Positions 1 to 45,075 of a DNA stretch of 45,075 nucleotides are shown piece after piece. Location of the stretch: assembly GCA_929200535.1 (NCBI GenBank), contig CAKMZV010000018.1, positions 1 to 45,075 on the forward strand, given 5' to 3'. The first letter of the stretch is position 1; each line of letters opens with the position of its first letter. The notes under the pieces are model-generated. The model did no database searches and was not told where the DNA came from. It saw only the letters and a program-made list of their open reading frames with translations. This DNA is from an uncultured Gammaproteobacteria bacterium. GTDB taxonomy: Bacteria; Pseudomonadota; Gammaproteobacteria; CAKMZV01. A program made the translations under genes and the position numbers.

Positions 1-2
1 TT

Positions 3-2219
3 ATTCCAAGTATCCCAACCGGTGTTAGCTTAACAGCTAATAGTGCTTCACAAATGACGGTATCGTGGAGCACAGTGAGCAAAGCAACCTCCTATAAACT
101 TTACCGCAATATAAGCGATAGCAATGCAGGTTTAACAGCCATTGCCACACCAAAAAACAATTCCTATAAAGATACAGCTCTAACGGCTCATACGATGTAT
201 TACTACTGGGTAAAAGCATGTAAGGAAAATTTAGATGGAGTACAAGCCTGTTCTGATTTTTCTCAAGTTGCCTCAGAATTTACCTTGATTGTTCCCCCAG
301 ATGTCCCAACCACTCTAACCCTAAGTGCGGATAGCATCTCACAAATAACGGTATCGTGGAACGGCAATGGGGCAAATTCCTATAAACTTTATCGCAACAT
401 CAGCGATAGCAATGCAGGTTTAACAGCCATTGCCACGGAAAAAACCTCCTCCTATATAGATACAGGTCTAACGGCTGATACGATGTATTATTACTGGGTA
501 ACAGCGTGTAAGAAAAGTCCACAAGGAGTACAATCCTGCTCTGATTTTTCAAAAGTTGCCTCAAAAACTACCCAGATTGTTCCCCCCAATGTTCCAACCG
601 GTGTTAGCTTAAAAGCGGATAGTTCTTCACAAATAACGGTATCGTGGATCGGCAATGGGGCACACTCCTATGAAATTTACCGCAACACAAGCAATAGCAA
701 TGCAGATTTAACAGCCATTGCCACGCTAAAAAACCCCTCCTATGAAGATACAGGTTTAATGGATGATACGACCTATTACTACTGGGTAAAAGCGTGTAAT
801 ACAAATACTTCTGGAAAAAGATGTTCTGGTTTTTCTCAAGTTGCCTCAAAAGCCACCTTGATTGTTCCCCCAAGTGTCCCAACCGGTGTTAGCTTAACAG
901 CGGATAGTGATTCACAAATGACGGTATCGTGGAATAGCGTTACTGAAGCAGAGTATTATGAAATTTACCGCAACACAAGCGACAGCAATGCAGGTTTAAC
1001 AGCCATTACCACGCTAACCGGCACCTCCTATGAAGATAATACAGGTATAGAGAGTTATACGACGTATTATTACTGGGTAAAAGCGTGTAAGAAAAGTCTA
1101 CAAGGAGTACAATCCTGCTCTGATTTTTCAACAGGTAGATCTGAAACCACGCATCTAAGTGTCCCACGTGGTGTTAGCCTACTTGCGATTAGTACTTCAC
1201 AAGTTAGAATATCGTGGAATAAAGTTAATCGACTGATTGAAACAGACTATTATGAAATTTACCGCAACAGTAGCAATACAAATAGCGATTTAGACCCCAT
1301 TGCTATCCCTTTTGCAGGTAGTGCTGTCTCATACACAAATAGTAGGCTCACCCCACAAACCAAATATTATTATTGGATTAAAGCATGTAAAGCAGGTAAG
1401 GATGATTGTTCTGCATTTTCAGAGATGGCATTTGTAGTCACCAAGATAATTCCGCAACTCAACGACACAGGTATTACTTGGGGAGGCAATTACCCATCAG
1501 GTAAACAGACCGGCATAATTTGCTCACCGACAGGCTTTGCCGAAGGCACTGAACAAGATTGCCATTATGGCAGAGATGGCGAAGCCAAGGCAAGCACATT
1601 CGCTAAAATAGGTGGCGGCAAGGCAGGTTTTGATTTTACCAAACTGAGTAGTGCTGGCACGGTACTGGCAATTCAAGATCAACGTTGGTCAAGTACTGGC
1701 AGTGAATCGGCAGGTACCCAGTGGTCATGTGTGTTAGATAACGTTACGAGCTTGGTATGGGAAGTGAAAACCGATGTGGGTATCTCAAGTCACACTGCCA
1801 ATATTCACCATAAAGATAATGATTACCGCTGGGGTGGCAAAACAGCAATTGGTCGAGGTCATAAGGATAGAGAGGATCGCTACAATGATGATTGGAATAC
1901 GCTGGTAGATGGCAGTAATGCGGAAAAACTCTGTGGCTTTAATAACTGGCGTGTCCCCACTCTGAGTGAGTTACTTTCTATTGTTGATTTCTATAAGGCG
2001 AAGGAGAGTGTTCGTGTTTTCGACATTGATCTTGCCTACTTCCCAAATACCTCAGCTCTCCATGGTAATGGCTATTATTGGTCGGCCTCGCCATATGCAG
2101 TCGAAACCGGCAGTAGGAGTGCCAACAAGGCGTGGTATTATGATTTCTATTATTCAGAACCTTGGATCAGAAACCGCGGGGCATTGTATGCTGTGCGTCT
2201 TGTTCACTCCAGCGAGTAA
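3..2219 (+). CDS. Fibronectin type III repeat protein with C-terminal DUF1566 (Lcl) domain, 5' end outside window
   Basis: The reading frame is open from the first bases, and residues before the first ATG at 54 match the internal repeat, so the gene begins upstream and the ATG is not its start. About five FN3-type repeats of roughly 95 residues follow, each with PTGVSL, SQxTVSW, YEIYRN, TxYYYWVKAC and CSxFS blocks. The cysteine pair KAC...CSDFS recurs in most repeats and probably forms a disulfide. From about nt 1450 the protein changes to a DUF1566/Lcl C-terminal domain with the signature NNWRVPTLSELLSIVDF and ends WYYDFYY...VRLVHS. Proteins of this layout are usually exported surface or adhesion proteins; that role is inferred, and no signal peptide or anchor is visible because the N-terminus is missing. 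The repeats are very similar at DNA level, which favours copy-number change by recombination. Confidence 0.85.
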   Translation: MPSIPTGVSLTANSASQMTVSWSTVSKATSYKLYRNISDSNAGLTAIATPKNNSYKDTALTAHTMYYYWVKACKENLDGVQACSDFSQVASEFTLIVPPDVPTTLTLSADSISQITVSWNGNGANSYKLYRNISDSNAGLTAIATEKTSSYIDTGLTADTMYYYWVTACKKSPQGVQSCSDFSKVASKTTQIVPPNVPTGVSLKADSSSQITVSWIGNGAHSYEIYRNTSNSNADLTAIATLKNPSYEDTGLMDDTTYYYWVKACNTNTSGKRCSGFSQVASKATLIVPPSVPTGVSLTADSDSQMTVSWNSVTEAEYYEIYRNTSDSNAGLTAITTLTGTSYEDNTGIESYTTYYYWVKACKKSLQGVQSCSDFSTGRSETTHLSVPRGVSLLAISTSQVRISWNKVNRLIETDYYEIYRNSSNTNSDLDPIAIPFAGSAVSYTNSRLTPQTKYYYWIKACKAGKDDCSAFSEMAFVVTKIIPQLNDTGITWGGNYPSGKQTGIICSPTGFAEGTEQDCHYGRDGEAKASTFAKIGGGKAGFDFTKLSSAGTVLAIQDQRWSSTGSESAGTQWSCVLDNVTSLVWEVKTDVGISSHTANIHHKDNDYRWGGKTAIGRGHKDREDRYNDDWNTLVDGSNAEKLCGFNNWRVPTLSELLSIVDFYKAKESVRVFDIDLAYFPNTSALHGNGYYWSASPYAVETGSRSANKAWYYDFYYSEPWIRNRGALYAVRLVHSSE

Positions 2220-2283
2220 TATGCAAAGGTCTCATTAACCCAATGGCAGTCAAATAAATTACACAAATTTCAAGGAGTACACA

Positions 2284-2820
2284 ATGCAAATATTCAAAAA
2301 AAAACAAACGTATAGCCAAGCGATTTTGATAACTGTCGGGTTACTATTACTCACCTACGCAAGCGTTGGCACTTCACAAACAATAAAGTCCTATGTTACC
2401 AATGAATGGCCAGATAGTCGCTACATTGACCATAATAATGGCACAGTAACTGATAAAGTAACCAAGCTAATGTGGGCAAAATGTGCACTCGGGCAAGATA
2501 GCGCCAGCACGACTTGCAGTGGCTATGCCACTAAATATAATTGGAGAGATGCCCTTGAGCAAGCAAATAGCAGCACCCTTGCCGGCTACAGTGATTGGCG
2601 CCTACCCAACGTTAAAGAACTTTATTCTTTGCTGGCATTAGATCGCTTTGAACCTAAAATCAACTTATCCATTTTTCCGCGTAGCGTGTCGGATGAGTAT
2701 TGGACCTCCTCGCCTATTGAGAATGCCCATGGGTGGACCGTCGATTTTCGCATTGGCTATCATCAGCAATTAAGCCGCACCAGTGGTCATCGAGTACGTC
2801 TTGTTCGCTCCACCCTGTAA
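2284..2820 (+). CDS. Small secreted DUF1566 (Lcl C-terminal domain) protein
   Basis: 178 residues. An AAGGAG ribosome site lies about 8 nt before the ATG. The N-terminus has a basic start followed by a hydrophobic stretch (residues about 14-30), a signal peptide or anchor. The rest is one DUF1566 domain: DNNGTVTD-like start (HNNGTVTDKVTKLMWAKC), a central DWRLPNVKELYSLL motif and the terminal block YWTSSP...VDFRIGY...HRVRLVRS. It lies 64 nt after the larger DUF1566 protein, and the two genes end with nearly the same nucleotides (gt-cgtcttgttc-ctcc), so they are related and perhaps co-transcribed. The domain has a C-type-lectin-like fold in characterised relatives. The ligand is unknown. Confidence 0.8.
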   Translation: MQIFKKKQTYSQAILITVGLLLLTYASVGTSQTIKSYVTNEWPDSRYIDHNNGTVTDKVTKLMWAKCALGQDSASTTCSGYATKYNWRDALEQANSSTLAGYSDWRLPNVKELYSLLALDRFEPKINLSIFPRSVSDEYWTSSPIENAHGWTVDFRIGYHQQLSRTSGHRVRLVRSTL

Positions 2821-2825
2821 TTTTT

Positions 2826-2850
2826 GGGGCATAGCCCCGCTTATTTTTTG
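2826..2850 (+). terminator. Rho-independent terminator after the DUF1566 pair
   Basis: Directly after the stop codon is a GGGGC-ATA-GCCCC hairpin followed by cgcttattttttg. The stem is short but entirely G/C in an AT-rich region, and the T-rich tail is on the correct side for transcription from the DUF1566 genes. Confidence 0.6.
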
Positions 2851-2914
2851 TATTTGTTCCTTTTTCTGTCATTGCGAGGGAGCGTTTTTCAGCGACCGTG
2901 GTAATCTGTTGGGG

Positions 2915-2956
2915 AAATTCTGTCAGCGAATTAGCTAATCTTTACAAAAGGTCTCA
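2915..2956. repeat. Relic of an IS481-type terminus joined to a MITE end
   Basis: The stretch containing ctgtcagcgaattagctaa and ending tttacaaaaggtctca is almost the reverse complement of the left junction of the intact IS481 element at 10351-10391, including the gagaccttt bases that belong to the MITE into which that IS is inserted. No transposase remains. It records an earlier IS copy at the same position of a MITE terminus, or a rearranged copy of the composite. Confidence 0.7.
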
Positions 2957-3020
2957 TTGTCTCATTTCATAAGTTCTTTTTTACTTATAATTTATAATTA
3001 TGTGTTTTGATAATTTTTAT

Positions 3021-3071
3021 TAAAATAACTTAGTTTTTAAAATAACTTAGTTTTTAAAATAACTTAGTTTT
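3021..3071. repeat. Three tandem copies of a 17-bp A/T-rich unit
   Basis: The unit taaaataacttagtttt is repeated three times without a mismatch, about 80 bp before bufA. It may be replication slippage or an UP-element-like or binding region for the bufferin promoter. No protein can be assigned. Confidence 0.9.
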
Positions 3072-3153
3072 TTGTAATTTTGTCAGTGCTCTTTCGTCTA
3101 TTGGTGGAAAGATTTTTTGTTTTTTTACGTGTTATTTTTTTAAGGAGTGTTTT

Positions 3154-3402
3154 ATGAATAATAAGATTGGATTAGCGATTGCAAGTTTGGCGTTTGTTGG
3201 AGGCACTGTTAGTAGTGGTGTTGTTTTAGCTGGTGATAAGGAGAAATGCTACGGCGTTGCTAAAGCTGGTAAAAATGATTGTGCTACCAAAACTTCTGTA
3301 TGCGCAGGACATTCAACATCCGATGGGCAAAAAGATGCTTATATTGTTGTGCCTAAAGGATTGTGTTCTCGTTTAGTTGGAAGTAGTAAAGAATCCAGCT
3401 AA
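3154..3402 (+). CDS. bufA1: Bufferin A1-type precursor peptide (DUF2282), copy 1
   Basis: 82 residues with a TAAGGAG ribosome site. A signal peptide (about residues 1-26, ending VVLAG) precedes a mature part that begins KEKCYGVAKAGKNDC, the hallmark of DUF2282/BufA1. Four cysteines are at 32, 43, 50 and 71. In characterised bufferins, core cysteines are converted by the MNIO enzyme BufB with BufC to copper-binding heterocycles, and the exported peptide buffers copper. The neighbouring bufB and bufC make that role likely here. This is the first gene of the cluster. A second, closely similar copy follows 95 nt downstream. Confidence 0.9.
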   Translation: MNNKIGLAIASLAFVGGTVSSGVVLAGDKEKCYGVAKAGKNDCATKTSVCAGHSTSDGQKDAYIVVPKGLCSRLVGSSKESS

Positions 3403-3497
3403 TATTTGGAGGGTATGTTTGAAATGAGGAGACGTTGTTTTTCTCTTTCTCAAGCTGACCTGTTTAATTTATTAAATTTTATAAAGGAGTTATATAT

Positions 3498-3746
3498 ATG
3501 AATAAAAAAATTGCATTAACTGTTGCGAGTTTAGCGTTTGTTGGTGGTACTATTAGTAGTGGTGTTGCTTTAGCTGGTAGTAAAGAGAAATGCTACGGTG
3601 TTGCTAAAGCAGGTAAAAATGATTGTGCTACAAAAACCTCTTCATGTGCAGGGAGTTCAACTTCTGATGGACAAAAATATGCTTTTATTGCTGTGCCTAA
3701 AGGTTTGTGTGACCGTTTAGTTGGTGGTAGTAAAGAATCCAGCTAA
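3498..3746 (+). CDS. bufA1: Bufferin A1-type precursor peptide (DUF2282), copy 2
   Basis: 82 residues, the same length as copy 1, behind an AAAGGAG ribosome site. The signal peptide ends GVALAG and the cysteines are again at 32, 43, 50 and 71. Differences from copy 1 are concentrated in the signal peptide and in the loop after the third cysteine (H/S, D/Y, V/A changes), while the CYGVAKAGKNDCATKTS core is unchanged. It is therefore a recent tandem duplication under purifying selection at the modified core. It is probably a substrate of the same BufB/BufC pair. Confidence 0.9.
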   Translation: MNKKIALTVASLAFVGGTISSGVALAGSKEKCYGVAKAGKNDCATKTSSCAGSSTSDGQKYAFIAVPKGLCDRLVGGSKESS

Positions 3747-3836
3747 AGGGTAGTCGGTTTATTCAGAGAGCACTTTATATTCCTCTATGCTCCACTTTAT
3801 TTCTGTCATAAGTGCTCTTTGGATATTTGATATTTT

Positions 3837-4002
3837 GAGATCTTTGCACAAAAGATATGACAAGTGAAAAAGTAAAAAATTGCCCTGACTCTCGTTGTGA
3901 AACTTGTGAAGACGGGCGTGTTGGTTGCTTTCCACGCCTCAATCAGAGCGATTTTTTATCTTTTTCCTTTTGCCATACGCCATACTTTTATGCAAAGGTC
4001 TC
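3837..4002. mobile_element. MITE, family 1, copy 1 (between bufA copy 2 and bufB)
   Basis: About 166 bp bounded by imperfect terminal inverted repeats: gagatctttgcacaaaag on the left and the reverse complement gagacctttgcataaaag on the right. It encodes nothing. The inner sequence (gatatgacaagtgaaaaag..., ...cctcaatcagagcgatttttta) recurs in three further copies in this window. It separates bufA from bufB, so the two parts of the cluster may no longer share one transcript. Confidence 0.85.
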
Positions 4003-4030
4003 ATTTTGTCAGTAGTATTGCTTTATTAGT

Positions 4031-4885
4031 GTGCTAAATTACCCAAATTATTCAATTCTTAATCAGCCAGGTATTGGTTTACGTGGTCCTCACTTATTTC
4101 AAGTCTTAAATGAAAAACCTAACATTAATTGGTTGGAAGTTCATGCAGAGAATTTTTTCTCAGAAGGAGGGGAGCATATTGAGGCTTTACAAAAAATTAG
4201 AGAAAATTACCCTTTGAGTGTTCATGGAGTTGGGCTTTCTCTTGGCACTACAGATGAGCTGAATAAAGAGCACTTAAAAAAACTCAAACAAGTTGTTACG
4301 CGTTTTGAACCAGCGTTACTTTCTGAACATTTAAGCTGGGGGGCAGTGCATAATCAATATTTTAATGATTTGTTGCCCTTACCCTATACCGAGGAATCTT
4401 TGCAAAATTTTTGCGATAAGGTTAAACAAACACAAGATTTTCTTAATCGACAAATTTTGATTGAAAATCCTTCATCCTATCTTAGATACCGAGAATCAAC
4501 TATTCCAGAATGGGAATTTTATTCTTCTTTGCCTGAAAAAACAGGCTGTGGTTTGTTGCTTGATGTTAATAATTTTTTTGTTAGTGGTTTTAATCACGAA
4601 TTTGATCCATTAGAATATTTGCGTGCGGTAAATCCTAAGGATGTTAAAGAAATTCATCTTGCTGGTTTTGCGACTAAAGAATTGGAACAAGGAACTTTAT
4701 TGATTGATGATCATGGTAGTTTGGTTGATGATAGAGTGTGGGAATTATTTGTTCTCACTATGCAAAAAGTTGGCTCTAAGCCTGTGTTGATTGAGTGGGA
4801 TACTGGCGTACCTGATTTATCTGTGTTATTAAATGAGGCGAATAAGGCAGGCGAGTATATGTTGCAGTATGAGCAAGTCGCTTAG
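4031..4885 (+). CDS. bufB: MNIO (DUF692) peptide-modifying oxidase of the bufferin cluster
   Basis: 284 residues, the usual length of DUF692/MNIO enzymes. These are multinuclear iron oxidases with a TIM-barrel fold that rework cysteines in precursor peptides. Family motifs are visible: GIGLRGPH near the N-terminus, NWLEVHAENFF, LSVHGVGLSLG, LLSEHLSWG, ILIENPSSYL, GLLLDVNNFFVS, EIHLAGF, DDHG and PVLIEWD; the His, Glu and Asp in these blocks are the expected metal ligands. The start is taken as GTG at 4031 because an in-frame stop lies at 4013 and no ATG or TTG fits. There is no clear ribosome site and the MITE ends only 28 nt upstream. It overlaps bufC by 17 nt, implying translational coupling. 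Confidence 0.92.
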   Translation: MLNYPNYSILNQPGIGLRGPHLFQVLNEKPNINWLEVHAENFFSEGGEHIEALQKIRENYPLSVHGVGLSLGTTDELNKEHLKKLKQVVTRFEPALLSEHLSWGAVHNQYFNDLLPLPYTEESLQNFCDKVKQTQDFLNRQILIENPSSYLRYRESTIPEWEFYSSLPEKTGCGLLLDVNNFFVSGFNHEFDPLEYLRAVNPKDVKEIHLAGFATKELEQGTLLIDDHGSLVDDRVWELFVLTMQKVGSKPVLIEWDTGVPDLSVLLNEANKAGEYMLQYEQVA

Positions 4886-5627
4886 AAGTCTTCAAGAAGG
4901 GTTTGCTGAAGATGTGATTTTCAGCCCTTCTGCTGATGTTGTTAGTAATAGCTATTTACCTCGTGGTAATTTTAGTGGTAAAGATTTTATTGATGTTTAT
5001 CGCAATAACTATGTGCTGAGTTTAACGGAAGCACTTGCGGCATCGTATAGTGCAGTTAAGCGATTAGTTGGTGAGGATTTTTTCTTTTATATTGCCAAGC
5101 AGTTTGTGCAAAAAACACCATTGACAAGTGGTTATTTAACTGATTTTGGCGATGAGTTTGCCGATTTTTTAGAGACCAATGAGGAGTGTAAGGAATTAAG
5201 CTACCTGCCTTGCATTGCACGATTAGAGCGTTTTTATGAAAAGGCTTATCATTCGGCAGAAATACCTGCTTATGAGATAGCTAACTTGGCATCGCTTGGG
5301 ATTAAGGATGAAAGTGATTTATATATAAATTTTCACCCATCAGTTTATTTATTAGAGTCATCATTTCCAGTGGTTTCTATTTGGTTGATGGATGATCAAA
5401 GCGAAGTGCCAGATTTAAATAATAATCCTCAAAAGGCAATTATTTATAGACGGCAATATAAAGTTCAAGTTGAGCTTATTAATCAGGATGAGTTTGATTT
5501 GTTAGGTGCTTTAATGGAAAATAACTGCCTGAATCAGGCATATGCCTTGACAAATGAAAAAGTTGACTTACAACCATTTCTTGCAAAGTATATTGAGCGT
5601 CAAGTATTTGTTGATTTTTATATTTGA
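4869..5627 (+). CDS. bufC: DUF2063 partner protein of the bufferin MNIO enzyme
   Basis: 252 residues from the ATG at 4869 (MSKSLRSLQEGFAEDVIF), preferred to an ATG at 4833 because family members begin with this LQxxFAxxI helix. The N-terminal DUF2063 domain shows the typical block FIDVYRNNYVLSLTEALAASYSAVKRLVGEDFF, which resembles a precursor-binding helical domain. The C-terminal half is the usual alpha/beta region. In related clusters BufC binds the leader or core of BufA and forms a complex with BufB. The gene starts inside the end of bufB. Confidence 0.88.
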   Translation: MSKSLRSLQEGFAEDVIFSPSADVVSNSYLPRGNFSGKDFIDVYRNNYVLSLTEALAASYSAVKRLVGEDFFFYIAKQFVQKTPLTSGYLTDFGDEFADFLETNEECKELSYLPCIARLERFYEKAYHSAEIPAYEIANLASLGIKDESDLYINFHPSVYLLESSFPVVSIWLMDDQSEVPDLNNNPQKAIIYRRQYKVQVELINQDEFDLLGALMENNCLNQAYALTNEKVDLQPFLAKYIERQVFVDFYI

Positions 5628-5672
5628 ACAGAATGCTTTGCATATTATAATTAAAAAACTATTAAATTAAAA

Positions 5673-6113
5673 ATGATGTGGCAGAAAATATATCAATGCA
5701 ATTTGTGCATATCGGCAATTTTGCAAAAATACGTTAAGGACATTTTTTTATTATTTTTGCGTTTTGCGGCGAGCATTCCATTTTTTAATTCGGGGATGTT
5801 GAAAATAAGTGGTTGGGATTCGACTCTTTATTTATTTGAAGAGGTCTATCAAGTTCCGGTATTAAATTTTGTAGTGGCAGCTTATCTGGGTACTGCGGCT
5901 GAACTTATATTACCTATTTTTATAGTATTAGGTTTATTTACTCAAGTAAATGTTTTGATGCTATTTGCAGTCAATGTTGTTGCTGTTTTATCCTATCCAA
6001 CCCTTTGGGAAGGGGGATTTTATGATCATAAAATGTGGGGATTGATGTTATTTTTCATCGCATTTTGTGGTGCAGGAAGAGTATCTATAGATTATTTTCT
6101 AAATAGAAAATAA
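5673..6113 (+). CDS. DoxX-family membrane protein
   Basis: 146 residues with four hydrophobic helices. The FLRFAASIPFFNSGMLKISGW block matches DoxX-family proteins (for example PFFNSGLxKI). DoxX members are frequent partners in DUF2282-DUF692-DUF2063 operons, where they are thought to act in the membrane in copper or redox protection; the exact reaction is not known. It lies 45 nt after bufC. The start (ATG at 5673 or the next codon 5676) has no strong ribosome site. Confidence 0.85.
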   Translation: MMWQKIYQCNLCISAILQKYVKDIFLLFLRFAASIPFFNSGMLKISGWDSTLYLFEEVYQVPVLNFVVAAYLGTAAELILPIFIVLGLFTQVNVLMLFAVNVVAVLSYPTLWEGGFYDHKMWGLMLFFIAFCGAGRVSIDYFLNRK

Positions 6114-6168
6114 GTTTATTTTTTTTTTATTTTTGCAGAAATATTGAAATTTTTATTGGCTTATCTCA

Positions 6169-6675
6169 ATGAGTAAATTTGATTTTACACAGAAAGAGTT
6201 AGATTCTCTATTCGGTTATTGTCGGACGTTGCTTAATGATTATGATGAGGCATATGACTTGTTGTATAGTAGCTTAGAAAAATATTTAAAGCGTTTACCC
6301 AGAGATTCTAGAACAAAATTTTCATATATTCGAATGATTATTAGAAATCTATGGATTGATAATTTTCGCAAGTATAAGCCTGTTTTTGAGGTGATTACAC
6401 CAGAGAATCAGGAAAGTATAGGTTATCTTGTATCTGATAAAAACCTGATAGAGAATGAGTTAATCAACAATCAAGAATTAGAAATAGCTTGGCAGAAGAT
6501 GAGTGTAGAGGAAAGAGAAATTATCTATTTGTACATTATCGATGGCTTATCTATGGAGGCAGTGGGGAAACAGCTTGGTACTTCTAAAAATAGAATTGCG
6601 GTATGTATATATCGTGTGAGGGATAGGTTGCGTGCTCATCGAGAGAGGCGGGAGAAACAGCAACTAAGTAAGTAA
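6169..6675 (+). CDS. ECF sigma factor of the bufferin cluster
   Basis: 168 residues. Region 2 is visible as the helix LLNDYDEAYDLLYSSLEKYL and the block FSYIRMIIRNLWIDNFRKYKP. Region 4 is MSVEEREIIYLYIIDGLSMEAVGKQLGTSKNRIAVCIYRVRDRLR, with a helix-turn-helix at SMEAVGKQLGTSKNRIAVCI. ECF sigma factors with an adjacent membrane anti-sigma gene commonly control bufferin operons in response to metal stress; that it controls this cluster is inferred from position. The paired anti-sigma gene is now separated from it by a MITE. Confidence 0.9.
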   Translation: MSKFDFTQKELDSLFGYCRTLLNDYDEAYDLLYSSLEKYLKRLPRDSRTKFSYIRMIIRNLWIDNFRKYKPVFEVITPENQESIGYLVSDKNLIENELINNQELEIAWQKMSVEEREIIYLYIIDGLSMEAVGKQLGTSKNRIAVCIYRVRDRLRAHRERREKQQLSK

Positions 6676-6688
6676 TATAGTATAAGGT

Positions 6689-6876
6689 GAGACCTTTGCA
6701 CAAAAGATATGACAAGTGAAAAAGTGAAAAATTTCCCTGATTTTCGTTGTGAAACTTGCGAAGACGGACGTATTGGCGTAGCCTGTGCTGAACTTGCTTC
6801 AGTATTCCACGCCTCAATTAGAGCGATTTTTTATCTTTTTCCTTTTGCCATACTTTTATGTTTATGCAAAGGTCTC
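6689..6876. mobile_element. MITE, family 1, copy 2 (between sigma and anti-sigma genes)
   Basis: 188 bp, ends gagacctttgcacaaaag and its inverted match ...tttatgcaaaggtctc. An open frame of 65 codons through it has no relatives and simply follows the element. It has an extra segment (ggcgtagcctgtgctgaacttgcttc) compared with copy 1. Insertion between the sigma factor and its regulator may uncouple their expression. Confidence 0.85.
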
Positions 6877-6919
6877 AAAGTAAGTGTATTTTTTATTGAA
6901 TTTTAATGAATGTATTATA

Positions 6920-7555
6920 ATGGACAAAAATAATAATAGTACTATGACCTTAAGAGAGGCGCTTATTGCTAAGTACGATAAGATAGGCTTAGATACCACT
7001 GGGTTAGATGCTATGCTCAAACTTCAGCGTAAAGCGAGGTGGTATAGGATGGCTCGATATATGAGCGTGTTGCTTCTATTATTGGCATTTGGAGGCACAT
7101 CAGTTTTTATGTGGAATGGTTATAAGGGGAACTCTTATGAGAATTTGGCATTGGCTGCTTTGGAATACCATATTCGAGCCCATCAAGACCCTACAAACTT
7201 TAAAGTCTCTCATTTTGAGGGCATTGAAGTTAGTGCAATTCAGGCGCATTTTCAGCAAGTAAACCTGAAATCATTAAAGAGCTTGGATTTAGCTGGGATG
7301 ACGATTGTGGGCTTTAAAAAGTGTAGAGTTGCAGGCCCAAATACTGTTCATTTAAGTGTTAGAAATAATAAAACAGGGAATATGGAAAGTATTTATCAAG
7401 TTCCCTATGAGGATGTGAGATCTTTTCTAATGAACCTTGATAAGAAAGGTAAGAAATATCAATATCAAATTAAAGATAAAATGGTTAAACTTTTCGTTAA
7501 GGATGAAACCTTGATTATGATGGTGAATGTACTACCTAAATCCAAAGGTATTTAG
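6920..7555 (+). CDS. Membrane anti-sigma factor-like protein (DUF3379-like)
   Basis: 211 residues from ATG 6920. An alternative in-frame ATG at 6884 is less likely, as it lies right at the MITE edge and adds an atypical hydrophobic start. About 45 cytoplasmic residues are followed by one transmembrane helix (YMSVLLLLLAFGGTSVFMW) and an extracytoplasmic domain. The pattern ALEYHIRAH...VSAIQAHFQQVNLKSL...GFKKCRVAGPNTVHLSVRN...VPYE resembles DUF3379 proteins found beside ECF sigma genes. It probably holds the upstream sigma factor at the membrane. The family assignment is by pattern only. Confidence 0.65.
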   Translation: MDKNNNSTMTLREALIAKYDKIGLDTTGLDAMLKLQRKARWYRMARYMSVLLLLLAFGGTSVFMWNGYKGNSYENLALAALEYHIRAHQDPTNFKVSHFEGIEVSAIQAHFQQVNLKSLKSLDLAGMTIVGFKKCRVAGPNTVHLSVRNNKTGNMESIYQVPYEDVRSFLMNLDKKGKKYQYQIKDKMVKLFVKDETLIMMVNVLPKSKGI

Positions 7556-7640
7556 TAGTTTTTCTTACTTCGTTGCTGTATACTTAATGTAGGGAAGCCT
7601 TTGCTTATTAAGAGGCTCATCTTATTAAATATTAAAATTT

Positions 7641-7856
7641 ATGGCGAAAGACATTATTGAAATGGAGGGGAAGGTTATTGAAACTCTTCCTAATACAGTG
7701 TTTAAAGTGGAATTAGAAAATGGGCATATTGTTACGGCCCATATTTCTGGGAGAATTCGTAAACACTATATAAAAATCCTTAATGGCGATAAAGTGAGAG
7801 TTGAAGTTAGCCCGTATGATTTATCTAAAGGAAGGATTACATATAGAGATAAGTAG
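7641..7856 (+). CDS. infA: Translation initiation factor IF-1
   Basis: 71 residues, almost the exact family length. Sequence blocks [45 protein letters not shown] and [12 protein letters not shown] are diagnostic of the single OB-fold protein that binds the 30S A site during initiation. It stands alone here, between the anti-sigma gene and msrP, without a visible operon partner. Confidence 0.97.
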
Positions 7857-7946
7857 TTTGCCTAAGCGTCCTTGTTTAATCAAAAGTAGTAAAAAAATAG
7901 GAATTGATTAGAAAGGTTTTTTTAATGGTCTAAATTTTTTGAAACT

Positions 7947-8861
7947 ATGCCTAAAACTTCTTTTCCCACTATCCCTTCTTCAGAGATAACGTCTGAAGAA
8001 AAATTCATTAACCGTCGCGACTTTATTCAAAAAACATCACAAGGATTGCTTGCTTCTTCTGCTGCATTGATTTTGCCTTCTGCTATGGCAGACTCTGAGT
8101 TTAACTTAAAGCACGAAATTACCTCCTATAAGGACATTACGACTTACAATAATTTTTATGAATTAGGGACATCAAAATCTGATCCCAGTAAAAATGCCAA
8201 ATGGTTAAAGCCACACCCTTGGAGTATCGAGGTGAGTGGTTTAGTAAATAAGCCTGGAAAAATTGATATAGAAGATATTCTCAAGATCCCCACTGAAGAA
8301 AGAGTATATCGTATGCGCTGTGTTGAGCGTTGGTCAATGGTGATTCCTTGGGAAGGTTTTGAGTTAAACAAATTACTGCAAAAGTTTGAACCTAAAGCTG
8401 AGGCAAAATATGTCGAGTTCAAAACAATTTTAGACCCTGAAAATCTTTATGGACAGCGTTTCCCCGTTTTACAATGGCCCTATGTTGAAGGTCTTAGAAT
8501 GGATGAGGCAATGCATCCACTTACGTTAATGGCTACTGGTATTTATGGTAAAAAATTATTATCGCAGAATGGTGCGCCAATTCGTTTGGTTATTCCTTGG
8601 AAATATGGATTTAAGGGAATTAAATCTATTCAAAAAATTCGTTTATTAGACCGTGAACCAAGAACTTCTTGGAATAAAGCCGCTCCAAATGAGTATGGTT
8701 TTTACGCCAATGTTAATCCAAAAGTTCATCATCCCAGATGGCGTCAAAATAAAGAGCGTCGCATAGGTGAATTTCGTCGCCGTAAGACATTACTGTTTAA
8801 TGGCTATCAAGAGCAAGTTGCCAGTCTCTATAAGGATATGGATTTGAAAAAATACTTCTAA
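7947..8861 (+). CDS. msrP: Methionine sulfoxide reductase MsrP, periplasmic molybdopterin subunit
   Basis: 304 residues. A Tat signal is clear: NRRDFIQK at residues 22-29 followed by a hydrophobic stretch and a cleavage site near SAMA-D. The molybdenum cofactor cysteine is C125 in YRMRCVERWSMVIPW. Other family blocks are WSIEVSGLV, PLTLMATGIYGK, NGAPIRLVIPWKYGFK and ASLYKDMD. MsrP repairs oxidised methionine in periplasmic proteins using electrons from MsrQ, encoded 32 nt downstream. Periplasmic oxidation repair fits the copper-handling cluster upstream, but the link is only by proximity. Confidence 0.96.
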   Translation: MPKTSFPTIPSSEITSEEKFINRRDFIQKTSQGLLASSAALILPSAMADSEFNLKHEITSYKDITTYNNFYELGTSKSDPSKNAKWLKPHPWSIEVSGLVNKPGKIDIEDILKIPTEERVYRMRCVERWSMVIPWEGFELNKLLQKFEPKAEAKYVEFKTILDPENLYGQRFPVLQWPYVEGLRMDEAMHPLTLMATGIYGKKLLSQNGAPIRLVIPWKYGFKGIKSIQKIRLLDREPRTSWNKAAPNEYGFYANVNPKVHHPRWRQNKERRIGEFRRRKTLLFNGYQEQVASLYKDMDLKKYF

Positions 8862-8893
8862 GAAGTAGTCAATAGAGGTAGCCGATTTTTTTA

Positions 8894-9475
8894 ATGGGTA
8901 TATTTCGTTTATTAAGTTTTATTCTCTGTCTTTCCCCTGCTGTTTACTTGGCATTAGGTTGGTGGTTTGGGTTTCTTGGTGCTAATACTACAGAAGATTT
9001 TATTCATCAAAGCGGACAGTGGGCTTTATTTTTTTTATTTCTCACTCTTCTCGTTACTCCTCTAACTCGGCATTTGCCACTCGTTGAGCTAAATTCTATG
9101 CGTCGGCAATGGGGGTTATTTTTCTTTTTTTATGCCATCCTACATTTGATTGGCTATCTTGTGTTAGATTTCTTTTTTGAATGGGAAGATATTTACTATG
9201 ACATTATTGAAAACAACTATATTATTGTTGGCGTTTTAATTATATTTTTGCTATTGCCGCTGGCAATTACTTCAACGCACAAATGGCGACGCAAATTAAA
9301 AAAACGCTGGCAAAAACTCCACCGCTTAGTATATCTGATTTTCCCACTTGCGATGCTCCATTTTTACTGGCTAATCAAAGCCGACTACATAGAGCCTATT
9401 CTTTATACCGCTCTTATAGGATTGTTGCTTTTAGAGCGAGTGATACATTTTAAAAAATCAAAATTACAACAATAA
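8894..9475 (+). CDS. msrQ: MsrQ, heme-binding membrane electron donor to MsrP
   Basis: 193 residues with about six hydrophobic helices. Family marks are the early GxWxxxFLxLxxTPL-type region (GQWALFFLFLTLLVTPLTR), the RRQWGLFFFFYAILHLIGYL block and HRLVYLIFPLAMLHFYW, whose histidines are the expected heme ligands. It passes electrons from the quinone pool or flavin reductases to periplasmic MsrP. It is the second gene of the msrPQ pair and converges with the DUF1223 gene. Confidence 0.95.
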   Translation: MGIFRLLSFILCLSPAVYLALGWWFGFLGANTTEDFIHQSGQWALFFLFLTLLVTPLTRHLPLVELNSMRRQWGLFFFFYAILHLIGYLVLDFFFEWEDIYYDIIENNYIIVGVLIIFLLLPLAITSTHKWRRKLKKRWQKLHRLVYLIFPLAMLHFYWLIKADYIEPILYTALIGLLLLERVIHFKKSKLQQ

Positions 9476-9520
9476 AAATCAAAGCGAGAAAACCTAACTC
9501 CTTTTCAACGACGAAAGGAT

Positions 9521-10309
9521 TTAACGACTAACCAAGGAAGGTTCTATCCAGTTCCCGACAGCTTGGACAGGGTGATAATTCTGATCGCTTAACCAAACTG
9601 CCAGAGCCATTTTATTACTTGCAATTCCCTTTTTTACCTGTGGCAAAGGTATTTTCCATGATTTTTCAGATGCTTTTATTCGATGGTGAGAGAGTTTTAA
9701 TACAACGAAATTAGCGAGCAGGGTTTTGCCATTATTTTCTCCTGCAGTAATGCGTTCATTATAATCAGAGCCTAAGACTGCTGTATAAAGTAGGTTAGGG
9801 CTTCTATATGGGTTATTCGTTTCGTAAGGAATTTCAACAGTTAAATAGTTTTTATTTTTTAATGTTGCTCTTAGTGGGATTGATTTTTGTGCTAACACTG
9901 GAATGCCTTGTCTTGGTTTTGCGAAAAAGCCATGCCACTCTTTACCATTAATAACCCAGCCTGGCGTATAAACAGAGCGTATATTTCCATAGGCACGATG
10001 TCTTCTTTGGCGCTTACTGTATTTAGGTTTAGAAAAACGATCTTTCCAACCGATATAATTCCAATAGTCCACATGGAATGCTAAGGGGATATAACTTTCC
10101 CATAGCATAGAATCACTTTCTAAACCATTCATCAAATTTTCTGCTGGTGGGCAACTATGACAGCCATGTGATGTATAAAGCTCAACAAGACTAATCTTGC
10201 TTTCTCCAGCATCTGCTTGCCATAAAATAGAACTTTCAGCATTCGCTTTATTTAGAATGCCCACAATAGAGAGCAAGGTTACGATTATTGTTAAATGATA
10301 TATTTTCAT
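9521..10309 (-). CDS. DUF1223 exported thioredoxin-fold protein
   Basis: 262 residues. A signal peptide (about residues 1-24, ending KANA) is followed by LVELYTSHGCHSCPPAENLM, with a CxxC pair at residues 50 and 53 typical of the DUF1223 family. Further family blocks are FHVDYWNYIGWKDRFSKPKYSKRQ and YTPGWVINGKEW. The fold suggests a periplasmic thiol-redox role, but no substrate is known. It is transcribed towards msrPQ and starts about 40 bp from the MITE/IS481 composite. Confidence 0.85.
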   Translation of the reverse strand: MKIYHLTIIVTLLSIVGILNKANAESSILWQADAGESKISLVELYTSHGCHSCPPAENLMNGLESDSMLWESYIPLAFHVDYWNYIGWKDRFSKPKYSKRQRRHRAYGNIRSVYTPGWVINGKEWHGFFAKPRQGIPVLAQKSIPLRATLKNKNYLTVEIPYETNNPYRSPNLLYTAVLGSDYNERITAGENNGKTLLANFVVLKLSHHRIKASEKSWKIPLPQVKKGIASNKMALAVWLSDQNYHPVQAVGNWIEPSLVSR

Positions 10310-10350
10310 AATTTGTTTTAGAGTTGTTCAAGTTAATTTATAGGTATCCT

Positions 10351-10359
10351 GAGACCTTT
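10351..10359. mobile_element. MITE, family 1, copy 3: left fragment cut by IS481
   Basis: The nine bases gagaccttt are the outer end of a MITE whose remainder resumes after the IS at 11409. The last five bases, ccttt (10355-10359), are repeated at 11409-11413 as the target duplication. Removing the IS and one ccttt restores the gagacctttgcacaaaag terminus seen in the other copies. Confidence 0.8.
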
Positions 10360-11408
10360 TGTAAAGGTTAGGTAATTCGCTGACAGAAATTATAATTATA
10401 ATTTTTGGAGATTTTATGAACCTATCAGACAAAACAGTAGAAAGGAACTACATACAACGCTACCTATTTTTATTTGAAGAATATGCTCAAGTTAAGCAAA
10501 AAAAGCATTCAGAATATCGCTTTCTTAAAGATTTTTATGAATCCCATGCACTTAAACGTCAAGTTTTTCTTAAATTTTACAATCGTTATAAAAACAGTGG
10601 ATTTGATCAGGAGGCCATTCTTCCCCAAAAAAGAGGTCCTAAATGGCTTAGCAGACGACCCAGTCAATACATTGAATCCTGCGTTCTTAAAGAACGAAGA
10701 AAAGGGAACAATAAATTTGAAATTCATCAACTTCTGCTTCCTGTTCTTGGCAGCTTAACCCCAAGCCCCTCAGGTATTTACACGATTTGCAAACGACATA
10801 ATCTCAATATTCTCAATCGACCGATGAAAGAAATCAAAAAGAAAATAATCAAACAAAAGGCGGGTGAGTTAGGACATATTGATGCTCATCACTTAGGCAA
10901 AGGCATCCTTGCGAAAGAACCGCATAATAAATACTACTTGTTAGCCGTTGTGGATAGTTGCACGCGTTTAGCTTGGGCTGAAGTATGCTCTAACTTAACG
11001 AGTTTAGAAGTGATGTTTGCAACGATGCGGTGTTTTTATCGATTACAAGATCAATTTGGCGTGAGATTTAAAGAAATTCTTTCAGACAATGGTAAAGAAT
11101 TTTCAGGAAAAAGAGCAACGGATACAATGCCTGGGCACCCTTTCGAAAGACTGCTCACAGAAATGCAGATAAAACACCGCTATACGCGTCCTTATCGACC
11201 ACAAACAAATGGCAAGGTTGAACGTCTTTGGCGAACTATTGAAGAAGACTTAATAGAAGGAACTCATTTTGAATCGTTGGAACAATTAAAGAACGATTTG
11301 CAGGACTATCTTTTATACTACAATTATGAGAGACCTCACCAAGGCATCAATGGGAAATCCCCTGCTGATTTTTTAAAAAATCTGTCAGCGAATTAGCTAA
11401 CCTTTACA
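10360..11408 (+). mobile_element. IS481-family insertion sequence, complete
   Basis: 1049 bp, beginning tgtaaaggttag and ending ctaacctttaca. The terminal inverted repeats are about 29 bp long with few mismatches (inner part ctgtcagcgaatta). The 5'-TGT...ACA ends and a single DDE transposase gene match IS481. It is flanked by a 5-bp target duplication (ccttt) and inserted in a MITE terminus. Its transposase frame is intact, so it may still be active. Confidence 0.9.
10416..11396 (+). CDS. IS481-family DDE transposase
   Basis: 326 residues, full length for the family. An N-terminal helix-turn-helix region includes the QKRGPKWLSRRPSQYIE segment. The integrase core (rve) begins around residue 145. 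Catalytic residues are visible: D156 in GHIDAHHLGKG, D224 in ILSDNGKEF and E269 in TNGKVERLWRTIEED. The C-terminal YYNYERPHQGINGKSPADFL block is typical. The gene fills the element and stops 12 nt before its right end. Confidence 0.95.
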   Translation: MNLSDKTVERNYIQRYLFLFEEYAQVKQKKHSEYRFLKDFYESHALKRQVFLKFYNRYKNSGFDQEAILPQKRGPKWLSRRPSQYIESCVLKERRKGNNKFEIHQLLLPVLGSLTPSPSGIYTICKRHNLNILNRPMKEIKKKIIKQKAGELGHIDAHHLGKGILAKEPHNKYYLLAVVDSCTRLAWAEVCSNLTSLEVMFATMRCFYRLQDQFGVRFKEILSDNGKEFSGKRATDTMPGHPFERLLTEMQIKHRYTRPYRPQTNGKVERLWRTIEEDLIEGTHFESLEQLKNDLQDYLLYYNYERPHQGINGKSPADFLKNLSAN

Positions 11409-11563
11409 CCTTTGCACAAAAGATATGACAAGTAAAAAAGTAAAAAATTGCCCTGACTTTCGTTGTGAAATTTGCAAAGACGGACGTATTAGCTTCATTT
11501 CACGCCTCAATCAGAACAATTTTTTATCTTTTTTCTTTTGCCATACTTTTGTGCAAAGGTCTC
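11409..11563. mobile_element. MITE, family 1, copy 3: main part after the IS481 insertion
   Basis: It starts with the duplicated ccttt, continues gcacaaaagatatgacaag and ends gtgcaaaggtctc. The sequence is colinear with the other copies. A TATAAT hexamer at 11568-11573, just outside its right end, is the likeliest -10 for ubiE, so the MITE end may supply the -35 side; no good -35 is visible. Confidence 0.85.
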
Positions 11564-11631
11564 AGCCTATAATTAATAAGACGTACTCAACGTCTTAATT
11601 TTTATTTCTATTTTTATTTAGGAGCCCTGTT

Positions 11632-12426
11632 ATTACTACCCCCACTGATTATCACAAGAGTGAAAATACTAATTATACTCAAGAAGGAACCACCCACTTT
11701 GGTTACCGAGAAGTTTCTATATCGGAAAAAAAACAGTTAGTTGGTGAAGTATTCGATTCTGTTTCGGATAATTATGATTTGATGAATGATCTAATGTCGT
11801 TGGGGGTTCATCGTTATTGGAAGCATCGTGCTATTGAAATGCTTGATGTTGAATCATTATCAAATTTACAGGTTTTAGACCTTGCTGGAGGTACTGGCGA
11901 TTTAAGCGTTTTACTGAGCAAAAAACTTGGTGCAGATAGTAGGGTAGTGCTGGCTGATATTAATTATGCAATGGTTAGCGTTGGGCGTAATCAGCGTATT
12001 GACCAAGGCTATAGTGGCAAACTGGATTTTACCATTGCCAATGCCGAACAACTTCCTTATCCCGATGCTTCTTTTGATCGCTTAATTATTGGCTTTGGCT
12101 TGCGTAATGTGACGGATAAGCAAAAGGCATTAGATGAAATGTTTCGTGTCCTTAAACCTCAAGGAAGAATGCTGATTTTAGAATTTTCTAAGGTGCAAAA
12201 TGAACTACTTGCTAAGGCTTATGATTGGTATTCCTTTTCGATTTTACCCATCTTAGGAAAAATCATTACCAACGATGCCGAGAGTTATCAATATCTTGCT
12301 GAATCGATTCGTAAGCATCCAGACCAACAAGAATTACTATCAATGATTGAGCGCAGTGGTTTTAGTGAACGTCAATATGAGAATTTTTTACAAGGGATGG
12401 TTGCCATTCATACAGCTATAAAATAG
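11632..12426 (+). CDS. ubiE: UbiE, ubiquinone/menaquinone C-methyltransferase, apparent ATT start
   Basis: 264 residues if translation begins at ATT 11632. SAM-dependent C-methylation in ubiquinone and menaquinone synthesis. Motifs: TTHFGYREV near the N-terminus, VFDSVSDNYDLMNDLMSLGVHRYWK, VLDLAGGTGDLSVLL (SAM loop), ADINYAMV, IIGFGLRNVTDKQKAL and YLAESIRKHPDQ. The first ATG (11779) falls inside the conserved N-terminal region, so it cannot be the start. Between the in-frame stop at 11596 and codon 11776 there is no ATG, GTG, TTG or CTG in frame. ATT at 11632 lies 7 nt after an AGGAG (11620-11624). Start of the ubi gene group. Confidence 0.93.
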   Translation: MTTPTDYHKSENTNYTQEGTTHFGYREVSISEKKQLVGEVFDSVSDNYDLMNDLMSLGVHRYWKHRAIEMLDVESLSNLQVLDLAGGTGDLSVLLSKKLGADSRVVLADINYAMVSVGRNQRIDQGYSGKLDFTIANAEQLPYPDASFDRLIIGFGLRNVTDKQKALDEMFRVLKPQGRMLILEFSKVQNELLAKAYDWYSFSILPILGKIITNDAESYQYLAESIRKHPDQQELLSMIERSGFSERQYENFLQGMVAIHTAIK

Positions 12427-12438
12427 TTATAAATAAAA

Positions 12439-12921
12439 ATGCTTTCTTTATTATCATTTGTTAATGGGTCGGTCAATAAGGTATTGGCTTATGATCTTGT
12501 TGCCCAAAAGAAACTCTCACAGATGAACGGGCGTAGTTTATGCTGGGATGTGAGTGGTTGGGGGTTGACTTTGGTTTTTCAAGTAGATGAAGGGAAGCTA
12601 ATAATAAATGATCGTATGATACCTTGCCAAGTTACGGTAACCGCCTCGCCCCAAGAACTTTTTGACCTATGGCAAAAATATGAGCAAGACACAACGGTAA
12701 ATTTAAAAATCACCGGAAACCCCTTAGCATTACAAGATTTTGCACAACTTTTTAAAGCACTTAATATTGATTGGGAAGCGTTATTGGAAGAATTTTTTGG
12801 TGCCTTTAATGCAAACCTGGCAGGGCGAGTAGTTGGCAAAGTGGGGTCTCAAATGAGTCGTACCTTACACCGTATTCGTGATGATATCAAAGCATATCAT
12901 CGAGACGAAGTAAATAATTAA
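12439..12921 (+). CDS. ubiJ: UbiJ, SCP2-domain accessory factor of ubiquinone synthesis
   Basis: 160 residues. An N-terminal SCP2-like lipid-binding domain is followed by a C-terminal helical tail. Identification rests on the position between ubiE and ubiB, usual in gammaproteobacteria, and on patterns such as MNGRSLCWDVSGWGLTLVF, VTVTASPQELFDLW, LKITGNPLALQDFAQLFKALNIDWEALLEEFFG and the terminal GSQMSRTLHRIRDDI. UbiJ holds the prenylated ring intermediates in the soluble Ubi complex. Only 12 nt separate it from ubiE and 9 nt from ubiB. Confidence 0.9.
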   Translation: MLSLLSFVNGSVNKVLAYDLVAQKKLSQMNGRSLCWDVSGWGLTLVFQVDEGKLIINDRMIPCQVTVTASPQELFDLWQKYEQDTTVNLKITGNPLALQDFAQLFKALNIDWEALLEEFFGAFNANLAGRVVGKVGSQMSRTLHRIRDDIKAYHRDEVNN

Positions 12922-12930
12922 TTTTCTCTT

Positions 12931-14529
12931 ATGATAAGGCAATTTATTCGTGCTATTAGGCTTTTCTATCGTTATCGGATGGATGAATTATTAAATGAAT
13001 TTACCGATAAAAACTGGCTCTGCGTATTGTTGCGTTATGCACCTTGCAATCTTGGAGTAAAAAGAGTCGATTCCTCAATGGATAGAGGCAATCGTTGCCG
13101 TCAGTTTTTATTAGAAATGGGCACTTACTATGTCAAGTTAGGTCAAGCCTTGTCTGTTCGTAGGGATTTCATTCCTGCCGATATTTGTGATGAATTAGCG
13201 CACCTTCGTGATGCTTGCCCACCATTTGCTGGTGAAATTAGCATCGCCTTAATTGAACAACAACTTGGGCAACCCATCAATCAATTATTTGATGATTTTG
13301 ACCCTAAGCCAATGGCTTCTGCCTCCATTGCTCAAGTACATACCGCCAAACTTAAAGATGGCTCATCAGTCGTCGTGAAGGTGGTTCGTCCAGATATTGA
13401 TAAACGGATTACCGAAAGTTTAGACTCTATGTATGCCATCGCCAAATTTTTCGACCGCTGGTTTCCAGAATTTAAGCAATTACGCCCTCTTGAGATAGTT
13501 GATGAGTTTTCTTCTTTGCTACACAATGAAAAAGATATGCTCCGTGAGGGAGCCAATGCTAATCATATTCGGGCTAATTTTGAAGGTGATACAACGCTTT
13601 ACGTACCCAAAGTCATTTGGAGCCATACCGCTTCAAGAGTATTGGTGCTTGAGCGTATTTATGGCATACCTATTCATCGGATGGATCGGCTGAAAAAAGC
13701 AGGCATTGATTTAAAACAGATTGCTGATAATGGGGTGAAAATTTTCTTTAAACAACTTTTTGAACATAATCTATTTCATGCGGATATGCACCCGGGCAAT
13801 GTGTTTATCAGTGAAGATGGCAAATATCAAGCGGTTGATTATGGTATTGTTGGGGCACTTTCAGAATATGATAAATTATATATTGCTGAGAATCTATTAG
13901 CCTTTTTCAATCGAGACTATCGCCGTATTGCCGAATTGCATATTCAATCCCAGTGGGTCAGTGCAGATTCACGTGTGAATGATTTAGAATCTGCTTTTCG
14001 TAGTGTTAGTGAGCCTATTTATGGAAAACCATTAGATGAAATTTCATTTGCTCAATACCTTTTACGCTTGCTTCAAGTAGCTCGTGAGTTTGGTATGCAG
14101 GTGCAACCGCAATTACTGCTACTGCAAAAAACGTTATTTAATATTGAAGGCTTAGGGCGTGATCTTTATCCTAATTTAGATCTTTGGGAAACTGCCAAAC
14201 CCTTCTTAGAAAACTGGGTTAAAAAACAATTTTCACCCAAAGCAATTATTAAAGATTTACGCCACCATCTTCCTTTTTTGCGTGAGCAAATACCCGCTAT
14301 GTTATACCAACAAAATCAATCACAAAGACAAGATAAAGAAAGAATAGCTATTTATTCTGGCTATCGAAAATTAGCACTCAGTGCTTTTTTTCTCTCAATG
14401 CCTATTCTGCTCTTTTTTTATCCCATAATCATATATCTTGGAGAAAGGGAAACGCTGGTGGTGAATATTCTTTGCATCGTACTTGGTTTATGGTTCTTTT
14501 TCCGTTCAAAGATAGCACTGCCCAAGTAA
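12931..14529 (+). CDS. ubiB: UbiB, atypical kinase-like ATPase of ubiquinone synthesis
   Basis: 532 residues. The KxGQ motif of UbiB/COQ8 kinases is present (YVKLGQALSVRRDFIPADI), followed by PMASASIAQVHTAKLKDGSSVVVKVVRP (alanine-rich loop and lysine), HADMHPGN (catalytic loop) and VDYGIVGAL (metal loop with D-Y-G). Two hydrophobic helices close the C-terminus, as in UbiB, which anchors it to the inner membrane. It supports the ubiquinone-synthesis complex by ATP hydrolysis, possibly extracting lipid intermediates. It lies within the ubi operon, and ubiG starts one base after its stop codon. Confidence 0.95.
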   Translation: MIRQFIRAIRLFYRYRMDELLNEFTDKNWLCVLLRYAPCNLGVKRVDSSMDRGNRCRQFLLEMGTYYVKLGQALSVRRDFIPADICDELAHLRDACPPFAGEISIALIEQQLGQPINQLFDDFDPKPMASASIAQVHTAKLKDGSSVVVKVVRPDIDKRITESLDSMYAIAKFFDRWFPEFKQLRPLEIVDEFSSLLHNEKDMLREGANANHIRANFEGDTTLYVPKVIWSHTASRVLVLERIYGIPIHRMDRLKKAGIDLKQIADNGVKIFFKQLFEHNLFHADMHPGNVFISEDGKYQAVDYGIVGALSEYDKLYIAENLLAFFNRDYRRIAELHIQSQWVSADSRVNDLESAFRSVSEPIYGKPLDEISFAQYLLRLLQVAREFGMQVQPQLLLLQKTLFNIEGLGRDLYPNLDLWETAKPFLENWVKKQFSPKAIIKDLRHHLPFLREQIPAMLYQQNQSQRQDKERIAIYSGYRKLALSAFFLSMPILLFFYPIIIYLGERETLVVNILCIVLGLWFFFRSKIALPK

Positions 14530-14530
14530 A

Positions 14531-15229
14531 ATGAGCAGCCATCAAGAAAACGATACCCAACACTTTGATAGCCTTGCCGCTGAATGGTGGGATACCCAAG
14601 GAAAATTTAAAGTATTGCACCAAGTCAATCCACTACGGCTATCCTTTATGCAAAAACAAGACTCTCTGCAAGGAAAACGCATCCTCGATATTGGGTGTGG
14701 TGGAGGTATTCTATCTGAGGCATTGGTCAAGTTAGGGGCAGAAGTTGTCGGGCTTGATTTATCACAAAATACGATTGCAGTTGCCAAGCAGCATTGTGCA
14801 CAAAATAATCTTGCTATTGAATATCATTGCCAATCGGCACAAGACTTTGCAGCTCAGAACCCTAAGCCCTTTGATATAATTTGTTGCTTTGAAATGTTAG
14901 AGCATGTTGATGATCCTGCGGATGTTATTCAAAGTGCAAAAAAAATACTCAACCCTCAAGGGACATTCTTTGCTTCGACCTTAAACCGTAATTTATTAAG
15001 TTGGTTATTTGCTGTTGTAGTGGCAGAAAATGTGCTTAACTGGATTCCCAAAGGAACGCATAACCACGGTAAATTTATTCAACCAAGTGAACTCACTGCA
15101 ATGGCACGAAAAGCAGGTTTTTATTTTACTCATAGCAATGGCATTATTTGGGATCCCTTAACTCAGAGTTTTGCACTCTCTGAAAAGCGAGTAGAAATTA
15201 ATTATATTTGTCGCTTTACTAATCTTTAA
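14531..15229 (+). CDS. ubiG: UbiG, bifunctional O-methyltransferase of ubiquinone synthesis
   Basis: 232 residues. The N-terminal FDSLAAEWWDTQGKFKVLHQVNPLRL block is specific to UbiG. The SAM site is ILDIGCGGGILSEAL, followed by VVGLDLSQNTIAVAK, FDIICCFEMLEHVDDP and the membrane-binding segment FFASTLNRNLLSWLFAVVVAENVLNWIPKGTHNH. It carries out both O-methylation steps. Immediate adjacency to ubiB and to the phosphatase gene shows one long co-transcribed group. Confidence 0.96.
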   Translation: MSSHQENDTQHFDSLAAEWWDTQGKFKVLHQVNPLRLSFMQKQDSLQGKRILDIGCGGGILSEALVKLGAEVVGLDLSQNTIAVAKQHCAQNNLAIEYHCQSAQDFAAQNPKPFDIICCFEMLEHVDDPADVIQSAKKILNPQGTFFASTLNRNLLSWLFAVVVAENVLNWIPKGTHNHGKFIQPSELTAMARKAGFYFTHSNGIIWDPLTQSFALSEKRVEINYICRFTNL

Positions 15230-15234
15230 CGGGT

Positions 15235-15906
15235 ATGAGCAAAGCAGGCTTTTATTTTGATCTTGACGGCACATTAATTGATAGCTCTGCTGATTTACTC
15301 GCTGCTACTCAACACGCCCTTACCGACAATTTCAACCCTCATAAACCGTTTACAGACGTTATTGCCCTTGGCTCACGAGCAATGCTTAATCAAATGGCAC
15401 TAACGCAGTTAAGCGAACAACAATTAGATGCGGCACAACAAATTTTTTTGCAATACTACAGTAATAACCTTGACAAGCACAGTGTCTTTTACCCTGATTT
15501 AGACAAACTATTATTAGATTTGCAACATCAGAAAATTCCTCACGGTATTGTTACCAATAAATCCTTTGCCCTTAGTCAAAAACTGATGGGACGATTATTA
15601 CCGCAATGGGATGGCGTTATTATTGGCGATCAAATGGAAAATGGATGCCTCCCCAAACCAGCCCCTGATAGAATTTTGAAAGCCTTAGAACTTACTCAAA
15701 TGAACGCTGAAAACTGTTTTTATTTTGGCGATTATCCCAGTGATATTGAAGCAGCAAAGCGGGCAGGGTGCCACGCAGTTGCCTTAAAATTTGGTTTTTA
15801 CGATGGCAATAACCCACCAGAAAACTGGGGAGCAGATACAGTTATTGACACCCCTAAACAATTAATTGATTTTATAAAGACTACCTCTATCTACCAAAAA
15901 TGTTAA
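15235..15906 (+). CDS. mupP: HAD phosphatase, MupP or phosphoglycolate phosphatase type
   Basis: 223 residues. HAD motif I is YFDLDGTLIDSSADL, motif II is GIVTNKS and motif IV is YFGDYPSDIEAAKRAG. By sequence alone it could be Gph (phosphoglycolate phosphatase). The order ubiG-this gene-yciK matches the Pseudomonas locus where the HAD enzyme is MupP, the N-acetylmuramic acid 6-phosphate phosphatase of the cell-wall recycling route that bypasses de novo UDP-MurNAc synthesis. I therefore favour MupP, on context. It begins 5 nt after ubiG and overlaps yciK by 7 nt. Confidence 0.75.
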   Translation: MSKAGFYFDLDGTLIDSSADLLAATQHALTDNFNPHKPFTDVIALGSRAMLNQMALTQLSEQQLDAAQQIFLQYYSNNLDKHSVFYPDLDKLLLDLQHQKIPHGIVTNKSFALSQKLMGRLLPQWDGVIIGDQMENGCLPKPAPDRILKALELTQMNAENCFYFGDYPSDIEAAKRAGCHAVALKFGFYDGNNPPENWGADTVIDTPKQLIDFIKTTSIYQKC

Positions 15907-16706
15907 ATATTCCTTTTCAATCCAGCACGACCTTAACTCATAAAGTAATTTTAATTACTGGAGCAGGGGCAGGCATTGGTGAGCAGATTGCCTTGGATTG
16001 TGCCAAAAGAGGAGCCCAAGTCATTTTGCTCGGACGCACCGTTGGTAAATTAGAAAGAACGTACGATTTAATTACCGAAGAGCAAGAAAAAATTCAACAA
16101 GCAATGGGGGTTTATTATGAACCAGCCATTTATCCTCTTGATCTTGCTGGTGCAAACGATACAGACTATAAAGAACTTGCCGAAATTATTCAAAAGCAAT
16201 ATAAATGCTTAGATGGTTTAGTACATAATGCAGCTATATTGGGCAATTTAAGCCCACTTAAAATGTATGTTCCACAGCAATGGTATAAAGTGATACAAAC
16301 CAATCTTAATGCGGTTTTTATGCTGACTCAAGCCTGCACTGAGATATTAGAAAAAAGCACCAATGCCTCGGTTATTTTCACCTCAACCGGAGTAGCTGAA
16401 GAACCACAAGCCTTTTGGGGAGCCTATGCAATCAGCAAAGCAGCCAGTGATCACTTTATGAAAATAATGGCAATTGAAAATCAAGATATTAGCAATATAC
16501 GGGCAAATTCTTTTTCCCCGGGTGCGGTAGCAACTCGGATGCGTGCAACTGCCTTCCCCGGTGAAAAACCCTGCTCAATCCCACAAACACAAGATATTGC
16601 CCCATACTATGCTCAACTCCTAAGTGACCACACCAAACACATCAATGGGGAAATTATCACCAAAGAGGATTTTACTGATGCACCGCCCATAGAGACCTGC
16701 TGCTAA
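15900..16706 (+). CDS. yciK: YciK-type short-chain dehydrogenase/reductase
   Basis: 268 residues. A classical SDR: cofactor loop ITGAGAGIGEQIA, HNAAILG after strand 4, VIFTSTGVAEE with the catalytic serine/threonine region, and the YAISKAA (YxxxK) active site. The extended EPQAFWGAYAISKAASDHFMKIMAIE and the PGAVATRMRATAFPGE block are typical of YciK. Its substrate is not established. It overlaps the phosphatase gene and ends the plus-strand operon, converging with ycaR. Confidence 0.9.
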   Translation: MLNIPFQSSTTLTHKVILITGAGAGIGEQIALDCAKRGAQVILLGRTVGKLERTYDLITEEQEKIQQAMGVYYEPAIYPLDLAGANDTDYKELAEIIQKQYKCLDGLVHNAAILGNLSPLKMYVPQQWYKVIQTNLNAVFMLTQACTEILEKSTNASVIFTSTGVAEEPQAFWGAYAISKAASDHFMKIMAIENQDISNIRANSFSPGAVATRMRATAFPGEKPCSIPQTQDIAPYYAQLLSDHTKHINGEIITKEDFTDAPPIETCC

Positions 16707-16742
16707 CAACAAATCTCCATTTATTTTTCACGCTTTATTTAT

Positions 16743-16964
16743 CTATTGAGTATTTTCTGGAGGGGATTTTTTCTTCCATTTTTTAAGCTCTTCATCGCTA
16801 AGTTGGCGAGCTTCATCGGTTAGCATAATCGGGATTTGATCTCGAATAGGATAGGCTAATCCAGCTTCAACCGAAATTAACTCATCTTTTTCTTTGTCCC
16901 ATTGTAATGGTGTTTTATAAACAGGACAAGCTAACACTTGGAATAAATCAGGATGAATAGGCAT
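16743..16964 (-). CDS. ycaR: YcaR/Trm112-like small protein lacking zinc cysteines
   Basis: 73 residues. The frame [16 protein letters not shown]...[21 protein letters not shown] matches YcaR/UPF0434 (Trm112-like). The usual CPxC zinc knuckle is CPVY, and the position where a second cysteine normally follows the EL block is occupied by serine, so the zinc site appears lost; some family members also lack it. The C-terminal tail is lysine-rich. The start has no clear ribosome site. It lies 24 nt after the creatinase gene. Confidence 0.85.
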
Positions 16965-16988
16965 AGTGAGTGTGTTATTTTAATAGAA

Positions 16989-18188
16989 TCAACCTATAAT
17001 GTTGTTCTCAGGACCGTAAGGGAATTTGGTAATATTTTCACTGCCATTTTCTGTTACAACCAATATATCGTGTTCACGATAGCCACCGGCTCCTGGTTGC
17101 CCTTCTTCAATCATAATCATCGGCTCAATAGAAACAACCATATTAGGTTCTAACACAGTATCAATATCTTCTCTAAGCTCCAAGCCTGCCTCTCTACCAT
17201 AATAGTGCGAGAGAACGCCAAATGAATGCCCATAGCCAAAGGTGCGTTTATCAAGAAGATTATGCTTTTCAAAAATCTTATTAAGCTCATTGGCAATATC
17301 ACAACAGCGAGCTCCAGGTTTAATTAGTTGTAGTCCAGCTTCGTGTACCTCAACATTTGCTTGCCATAATTTAAGCGAAGCATCATCGCAATGATCATAA
17401 AATAGGGTGCGCTCTAAGGCGGTGTAATAACCAGCAATCATAGAAAAGCAATTTAAGCTGAGAATATCCCCTTTTTGCACCTTGCGAGAAGTAACAGGGT
17501 TATGAGCTCCATCCGTATTGATGCCTGATTGAAACCAAGTCCAAGTATCCATTAGTTCACTGTGTGGATAGCGTTTGGCAATTTCTCTGACCATCGCTTG
17601 GGTAGAATGTAATGCCACTTCATACTCAGGCACACCTTCCTTAACCGCCTCAGCAAGGGCAAAACCACCCACATCGCAAACTGCCGCTCCCTGCTTGATA
17701 TGAGCGATTTCCTCATCCGATTTAATCATTCGCATCTGCATACAATCTGCCGATATATCGACAAAATCAGCCTGCGGAAATAAATCCTTCAATTTTTGTA
17801 AACGCTCCTGTGTAATATGATCAAACTCAACCCCAATTCGGGCTGAATTTTTTACTAATTTTTTTAATCCAAGAAAGAAGTTATCTCGCTGCCAATCAGT
17901 ATAGACTAAATTATCCCCAAAGGTACGTCGCCAAGGTTGCCCACCATCAATATTTGCGGTAAGGGTCGTTACTTTATCAAAATCAACCACCAATCCATAA
18001 GGTCTGCCAAAGGCACAATAAAGGAAATCGCTATAGTAATTAATGCAATGAATAGACGTAAAAATAACCGTATCAACCTGCCTCGCCTCCATCGCTTGAC
18101 GCAATTTACTCTGACGCTGTTGATATTCTGCATCACTAAATGTATGTTGAACGGGCTTTCCGTTAGGGATGTTTTTTAGATTTTCCAT
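16989..18188 (-). CDS. Creatinase (creatine amidinohydrolase), M24-like fold
   Basis: 399 residues, the length of Pseudomonas creatinase. The match runs end to end by recall: FTSIHCINYYSDFLYCAFGRPY, NIDGGQPWRRTFGDN, MDTWTWFQSGINTDGAHNPVT with the catalytic histidine H229, LNCFSMIAGYYTALERTL, RTFGYGHSFGVLSHYYGREAG and NITKFPYGPENNII. The enzyme hydrolyses creatine to sarcosine and urea and has the pita-bread fold of methionine aminopeptidase without metal ligands. The similarity is too strong for a generic Xaa-Pro peptidase. No sarcosine-degrading genes are nearby. Its start is about 30 bp from MITE copy 4. Confidence 0.88.
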   Translation of the reverse strand: MENLKNIPNGKPVQHTFSDAEYQQRQSKLRQAMEARQVDTVIFTSIHCINYYSDFLYCAFGRPYGLVVDFDKVTTLTANIDGGQPWRRTFGDNLVYTDWQRDNFFLGLKKLVKNSARIGVEFDHITQERLQKLKDLFPQADFVDISADCMQMRMIKSDEEIAHIKQGAAVCDVGGFALAEAVKEGVPEYEVALHSTQAMVREIAKRYPHSELMDTWTWFQSGINTDGAHNPVTSRKVQKGDILSLNCFSMIAGYYTALERTLFYDHCDDASLKLWQANVEVHEAGLQLIKPGARCCDIANELNKIFEKHNLLDKRTFGYGHSFGVLSHYYGREAGLELREDIDTVLEPNMVVSIEPMIMIEEGQPGAGGYREHDILVVTENGSENITKFPYGPENNIIG

Positions 18189-18218
18189 TGTTTTTTTTCT
18201 ATTATTATGTTACAAAAT

Positions 18219-18446
18219 GAGAACTTTGCACAAAAGATATGACAAGTAAAAAAGTAAAAAAACGTCCTAATTTTTATCCGCAAGCGGTTCAAACGCTGTT
18301 ACTCTAAGGTTCGTAAACTCACCAAGAGTAAAAACGCTTTTTGTGTTGTGAAATTTGCGAAGACGGACGTATTAGCTTCATTTCACGCCTCAATCAGAAC
18401 GATTTTTTATCTTTTTTCTTTTGCCATACTTTTATGCACAGGTCTC
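18219..18446. mobile_element. MITE, family 1, copy 4 (long variant)
   Basis: 228 bp. Left end gagaactttgcacaaaag, right end inverted cttttatgcacaggtctc. It carries about 80 bp (around 18261-18345, tccgcaagcggttcaaacg...) not found in copies 1-3, and resumes the common core afterwards. It is probably the ancestral or a secondarily enlarged form. Confidence 0.8.
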
Positions 18447-18778
18447 AAAATAAATACAGTGTTGGATAGTACGAGGATACATTAGAGTAAAGAACACGTA
18501 CAAACAAAATCCGCTTCCCTAAGGGAGAGACACAGTTTGTACGTAGTTGATATTTCAAATGTGTTCTTGCACCATATAAAACAAATTATATTAGTGATTT
18601 TCTTACACTTTCAGGAGCCTGAGAAAGAGTAAAAACCTTACCTCTAAATTAATTTTTCAGATATTTTTAACTTAGAAAACTATTCTATGAGTGCTTTAGG
18701 ATTCCACAGATTTGATTAATAATACCCCGTAAATTTAAGAGCGATAGTCAAGAGTTTCTTATAGGTTTTTATACAATT
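18447..18778. other. 332-bp spacer with one inverted-repeat element, no gene
   Basis: It contains one palindromic element (18496-18544) and otherwise only A/T-rich sequence with stops in all frames. The upstream side faces MITE copy 4, the downstream side the end of the MscS gene. I see no further RNA gene or promoter I would defend. Confidence 0.6.
18496..18544. repeat. Palindromic repeat element with perfect 10-bp arms
   Basis: acgtacaaac and gtttgtacgt enclose 29 bp that include ttccctaagggagaga. The same arms next to a ctccctctccctgagggag core appear near the second CRISPR array (39100-39147 and 40365-40415), so this is a degenerate member of that REP-like family. Confidence 0.7.
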
Positions 18779-19561
18779 TTATTTGTGAATATGAACATCC
18801 ATTTGAGGAAAGGGTATGTCCAAGCCTTCTTTAGCGAAGGTTTTATAAATATTCTCATTCATATCAAAGAACACTCCCCAATAATCCTCTGCATTTACCC
18901 AAGCTCTAACGGCAAAATTAACAGAACTATCCGCAAGTTCAGATACGGCAATAAACACTTCAGGATCTTTTAGGATTCTCGAGTCTTCAGCACATAATTT
19001 ATTAATAACTTTGCGTGCTTTATCGACATCATTACCATAGGCAATACCCACTGTCCAATCAACTCGTCTCTTAGGCTCTACCGAAAAATTTGTCATTGAA
19101 GAGGTCGATAATTGACCATTTGGAATAATAATGGTTTTATTATCAGGTGTTTTCAGGACAGTGTTAAAAATTTGAATCTCTGAGACAACTCCCATATAGC
19201 CTTGAGCATCAATGAAATCATCAACTTTAAAAGGTTTAAAGAGTAATATCATTACGCCACCAGCAAAATTCTGCAGTGTTCCAGAAAGAGCCATACCAAC
19301 CGCTAAACCAGCAGCCCCTAAAATAACAACAAATGAAGTCATTTCAACGCCTACCATGCCTAAGACACTGACAATGAGCAGTACCTTAAGACCGATTCTA
19401 ATGATACTCATTATGAATGGTCTAAGGGTGGCATCCATATTTGTTTTTTGAGTGATTTTTTCTACAAGGCTTACTAATAGTTTTATTACCCAGATACCAA
19501 TAATTAATACAGCTATAGCTGCTGCGAGTTTTGGTGCATAATTAGTTAAAATTTCAGTCAT
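18779..19561 (-). CDS. mscS: Small-conductance mechanosensitive channel MscS
   Basis: 260 residues, slightly shorter than E. coli MscS. Transmembrane helices at about 12-32, 50-72 and the pore helix VVILGAAGLAVGMALSGTLQNFAGGVMILLF with the family's G/A packing pattern. The beta domain follows (FKVDDFIDAQGYMGVVSEIQIFNTVLKTPDNKTIIIPNGQL), then the alpha/beta C-terminal part ending IPFPQMDVHIHK. It releases solutes on hypo-osmotic shock. It is transcribed alone, with an A/T-rich leader and no clear ribosome site. Confidence 0.95.
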   Translation of the reverse strand: MTEILTNYAPKLAAAIAVLIIGIWVIKLLVSLVEKITQKTNMDATLRPFIMSIIRIGLKVLLIVSVLGMVGVEMTSFVVILGAAGLAVGMALSGTLQNFAGGVMILLFKPFKVDDFIDAQGYMGVVSEIQIFNTVLKTPDNKTIIIPNGQLSTSSMTNFSVEPKRRVDWTVGIAYGNDVDKARKVINKLCAEDSRILKDPEVFIAVSELADSSVNFAVRAWVNAEDYWGVFFDMNENIYKTFAKEGLDIPFPQMDVHIHK

Positions 19562-19753
19562 TATATTTTTGTGGTTAATTTTTTATATTGATTTTAAGTT
19601 TGAAATTTAATGATAGCAAACTTGACGGAAGATGGGAAAAGACAAATAAGAAAAGACCATCTAAAATAATTATACTGCACTGAAAATTGATTTTCTGATT
19701 GTCATCTTGAGTCCCCATTTAGCTTGAAATAATTAGGGTCAGTATGTCATATT

Positions 19754-19873
19754 TTAAGAGGGCACATCTTCTAATTTTTCAGCAAGCCAAATCTTTATGA
19801 TTGACTGTCTTGTAACCCCTAAGCGGGTTGCCTCTTTGTCTAAAGAATCAAGCATCCAAGTTGGAAAATTAAC
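19754..19873 (-). pseudogene. Remnant of a ribbon-helix-helix antitoxin (CopG-like)
   Basis: The minus strand reads VNFPTWMLDSLDKEATRLGVTRQSIIKIWLAEKLED and then a stop. That is the core and C-terminus of a CopG-type antitoxin. The codon before VNF is preceded by a stop, and no start codon or N-terminus is present, so the 5' end is lost. It sits just after the toxin gene of another toxin-antitoxin pair, so it is debris of a neighbouring or replaced module. Confidence 0.7.
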
Positions 19874-19884
19874 AAGTTATTAAT

Positions 19885-20181
19885 TTAAGATAATCTTTTT
19901 GTACTCCAAGAACTTTCTCTTCTACAGTCTAGAATTGCTTGTACATAAATGAAATTTTCATTAAATGTATAATAGATAGCAAATGGAAATCTCATTGATA
20001 GTTGTCGATAATATTTTTCAAAATAAATTTGATGAACTCCAGAGTAAATAGATAGTGAAGCTATGTCAGAATACAGAGAGTCAAGAAAGTATGTTCCCAC
20101 CCCTTCTTCTTGTTTTTCATAAAATTTATAGCCTTCAATTAAATCTTGGGTAGCTTCAAGAGAAATCTTGATTTGTTTCAA
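19885..20181 (-). CDS. ParE/RelE-superfamily toxin of a toxin-antitoxin pair
   Basis: 98 residues from TTG 20181. This start overlaps the antitoxin stop as TTGA, has aaagga 8 nt upstream and gives MKQIKISLEATQDLIEGYKFYEKQ, the usual family N-terminus; an ATG 12 codons earlier adds unrelated residues. The pattern ATQDLIEGYKFYEKQEEGVGTYFLDSLYSDI...YRQLSMRFPFAIYYTFNENFIYVQAILDCRRE fits ParE/RelE toxins (mRNA interferase or gyrase poison). Which target it has cannot be told from the sequence. Confidence 0.85.
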   Translation of the reverse strand: MKQIKISLEATQDLIEGYKFYEKQEEGVGTYFLDSLYSDIASLSIYSGVHQIYFEKYYRQLSMRFPFAIYYTFNENFIYVQAILDCRRESSWSTKRLS

Positions 20182-20378
20182 ATGGATTCCTTTATTTCCT
20201 GTTTGGCATCTTTCCAATCAATAAACGTTTCATTGACTTCTCTTTGCTTTAATACTTGCCCATGCCATTTAGGAGAAGGAATGTTATGTTGATTTTTGCT
20301 AAGCTCTTTCCATAGAATTTCCATAGCAATAATTTTCTCATCAATTGAAAGTTCTTTCAGTTGTGTTTGTAGATTCAT
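20178..20378 (-). CDS. Antitoxin, addiction module protein (PF09720 type)
   Basis: 66 residues. The shape LSIDEKIIAMEILWKELSKNQ...SPKWHGQVLKQREVNETFIDWKDAKQEI is that of the short PF09720 antitoxins (SxxERxxLxExLWxSL...PxWHxxxLxxR...W). It is encoded upstream of the toxin and overlaps it by 4 nt, as usual for autoregulated type II modules, where the antitoxin or the complex represses the operon. Confidence 0.85.
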   Translation of the reverse strand: MNLQTQLKELSIDEKIIAMEILWKELSKNQHNIPSPKWHGQVLKQREVNETFIDWKDAKQEIKESI

Positions 20379-20780
20379 CAGGTTCTCGTAATTTTAAGAT
20401 GAAATTTTTTAATGGGTCTATAAAAATTGATATTGTTTTGCGTTGATAAAGTCAGTTTTTTTCATATTGAAGGTTTTTGTAATAAATCTATTTTCTTTAT
20501 TTTCACTCCATTCAAAATAAGACTATTGCATTAGGTTATGGGAGGACAAGCAGGCAGAAAAAAATTTCATAATCAAGGCGTCAATTGCAGTCAATACGTC
20601 CGTCTTAACAAAATTGACAACACCGATTATGGGATTTTTTTCAAGTGCGACTCTTTCCATAGCCTAATGTAATAGTCTTAATTTATACTTGAAATTTTAC
20701 CCTATTTTCCATTTTGGATTTTTTGGTGAGATAAGGCACCATATTAGACCTGCGATAAAAATGGAATAAACAAGTGATTT
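20379..20780. other. 402-bp intergenic region holding a second type of MITE
   Basis: It contains the inverted-repeat element at 20518-20680. Outside this I see only A/T-rich sequence with stops in all frames. The left part must contain the promoter of the toxin-antitoxin operon, but no hexamer pair stands out. Confidence 0.5.
20518..20680. mobile_element. MITE, family 2, single copy in this window
   Basis: The ends taagactattgcattaggttatgg and the inverted ccatagcctaatgtaatagtctta form 23-24-bp imperfect terminal repeats. Inside is a second inverted pair (aaatttcataatc / gattatgggattt). Length about 163 bp, no coding capacity. The ends are unlike family 1, so a different transposase would mobilise it. 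Confidence 0.75.
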
Positions 20781-22688
20781 TTATTTGATATTATTGCTCT
20801 GTAGCCACCATTCTAATAGGGCACAATGCCAGAGCTTGCTTCCTTGTAGGCGAGTTAGATTTTGTTCGGGATTTTTGAGTAGGTTGTCTATGTATTTTGG
20901 TTGAAATATTCCTCGTTGGCGTGCTTGGGTGGCAGTTAAGGTGTCGCTCATTTTTTCTAAAAACTCACCACGTACGTATTTTAGGGCAGGCATTGGGAAG
21001 TAACCTTTTTTTCTAAAAATAAAATCATCTGAAAACCAGGATTTGGCGATATTCTTTAGCACGCCCTTTCCGTTGTGCATTAAGCGATGCTCTACGGGAA
21101 TTTGATTCGCATGCTCAACCAATTGAGTGTCAAGAAAAGGGACGCGTGCCTCCAAACTCCATGCCATTGTCATATTATCAACTCGTTTTACAGGGTCATC
21201 GACGATGAGGGAGGTCGCATCAATTCTAAGTAACTCAGCAGTGACATTATTATTTTCTGAGAGTGAGAGTTGTTTTTTGAACCATTGGGCAGTGAAATCT
21301 TCGCCGTGCCATTGTGGCTGAATCATTGTTTGCCATTCATCGTGTGTACGATCAATATAATAGCGCGCTATTTGTTCATAAGCGGATGATGTGGTGAAAT
21401 TATTGGTGGCTTGTTGCTGTTGCTGATAAATTTGCTGGAACCAGAAATAACCAGCAAATACTTCATCCGCTCCTTGTCCACTCAATACAACCTTAGTATG
21501 TTTAGCGACCTGTTGAGAGAGTAGATAAAAAGCAATACAATCTTGCCCAAACATAGGTTCAGACATTGCATCAATCGCTTCTGGTAAGCGTTTGAGAACA
21601 TCATCATTAGGGATTTGATAGCGATGATGCTGGGTTTGAAATTGCTTGACCACTTGATCTGAATAATAAAATTCACTGCCTTTTTCATCGCCAATATCTT
21701 CAAAGCCAATGGAATAGGTATGGAGTTTTTGTTGCCATTCGCCTTGTTGGTGAAGTTTATCGGCAAGTGCGACGATAAGCGATGAGTCTAAGCCTCCAGA
21801 AAGTAAAATGCCGACAGGAACATCCGCCGCAAGCAGCCGTTTTTTAACGGCTTGGAGTAGTAATTCTTCGCTTTGTTTTTGCCAATCTTCAAGAGATTGT
21901 TTTGGGATGTTGATTTGGTGTTGTGGTGGCAAATGCCAATATCGCTGTGGTTGGATATTTTCATCAAGGCTTTGTTGCTGGGAGATTTTTAAAAAACTCG
22001 CTGGAGGGAGTTTTTTGATTGATTTTAAAATAGTGTGTGGCGCTGGGGTGACGGCGTGCAGGTGGTACATAAAATGCAATGCCTGTGAATTTAATTGGTG
22101 GCTTATTTCTGGGCATTCTAATAATGAGGGGAGGGTGGAGGAAAAACGCAACGCCATACCTTGTTTAGTTTGCTGGATAGTGTAATACATTGGCTTAATG
22201 CCAAAGCGATCGCGCACTAAATATAGGGCTTTTTGCTTAGCATCCCAGATGGCAAAGGCGAACATTCCATCGAGTTTTTCAACACACTTTTCCCCCCAAT
22301 GTTGCCAAGCGTGTAAGATCACTTCGGTATCGCTGGTGGAGTTAAAAATTGCACCGAGCTTGCTCAGTTCTTGGCGTAATTCACGATAGTTATAAATACA
22401 GCCATTAAACACTAAAGCCCAGCGGTTTTGCTCAGTATTTTTTGCTATGGTACTATCCTCTGGTAAGAGCATTGGTTGAGTGCTTTTTTCAGAGAGATCA
22501 ATAATACTCAAACGCCGATGCCCAAAACTAAGAGCACTGTGTGGTGTTGGTTGTTGCTGGAAAATTCCCTGTGCATCGGGACCACGATGTGCCATTCGCT
22601 GGCTCATACGAGAGATTAACTCCGCACTGATTTGTGGATGATAAGCAGATGAAATAGAGGTGATAAACTCGCCGCAAATACCACACAT
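20781..22688 (-). CDS. asnO: AsnO-type asparagine synthetase-family amidotransferase (N-acetylglutaminylglutamine amide route)
   Basis: 635 residues. The N-terminal class II glutaminase starts MCGICGEF with the C2 nucleophile; RMAHRGPDAQG, GHRRLSIIDLS and FNGCIYNYREL follow. The synthetase half has the pyrophosphate loop SGGLDSS at 297-303. The stretches LHAVTPAPHTILKSIKKLPPAS, YFPMPALKYVRGEFLE and LQGSKLWHCALLEWWLQ match the subgroup that makes N-acetylglutaminylglutamine amide, an osmolyte, better than AsnB. The usual partner ngg is not adjacent, so plain asparagine synthetase remains possible. It lies 18 nt after the channel gene. Confidence 0.8.
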   Translation of the reverse strand: MCGICGEFITSISSAYHPQISAELISRMSQRMAHRGPDAQGIFQQQPTPHSALSFGHRRLSIIDLSEKSTQPMLLPEDSTIAKNTEQNRWALVFNGCIYNYRELRQELSKLGAIFNSTSDTEVILHAWQHWGEKCVEKLDGMFAFAIWDAKQKALYLVRDRFGIKPMYYTIQQTKQGMALRFSSTLPSLLECPEISHQLNSQALHFMYHLHAVTPAPHTILKSIKKLPPASFLKISQQQSLDENIQPQRYWHLPPQHQINIPKQSLEDWQKQSEELLLQAVKKRLLAADVPVGILLSGGLDSSLIVALADKLHQQGEWQQKLHTYSIGFEDIGDEKGSEFYYSDQVVKQFQTQHHRYQIPNDDVLKRLPEAIDAMSEPMFGQDCIAFYLLSQQVAKHTKVVLSGQGADEVFAGYFWFQQIYQQQQQATNNFTTSSAYEQIARYYIDRTHDEWQTMIQPQWHGEDFTAQWFKKQLSLSENNNVTAELLRIDATSLIVDDPVKRVDNMTMAWSLEARVPFLDTQLVEHANQIPVEHRLMHNGKGVLKNIAKSWFSDDFIFRKKGYFPMPALKYVRGEFLEKMSDTLTATQARQRGIFQPKYIDNLLKNPEQNLTRLQGSKLWHCALLEWWLQSNNIK

Positions 22689-22706
22689 AATATATCTCCT
22701 ATGCTC

Positions 22707-23540
22707 CTATGGCGTTTTTTTCGAGTTTTTTTGAATGTAATCGCTTAATTCACCCACTTGTTTTTGTAACTCATCAATTTGTTTTTCTAACGGGGTTTTG
22801 GTTGGGTTAGCATTTTCTATTTTTTGATGCTCCTCTTCAAGCACATTGATAATAATGCCAATCATCATATTTAAGAAAATAAACGCAGAGAAGAAAATAA
22901 AGCTAATATAAAAAATCCAGCTGAGTGGATATACTGCCATTGTTTCATACATTACATCCGTCCAATCTTCAAAAGTTGCCACACGAAATAGGGTGAGCAT
23001 AGAAATCCCAACATCCCCCCAAAGGATCGGATTGATATGTTCAAACAATAGGCTTCCAAGTGTCGCATAAATATAAAAAATCACAAACATCATCAAGGCA
23101 ACATAGCCCATTCTTGGTAAAGCAATCAACAAGGCTGAGGTAAGTAAACGTAATTGAGGTACAAAAGAAATCAGACGCATTACACGGAAAAGTCGTAACA
23201 ACCTGCCGAGTAAAACATAATTACTCTCTTCAAGCGGAATGAGTGAACCGACCACAATCAGCGTGTCAAACCAATTCCAACCATTTTTATAATGAAAAAA
23301 ATGATACCAGCGTTTTTCGGCAATAATACGAGTGATTAGCTCAAATAGGAAAAAAAAGGTAATACCATTATCTATCCAATACAGAGCAATATCAAGATAG
23401 GAATTAACGTTATATGTTCTTGCTCCGATGGTAAGAGAACTAATTAGAATAATCGCAATAACAAGCCCTTGGAAGATGTTGTTATCACGAATCTGTATGG
23501 ACTTTTCTTGCCACTTGTTGAGTGTGTTACTTAGATTCAT
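22707..23540 (-). CDS. Bacterial voltage-gated cation (sodium) channel subunit
   Basis: 277 residues, one six-helix domain of the Ion_trans family. S4 is LGRLLRLFRVMRLI (112-125) with arginines every third position, the voltage sensor. The pore loop TLFRVATFEDWTDVMY has TFEDW (189-193) where sodium-selective BacNav channels carry TLESW, so selectivity may be sodium or mixed. S6 is IFFSAFIFLNMMIGIIINVL. After a linker, LEKQIDELQKQVGELSDYIQ is a short coiled coil that would hold a tetramer together. It lies between recN and asnO with 18 and 13 nt gaps. Confidence 0.92.
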   Translation of the reverse strand: MNLSNTLNKWQEKSIQIRDNNIFQGLVIAIILISSLTIGARTYNVNSYLDIALYWIDNGITFFFLFELITRIIAEKRWYHFFHYKNGWNWFDTLIVVGSLIPLEESNYVLLGRLLRLFRVMRLISFVPQLRLLTSALLIALPRMGYVALMMFVIFYIYATLGSLLFEHINPILWGDVGISMLTLFRVATFEDWTDVMYETMAVYPLSWIFYISFIFFSAFIFLNMMIGIIINVLEEEHQKIENANPTKTPLEKQIDELQKQVGELSDYIQKNSKKTP

Positions 23541-23553
23541 AGAAGGCTAAAAA

Positions 23554-25239
23554 TCAATTGAGTTCCAGAAGCTCTTGGGCGTGCTTACGAGTGGTATCAG
23601 TAATGGTAACCCCCCCAATCATTCTCGCAATTTCTTCAACTCTTTGAGATTTTTCTAAGGGAGTCACTTGAGTTTTTGTTTTATCCTCTTGAGTGCTTTT
23701 TTGGATAAGCAAATGCTCATTAGCTTGAGCCGCAACTTGGGCTTGATGAGTAATTGAAAGGATTTGCTGTTTTTTGCCAAGTTGATGCAATAAATTACCC
23801 ACAATTTCTGCGGTAGCACCGCCAATACCAACATCCACCTCATCAAAAATTAATGTTGGGATAGTGGCATTTTCCGCATTCGCAACGGCAATGGATAAAG
23901 CCACTCGAGATAATTCCCCACCCGAAGCAATTTTACTTAACTCACGTGGGACAATATCAACATTAGCACTAAACATAAATGTCACCAAATCTTGCCCATT
24001 GAGTGTGGGCTTCATAGCACTCGCATCAAACAAGGGAGTAATTTCAATTTCAAAGCGTGCTTTATACATTTGTAATTGCTGTAAATAAGCCGTGATAGAT
24101 AATTGCAAATGAATAGCATTCTCTTTGCGTTTTTTTGTGAGCTCATCCGCAATCTTTTTCCACTGTGATTTTTGCTCGTTAATTTTCCCCTCAAGCTGCT
24201 GTAAATGCTCTGATAAGCCTTGCAATTTTTTAAGATTCTCCTCTAATTGCAACGATAAATTATATAATTCTTGTGCAGGGATATTATGCTTACGTGCCAG
24301 CTCATGCCATTGGCTTAAACGCCGATCTAAATCATTAAGTGTTTGCCCTGCACTTAACTCATCATCATCAATACTATGTAAATGTTGAATCTCATCAATA
24401 GCTTCATTGACATACGTTTGTGCATCCTCCAACAACTCCGTAGCACGTTTTAATTGTGGGTAATTTTCGCGATACCTTCTCAACGCATTTAACGCCACAT
24501 CAATTAATTGTTGCGTATTTGAATCAACCCCCTCAACAGAAGAAAGCGCACTAAGTGCCGCTTGACAATCACTTTTAACTGCCTCTGTATTCGAGAGTAA
24601 AAGATGCTGTTGATTTAATTGTTCATACTCATCCGCACCGGGCTTGAATTGCTGAATTTCAGTTAATTGAAACGTCAGTAAATCTACTTTATCTTGAGTA
24701 GAATTAAGCTGTTGAATTTCTTGGTACTCTTGGCATAACTTTTGATAAACCGCATAAATACTATTCAGTTTTTTTATGAGCAAATAATGATTACCATAAT
24801 CATCCAATATTTGCCGTTGTGTATTTTGTTGGGTTAGGGCATAATGTGCATGCTGGCTATGAATATTAACCAATAAATCCCCCAACTCACGGAGTGATTT
24901 TTGTCCTACAGGTTGCCCATTAATCATCGCCTTAGTGCTCCCATTAAGCTGTAACTGACGGCGAATAATACACTCTGAACAATCTAACTCCTGTTGCTTC
25001 AACCACTCACTCACAACACGATTTTGGCTAATATCAAAAATAGCTGAAATTTCGCACTTCTCCTCACCTTGGCGAATAAGCGAAAGATCCGAACGGCTAC
25101 CAAGCGCAAGATTAAGTGCATCAATAAGAATAGATTTTCCTGCCCCTGTTTCACCAGTTAATGCAGTGAACCCATTCGTAAAATCGATTTCCAACTGCTC
25201 AATAATCGCAAGATTTTGAATAGATAAATAACGCAACAT
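23554..25239 (-). CDS. recN: DNA repair protein RecN (SMC-like)
   Basis: 561 residues, the usual RecN length. Walker A is GETGAGKSILIDALNLALG, the ABC signature SGGELSRVALSIAV and Walker B LIFDEVDVGIGG, separated by two long coiled-coil arms (about residues 150-370). It joins DNA ends during double-strand break repair. It starts 6 nt after nadK, the common nadK-recN order in gammaproteobacteria. No SOS box was searched for exhaustively. Confidence 0.97.
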   Translation of the reverse strand: MLRYLSIQNLAIIEQLEIDFTNGFTALTGETGAGKSILIDALNLALGSRSDLSLIRQGEEKCEISAIFDISQNRVVSEWLKQQELDCSECIIRRQLQLNGSTKAMINGQPVGQKSLRELGDLLVNIHSQHAHYALTQQNTQRQILDDYGNHYLLIKKLNSIYAVYQKLCQEYQEIQQLNSTQDKVDLLTFQLTEIQQFKPGADEYEQLNQQHLLLSNTEAVKSDCQAALSALSSVEGVDSNTQQLIDVALNALRRYRENYPQLKRATELLEDAQTYVNEAIDEIQHLHSIDDDELSAGQTLNDLDRRLSQWHELARKHNIPAQELYNLSLQLEENLKKLQGLSEHLQQLEGKINEQKSQWKKIADELTKKRKENAIHLQLSITAYLQQLQMYKARFEIEITPLFDASAMKPTLNGQDLVTFMFSANVDIVPRELSKIASGGELSRVALSIAVANAENATIPTLIFDEVDVGIGGATAEIVGNLLHQLGKKQQILSITHQAQVAAQANEHLLIQKSTQEDKTKTQVTPLEKSQRVEEIARMIGGVTITDTTRKHAQELLELN

Positions 25240-25245
25240 TATAAA

Positions 25246-26130
25246 CTACTCTCCCCACCCCAATTTACTTGAGAGCACCTTAAATTCATCATGTGAATTT
25301 GGATGAACCAACAGCAAATCAGTATGATGTTTCTCAATCATCACTCGCTCACTATTCGTAAAACTTATCACATCCCGACCATCGACAATACATAAGTTTT
25401 TTTGTTGCTTATTATGCGGAATAATCTCAATTTTAGACTGCCCACTCAACACAATTGGGCGATAAGTTAACGTATGTGGGCAAATTGGCGTAATACCAAT
25501 CGCATCAAGCTGTGGAGAAATAATCGGACCTCCAGCGGCAAGAGAATAAGCGGTTGAACCAGTCGGTGTGGTAATCAATAAACCATCCGAACGTTGACGC
25601 ACCACATAATGCCCATCCACATAAACCTCCAAATCAGTCATCAAACCACGCCCATACTTACGAGAAATTTGGAACTCATTCAAAGCAAGAAACTTTTCAT
25701 CCGGCTTACTATCAATATAAGCACTCAGCATTTGGCGTCTCTCAATCCAAAACTGCCCATCCATAATTTTCTTAATCTCAGGCTCCAACTCATTGGGTGA
25801 AATATCCGTAAGATACCCAAGATGCCCAAGATTGATACCCAACACAGGAAGATGATACTGATAAATAAAACGAGAAGTATTGATTAGCGTTCCATCCCCA
25901 CCAATACAAATCATCAAATCCACCTCGGCACAAACCTGAGATAAAGAAGTTTTTTTAATGCGACTACTCGCAACCACCTCCTGAATATCCTCATTCACCA
26001 CAAAGCGACACTCGGGATACTCAATACTCAAATAAGTAATAAGCCGCTGAGCAGTCGAACGTGCTGCTGGCAACTTACGAGCAGTAATACCAATACGAGT
26101 GAATTTTTTAGATGTAATGGCAATGGACAC
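25246..26130 (-). CDS. nadK: NAD kinase
   Basis: 294 residues. The GGDGTLINTSR motif, NLGHLGYLTDI and the GLLITTPTGSTAYSLAAGGPIISP block are the diagnostic NadK sites for NAD and ATP binding; ICPHTLTYRPIVLSG and DGR follow. It phosphorylates NAD to NADP in the cytoplasm. It is the first gene of a minus-strand group nadK-recN-channel-asnO with small gaps. The start of CRISPR array 1 lies about 150 bp upstream. Confidence 0.97.
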   Translation of the reverse strand: MSIAITSKKFTRIGITARKLPAARSTAQRLITYLSIEYPECRFVVNEDIQEVVASSRIKKTSLSQVCAEVDLMICIGGDGTLINTSRFIYQYHLPVLGINLGHLGYLTDISPNELEPEIKKIMDGQFWIERRQMLSAYIDSKPDEKFLALNEFQISRKYGRGLMTDLEVYVDGHYVVRQRSDGLLITTPTGSTAYSLAAGGPIISPQLDAIGITPICPHTLTYRPIVLSGQSKIEIIPHNKQQKNLCIVDGRDVISFTNSERVMIEKHHTDLLLVHPNSHDEFKVLSSKLGWGE

Positions 26131-26281
26131 GATAGATACGATTAGGCTGAAAAACCAAGATTAGATAATCAAATATTTAATAGAGGTAAGCTCTATTTTA
26201 TAAGAATGAATGTAGATAATTATACCCTCGATTGAAATATTAACATAGATACGCAACATTTTGCGTATCTACAATCGTTTT
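26131..26281. other. Spacer between nadK and CRISPR array 1, with a palindrome
   Basis: It contains the nadK promoter region and, at 26245-26276, a near-perfect palindrome (gatacgcaacattttgcgtatc) that borders the trailer end of the array. In the array transcript (minus strand) this forms a strong hairpin just after the last repeat and may end or protect the precursor crRNA. Confidence 0.6.
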
Positions 26282-27622
26282 GTTTCAATAGCGATTCTGC
26301 AGAACGCCTTACAACGTAGATACGCAAAATTTTGCGTATCTACGGTGTTGTTTCAATAGCGATTAGAACGCCTTACAACCATGTTTAAAGATGTGCAAAG
26401 TAACGGACTACAAGTTTCAATAGCGATTCTGCAGAACGCCTTACAACATACAGGTGGTCTTATGGGTATGGTCTGGGGTCGTTTCAATAGCGATTAGAAC
26501 GCCTTACAACAAATTTATGAAAAATTCTGCAACATATTACTATGACGTTTCAATAGCGATTCTGCAGAACGCCTTACAACTCCCATCAGCAGTTAATAGA
26601 ACAGTTTATAGCTAAGTTTCAATAGCGATTCTGCAGAACGCCTTACAACCTTGCCCAGCCCCTAAAAGAGATAACGGAAATGTTTCAATAGCGATTCTGC
26701 AGAACGCCTTACAACAGAAAGAATAGACAAGGTCAGAATAAGCTAGCTGATGTTTCAATAGCGATTCTGCAGAACGCCTTACAACAGAAGCAACGTATGG
26801 CAGTTCTGGCGTACATTTTTTGTTTCAATAGCGATTCTGCAGAACGCCTTACAACCCAAAATTGGGAAGAATCGTATTCTTTACAAAAAGTTTCAATAGC
26901 GATTCTGCAGAACGCCTTACAACAAACCTTGTGGTAATCGGGTATGGAAGGCACGCAGTTTCAATAGCGATTCTGCAGAACGCCTTACAACTTAATGAAT
27001 AACATATTAGGTACTTCGTGCATTCTACGTTTCAATAGCGATTCTGCAGAACGCCTTACAACATACGTATGCTCACAGACAGCATATTGTTGATTTTTTT
27101 GAGTTTCAATAGCGATTCTGCAGAACGCCTTACAACAAAGTAAGAGCTATGACTTCTGAAGAAAAGATACTCTGTTTCAATAGCGATTCTGCAGAACGCC
27201 TTACAACCTCATGGGGGACGTTGTGAGAGTTGCAATTTAAGTTTCAATAGCGATTCTGCAGAACGCCTTACAACAAGACGAATGAAGTCAAGCGCGAAAA
27301 TATAGAGAGCGGTTTCAATAGCGATTCTGCAGAACGCCTTACAACAGAAGAAGACCTTATATTGAATAACTTTTTAGACGTTTCAATAGCGATTCTGCAG
27401 AACGCCTTACAACACAATTAAAGAGGAGTAATATGAGCTTACAACAGTTTCAATAGCGATTCTGCAGAACGCCTTACAACGCAAGAGAGTACGCAAGCGT
27501 TATTTGATAATTTGTTTCAATAGCGATTCTGCAGAACGCCTTACAACACCAGCATGCTGATTTTCTTTGAATTTAACTCCGATACGTCGTTTCAATAGCG
27601 ATTCTGCAGAACGCCTTACAAC
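26282..27622 (-). CRISPR. CRISPR array 1, type III-B, 20 repeats
   Basis: 20 repeats and 19 spacers (32-41 nt). The standard repeat is 34 nt with a central TTCTGCAGAA palindrome. Read on the minus strand it begins GTTGTAAGGCG and ends ATTGAAAC, the typical 8-nt crRNA tag of type III systems, so transcription is leftward and the leader is at the right end. Repeats at 26350 and 26481, near the trailer, lack four internal bases (CTGC). The first-listed spacer (26316-26349) is a palindrome. Right-hand repeats are uniform, in keeping with recent insertion there. It lies downstream of cas2 but has its own promoter. Confidence 0.98.
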
Positions 27623-27651
27623 AGTATAGCATTTTTTCATTTTAATTTCAA
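27623..27651 (-). promoter_or_regulatory. Promoter of CRISPR array 1, abutting the first repeat
   Basis: On the minus strand TTGAAA (27646-27651) and TATACT (27623-27628) are exactly 17 nt apart, and a TG one base before the -10 adds an extended -10. The -10 directly touches the leader-side repeat, so transcription should begin within that repeat. The same arrangement is kept at array 2. Confidence 0.8.
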
Positions 27652-27825
27652 GAGGTTATTAAGGCGATTTTGCAAACCTATGAGGTTTTTTGTTTGAATG
27701 TGTTATTTTACGTTTTTTTTCGTGCTAACTTACTGGTATTATTCAAGAAAAAACCTATTTAAGGCTTTTCCTTTTATTTCAATGATTTACGTTTTTTTGA
27801 GAGAATAAAAAATAGGTTTTGTCAA
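27623..27825 (-). promoter_or_regulatory. CRISPR leader of array 1
   Basis: About 200 bp that is nearly identical to the sequence after array 2 (40071-40275). Conserved parts include gcaaacctatgaggtttttt (a small hairpin), a long A/T-rich tract, and an inverted pair aaacctattt / aaataggttt about 50 nt apart. It ends next to the cas2 stop. Conservation between the two arrays shows that it is the functional leader for spacer insertion. Confidence 0.85.
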
Positions 27826-27834
27826 AAAATCATC

Positions 27835-28125
27835 TTAATGTATGCTGGCAAAGGGGATTGGGGTAATCGCTGGAGAGGGAAGTGGTTGAATTTTTTGACA
27901 GCGCGGGTGATTTTTTGTCGCAATATAGTAGCAATGTATTTTATCGGTATCTGGGTCTATTTGTTGGAGTAATCGGCGGTTAATAGCAATAATTTCTCGA
28001 TGTTTTCTCACCGCAATTTGATAAACGCTTTCTTGTATCCTTTCACCATAGTTGAGTAAAATTTTGGCACATCGAAGCCGTTGTTTATCAGAGGCAATAT
28101 CGTAGCAATAAAGATAGTATTTCAT
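27835..28125 (-). CDS. cas2: Cas2, spacer-integration partner of Cas1
   Basis: 96 residues. MKYYLYCYDIASDKQRLRCAKILLNYG shows the ferredoxin-like first strand with D9, and RIQESVYQIAV the usual following strand. It forms the bridge between Cas1 dimers during protospacer integration. It starts 4 nt after the Cas6-RT-Cas1 gene and is the last gene of the cas operon. The leader of array 1 begins about 10 nt beyond its stop. Confidence 0.95.
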   Translation of the reverse strand: MKYYLYCYDIASDKQRLRCAKILLNYGERIQESVYQIAVRKHREIIAINRRLLQQIDPDTDKIHCYYIATKNHPRCQKIQPLPSPAITPIPFASIH

Positions 28126-28129
28126 TGTG

Positions 28130-31090
28130 TTAGATTAATTTTTTGTGATGTTCTTGAATATTTTTAATCAGTGTTTTGTTGCTATTGATTATTTGGTTTA
28201 GGGGGCTGTCTTGTTTGTATTTCTCTTGGGTTAGCGTTTGCATTAGGGTTCGTAGGTAGATTTTTCTTTTGTTTGATGCGAGGTGTATTTTATCATCGTT
28301 ATTTTTGTAGAAATCACTGGGATGAATTTGTTTTAGGTTAATGCACTTGAGAATCGTTTGGTCAATTTGAGTCCTAAGGGGTTCCATTTGATCAGAGGCT
28401 AAGGTTTTGTGTTGTCCTCTTGGTTGGTGCATATAGCCATGGTATGGGTTTAAGCCTTGAATGGTAATGAGGCTATCGGTGTAGTTATATAAAATGGTGT
28501 AGCCAAGTGAGAGTAGTACGTTGATTGGGTCTTTGGGTGGGCGTTTGTTGCGTTGTGTAAATTGGTATTGTGGAGGAATTAATTGTTGGTAGGCGGTGTA
28601 GTAGGCACGTGCTGCTTTGGCTTCAATAGCAATGAGTTGGGTGATATTTTGACTATTGGGAATCAGCTTGATATGGCATTGTAGTGCATTGAGTTGGCGT
28701 AAAATGCTTTTTTTAGTTTTTTCTTGGTAGGTTTGTAAAAGTTTATGTTGTTGGGTTATTTTTTGTTGGATGTTATGCTGGGCAATTTTCAGGGAAAAAT
28801 CTGAATTAGCAAAGCTTTGTATTTGTTGTAGCCAGAGTGTTTTGTTATAGGTATGATTTTGATTGCTGTGTAATGTCCCTTGAAGGCTTCCATTACTTTT
28901 GAGAAAATAGATGTTTTTTTGTTGCTCCAAGGCATTTTGTAAGCTTGCTGTCGTAATTTGATGCTTGCCAATAAGCATTATGGATTGAATTTGTTGCCAT
29001 GGGTAGGTGGCAATGGTGTTTTCTTTTTCACTAATGATTAGTTGGTTTTGTTCCGTATTGAGTTCTTTATATCCGCCTTGTATGATAAGAGTATTCCCAT
29101 AGGGTGTATCTGTTGTTAAGGAGTGGATAAGAGTAGGTTGGTTTGTTGGGATTCTTTCATCATTAAACAGGTAGTTTTTATCGAGTGGATAGGAGGTGTT
29201 TTTTTGTGGTGGTGGAGATGGGAATTCAGGTAGTTCATTTTCGGTGGCTTGTGTGTGATGCGAAAAACGATAACCAAGAAAGTGATAAGATTGCTCAGGA
29301 CTTATATGATTGGTCTTATCTCGATTCGTATAAAGATGATGCTCATTTAATGATTGATTAACCGCTTTTTGAGCTTGTTCGCTTTGTTGTTTGTTTTTGG
29401 AAAGGATAATAAAATCATCTGCATAGCGGATAAGCCGATGCCCTTGTTTTTGTAAGTCGTTATCAAAATCATCAAGAATAATATTGGAGAGAATGGGGCT
29501 AAGTGGGCTACCTTGTGGCAAACCTTTTTCTCTATGGACATAAATTTGTCCGTAAAGGTAGGGGGCTTTTATCCATTGATAAATTAGCTTTATTGCTGGG
29601 TCTTGAGGGAAAAGCCCGTGTAGGCGGACGAGTAGGGTACGATGGTTAATGGTTTCAAAAAATTGTTTAATGTCACTTTCAAATACCCATTTGTAGCCTT
29701 GTTTAATAGCTTTTTCAATGGCATCTTTGGCATCTTTTCGACTACGTTGGGGGCGGTAACCATAACTGTGTTGGTAGAATAGTTGGTCAAGGCGTTGGGA
29801 GAGTATATTAGCAAGAGCTTTTTGCAGAATGCGTTCTTCAAATTTAGGGGCAGTGATAATGCGGTAGCTACCATCTTTTTTTCGTTTTTTCCATGCTTCA
29901 ATAGGAGTGGGTGAGTATTTTTCTTGTTCGAGTTGGTTTTGAATTTCGCTTATTTTACTTTGTAGGTAGGGCGTGTTAATATGAGTATATTGTTGGCGTG
30001 CCGCTACTTTAAGTTCGCTTTTGGCTTGTTGCAAGGTTTGTTCTATATTATTATGGGTAAAGGCTTGTTGTAGGATGTTTGGGGTGGTGGGTGGCGGTCT
30101 GAATAGGTAGGGTTTTTGATTATTTTTTAAGAGATACTTGCCCCACCCAAAAGAACTTAGTGCACCTATGCCTGTGAGTTGGCTGTAGCTTAAAATTTGT
30201 TGCCATTGTGGGCTTAAAGAGTCAGTAAACTCAATTTGAATTTCTCCGAGCATTCCACCGCAGTGGGTTTCATTAGCTTGTTGGGTGCGTGCTTTGAGGT
30301 GTAGCCAGAATAGGTCTGTTTGATATTTTTTAATACGTGGAAGATAGGCTTCTAATTCATCAAAAGTTTGGCTGGGAGTGTTGCTTTGTTGATTATTCAG
30401 GTTGTTGGCAAGATAGAATAAGAGACGTGGGATGTTGGTATTATCTTGATCTGCCATATAGCGTTGCTCACCTTTGTAGGATTGAGCCGCTTTTTTTAGC
30501 AGACGCACTGGGCTTAGCCATTGCAGGGTAAGTTCTTTTTGCCAAGAAAGTTGCTCAATTTGGTGAGAAAAATCTTGGTAAGTAATAGGGTGTAAATAAT
30601 CGCTTAATTGTTGGGGGAGTTCTGTGGATGAAAGTGTGGTTAAATTAAGGGGCTCTGCTTGGTGCCATTGTTGGTTAGTTTCAGGGAGATTAAATAGCGG
30701 CAGGTTTTGAATTTTGGTGAGCTTGATATTTTGTGGATCAAGGCTACTTGGTTTTCGAGATTGAGTGGAGGTAGTGGCGGTGTTCGTGTGGATTTGCAAT
30801 AGCAATTCATTTAAAAATTGTGGGGACTGGTGTGGGTTGGTAAGTAGAATATCAAAACTATAATCAGCATTAGATAGATAAGAGGGAGTGCCACTTTCAA
30901 TGGCATCTATTTTGCAGTAAGTATTAAAATTTTCAGCGTATTGCTGATCAGATTGGGCAATTTGCCCACGCAAATAACCAGCAAGAATATAGCGGTGATT
31001 AAAGGGGAAAGTGGTGGGTTGTTTTAACGTTAGCGTTATTCGCAAACGATAAATTGGGAATAGCGGTTGTAAATCAGGTAATGCAGACAA
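28130..31090 (-). CDS. cas1: Cas6-reverse transcriptase-Cas1 fusion
   Basis: 986 residues in three parts. Residues 1 to about 322: Cas6-like RAMP fold ending in the glycine-rich loop LTGIGALSSFGWGKYLL (305-321), for cutting precursor crRNA. About 370-615: group II intron-like reverse transcriptase with D473 in ESDIKQFF, GLPQGSPLSPILSN (523-536) and YADD (556-559). About 640-986: Cas1 with metal ligands E823 (IEAKAARAYY), H888 (YHGYMHQPRG) and D900 (ASDQMEP). Active-site residues of RT and Cas1 are all present. Such fusions, known from Marinomonas, can acquire spacers from RNA. The protein is strikingly glutamine-rich. Confidence 0.96.
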   Translation of the reverse strand: MSALPDLQPLFPIYRLRITLTLKQPTTFPFNHRYILAGYLRGQIAQSDQQYAENFNTYCKIDAIESGTPSYLSNADYSFDILLTNPHQSPQFLNELLLQIHTNTATTSTQSRKPSSLDPQNIKLTKIQNLPLFNLPETNQQWHQAEPLNLTTLSSTELPQQLSDYLHPITYQDFSHQIEQLSWQKELTLQWLSPVRLLKKAAQSYKGEQRYMADQDNTNIPRLLFYLANNLNNQQSNTPSQTFDELEAYLPRIKKYQTDLFWLHLKARTQQANETHCGGMLGEIQIEFTDSLSPQWQQILSYSQLTGIGALSSFGWGKYLLKNNQKPYLFRPPPTTPNILQQAFTHNNIEQTLQQAKSELKVAARQQYTHINTPYLQSKISEIQNQLEQEKYSPTPIEAWKKRKKDGSYRIITAPKFEERILQKALANILSQRLDQLFYQHSYGYRPQRSRKDAKDAIEKAIKQGYKWVFESDIKQFFETINHRTLLVRLHGLFPQDPAIKLIYQWIKAPYLYGQIYVHREKGLPQGSPLSPILSNIILDDFDNDLQKQGHRLIRYADDFIILSKNKQQSEQAQKAVNQSLNEHHLYTNRDKTNHISPEQSYHFLGYRFSHHTQATENELPEFPSPPPQKNTSYPLDKNYLFNDERIPTNQPTLIHSLTTDTPYGNTLIIQGGYKELNTEQNQLIISEKENTIATYPWQQIQSIMLIGKHQITTASLQNALEQQKNIYFLKSNGSLQGTLHSNQNHTYNKTLWLQQIQSFANSDFSLKIAQHNIQQKITQQHKLLQTYQEKTKKSILRQLNALQCHIKLIPNSQNITQLIAIEAKAARAYYTAYQQLIPPQYQFTQRNKRPPKDPINVLLSLGYTILYNYTDSLITIQGLNPYHGYMHQPRGQHKTLASDQMEPLRTQIDQTILKCINLKQIHPSDFYKNNDDKIHLASNKRKIYLRTLMQTLTQEKYKQDSPLNQIINSNKTLIKNIQEHHKKLI

Positions 31091-31105
31091 AAGATATTAC
31101 AAGGC

Positions 31106-31990
31106 TTATTTTATCTGAGTAACTTTATAAGCATTAAGCTGAGGATTGCTTTTCTCAATTTCTTCTAAGGGCAAATTTTTTCCTCGATTATCCTGTCGTG
31201 AATCAATATCTAAACTGATAAAATGGATGCCTTTTTCGTTGAGTTTATGAATCATTTTAATGGGTAAAATGCCTATTACTTCATCATTTTTACGCATTTG
31301 ACTAATGGCTTGCTCATCAAGATGCTCAAATACGGTTATATCTTCACCACAATATGTTTTTTGTTTTTTTATCCAATCACTACTCGCTTGATGACGGCAA
31401 ACAATAAATTTTTTTGTTGGGGAGGTGAGGTTAGTTTCTTTTTTTGTTGAGCAGGCGTTTGTCTCTTGTTTCTGTAAATGGTAGATAACATAAAAATGGT
31501 GAATAATTGTCTGCTTGTCATCTTCCCTCTTAATGATTTCGTTACCAAATTCAGTCTTATTATTCTCAAAAGGAAGTTTAGAGACGTTTATGTTGTGTAG
31601 GAGTGATTGAGATAAGGCTCGAACATCTGATTTATTTTGTAATGTACAATCAAGTTTTTTCATATTGCTATTATCAACCCATGTGCTGATACGCAATTGT
31701 AAACTTTCTTCCCATCTTCTGTTTAATCTTACAACCCAAAGCATAGCAATAAGAAGTACAGCGACTGTATCAAGTAGGATAATACTATTAACCTTTTTAG
31801 GGAGAGATAGAAAATCTTTAAGATTAAAATCAGTGAAATATTGTAGAGCCATTGATATAAGGATGAGGAGAGTAATAAAAATCCACAATTCCTTTTGTTT
31901 GAGGGCGAATTTAACAATTTCCCAAATTTTTTTAAATCCTTTTAGTTCTTCACCGGGAATACCATTGTTTTTTTTGTGATTGTTCATCAT
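31106..31990 (-). CDS. csx16: Membrane effector fused to a Csx16-type ring nuclease domain
   Basis: 294 residues. Two transmembrane helices (about 34-53 and 68-88), a soluble region (89-180) that I cannot assign by sequence, a short linker, and a C-terminal domain (193-294). That domain has FIVCRHQASSDWIKK, VFEHLDEQAISQMRKNDEVIGILPI and FISLDIDSRQDNRGKNLPLEEIE, the pattern of Csx16 (VVA1548 family): SRHPGAIEW, HLD, GDxVIGTLP and LSLDLxxxxRGxxLxxEE. Csx16 proteins are reported as ring nucleases that degrade cyclic oligoadenylate. The N-terminal layout is that of Csx23, a cA4-gated membrane effector of Vibrio type III-B systems. It lies 15 nt before the Cas6-RT-Cas1 gene, in the same operon. 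Confidence 0.8.
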   Translation of the reverse strand: MMNNHKKNNGIPGEELKGFKKIWEIVKFALKQKELWIFITLLILISMALQYFTDFNLKDFLSLPKKVNSIILLDTVAVLLIAMLWVVRLNRRWEESLQLRISTWVDNSNMKKLDCTLQNKSDVRALSQSLLHNINVSKLPFENNKTEFGNEIIKREDDKQTIIHHFYVIYHLQKQETNACSTKKETNLTSPTKKFIVCRHQASSDWIKKQKTYCGEDITVFEHLDEQAISQMRKNDEVIGILPIKMIHKLNEKGIHFISLDIDSRQDNRGKNLPLEEIEKSNPQLNAYKVTQIK

Positions 31991-32010
31991 ATTAAAAATT
32001 AAATGTATGA

Positions 32011-33231
32011 TTAGTTGCGTAATTTTTTTAGCTGTTTTTTTGTGCCATCACGAATTGGCTTTTCGGGGTATTTATGATGAAAATTAGTGTCTTGTACGAG
32101 TTGTTGTAAATAATTAATAATTTCTGTTTTTATCTCGTTATGTGCTTCTATATTTTTAAGCAACTGGTTAGGGTTTTCTATATGAAATTCTAATTTGTTA
32201 TCAATTTCAGCAAGATTTTCATCAATCAGCTTTTTTTGCCATTCGGGGGCATTAGAATAAAACGTTTTTTTTGCTTGATTTTTGTCGCTTTCTTCTTTTT
32301 CTTCTGCCTCTTTTTTTTCCCTCTCCTTTTTTTCTTTTTCTATTTTGGCTTTTTCTTCTGCTTCTTTTTGTTCCTTTTCTGCCTGTTCTTTTTCTATTTT
32401 GGTTTTTTCTTCGGAGGTGAGTTCAAAATATCCAAACCCAGTGGCAGTTTTGGCTCCTAAGCCGAAGTGGGTGAGTTGGTTTTCAAGGGCTTGTCTTAAT
32501 AAATCAAGATCTTTTTGTTGATCATTATGTTTGCAAGCAGAGGTGGGGGCAATGGCAAATTGAAATTTTGTACCTTTAGCAATGGCAAGGAACTGAATGG
32601 GGTTAGGTTCGTGCCAGTCACCGGGAATTTTATCGGCTTCTTTTGATAAATCATCGTCTTTAACGTCCTTAATATCGCCACCTTGGGCATACCAACTGCC
32701 GTAATGCGGAGTCATTATTTCTTTGCATAGTTCGATGGTGCCACTTGGTAGGGCATCGAAAAATTGATAGTTTCCTATTGCAGGTGCATTGGTATCATCG
32801 CTACCAAAAATTCGTTGTATTATTGCTTCCCTTTCAGGGATGTCTAACCAATTATCAAAGTAGTCTCTAAGAGCTCCTTTGATGGCTGAGCCAGCAATAT
32901 AGGGAAGCCCCCAAGTGGGGTGAAATAATAGTCCATTTTCTAATGGATGGTCTTGCCCCATACCGGTAACTAACGAAGTAGTGGCTTCGTATTTGATCGT
33001 TATTCCGCCAAGGTGTTCGCAGAGAGCTTTGATTTGTGCACTATTCTTTTTTAAGTTTTGGTTAATGGAATGAGTTTTGATGAATTTATCAATAAATTGA
33101 TGTTTGTTATCGGTGGTTTTTTTAAAATTTTCAATGTATTGATTGAAATATTTTTCAAAGTAAAGTCCGAGGTTGTAGGTATTTCCACAGGCTACAGTGC
33201 CAATATTGCTATGAAGGGGGCGAGGAGGCAT
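32011..33231 (-). CDS. cmr6: Cmr6, type III-B backbone subunit with a C-terminal extension
   Basis: 406 residues, longer than the usual 250-300. The RAMP core (1-272) shows GLLFHPTWGLPYIAGSAIKGALRDYF, FFDALPSG and the glycine loop HFGLGAKTATGFGYFEL. After it comes a highly charged E/K helix (273-320) and an extra domain of about 80 residues. Cmr6 caps the Cmr effector at the target's 5' side. It lies 18 nt after cmr5. What the extension does is unknown; a coiled-coil contact to another subunit or to the membrane protein encoded next is possible. Confidence 0.92.
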   Translation of the reverse strand: MPPRPLHSNIGTVACGNTYNLGLYFEKYFNQYIENFKKTTDNKHQFIDKFIKTHSINQNLKKNSAQIKALCEHLGGITIKYEATTSLVTGMGQDHPLENGLLFHPTWGLPYIAGSAIKGALRDYFDNWLDIPEREAIIQRIFGSDDTNAPAIGNYQFFDALPSGTIELCKEIMTPHYGSWYAQGGDIKDVKDDDLSKEADKIPGDWHEPNPIQFLAIAKGTKFQFAIAPTSACKHNDQQKDLDLLRQALENQLTHFGLGAKTATGFGYFELTSEEKTKIEKEQAEKEQKEAEEKAKIEKEKKEREKKEAEEKEESDKNQAKKTFYSNAPEWQKKLIDENLAEIDNKLEFHIENPNQLLKNIEAHNEIKTEIINYLQQLVQDTNFHHKYPEKPIRDGTKKQLKKLRN

Positions 33232-33249
33232 CTTGATTAATTACTCTGG

Positions 33250-33693
33250 TTATGTTACGTTTGAATTATCCTTAGATGGAATTAGGGCAGTGGCAAGTTG
33301 CTTAATCCATTTGCAATAGGCGAGGGTTTCTGCGGTGGCTATTTGATATTCTTGCTGGGTTATTTCGGTAATGGCTTTAACTAAGTCAGGATTTTGTGGG
33401 TCAATAGGAATCAGTTTTTCTCCTGATAGCCAATCTTGAATAGATTTATATAGGCGATGATAAGCATACCCCTCTTCCTTATTGGGCTCAGAATCACTTT
33501 TTGCTTTAGCAAATGCCATTGCTTGACCAAAGCCATTGATAAGTATCATTGTCGGTAATGAGCGTGCATAGGATTTAAGGCGATCGGATTTAGTAGGTTT
33601 TTCTTTATAACAATTATTATAAGATTCTACTAAATCAAAAGCTGCCTTGGCTCGGCGTTGCTCAATATTGTGTGGGTTGGTTTCTTGAGTCAT
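33250..33693 (-). CDS. cmr5: Cmr5, small subunit of the type III-B effector
   Basis: 147 residues. The helical family pattern is present: IEQRRAKAAFDLVE, SYARSLPTMILINGFGQAMAFAKAK, YAYHRLYKSIQDWL and the C-terminal EYQIATAETLAYCKWIKQLATALI. Cmr5 stacks along the Cmr4 backbone and the crRNA-target duplex. Gaps to cmr4 (17 nt) and cmr6 (18 nt) are small. Confidence 0.95.
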   Translation of the reverse strand: MTQETNPHNIEQRRAKAAFDLVESYNNCYKEKPTKSDRLKSYARSLPTMILINGFGQAMAFAKAKSDSEPNKEEGYAYHRLYKSIQDWLSGEKLIPIDPQNPDLVKAITEITQQEYQIATAETLAYCKWIKQLATALIPSKDNSNVT

Positions 33694-33710
33694 TTTATAT
33701 TGAGTGAGTA

Positions 33711-34691
33711 TTAAGGGTTGCTTTGATTATTGGGCGTATCATTAGATGGATAGAAGAAGGTTTTGCACCATCCCATCCCGACGGTTTCATTGCCTCCTAT
33801 TTGTAAGTAGGCTTTGTTTTGACTTTGATCAAGCTGGTTTTCAATCTTCTCAATCACATCTTGGGCTGATAACGATTGTATATCGTTTGAATTATCCTCT
33901 GTCCCATTTTGCTTATCTTGCCCTTTTTCTTCGGTGTTTTTAGGGGTAGGTTTATGGCTATCATTGGCAATAATCAAACTATAAAGCAGGGTTTCAGGGG
34001 GGAGACTTTCTTCATACCATAGTGCCCCAGACTTGACGATTTTATTTTCTTCTATCTTAATATGTGGGGTAATGGTGGTGGCTACTTGACATAGGTGGGC
34101 GAATTGGTCGTTACTGACGATGCTGAGGGTTGCTAATGTTGTTTCATCAGATGGGCTAAAAATTGTTTGTAGTTCCTTTTGCCATTCTTCTAATAAAGCA
34201 TTTTGTTTTATCTCATAGCGATATTCTTCTAAATAGATTTTCCCAGTAGTTGCTGTGGTAATGATTTTGTCTTCTGCCACGATTGGAATGGCAAGAGTAC
34301 AACCTTGTCCGATTTGAATGAGTTGATCTTTTAAGCGTTGTAGTAGATGCGGGCAAGTAAGTAGGCGATATTGCGTGGTGAGACTGCGTACTGGTAGAGC
34401 AAGAAGTCTGGCATCACCTATGGCGATTGCTGAGGCTTGGGAAACATCTTCATCTTTTTTGCCATCCCCTTTGCCGTAAATTTCATCTATATTGGGTAAG
34501 TTTTGCTGCTTGGCGTTAGCCCTTAGAGCCCCCTTAACTGCTGATCCGAAAATAACTGGGTAGCCAGTGTGGCTTTCGCGCATAATGGGTAGGTCTATTA
34601 CGTCAAGAGATTGCCCCGAGCCTGCGTGGATTGAGGTGATGGCTTGTAGGGAGAGAAGTTTATAAGTACTTGTGGTGTTTTGATTACTCAT
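33711..34691 (-). CDS. cmr4: Cmr4, backbone ribonuclease subunit of the type III-B effector
   Basis: 326 residues. The N-terminal ITSIHAGSGQSLDVIDLPIMRESHTGYPVIFGSAVKGALR is the Cmr4 signature and includes the aspartate that cuts target RNA every 6 nt. AIAIGDARLLALPVRSL and the C-terminal YLQIGGNETVGMGWC follow. A serine- and asparagine-rich insertion lies near residues 250-285 (NTEEKGQDKQNGTEDNSNDIQ). Several copies form the filament along the crRNA. Confidence 0.96.
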   Translation of the reverse strand: MSNQNTTSTYKLLSLQAITSIHAGSGQSLDVIDLPIMRESHTGYPVIFGSAVKGALRANAKQQNLPNIDEIYGKGDGKKDEDVSQASAIAIGDARLLALPVRSLTTQYRLLTCPHLLQRLKDQLIQIGQGCTLAIPIVAEDKIITTATTGKIYLEEYRYEIKQNALLEEWQKELQTIFSPSDETTLATLSIVSNDQFAHLCQVATTITPHIKIEENKIVKSGALWYEESLPPETLLYSLIIANDSHKPTPKNTEEKGQDKQNGTEDNSNDIQSLSAQDVIEKIENQLDQSQNKAYLQIGGNETVGMGWCKTFFYPSNDTPNNQSNP

Positions 34692-34720
34692 AGTCTTTTG
34701 ATTATATATTGCAATTGAGG

Positions 34721-36007
34721 TTATGATGTGGGTTTAGGTTGGTCCCAGTAAGTATAAAAGTAGGGTTTAACCTGAGAGTATTGAGAGAGTTGAGAGTCTG
34801 CTGGGAAAATATTTTCTCCTTTTTCTAATTTTTCTGTTGAAGCATCACTTAACTCAAGAAAATAGACACTCCCTTCGCTGAGGTAGTTAATCATTGAGCG
34901 TGGTCTGTTTTTAGCAAGATCCCAGCCTCCAACAGCACGGCTTTTGGGGAGTACGGCAGTGATTAGATAGTCTTCTGAATCAGAGCCGTTTATTGGGATT
35001 CTACAATCCGTGGGTTTCGCTAACTTTGCATAAGGAAATCCTTGAAGTTTCATCCAATTATCCATTGCGGGTATGTCTTTATTAAGAATTAGGGCGATTT
35101 TGTTGCAGTTAGTTTTATTGATCGATACATTTTGATTGATGTTTTCTTTTTTATCGGAGTTGGTTTTATCGGTAGATGACTCCTGATTTTTAATTTCTAT
35201 TTTATCAATAAATGCGACTCTTCCCTCGCCACCTAATCGTACACTGCCTGCTTCTATGTTCAGTTCTTTAGGGTGCTTGAGGGTAACGAAATAAGCAAAA
35301 CCTTGCTTGAGCCGAATATGGTTATTTTGGTAGAGCATGCCCTCCTCTGCTTGTCGATTGGCACCTACTTGAATGCCAAGATGAAATTCTTTGGTGATGA
35401 TTTGATCAATTGAAATATGGGCAAGTTCGTTTAGTTTTTTATCTGCAAATTTAGGGTTGCTATTTTTTGAGGGTTGTTGATAGTTAAGTGCTTTTTTATA
35501 GTTTTTTTCCGTGAGGTAGGCGTTTTGCAGTGGCTTGTAGCCCGGGGAAATATTATCAGGCAATTCACAGAGGTGACAATAGCCAATATCGGTTTGGAAA
35601 ATTTGCTTGCTTGGTTTCAGGAAAGCGTATTTATTTTCTTTACTGTTATAGCATAGGTGAGCTGGTGCTTTATAGAGTAATTGCTTTGTTGGCGTGTGGA
35701 TAAGTTTTAAATGCTCAATCGCAAGGTCTGGGGAGTTAAATGCAAATAGTTCAGCAAAGTTTATACCCACGTCGTCTCTTTTGTAAACCTTGTTGTCTTT
35801 TATTGCTTGAGTTAATTCTTGAAAGTTAATACCATATTGCCTACCTATCATTGCTTTAATTGCCCCAAGCAAGGTGGAGAGAGGAGGCATTTTTTCACTC
35901 TCTATAATGGCATTTCCCTTGGCGTTCATCGGTCTTGCTTCTTTAAAAAAGAGGCTATCATTGGGAGTGATAATAAGGTTAGTGGTTTTTACTTCCAGTG
36001 TTTCCAT
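34721..36007 (-). CDS. cmr3: Cmr3, 5'-tag binding subunit of the type III-B effector
   Basis: 428 residues. The Cmr3 frame is visible: IITPNDSLFFKEARPM at the start, PPLSTLLGAIKAMIGRQYG, HLGIQVGANRQAEEGMLYQNNHIRL, VRLGGEGRVAFI and the C-terminal AVLPKSRAVGGWDLAKNRPRSMINYLSEGSVYFLEL. It grips the 8-nt crRNA tag next to Cas10. An asparagine/lysine-rich insert lies near residues 275-300. Confidence 0.95.
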   Translation of the reverse strand: METLEVKTTNLIITPNDSLFFKEARPMNAKGNAIIESEKMPPLSTLLGAIKAMIGRQYGINFQELTQAIKDNKVYKRDDVGINFAELFAFNSPDLAIEHLKLIHTPTKQLLYKAPAHLCYNSKENKYAFLKPSKQIFQTDIGYCHLCELPDNISPGYKPLQNAYLTEKNYKKALNYQQPSKNSNPKFADKKLNELAHISIDQIITKEFHLGIQVGANRQAEEGMLYQNNHIRLKQGFAYFVTLKHPKELNIEAGSVRLGGEGRVAFIDKIEIKNQESSTDKTNSDKKENINQNVSINKTNCNKIALILNKDIPAMDNWMKLQGFPYAKLAKPTDCRIPINGSDSEDYLITAVLPKSRAVGGWDLAKNRPRSMINYLSEGSVYFLELSDASTEKLEKGENIFPADSQLSQYSQVKPYFYTYWDQPKPTS

Positions 36008-36028
36008 TATTTTAAGGTGATTTTTTTC

Positions 36029-37819
36029 TTAGGTGTTTTTTTTCGTCTCGTGTACAACGCCATCTGTTGCAATAAAGCGAGCAATCATTGCCGCTGCATA
36101 ACCGATTTCCCCTGTAGGTTTTTGATGTTCAACCAAGCGAGATTGGTTGATAAGTTGTTTTACTAAATCTTCCTTTGTATTTTTTTCTTTTTTTTCTTTT
36201 TTATTTTCTTCTTCTTTGTTATCGTTTGAACTTACGCTTTTGGAGTGAAAGTAGTCTGTTAAGATAAGTTGTTCTAAGAGTTGCTTGTTATCATTATCTA
36301 TTTTCTCACCAACAAGGTGATAGGTGGAACGAAAGCGTTGGATAAATTTTTGAGAAAATGTTTTGTCGCTTGTTGCTTCGGTATTATTTGCTGTTTCTGT
36401 ATCTTGTTTTCGTAAGTCGTCTATGATAATGTTTCCATCCTTATCAAGAACGGTAGGAAAGCACTCTTTTTCAGAAGCGTCACAATCTGCTGTTTTGTTA
36501 TCCCAAGGCAGACACCAAGTGGCTAAACGACCACTGGGTTTATTCACCTCTAAGGCTAAGGCGTTTCTGCCTGTTTTCTCTTTGGCAATGCTGTCAAGAA
36601 GTTCATTAGCACGGTTAATTGATTGCATTAATGGCATTTTATATTGTGTATAAACAATGGCTCCGCTGATGGTGAGAGGTTCTTTTTCTTCTTGTTGAGA
36701 GTTGTTATTGCTTGTTGGATTAAATTTCTTGTCAAATTCTTGGCGTAATTCGACTGCAGTTTGCAGCGCTGTATTTACTGGAAGCAGAGCAAGAACATCT
36801 TCACCACCGCAATAAATTAGTAATCCGTTGTTACGGTTTACTATATTTGAGACTATGTCAACATATGCATTTAAGGATGTTTTTATTGTATGACGTGTAT
36901 TAGGATCGTGTAGGAAGCTACCAAAGCGATCACCGTCCATTGATAGGATTGCGTAGAATGACGGCTCACCTTTATTTAAATGCTCTTCTTTTTCATCGAT
37001 GTTTTTCGCTATTTTATTTATAGGTAGTATTTTTTGTAAGGGATTTTCAGTCTTGAAGTTCAGTGTGAATTTACCTTTTTCTTCTTCTAATTCAATCTTA
37101 ACACCGTTTTGGAAAGCACTATAAAAACGCCTTTTAATATAAGCGATGGCACATAAATGCTCTGTTTTTATATCTTTGTCAGTATTGTTGGATTTTTCAT
37201 ATATGTTTTCCCAGACCGCTTTCCAAAAATCATTTCGTTTATCTGCTCCGAGTTGCTTGCATCCTGAAAGTTCTTGCAAACCAGGCATTAGCATACATTT
37301 AAATCCTTCTTCGGTAGGTGGGAAATGGCTTGCTACATTTTTTCTTAGGTCTAATGATTTGGGGTTTTCATAGTCTGTCATCACCCACTGAATATGGAGG
37401 TAATTCTTAACTTGCCTATCCCAAATTTTTTTAGTTTCGTCTTTGCTTACTGGAAAAACTTTTTCCTCCAGTTTTTCAAAATCTTTCTCCCAAATTTTAT
37501 CTGCGATTCCTTGAAAAGTTTTTTTGATATGGGTTACAACAATGTCGGGCTCAAACTTATCATCAACCTTTGCGAAGAAGCGATTAGGAAACTTCGGAAA
37601 GGTTGGGACCTCACTTTTTTCTTCTTCTACCCATTTAGTATTTTCTTTATCTGCGAAAGGAAGTAGTATCTCAATCTCTTCACCTTGGCGAAGCGTAGAG
37701 CGAATACCTACCGTAGCAAGCATTGAAAGAATGTAAGAACCTGAATGCAAATCTCGTACTCTACGAGCGGTAGCAATAAATTCTTTAACAGGACCGATGG
37801 ATAGTTGGAAATAAGGCAT
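36029..37819 (-). CDS. cmr2: Cmr2/Cas10 without HD domain, cyclic oligoadenylate synthase
   Basis: 596 residues, far shorter than HD-containing Cmr2. The protein starts MPYFQLSIGPVKEFIATARRVRDLHSGSYILS, directly with the first palm-like domain, so the HD DNase is absent. The second palm has SMDGDRFGSFLHD (293-305) and YCGGEDVLALLPV (336-348), where GGED replaces the usual GGDD. Both acidic positions are kept, so cyclic oligoadenylate synthesis is likely. Residues about 545-570 are a K/E-rich insertion. With no DNase, immunity should rely on Cmr4 and on the signal-driven membrane protein encoded in the operon. Confidence 0.94.
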   Translation of the reverse strand: MPYFQLSIGPVKEFIATARRVRDLHSGSYILSMLATVGIRSTLRQGEEIEILLPFADKENTKWVEEEKSEVPTFPKFPNRFFAKVDDKFEPDIVVTHIKKTFQGIADKIWEKDFEKLEEKVFPVSKDETKKIWDRQVKNYLHIQWVMTDYENPKSLDLRKNVASHFPPTEEGFKCMLMPGLQELSGCKQLGADKRNDFWKAVWENIYEKSNNTDKDIKTEHLCAIAYIKRRFYSAFQNGVKIELEEEKGKFTLNFKTENPLQKILPINKIAKNIDEKEEHLNKGEPSFYAILSMDGDRFGSFLHDPNTRHTIKTSLNAYVDIVSNIVNRNNGLLIYCGGEDVLALLPVNTALQTAVELRQEFDKKFNPTSNNNSQQEEKEPLTISGAIVYTQYKMPLMQSINRANELLDSIAKEKTGRNALALEVNKPSGRLATWCLPWDNKTADCDASEKECFPTVLDKDGNIIIDDLRKQDTETANNTEATSDKTFSQKFIQRFRSTYHLVGEKIDNDNKQLLEQLILTDYFHSKSVSSNDNKEEENKKEKKEKNTKEDLVKQLINQSRLVEHQKPTGEIGYAAAMIARFIATDGVVHETKKNT

Positions 37820-37845
37820 TAGTGGTGGTCTTGGGGTGGTGGTGG

Positions 37846-38901
37846 TTATTCGATGGATGCTTTTTGCAGGTTGCCAATAAAGTTATTATAATCTTCGGGT
37901 TTGGGAATGCAAGAGGCATCATTAATCTCAGGATGGTAAATTGAGCTGGGCATCGTTATTGCAAGCATATGATATTTCCCATCCTTTTCATTTTCATTTT
38001 TATTTTTATAGGCATGAAAATAAATGCCTTTGGTTCTTCTATTTTCCCAATACATTTTTTGAGATAGCGTTGTGTTAAATTTTATTCTTTTAGGAAGTCC
38101 TGTAATGAGTTTTGTTGTTTCAATCTTCTCTTTGACCACATTTGCATATTTATTGCTAAATTCCCTAATTAATTGAGTTGAACTGTTAGCACGTAGTATA
38201 GTTTGTTCTATGTATGTTTCTTGGCTGAGTGCACTGTAGGGTGGTAAGGAGCCTGTTAGCGTTTGGAATGTGTCTGGTATCGGTTTATTAAAAGTAAACG
38301 CTTGCCCATTTAGCTGAGTCAATTGGATGCTACCAAAGCCATTGCGGGATTTTGCACCTAAATTTGCCACATATCCCATTATTTCTAATAATTCTTCAAT
38401 ACTTTGTTGTTGTTCTGCATCTGAATTTTTATGGAATGTGATTTCTATTTTAAATTCTCCTCCGGCTTGAATATTCTTTTCTGCTGTTTTTTTACTTTTT
38501 TCTGCTGGTTTTTTCTTTTTGTCATCTTCTCCTTTGCCATAGGCAATATATAGCGATGAGAATCGTGTATCTTTAGATAGCGTTACATTTGTTGAAAGAA
38601 CTTTGAGGCTAAAAGCCCCTTGACCGTAGATTTTATTTGTTTTAGAGTTGATGGCACTTGAGCCAAAAAGGAGAGCTTCTTTGTGATGTAAATCTGTGAG
38701 TGCTTCGGCATCACTATTGGCACCTTTTCTACAGTCTTCCCAATGAGTTGCTCGCCACCAAAAACGCATTACGCCTTTAAAGGATTGAGGGGATATGGTG
38801 TCGCTTTCTTTATTATCCGCATTCCCCAAAAACATTGGCGTGATTATCTTATATTCAGCAGTAATGGTTTTGGGTGTACTAAAGTTAGAGTTTGTTGTCA
38901 T
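37846..38901 (-). CDS. cmr1: Cmr1, type III-B subunit near the target's 3' cap
   Basis: 351 residues. KTITAEYKIITPMFLGNADNKESDTISPQSFKGVMRFWWRATHW is the standard Cmr1 start, and YVANLGAKSRNGFGSIQL the glycine-rich RAMP loop. First gene of the operon, 26 nt before cmr2, with a good promoter about 70 nt upstream. Confidence 0.95.
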   Translation of the reverse strand: MTTNSNFSTPKTITAEYKIITPMFLGNADNKESDTISPQSFKGVMRFWWRATHWEDCRKGANSDAEALTDLHHKEALLFGSSAINSKTNKIYGQGAFSLKVLSTNVTLSKDTRFSSLYIAYGKGEDDKKKKPAEKSKKTAEKNIQAGGEFKIEITFHKNSDAEQQQSIEELLEIMGYVANLGAKSRNGFGSIQLTQLNGQAFTFNKPIPDTFQTLTGSLPPYSALSQETYIEQTILRANSSTQLIREFSNKYANVVKEKIETTKLITGLPKRIKFNTTLSQKMYWENRRTKGIYFHAYKNKNENEKDGKYHMLAITMPSSIYHPEINDASCIPKPEDYNNFIGNLQKASIE

Positions 38902-38968
38902 TCGATATGCAGAAGCTGAGTGTTTATGCTGTGTTATTAGAAATGAAAAAAATCTTTTAATTCAGTGA

Positions 38969-38995
38969 ATTATACACCATTCAGATTTGATACAA
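38969..38995 (-). promoter_or_regulatory. Probable sigma-70 promoter of the cas operon
   Basis: On the minus strand a perfect TATAAT (38969-38974) lies about 70 nt before the cmr1 start. TTGTAT (38990-38995) is a possible -35 at 15-nt spacing, TTTTGT at 17. The -35 side lies in the decayed MITE at 38988-39075, so the promoter may have been formed by that insertion. Confidence 0.55.
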
Positions 38996-39075
38996 AAAAT
39001 ACGACAAGTAAAAATAAAAAATAGCCCAGCTTATTATCCATAAACTATTCAAACATTTTTTACGAATATCTTAAT
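38988..39075. mobile_element. Decayed MITE, family 1
   Basis: tgatacaaaaaatacgacaagtaaaaat... and the later ttatccataaactattcaaac parallel MITE copy 4 (caaaagatatgacaagtaaaaaag..., ttatccgcaagcggttcaaac) with many changes. The terminal gagacctttgc is lost. It lies between cmr1 and array 2. Confidence 0.55.
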
Positions 39076-39099
39076 CGCTTTTGTGGGTATTTGCTCTGT

Positions 39100-39147
39100 C
39101 CCCTCACCCCAACCCTCTCCCTCAGGGAGAGGGGGTAGTTTGTACGT
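39100..39147. repeat. REP-like palindromic element at the trailer end of array 2
   Basis: ccctcaccccaaccctctcc followed by ctcagggagagggggtag and gtttgtacgt. The cctctccctcagggagagg core is a perfect palindrome. It borders the first degenerate repeat of array 2. Confidence 0.85.
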
Positions 39148-39154
39148 TTTATAT

Positions 39155-40070
39155 GCTTCAAGCGATTCTGCAGAACGCCTTACAACTTACTAAACTTGAT
39201 GGGAAAATTCTTGCAACAATTGTTTCAATAGCGATTCTGCAGAACGCCTTACAACAACAAGCTGAATTAAAGTGGGGCAAACACTTAGTCGTTTCAATAG
39301 CGATTCTGCAGAACGCCTTACAACAACAAGCTGAATTAAAGTGGGGCAAACACTTAGTCGTTTCAATAGCGATTCTGCAGAACGCCTTACAACAAATCTC
39401 ATTCGTTTGTCATTACTGAAAGTTCCGTTTCAATAGCGATTCTGCAGAACGCCTTACAACTCTGTACCAACCTATCTCTTAAACATATGTGCTTAGAAGT
39501 TTCAATAGCGATTCTGCAGAACGCCTTACAACATGGGATGATAAAATGTCATTCCTGGGCTATAGTTTCAATAGCGATTCTGCAGAACGCCTTACAACTT
39601 TTATGTATGTAATAGATAATAAGTACTGGTTGGTTTCAATAGCGATTCTGCAGAACGCCTTACAACCATCTATCCGGATTTTGCTTCTACCCCTTATTCT
39701 GTTTCAATAGCGATTCTGCAGAACGCCTTACAACAAACTATGTGCACCTGGTAAGGTAGGGCTTTAGTTTCAATAGCGATTCTGCAGAACGCCTTACAAC
39801 GGCAACAAGGGCTACTTACTATCGGGTGAAATTAGTTTCAATAGCGATTCTGCAGAACGCCTTACAACAGTTAAGTATCAAAGTAATTATCTTTATCACT
39901 ATGTTTCAATAGCGATTCTGCAGAACGCCTTACAACTGAGGGGCTACCTACATTCGGGGAGGTTACTAAGGTTTCAATAGCGATTCTGCAGAACGCCTTA
40001 CAACAAATTGTCGTCAGTGTTCTCCGACGCCAATCTGTTTCAATAGCGATTCTGCAGAACGCCTTACAAC
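39155..40070 (-). CRISPR. CRISPR array 2, type III-B, 14 repeats
   Basis: 14 repeats, the same 34-nt unit as array 1, and 13 spacers (32-38 nt). The leftmost repeat (39155-39186) is degenerate in its first bases (two lost, one changed), marking the trailer; the leader lies at the right. Spacers 39256-39290 and 39325-39359 are identical, a duplication of one repeat-spacer unit. Orientation is the same as in array 1 and the cas operon, upstream of which it lies. No spacer is shared between the two arrays on reading. Confidence 0.98.
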
Positions 40071-40099
40071 AGTATAGCATTTTTTCATTTTAATTTCAA
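40071..40099 (-). promoter_or_regulatory. Promoter of CRISPR array 2, abutting the first repeat
   Basis: TTGAAA (40094-40099) and TATACT (40071-40076) on the minus strand are 17 nt apart, with the -10 in contact with the repeat, the same as at array 1. Confidence 0.8.
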
Positions 40100-40275
40100 T
40101 AGGTTATAAGGGCGATTTTGCAAACCTATGAGGTTTTTTGTTTGAATGTGTTTTTTTACGCTTTTTTTCGTGCTAACTTACTGGTATTATTCAAGAAAAA
40201 ACCTATTTGAGGCTTTTCCTTTTATTTCAATGATTTACGATTTTTTGAGATGATGGAAAATAGGTTTTGTTATCA
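40071..40275 (-). promoter_or_regulatory. CRISPR leader of array 2
   Basis: About 205 bp nearly identical to the leader of array 1, with a handful of substitutions and small indels. Similarity ends near 40275, where the sequence passes into a unique stretch and a REP-like element before dapB. Because this copy has no cas2 next to it, array 2 probably arose by duplication of the leader end of array 1, or the reverse. Confidence 0.85.
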
Positions 40276-40364
40276 AAACATATTAGTCCTATCTTTACGC
40301 ATAAGGAAAGCTTTTGTGAAAAGGGGGAGAATAAGACAAGGTTGCATTGCAATAAATACCAATT

Positions 40365-40415
40365 ACGTACAATCTAAGCTCCCTCTCCCTGAGGGAGAGG
40401 GGTGGGGTGAGGGGG
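40365..40415. repeat. REP-like palindromic element near dapB
   Basis: acgtacaat, then ctccctctccctgagggagag and gtggggtgaggggg: the family of 39100-39147 in opposite orientation. It lies 10 bp from the dapB stop and forms a strong stem that could end dapB transcription. Confidence 0.85.
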
Positions 40416-40425
40416 ATTTGTCATC

Positions 40426-41211
40426 TCAATTAGAGATGACATCTTGCATTGTGTATAGTCCGGGGGTGTTTTTGTTTTTGAGCCAGCAGGCGGCTTTGAC
40501 GGCTCCGTCGGCGTATATTTTGCGGTTGTTGGCTTTATGGGTGATTTCGATACGTTCGCCGTTGAATGCGAAGATGGCAGTGTGATCGCCGATAACATCG
40601 CCTCCGCGGATGGATTGGAAGCCGATGGTTTTTTCTTCTCGCTCACCGATAACGCCTTCACGACAATAAACGGATTGTTTTTCAAGGTTTATATCCATAC
40701 TTTCTGCAATGGCTTTGCCCATTCCGAGGGCGGTGCCTGAGGGGGCATCTTTTTTATGGCGATGGTGCATTTCGATAATTTCAATATCGACGTCTTCTTC
40801 TTTCATTGCCTCAGCGGCGAGAGAGAGTAGGCGGAAGCAGAGGTTAACGCCGTAGCTCATATTGGGGGAGAAGAGAATAGGGAGGTTTTTGGCTTGTTCG
40901 TGGATGGTTTTTTTCTGTTGTTCGGTGAAGCCTGTGGTGCCAATCACAATGGGTTTGTTGCTTTGGGCACATATTTCAATGTGTTTGAGGGTGGCTTGTG
41001 GGGCAGTGAAGTCAATTAGCACGTCAAAATCATCGCTATGTTTGGATAGGTCGGTGGTGAGTTGATGGTCTTGCGGTTGAGTTGGTGGGATTTCCTCGGC
41101 AGTAAGGACAATGCCAAGCGATAATGAGGTTTGATTGTTTTGTGCAACGGCTTGTTGGAGCATTTGCCCCATTCGTCCGTTAATTCCAGCAATGGCGATA
41201 CGTAAGGTCAT
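40426..41211 (-). CDS. dapB: 4-hydroxy-tetrahydrodipicolinate reductase
   Basis: 261 residues. The NAD(P) site IAGINGRMGQML, VLIDFTAPQATLKHIEIC, VIGTTGF, ILFSPNMSYGVN and the active-site block EIIEMHHRHKKDAPSGTALGMGKAIAE are diagnostic. It makes tetrahydrodipicolinate in the lysine and diaminopimelate route. It stands downstream of dnaK-dnaJ, as in other gammaproteobacteria, but 441 bp of repeats separate it from dnaJ. Confidence 0.97.
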   Translation of the reverse strand: MTLRIAIAGINGRMGQMLQQAVAQNNQTSLSLGIVLTAEEIPPTQPQDHQLTTDLSKHSDDFDVLIDFTAPQATLKHIEICAQSNKPIVIGTTGFTEQQKKTIHEQAKNLPILFSPNMSYGVNLCFRLLSLAAEAMKEEDVDIEIIEMHHRHKKDAPSGTALGMGKAIAESMDINLEKQSVYCREGVIGEREEKTIGFQSIRGGDVIGDHTAIFAFNGERIEITHKANNRKIYADGAVKAACWLKNKNTPGLYTMQDVISN

Positions 41212-41335
41212 AGAAGTAAAATATTAAGAAATGTTAAGAAATGTTAAGAAATTAAAATGGTAGCTTAACGATATATTATAAGAGAGGTAGCCGTTATTTC
41301 ATCAGAATCATTCCCTTCTGGGTGGGAACGAGTAA

Positions 41336-41372
41336 CCCCCTCACCCCAGCCCTCTCCCTCAGGGAGAGGGAG
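41336..41372. repeat. REP-like palindromic element
   Basis: cccctcaccccagccctctc followed by cctcagggagagggagtc; same family and orientation as 39100-39147. Confidence 0.85.
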
Positions 41373-41620
41373 TCAGAGTCCCACATTTGTCATTCTGAGG
41401 CTTGCCCTCAGAATCTCTTTGTTCTATGGGAGGCTGGGCTCTTGAGATTCTGAGACAAACAACCACCCCGCCACTTCGTGGCACCCCTCCACTGGAGGGG
41501 AATTACTCGTTCCCACTCCTTACTCGTTCCTTTTTCTGTCATTCCTTTTTCTGGCATCCTTATCTGTGTTCATCTGCGTAATCTGTGGATTATTTTTACC
41601 ATTAACAACTAACCATTAGC

Positions 41621-41644
41621 ACTCTCCCTCAGGGCGAGGGAGGG
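41621..41644. repeat. Short REP-like palindrome after dnaJ
   Basis: actctccctcagggcgaggg, a shortened and mutated member, just beyond the dnaJ stop. It may act as its terminator on the minus strand. Confidence 0.6.
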
Positions 41645-41652
41645 GAATTTAA

Positions 41653-42771
41653 TTACATCCCAAAGAAGTTTTTTACTGAGTCAAAGAAGCTTTTTTGGTT
41701 GGGGGAGTGTTTGCTTTGATTTTTTTCCATACTTTTTCCAAAGGCGAGGAGTAAATCTTCTTGTTTGGAATTGAGGTTGACGGGGGTTTCTACCATCACT
41801 TGGATATATAAATCTCCTTTGGAGGCGTGGCGAATTGAGGTGATGCCTTTGCCTCTGAGGCGAAAGCGTTTGCCAGTTTGGGTGCCTTTGGGGATTTTGA
41901 TTTTAACATCGCCTTCTAAGGTAGGGATAGTGATTTCACCCCCCAAAGTGGCAGTGATGATATTAACGGGGGCTTCGCAGTAAAGATCTTCCCCATCACG
42001 TTCAAAAATTGAGTGTTGGCGAATGTGTACACGGACGTATAAATCGCCAGGGGCGCCAGCACTTCCCATTTCCCCTTTGCCTTCGAGGCGGATTCTGTCG
42101 CCATCGTCAATGCCTGCTGGAATTTTAACAGACCAGGTTTTTTCTTCTTTGACTAAGCCGTGTCCACGACATTGCCCACAGGGGTTAGTGATTTTTTTGC
42201 CTTTGCCTGAGCAGCTTGGGCAAGTTTGTTGAATGCTGATAAAGCCTTGTGACATTCGCACTTGTCCACTACCGCCACATTGTCCGCAGGTGTCGGCTTT
42301 AGTGCCTTTTTGTGCACCACTGCCTGAGCATTCTGCACAGGATATGGTAGTTGGTACACGTATTTTAAATTCTTTTCCTTGGATAGCTTCATCCAAAGTC
42401 ATTGTCAGGTCGTATTGTAAATCCGATCCACGGCTGGAGCGTGCGCGTCTTGAATTGCCACCACCGCCGAATAAATCGGAGAAAATATCGGAAAAACTAT
42501 CGCCAAAATCACCAAAGCCACCGCCAGCTGCACCACCACCCATATTGGGGTTGATGCCTGCGTGCCCATATTGATCATAGGCTTGCTTTTTCTGTGAGTC
42601 AGAAAGTACAGCGTAGGCGGCTTGGATTTCTTTAAATTTTTGCTCAGCCTCGGGATTATCTTTATTCCTATCGGGATGATGTTTCATTGCCAATCGCCGA
42701 TAGGCTTTTTTTATCTCGGCATCGCTACTTGATTTAGAGACACCGAGAATATCGTAAAGATCTTTTTCCAT
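41653..42771 (-). CDS. dnaJ: Chaperone DnaJ
   Basis: 372 residues. J domain with AMKHHPDRNKDNPEAEQKF, the HPD motif included; a G/F-rich linker (GGGAAGGGFGDFGDSF); four CxxCxGxG zinc modules beginning CAECSGSG, CGQCGGSG, CPSCSGKG and CGQCRGHG; and a C-terminal substrate domain. It delivers unfolded proteins to DnaK and stimulates its ATPase. It is second in the dnaK-dnaJ operon, 70 nt after dnaK. Confidence 0.98.
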   Translation of the reverse strand: MEKDLYDILGVSKSSSDAEIKKAYRRLAMKHHPDRNKDNPEAEQKFKEIQAAYAVLSDSQKKQAYDQYGHAGINPNMGGGAAGGGFGDFGDSFSDIFSDLFGGGGNSRRARSSRGSDLQYDLTMTLDEAIQGKEFKIRVPTTISCAECSGSGAQKGTKADTCGQCGGSGQVRMSQGFISIQQTCPSCSGKGKKITNPCGQCRGHGLVKEEKTWSVKIPAGIDDGDRIRLEGKGEMGSAGAPGDLYVRVHIRQHSIFERDGEDLYCEAPVNIITATLGGEITIPTLEGDVKIKIPKGTQTGKRFRLRGKGITSIRHASKGDLYIQVMVETPVNLNSKQEDLLLAFGKSMEKNQSKHSPNQKSFFDSVKNFFGM

Positions 42772-42797
42772 TGTTATTTTTAGATAATATGAGCTGA

Positions 42798-42825
42798 GGC
42801 TACCTCATATTTAATAGAGGTAGCC
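42798..42825 (-). promoter_or_regulatory. Hairpin in the dnaK-dnaJ intergenic region
   Basis: On the minus strand GGCTACCTC-tattaaatat-GAGGTAGCC forms a perfect 9-bp stem. There is no T-run after it, so it is more likely an mRNA-processing or partial attenuation hairpin between dnaK and dnaJ than a full terminator. Confidence 0.55.
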
Positions 42826-42841
42826 CTGAGAGTAAAGAAGA

Positions 42842-44788
42842 TTATTTGCTGTCTTTATCTTTTTTGTCAGCATTTTCATCAACTTCTTGAAAATCTGCAT
42901 CAATCACCTCTTCAGCATCCTCAGCGTCAGCACCTTTTGCTTTGTCGGCACTTTCGCCTTCAGCGGCGGCAGAGTCTTGATACATCTTTTCAGCCAGTTT
43001 AGAAGACTTTTCAGTTAATTCCTTAGTCGCTTTTTCAATCGCCTCTAAATCATCTCCGGCAATGGCTGTTTCAGCTGTTTTGATCGCCTCTTCAATAGCA
43101 GTTTTTTCATCAGCTTCAACCTTATCACCGAGCTCTTCTAAACTTTTTTGAGCTCCGTTAATGAGCGATTCAGCGGCATTTTTTGCACTGACGAGCTGCT
43201 GGAAGAGCTTATCCTCTTCTGCATGCTCTTCGGCATCACGCACCATTTTTTGCACCTCATCATCCGAAAGCCCAGAGCTTGCTTTGATGGTAATGGATTG
43301 CTCTTTGCCAGTCGCCTTATCTTTAGCAGAAACATTAAGAATACCATTCGCATCAATATCAAAACTCACTTCAATTTGTGGCACACCACGTTGTGCTGGT
43401 GGAATACCCTCAAGGTTAAATTGTCCGAGAGATTTATTTGCTGCAGCCTGTTCACGCTCACCTTGTATGACATGTACTGTTACCGCTGTTTGACTATCCG
43501 CAGCCGTTGAAAATATCTGATTTGCATTGGTTGGGATAGTGGTATTTTTCTCAATCAATTTAGTTGCGACACCACCAAGAGTTTCAATACCGAGAGAAAG
43601 AGGAGTCACATCTAATAGCAACACATCCTTAACATCACCACCAAGCACGGCTCCTTGCAATGCAGCACCTGAAGCAACAGCCTCATCTGGGTTGACATCT
43701 TTGCGAGGTGCTTTTTTGAAGAATTTTTCAACGGCGATTTGTACCGCAGGTGTACGGGTTGAACCACCAACAAGAATAACATCATCAATATCTGAAACAC
43801 TTAAGCCAGCATCTTTAAGAGCGATTTTGCAAGGCTCAATTGAGCGAACAATATACTCATCAACCAATGATTCGTATTTTGCACGAGTTAAATTGAGGTT
43901 TAAATGCTTTGGTCCACTCTCATCCGCAGTAATATAAGGCAAGTTAATATCAGTTTGCTCACGTGAAGAGAGTTCAATTTTTGCCTTCTCAGCCGCTTCT
44001 TTTAAACGTTGAGTTGCCATAGGATCTTTGCTTAAATCAACCCCCTGCTCTTTTTTGAACTCTTCAGTAAGATAGCGGATGATTTTTAAATCAAAATCCT
44101 CACCACCAAGAAAAGTATCCCCATTAGTTGCCAACACTTCAAATTGTTTTTCACCATCAACATCAGCAATTTCAATGATTGATACATCAAAAGTACCACC
44201 ACCAAGGTCATAAACAGCAATCTTCTTATCACCAGAAACCTTATCCATACCATAGGCTAAAGCGGCAGCGGTTGGCTCGTTGATAATACGTTGCACATTT
44301 AAGCCAGCGATTTTACCAGCATCTTTTGTGGCTTGTCTCTGCGAGTCATTAAAGTAAGCAGGCACAGTAATAACTGCTTCAGTAACCGGCTCACCAAGAT
44401 ACTCCTCGGCAGTTGTTTTCATTTTTTGCAACACCTTAGCAGAAATTTCTGGTGGTGCCATTTTTTTACCGTTAATATCAATCCACGCATCACCATTATC
44501 TGCCTTGACGATGTTATAAGGGACCATTTTGCGATCTTTTTTAACTTCATCATCCTCAAAACGTCTTCCAATCAAACGCTTAACAGCATAGATTGTATTT
44601 TGCGGATTTGTAACCGCCTGTCTCTTTGCAGCATCGCCGACAAGAATTTCATCTGATTTAGTAAAAGCCACCACCGAAGAAGTGGTGCGCACACCCTCAG
44701 AATTTTCAATAATTTTTGTTTGTTGACCATCCCGAATAGCAACACAGGAATTAGTCGTACCTAAGTCAATACCTATAATTTTGCTCAT
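42842..44788 (-). CDS. dnaK: Chaperone DnaK (Hsp70)
   Basis: 648 residues. [64 protein letters not shown] and [14 protein letters not shown] mark the ATPase domain; the substrate domain contains [14 protein letters not shown]. The C-terminal tail is acidic and alanine-rich and ends in ADKKDKDSK. It folds and rescues proteins with DnaJ and GrpE. grpE, often just upstream, is not in the window. Confidence 0.98.
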
Positions 44789-44885
44789 AATAATTTAATT
44801 TACTTTAATAATTTTTAGAAAGTTTTGAACCTTACCATACTCACATTAAGCGAAATAATAAAGTTCGTTATATTGTTACAACAAT

Positions 44886-44913
44886 GTATAGGGTGTACTG
44901 AAAACAATTCAAG
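44886..44913 (-). promoter_or_regulatory. Sigma-32 (heat-shock) promoter of dnaK-dnaJ
   Basis: On the minus strand CTTGAA (44908-44913), 14 nt, then CCCTATAC (44886-44893). This is close to the RpoH consensus CTTGAA-N13/14-CCCCATNT. The expected 5' leader is about 90 nt. Confidence 0.75.
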
Positions 44914-44922
44914 GATAAGTAT

Positions 44923-45020
44923 GATTAATGGTTAGTTACTAATGGTTAGTTACTAATGGTTAATTGTTAATGGTTAATTGTCAATGGTTAATGATTCCCA
45001 CGCAGGAGCGTGGGAATGAG
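44923..45020. repeat. Tandem ttaatggtta repeats and a strong palindrome
   Basis: 44923-44993 consists of imperfect tandem units of the type aatggttagttact / aatggttaattgt. It is followed by ttcccacgc-agga-gcgtgggaa (44995-45016), a perfect 9-bp stem of a widely dispersed repeat type. Confidence 0.8.
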
Positions 45021-45024
45021 TAAG

Positions 45025-45061
45025 CCCCCTCACCCCAGCCCTCTCCCTCAGGGAGAGGGAG
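45025..45061. repeat. REP-like palindromic element at the window end
   Basis: ccccctcaccccagccctct followed by ccctcagggagagggagc; same family as the copies around the CRISPR arrays and dapB. Confidence 0.85.
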
Positions 45062-45075
45062 CTTATTTGTGCTCC

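Follow-up and report, generated by a model that had tools for sequence, protein, structure and literature searches.

In Escherichia coli, the AUU start codon of pcnB is said to limit expression of the gene, as Binns and Masters reportedly found in 2002. The ubiE gene considered here, which serves in the synthesis of the respiratory molecule ubiquinone, resembles pcnB in being a housekeeping gene with an AUU start, putative in our case, and differs from it in encoding another enzyme and in that the start of pcnB was tested by experiment, whereas that of ubiE is read from sequence. The infC gene of E. coli has an ATT start as well, and non-canonical starts are repressed by IF3 (PMC5472188). There, as would hold for ubiE, AUU is read by the ordinary initiator tRNA, but the rare start of infC is tied to IF3 autocontrol, a logic that ubiE lacks, and infC of the present genome (208.7 bits) starts with TTG behind AAGGAG and not with ATT. 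For cvfC1 of Staphylococcus aureus, one report (PMC13009471) gives an AUU start with an extended Shine-Dalgarno (SD) site. The combination of AUU and SD is shared with ubiE; however, in cvfC1 both the AUU and the extended SD are conserved across staphylococci and supported by ribosome profiling, whereas the SD of ubiE is a 5-base core without extension. Finally, the loss of ATG leading to a weak ATT start has been described for rsbW of Listeria (ATG>ATA>ATT), where an rsbW-eGFP reporter with ATT gave undetectable fluorescence and a product detectable by Western blot (PMC13068326). Those mutants differ from the present case in that they were laboratory-selected and their regulatory effect was measured. 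Among the papers searched, none treats ubiE, AUU and start codon together, and for ftsL, start codon and TTG nothing relevant was among the matches listed. Judged from its sequence, an ATT start for ubiE appears uncommon but of a known kind.

Reading frame and coding onset of ubiE

The features at the locus are collected in Table 1, with positions given in the window, i.e., the whole stretch of 45,075 nucleotides that was analysed. From the TAA at 11596, the frame of ubiE reads TTT TTA TTT CTA TTT TTA TTT AGG AGC CCT GTT and then ATT (11632), which is followed by ACT ACC CCC ACT GAT TAT and, further on, by ACC (11692) CAC TTT GGT (11701). The codon walk found no in-frame ATG, GTG, TTG or CTG between this TAA and the TTG at 11779, which is followed by an ATG at 11782. 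The sequence-only reading had placed the conserved N-terminus upstream of the first ATG and had described the interval after the stop as free of in-frame ATG, GTG, TTG and CTG, both of which were borne out, but the next canonical codon, which it gave as 11776, is in fact the TTG one codon later. Apart from ATT 11632, the only in-frame AUN or NUG codon over 11599-11778 is ATA 11719, which lies downstream of the motif. Moreover, ATG is absent from all frames from 11425 to 11774, and one indel within the leader would thus not bring back an ATG start.

Table 1. Features at and around the ubiE locus in the window.
Feature	Position	Strand	Basis or remark
MITE-like element split by IS481 element	10351..11563	+	ends GAGACC...GGTCTC, flanks ATCCT/AGCCT
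IS481-family element	10360..11408	+	36-nt inverted repeats, transposase 10416-11396
TATAAT, possible -10 box spared by the insertion	11568..11573	+	putative; not among the calls of the promoter scan
Perfect palindrome (8-bp arms, 5-nt loop), resembling a terminator or an operator	11577..11597	+	ubiE leader
In-frame TAA, last stop upstream of ubiE	11596..11598	+	codon walk
AGGAG, SD site, 7 nt before ATT	11620..11624	+	complementary CCTCC at 16S rRNA 3' end
ATT, putative ubiE start codon	11632..11634	+	sole AUN/NUG between stop and motif; coding onset
ubiE, 264 codons + stop	11632..12426	+	TIGR01934 match; single strong UbiE match in genome
THFG of conserved N-terminal motif	11692..11703	+	F23, G24 invariant in 40/40 sequences
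TTG, first canonical in-frame start; would truncate enzyme	11779..11781	+	codon walk; cuts model helix 30-56
SCP2-domain protein, ubiJ position	12439..12921	+	PF02036 31.1 bits, cut-off 21.3
ubiB	12931..14529	+	TIGR01982 above cut-off
ubiG	14531..15229	+	TIGR01983 above cut-off

The AGGAG site and its spacing to ATT 11632, already pointed out in the earlier reading, were confirmed. By chance, an AGGAG ending 5-9 nt before ATT is expected at a rate of 0.36% (204 of the 57,232 ATT triplets counted over 845 kb of sampled sequence), and AGGAG sites before clear ATG starts (243 such genes) have a spacing of 5-10 nt in 16 of 21 cases. By codon statistics, the onset of the coding signal coincides with ATT 11632. 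Per codon, the log-odds average 0.29 over 11632-11778 and 0.26 over the rest of ubiE, compared with -0.33 over 11599-11631, as estimated from a first model that included the window among the sequences used. When the window was kept out of the training set, ubiE was again flagged, the coding boundary falling on codon 9 of the frame and hence two codons ahead of ATT; across the codon-statistics runs, the boundary falls at codon index 9-11. The other two frames have negative coding scores over 11632-11691. We infer initiation at ATT 11632: among the readings of the sequence as assembled, a start of ubiE at this codon, as proposed from the letters of the DNA, has the best support.

The conserved N-terminus and its relatives

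The encoded protein falls in the UbiE/MenG family (TIGR01934, 258.9 bits vs. a curated cut-off of 158.35) and scores under the cut-offs of the stricter UbiE equivalogs NF001240 and NF001242; the genome holds one strong UbiE match only, which is this gene. The conserved N-terminal pattern FG..V...K...V..VF.SV...YD is present, and nine residues encoded before TTG 11779 (F23, G24, K33, V37, V40, F41, V44, Y48 and D49) are the same in all 40 aligned sequences. In the AlphaFold2 model (mean pLDDT 86), residues 1-17 are disordered and residues 30-56 form a helix, and the alignment to the closest solved relative, 4obw (2-methoxy-6-polyprenyl-1,4-benzoquinol methylase, mitochondrial), runs from residue 29. 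A start at TTG 11779 would strip nine invariant residues and, in the model, would cut helix 30-56.

The sample of relatives comprised 134 loci (the best 80 of 581 confirmed from genome contigs, plus 29 and 25 from two other searches), three of which duplicate the sequence of another, leaving 131 distinct. A canonical codon lies within 30 codons before FG in all 131 (125 ATG, 3 GTG and 3 TTG), a count of presence near the motif and not a proof of use. The nearest start codon in relatives is 3-26 codons before FG, mostly 5-12, which puts the 22 codons of the ATT here at the long end. ATT is kept in none of the 131 distinct relatives, all from other orders. An upstream in-frame ATG in relatives, which the sequence-only reading had named as evidence against an ATT start, is broadly present (the other six relatives having GTG or TTG), but these proteins are just 49-60% identical to this UbiE (51-60% for the intact relatives in the alignment). 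At such distances, canonical starts near the motif in all 131 relatives mark ATT as lineage-specific, not as wrong here. An ATG to ATT change in this lineage is what we infer.

Translation machinery, genome-wide census and upstream repeats

Nothing suggests a changed start-codon rule in the translation machinery. The initiator tRNA has the anticodon CAT and a GGG/CCC anticodon stem, which we take to be the mark of an initiator tRNA; with both ordinary, an altered initiator tRNA was ruled out. An altered anti-SD was also ruled out: the single 16S gene ends in GGATTACCTCCTT (L185 6909-6921, with mismatches allowed) and keeps the CCTCC core intact, while the expected 16S 3' end had no exact match in L185. 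IF3-dependent regulation of ubiE is possible by analogy with work on other genes. A regulated ubiE, a thought already voiced in the earlier reading, is unsupported, given the TTG start of infC and the lack of conservation of ATT.

To put the case in its genomic context, 1147 coding-like open reading frames (ORFs) in 1,520,755 bases (77% of the genome) were surveyed, and those whose coding signal sets in 12 or more codons ahead of the first canonical start were flagged. Of the 17 flagged ORFs, 10 have a canonical start no more than 22 codons into the ORF, and in the other seven the first canonical start comes at least 30 codons in. Five of these seven were set aside: L227 and L241 shadow stronger opposite-strand ORFs, L188 looks frame-broken, L189 is a tail behind an A-run, and in L202 codons derived from the repeat precede the ATG of a gene. 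Only ubiE and L203:3064-3354 survived inspection, and widespread ATT use was thereby ruled out. An SD-anchored scan of 967 genes, under a stricter score limit that left the second gene outside, gave no further convincing ATT start. As separate observations, the coding frame of L189:17144-17779 (minus strand) runs past a stop through a long A-run, presumably a dnaX-like slippage site, and L188:13625-13954 and L198:10135-10365 have a frame-broken look, one of them at an A-run.

The second gene (L203:3064-3354 in G000:C16) lies in the ftsL position, flanked by a 477-aa ORF, which follows an RsmH-like ORF named by eye, and by an FtsI-like penicillin-binding protein. It is called ftsL-like from this position, from the transmembrane and coiled-coil look of its product by eye, and from a sub-threshold Pfam match to FtsL_2; a PF04999 search of the genome found nothing over the cut-off, the best score (12.8 bits) being elsewhere. 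The gene has no canonical start, and ATT 3076, 6 nt after GGAG, is the best candidate. CTG 3064 overlaps the SD, and a TTG is shifted from the frame by a single base, which leaves an indel error as a serious alternative for this gene. A second gene of the same make-up (GGAG, 6 nt, ATT) makes a lone error at ubiE less likely.

Both genes lie just downstream of a MITE-like inverted-repeat element, which is 159 bp in most copies, has 5-bp target repeats and is present at 40 or more sites of the genome, including 3837-4002, 6689-6876 and 10351-11563 in the window. The split copy stops 68 nt short of the ubiE ATT, and since it is flanked by ATCCT/AGCCT, the ubiE leader itself looks native. The leader palindrome, TAAGACGT-N5-ACGTCTTA, is the sole match in the window at up to 3 mismatches (expected 0.11). 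A simple promoter scan found no MITE-borne promoter driving ubiE. At the ftsL-like gene, a copy of the repeat is directly upstream. A repeat end within 110 nt upstream is seen in 45 of 1143 genes, and both start-less genes are among them (naive chance 0.0015, a post hoc figure from two genes), an adjacency compatible with faulty assembly close to repeats as well as with a biological connection. Enrichment of GTG/TTG starts beside the MITE was ruled out (10/46 vs. 261/1097).

Elsewhere in the window, 3154-6113 carries two tandem DUF2282 genes (the second by eye) with MbnB/TglH/ChrH-type (DUF692), DUF2063 and DoxX genes, a cluster that we take to be bufferin-like; a MITE copy separates the second DUF2282 gene from the one that follows, which is called from GTG 4031. 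A reverse transcriptase-Cas1 fusion of 985 aa with a called TTG start occupies 28130-31090 and adjoins a Csx16-like gene.

Alternative explanations and significance

The ubiE gene is probably translated from AUU 11632. The AGGAG would pair with the ordinary CCUCC of the 16S rRNA and place the ribosome at AUU, which the normal initiator tRNA (CAU) would read via a third-position mismatch. Such a start would be weak yet sufficient, rescued by the good SD site, and the product would be (M)TTPTDYHKSENTNYTQEG-TTHFGYREV...; by analogy, ubiE output would presumably be lowered. It counts against an AUU start that ATT is very inefficient in reporter work, a surprising choice for a gene on which respiration is expected to depend.

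The main rival, which we consider unlikely, is that the cell has ATG at 11632, the base in the assembly being either an error or a minority variant. The two codons differ by one base, ubiE is close to a repeat of at least 40 copies, at which assembly or polishing can fail, the ftsL-like gene is likewise beside a repeat copy, and two low-scoring ORFs (L188 and L198) look frame-broken. However, a canonical start is missing in just 2 of the 1147 coding-like ORFs, and errors are thus not common; two errors would have had to arise independently, each leaving ATT at a good SD distance; and ATG is called in 34 of the 46 genes with a repeat within 110 nt upstream.

We regard it as highly improbable that translation begins elsewhere, at a non-AUN codon or out of frame (GTG 11660 or CTG 11627), and reaches ubiE through a frameshift. 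Both codons are in the +1 frame, which is open up to a TAG behind an A8 run, but this frame scores negative over 11632-11691 and lacks TTHFG, CTG 11627 is just 2 nt from the SD, GTG 11660 has no SD, and the ATT frame is unbroken and coding-like. There is also little to recommend a ubiE that is decaying after loss of its start, or made only as a short form from TTG 11779 or ATG 11782. The missing canonical start and the element insertions directly upstream would agree with decay, but the sole copy in the genome retains a 275-codon open frame, its codon use is normal and it is 51-60% identical to intact relatives, and the short form would be without the nine invariant residues and half a helix. 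Equally doubtful is a scenario of paired steps, in which MITE insertion immediately ahead of housekeeping genes would have raised or re-wired their transcription and an ATG to ATT change at ubiE and the ftsL-like gene would then have been selected as a translational brake.

Under translation from AUU 11632, gene callers limited to ATG, GTG and TTG would begin ubiE at TTG 11779, dropping the first 49 residues. If the start is real, the short list of bacterial genes with AUU starts would gain one from respiratory biosynthesis and possibly another from cell division, and one genome would offer two such genes for joint testing.

What the first reader, a model, noticed from the sequence alone, without database searches (positions are those of the whole stretch)
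28130..31090. Three-domain Cas6-RT-Cas1 with intact RT and integrase sites
Seen: the Cas6 glycine loop, YADD and QGSP of the RT, and the Cas1 E/H/D triad are all present in a 986-residue chain. Known: Cas6-RT-Cas1 of Marinomonas acquires spacers from RNA. Inferred: this host can record RNA from phages or transcripts. The strong glutamine bias of the protein is unusual relative to its neighbours.
Basis: partly seen in the sequence, partly recalled or inferred. Interest (0 to 1): 0.6.

Follow-up and report, generated by a model that had tools for sequence, protein, structure and literature searches.

The report
Three-part CRISPR spacer-writer with reverse transcriptase
A bacterium carries a known kind of three-in-one CRISPR enzyme that can probably write RNA as well as DNA fragments into its immune memory; the enzyme itself is ordinary, but the stored fragments, whose sources are unknown, read clearly as pieces of protein-coding messages lying in the orientation that can bind those messages.

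Summary
Window 28130-31090 (minus strand) is an intact 986-aa Cas6-RT-Cas1. The RT tree places it inside the known Cas6-RT-Cas1 clade. It belongs to a complete type III-B operon (cas2, a membrane-Csx16 protein, cmr6/5/4/3, cas10, cmr1) between two CRISPR arrays with near-identical leaders. It is a new member of a known kind.

The inference "this host records RNA" is plausible by homology but not shown. I found no phage or plasmid source for any spacer. A reference-free codon test shows that the 31 unique spacers are mostly antisense to coding sequence (sign-flip p = 1.7e-4). A type I-F array in the same genome shows no such bias (difference p = 0.003). Arrays of related Cas6-RT-Cas1 loci lean the same way in 26 of 27 loci. 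A small set of non-RT III-B arrays leans that way too, so the bias most likely reflects selection for usable type III guides and does not prove RNA acquisition. An excess of T at spacer starts in RT-linked loci fits dA-tailing of RNA but is not decisive. The glutamine bias is not specific to this enzyme.

The parts
28130..31090 (-). Cas6-RT-Cas1 fusion, 986 aa, TTG start: Cas6 about 1-330, RT about 336-615 without thumb/X, disordered linker 612-663, Cas1 about 664-986
27835..28125 (-). cas2, 96 aa, 4 bp downstream of the fusion
   Evidence: PF09827 E 2.2e-15, TIGR01573
31106..31990 (-). Membrane-Csx16 protein, 294 aa: two transmembrane helices, small beta-beta-alpha-beta-beta domain (predicted, low confidence), C-terminal Csx16 ring-nuclease domain 195-290
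   Evidence: PF09652 E 1.7e-16, TIGR02620, PADLOC Csx16; hydropathy and homologues in L047 and L030; model
32011..33231 (-). cmr6
   Evidence: TIGR01898 E 5.1e-36
33250..33693 (-). cmr5
   Evidence: PF09701 E 6e-30
33711..34691 (-). cmr4
   Evidence: TIGR02580 E 1.4e-62
34721..36007 (-). cmr3
   Evidence: PF09700 E 1.1e-35
36029..37819 (-). cas10/cmr2, 596 aa, palm GGED motif at 338-341, no HD nuclease domain match
   Evidence: PF22335, TIGR02577; motif scan
37846..38901 (-). cmr1
   Evidence: TIGR01894 E 7.1e-15
26282..27622 (-). CRISPR array 1: 20 repeats, 19 spacers of 32-41 nt; repeat GTTGTAAGGCGTTCTGCAGAATCGCTATTGAAAC; two leader-distal repeats (26350-26379, 26481-26510) lack 4 bp of the central palindrome
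27623..27837 (-). Leader of array 1
   Evidence: 199 of 215 positions identical to the leader of array 2
39155..40070 (-). CRISPR array 2: 14 repeats, 13 spacers, one repeat-spacer unit duplicated (39222-39359); degenerate terminal repeat 39155-39186
40071..40285 (-). Leader of array 2
26316..26349 (-). Oldest spacer of array 1: 31 of 34 nt identical to REP-like palindromes elsewhere in the genome

Best explanation
A complete, probably working type III-B CRISPR-Cas system with a Cas6-RT-Cas1/Cas2 adaptation module. The most likely mechanism has four steps. (1) Cas6-RT-Cas1 with Cas2 captures DNA or RNA fragments of about 34 nt and joins them to the leader-proximal repeat through the Cas1 domain; for RNA, the RT tails and copies the fragment (inferred from MMB-1 and Thiomicrospira). 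(2) The Cas6 domain cuts the array transcript to give guides with an ATTGAAAC handle (inferred from the repeat end). (3) The Cmr-Cas10 complex uses guides complementary to phage mRNA. Shown here: the spacers lie mostly antisense to coding sequence. (4) Cas10 makes cyclic oligoadenylate, which the membrane-Csx16 protein probably senses through its small middle domain and degrades through Csx16, i.e. a membrane effector with its own off-switch (inferred, weak). The antisense bias of the spacers most likely comes mainly from retention of guides that work, not from oriented acquisition.
For: Whole-chain sequence and fold match to 7KFT/7KFU. All five experimentally tested residues have identical counterparts. 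RT tree: window plus L024 at 100*, inside a starred clade of 41 rows of which 40 score as Cas6-RT-Cas1; the fusion label needs only 2 changes on the tree. Full Cmr operon with short intergenic gaps of 4-29 bp and the GGED palm. Two arrays with near-identical leaders. Spacer test: summed codon log-likelihood +49.3, sign-flip p 1.7e-4, 0 of 500 dinucleotide shuffles reach it; base composition alone gives only +4.4. Same-genome type I-F array: implied antisense fraction 0.48 [0.30-0.66] against 0.84 [0.66-1.03], difference p 0.003. Related loci: 531 spacers in 43 Cas6-RT-Cas1 arrays, 0.78 [0.71-0.86]; 26 of 27 loci positive, p 4e-7. One spacer's complement (A1_3) holds AAAGAGGAGTAATATG, which looks like a ribosome-binding site plus start codon.
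Against: No expression or activity data. No protospacer identified. Nine non-RT III-B arrays (117 spacers) show a similar pooled bias, 0.99 [0.58-1.31], so the bias does not point to RNA acquisition; that control is small and not significant locus by locus (5 of 6). The Thiomicrospira enzyme prefers DNA and RNA/DNA hybrids to ssRNA as substrate (PMC8102632). The membrane-Csx16 model has low confidence and no significant fold match.
Confidence: 0.85

Rival explanations
1. RNA is the main natural source of these spacers: the RT tails RNA 3' ends with dA and inserts them mostly antisense, so the antisense bias is set at acquisition.
For: RT-linked arrays have a T excess at spacer 5' positions 1-2 (+0.095 [0.070-0.124], 1203 spacers, 62 loci; positive in 22 of 27 Cas6-RT-Cas1 and 16 of 20 RT-Cas1 loci), absent in the non-RT III-B set (1 of 6 loci) and the own I-F array. 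This is the footprint expected from noncoded A added to RNA 3' ends (PMC11014452). The only spacer with a traceable source, the REP spacer, has 3 unmatched nt at one junction. MMB-1 RT-Cas1 shows a moderate antisense bias that vanishes when the RT is deleted (PMC5576922).
Against: In MMB-1 new RNA spacers are only marginally antisense (PMC5576922). Non-RT III-B arrays lean the same way without an RT. The T excess is the same in spacers called sense and antisense, against the simple tail model, although about half of the sense calls are expected to be wrong (estimate). In the window itself the excess is small (+0.066, n = 31). The non-RT control set comes from one repeat family only.
Confidence: 0.3
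2. The RT is a passenger or acts as a DNA polymerase in spacer completion; spacers come from DNA, and type III interference then filters for antisense ones.
For: The Thiomicrospira homologue integrates DNA far better than ssRNA and copies DNA templates efficiently (PMC8102632). The antisense bias needs no RT. Type III spacers are biased to the coding strand in general, about 65% of mapped ones (PMC8482600).
Against: All RT catalytic residues are invariant and the RT-helix lysine K592 is present in 24 of 25 members; D540 and K574 mutations in the homologue hit RNA ligation hardest. The MMB-1 enzyme acquires RNA spacers in an RT-dependent way (PMC5513706, PMC5576922).
Confidence: 0.3
3. A decayed or inactive locus.
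For: Two leader-distal repeats carry deletions and the array 2 end repeat is degenerate. The sister genome L024 keeps only a 31-codon scar of the membrane-Csx16 gene.
Against: All genes are open with intact catalytic motifs. Repeats are otherwise identical and end degeneracy is usual. The antisense coding bias of the spacers indicates selection on guides.
Confidence: 0.05

Closest known systems
Thiomicrospira Cas6-RT-Cas1-Cas2 (PDB 7KFT/7KFU, PMC8102632)
   Same: Domain order, length (984-residue chain against 986 aa), all tested catalytic residues, Cas2 partner; a close Thiomicrospira relative (L047) has a related two-TM protein in its locus
   Different: About 30% identity; the window's two-TM protein carries a Csx16 domain
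Marinomonas mediterranea MMB-1 type III-B Cas6-RT-Cas1 (PMC5576922, PMC11014452; Cas6 domain PDB 6DD5)
   Same: Three-domain fusion in a type III-B system, a type I-F system in the same genome, spacers of about 34-35 nt
   Different: RNA acquisition shown there, not here; two arrays flank this operon with near-identical leaders; a Marme_0670-type adaptation gene was not looked for here
L024, uncultured Gammaproteobacteria bacterium EG15H_Bin1
   Same: 60% identical fusion, cas2 downstream and cmr6 upstream
   Different: Its membrane-Csx16 gene is reduced to a 31-codon remnant
Csx16 ring nuclease (PMC12409355) and two-TM cyclic-oligoadenylate effectors Csx23 (PMC11014256) and Cap1 (PMC12642688)
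   Same: Csx16 domain by Pfam, NCBIfam and PADLOC; two N-terminal TM helices plus a small soluble domain
   Different: TM part and Csx16 in one chain; no significant sequence or fold match to Csx23 or Cap1; PADLOC already lists a CARF_CSX16_TM class with a different layout

Membership tests
Cas6-RT-Cas1 fusion (branch 1 of PMC5513706) | Cas6, RT and Cas1 domains in one open frame, in that order | tested here: met
   the Pfam Cas6 model alone is below cut-off
Cas6-RT-Cas1 fusion (branch 1 of PMC5513706) | RT phylogeny groups with other Cas6-RT-Cas1 | tested here: met
   starred clade of 41 rows, 40 scored as the three-domain fusion; MMB-1 itself was not in the tree because its RT sequence is not held
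Cas6-RT-Cas1 fusion (branch 1 of PMC5513706) | Catalytic residues of all three domains | tested here: met
RNA-acquiring RT-Cas1 system | RT-dependent acquisition of spacers from RNA | not testable with these tools
   needs a wet experiment
RNA-acquiring RT-Cas1 system | Noncoded A-rich junction nucleotides | tested here: inconclusive
   5' T excess at family level, small in the window, not split by orientation as predicted
Type III-B CRISPR-Cas | cmr1-6 with Cas10/Cmr2 | tested here: met
Type III-B CRISPR-Cas | Guides complementary to transcripts | tested here: met
   statistical, by codon test only:
Group II intron RT | Intron RNA and maturase X/thumb domain | tested here: not met
   RT match stops near residue 615 and runs into the disordered linker and Cas1; intron RNA not searched
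Csx23 or Cap1-type membrane effector | Two TM helices plus cA4-binding domain | tested here: inconclusive
   two TM helices yes; middle domain unmatched in sequence and fold searches
Csx16 ring nuclease | Csx16 domain above curated cut-off | tested here: met
   PF09652 60.6 bits against 25; TIGR02620 50.6 against 46.35; cA4 cleavage not tested

The most novel reading that the evidence does not exclude
The unmatched spacers of RT-linked type III arrays as a class, this one included, are pieces of protein-coding transcripts of unsampled mobile elements, captured largely as RNA: they read as coding sequence on the antisense strand across about 47 loci and carry a T-rich 5' junction left by dA-tailing of RNA 3' ends. 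If so, the 'enigmatic' RT spacer pool becomes readable without any matching phage genome.
Probability: 0.25. Interest if true: 0.65.

Novelty: new member of a known kind. Interest (0 to 1): 0.33.

Why it matters
The enzyme adds one more, diverged (about 30% identical) example to a family whose natural spacer sources are called enigmatic (PMC5513706). The useful result is methodological: a codon-strand test shows without any protospacer match that these spacers come from protein-coding sequence in the guide-competent orientation, which argues against random or non-coding origins. The same genome's type I-F array gives a clean negative control. A two-TM protein fused to a Csx16 ring nuclease, intact here and deleted in the sister lineage, would be a membrane effector with a built-in off-switch if confirmed.

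Tried and rejected
Spacer sources: blastn of both arrays against phages and plasmids gave nothing except one Klebsiella phage KpLz-2_45 hit (E 0.1, 32 of 36 nt, antisense to the neighbouring genes), treated as chance. Eight codon-degenerate spacer patterns in viral contigs gave 0 hits. A FabA-like self match of spacer A1_4 (E 0.19) is chance. Array 2 has no self match outside the arrays at E up to 1. The antisense bias as proof of RNA acquisition: rejected, because non-RT III-B arrays lean the same way. A leader-proximal against leader-distal comparison showed no consistent trend. The T-junction test split by orientation did not separate as the tail model predicts. Csx23 or Cap1 identity of the membrane protein: not supported by sequence or fold search; a motif resemblance to Cap1 (D-x-R-x-x-x-Q) rests on eye only. 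The first genome-contig scan with the single protein found nothing; the alignment scan found 80 loci.

Full report
Observation. The ORF at 28130-31090 on the minus strand is open over 986 codons with a TTG start. The frame has a stop three codons upstream of that TTG, so no earlier start is possible, and the conserved Cas6 residues H32 and R41 lie close behind it; TTG is therefore the likely start, inferred rather than shown. Pfam assigns Cas1 and RT strongly and Cas6 weakly. A profile built from eight relatives matches the solved Thiomicrospira Cas6-RT-Cas1 (7KFT) over its full length at E 1.3e-259 and the solved MMB-1 Cas6 domain at 1.4e-68. The AlphaFold model built on 25 relatives has mean pLDDT 84.5 with one long disordered stretch, the RT-Cas1 linker at 612-663. 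Its best solved match is 7KFU over the whole chain at E 5.7e-48, with the isolated Cas1 part of 7KFT at TM-score 0.88.

Active sites. Across 25 three-domain relatives D473, D558, D559, E823, H888, D900 and E903 are invariant; H32, R41 and K592 are nearly so; R850 is R in 22 and Q in 3. The Thiomicrospira study (PMC8102632) tested R37, D540, K574, R835 and H873. By alignment these are R41, D558, K592, R850 and H888 here. [quoted passage not shown] All five residues have an identical counterpart here.

Locus. Downstream lie cas2 and array 1 with its leader. Upstream lie a membrane-Csx16 gene, cmr6, cmr5, cmr4, cmr3, cas10 (596 aa, GGED palm, no HD match) and cmr1, then array 2. Gaps between the cas genes are 4-29 bp. 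Both arrays have the repeat GTTGTAAGGCGTTCTGCAGAATCGCTATTGAAAC in guide orientation and leaders identical at 199 of 215 positions. They hold 19 and 13 spacers, mostly 32-37 nt. The same genome holds a complete type I-F system with a 44-spacer array on another contig, the pairing known from M. mediterranea MMB-1 (PMC5576922).

Kinship. The closest protein is L024 (60% identity); the others aligned are near 30%. The quick RT tree puts the window with L024 at 100 support, inside a starred set of 41 rows of which 40 score as the three-domain fusion. The fusion label needs two changes on the tree against about 30 under shuffling. This agrees with the published single origin of Cas6-RT-Cas1 (PMC5513706). 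MMB-1 itself could not be included.

Spacers. Because no protospacers were found, I scored each spacer for coding potential on either strand with a codon model learned from the genes of the same locus. For the 31 unique spacers the strand opposite to the guide scores as coding: sum +49.3, 23 of 31 positive, sign-flip p 1.7e-4, reached by 0 of 500 dinucleotide shuffles. Strand composition alone gives +4.4. Comparison with held-out gene fragments implies about 84-94% antisense, with wide intervals. The type I-F array of the same genome, scored with the same joint model, gives 0.48 [0.30-0.66], and the difference has permutation p 0.003. So the bias belongs to the III-B arrays and is not a property of the test.

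Comparison set. In 43 arrays (531 spacers) of other Cas6-RT-Cas1 loci the implied antisense fraction is 0.78 [0.71-0.86], and 0.85 [0.78-0.94] in 28 RT-Cas1 arrays (587 spacers). Per locus, 26 of 27 and 18 of 20 are positive. Nine gammaproteobacterial III-B arrays without an RT in the fetched stretch (117 spacers) give 0.99 [0.58-1.31], pooled z 4.4, but only 5 of 6 loci are positive, which is not significant by locus. Published mapping found 65% coding-strand targeting in type III overall and relates it to selection for RNA targeting (PMC8482600). New RT-dependent spacers of MMB-1 are only marginally antisense (PMC5576922). The natural bias is therefore best read as retention of guides that work. 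Array orientation was set by the repeat end and by the strand of the RT gene, not by the score.

RNA footprints. MMB-1 RT-Cas1 adds short A-rich tails to RNA 3' ends before integration (PMC11014452), which predicts T at the start of antisense-inserted spacers. RT-linked arrays do show this: +0.095 [0.070-0.124] over 1203 spacers, positive in 22 of 27 and 16 of 20 loci, against 1 of 6 in the non-RT set and none in the own I-F array. The prediction came from the paper, but several end positions were inspected at once, so some selection is involved. The excess does not differ between spacers called sense and antisense, and in the window it is only +0.066 with 31 spacers. I treat it as suggestive at family level only. 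The window shows an unexplained excess of T at spacer 3' positions -1 and -3 (0.55 and 0.58).

A self-derived spacer. The oldest spacer of array 1 carries a 28-nt perfect palindrome; 31 of its 34 nt match REP-like elements elsewhere in the genome, one copy beside a gene that matches the REP-associated tyrosine transposase family below its curated cut-off. Three nt at the leader side do not match any held copy. A diverged copy lies directly beyond the array end at 26245-26272.

Membrane-Csx16. The 294-aa protein has two hydrophobic helices, a middle region and a Csx16 domain. The N-terminal part has homologues without Csx16 in the Cas6-RT-Cas1 loci of a Thiomicrospira (L047) and a Methylocaldum (L030). 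Csx16 degrades cA4 (PMC12409355), and the two-TM effectors Csx23 and Cap1 are activated by cA4 (PMC11014256, PMC12642688). The reading as an effector with an attached off-switch is inference; the model is of low confidence and has no significant fold match. In L024 the gene is cut down to a 31-codon frame that joins its first and last residues, so it is dispensable there or the assembly is wrong.

Verdict. Observation confirmed; identity confirmed; RNA recording plausible but undemonstrated. The enzyme is a new member of a known kind. The spacer result is the part worth keeping.

Noticed in passing
window 26316-26349; L123 (G000:C36), L124 1122-1715 (G000:C15): Oldest spacer of array 1 is a host REP-like palindrome (31 of 34 nt), with a REP-associated tyrosine transposase-like gene beside one genomic copy; a diverged copy lies just outside the array at 26245-26272.
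   Followed up: partly
L024 1-444: In the nearest relative the membrane-Csx16 gene is a 31-codon remnant, MRSNDKKNGILGKEFKQTNPQLIDYQVTKVK, joining the first and last residues of the window's protein.
   Followed up: partly
L159 (G000:C29): Complete type I-F system with a 44-spacer array in the same genome, no strand bias in its spacers.
   Followed up: yes
L017-L103 arrays, pooled: RT-linked arrays show a T excess at the first two spacer positions; the small non-RT III-B set does not.
   Followed up: partly
window arrays 26282-27622 and 39155-40070: T at spacer 3' positions -1 (0.55) and -3 (0.58) against 0.31 inside; unexplained.
   Followed up: no
window 26350-26379, 26481-26510: Two leader-distal repeats of array 1 lack 4 bp of the central palindrome that could form the repeat hairpin.
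   Followed up: no
window 39222-39359: A repeat-spacer unit of array 2 is exactly duplicated.
   Followed up: no
window 3821-3996, 6673-6871, 11389-11564, 18203-18447: Family of related intergenic repeats sharing TTTGCACAAAAGATATGACAAGT, one next to an rve-domain transposase (10416-11396); looks like a mobile-element remnant family.
   Followed up: no
window 39099-39135, 41336-41372, 45025-45061: Repeated 37-nt palindromic element CCCCTCACCCCAGCCCTCTCCCTCAGGGAGAGGG in intergenic stretches.
   Followed up: no
window 4031-4885: MbnB/TglH/ChrH-type RiPP modification enzyme (PF05114, E 4.2e-100) followed by a 264-aa ORF.
   Followed up: no
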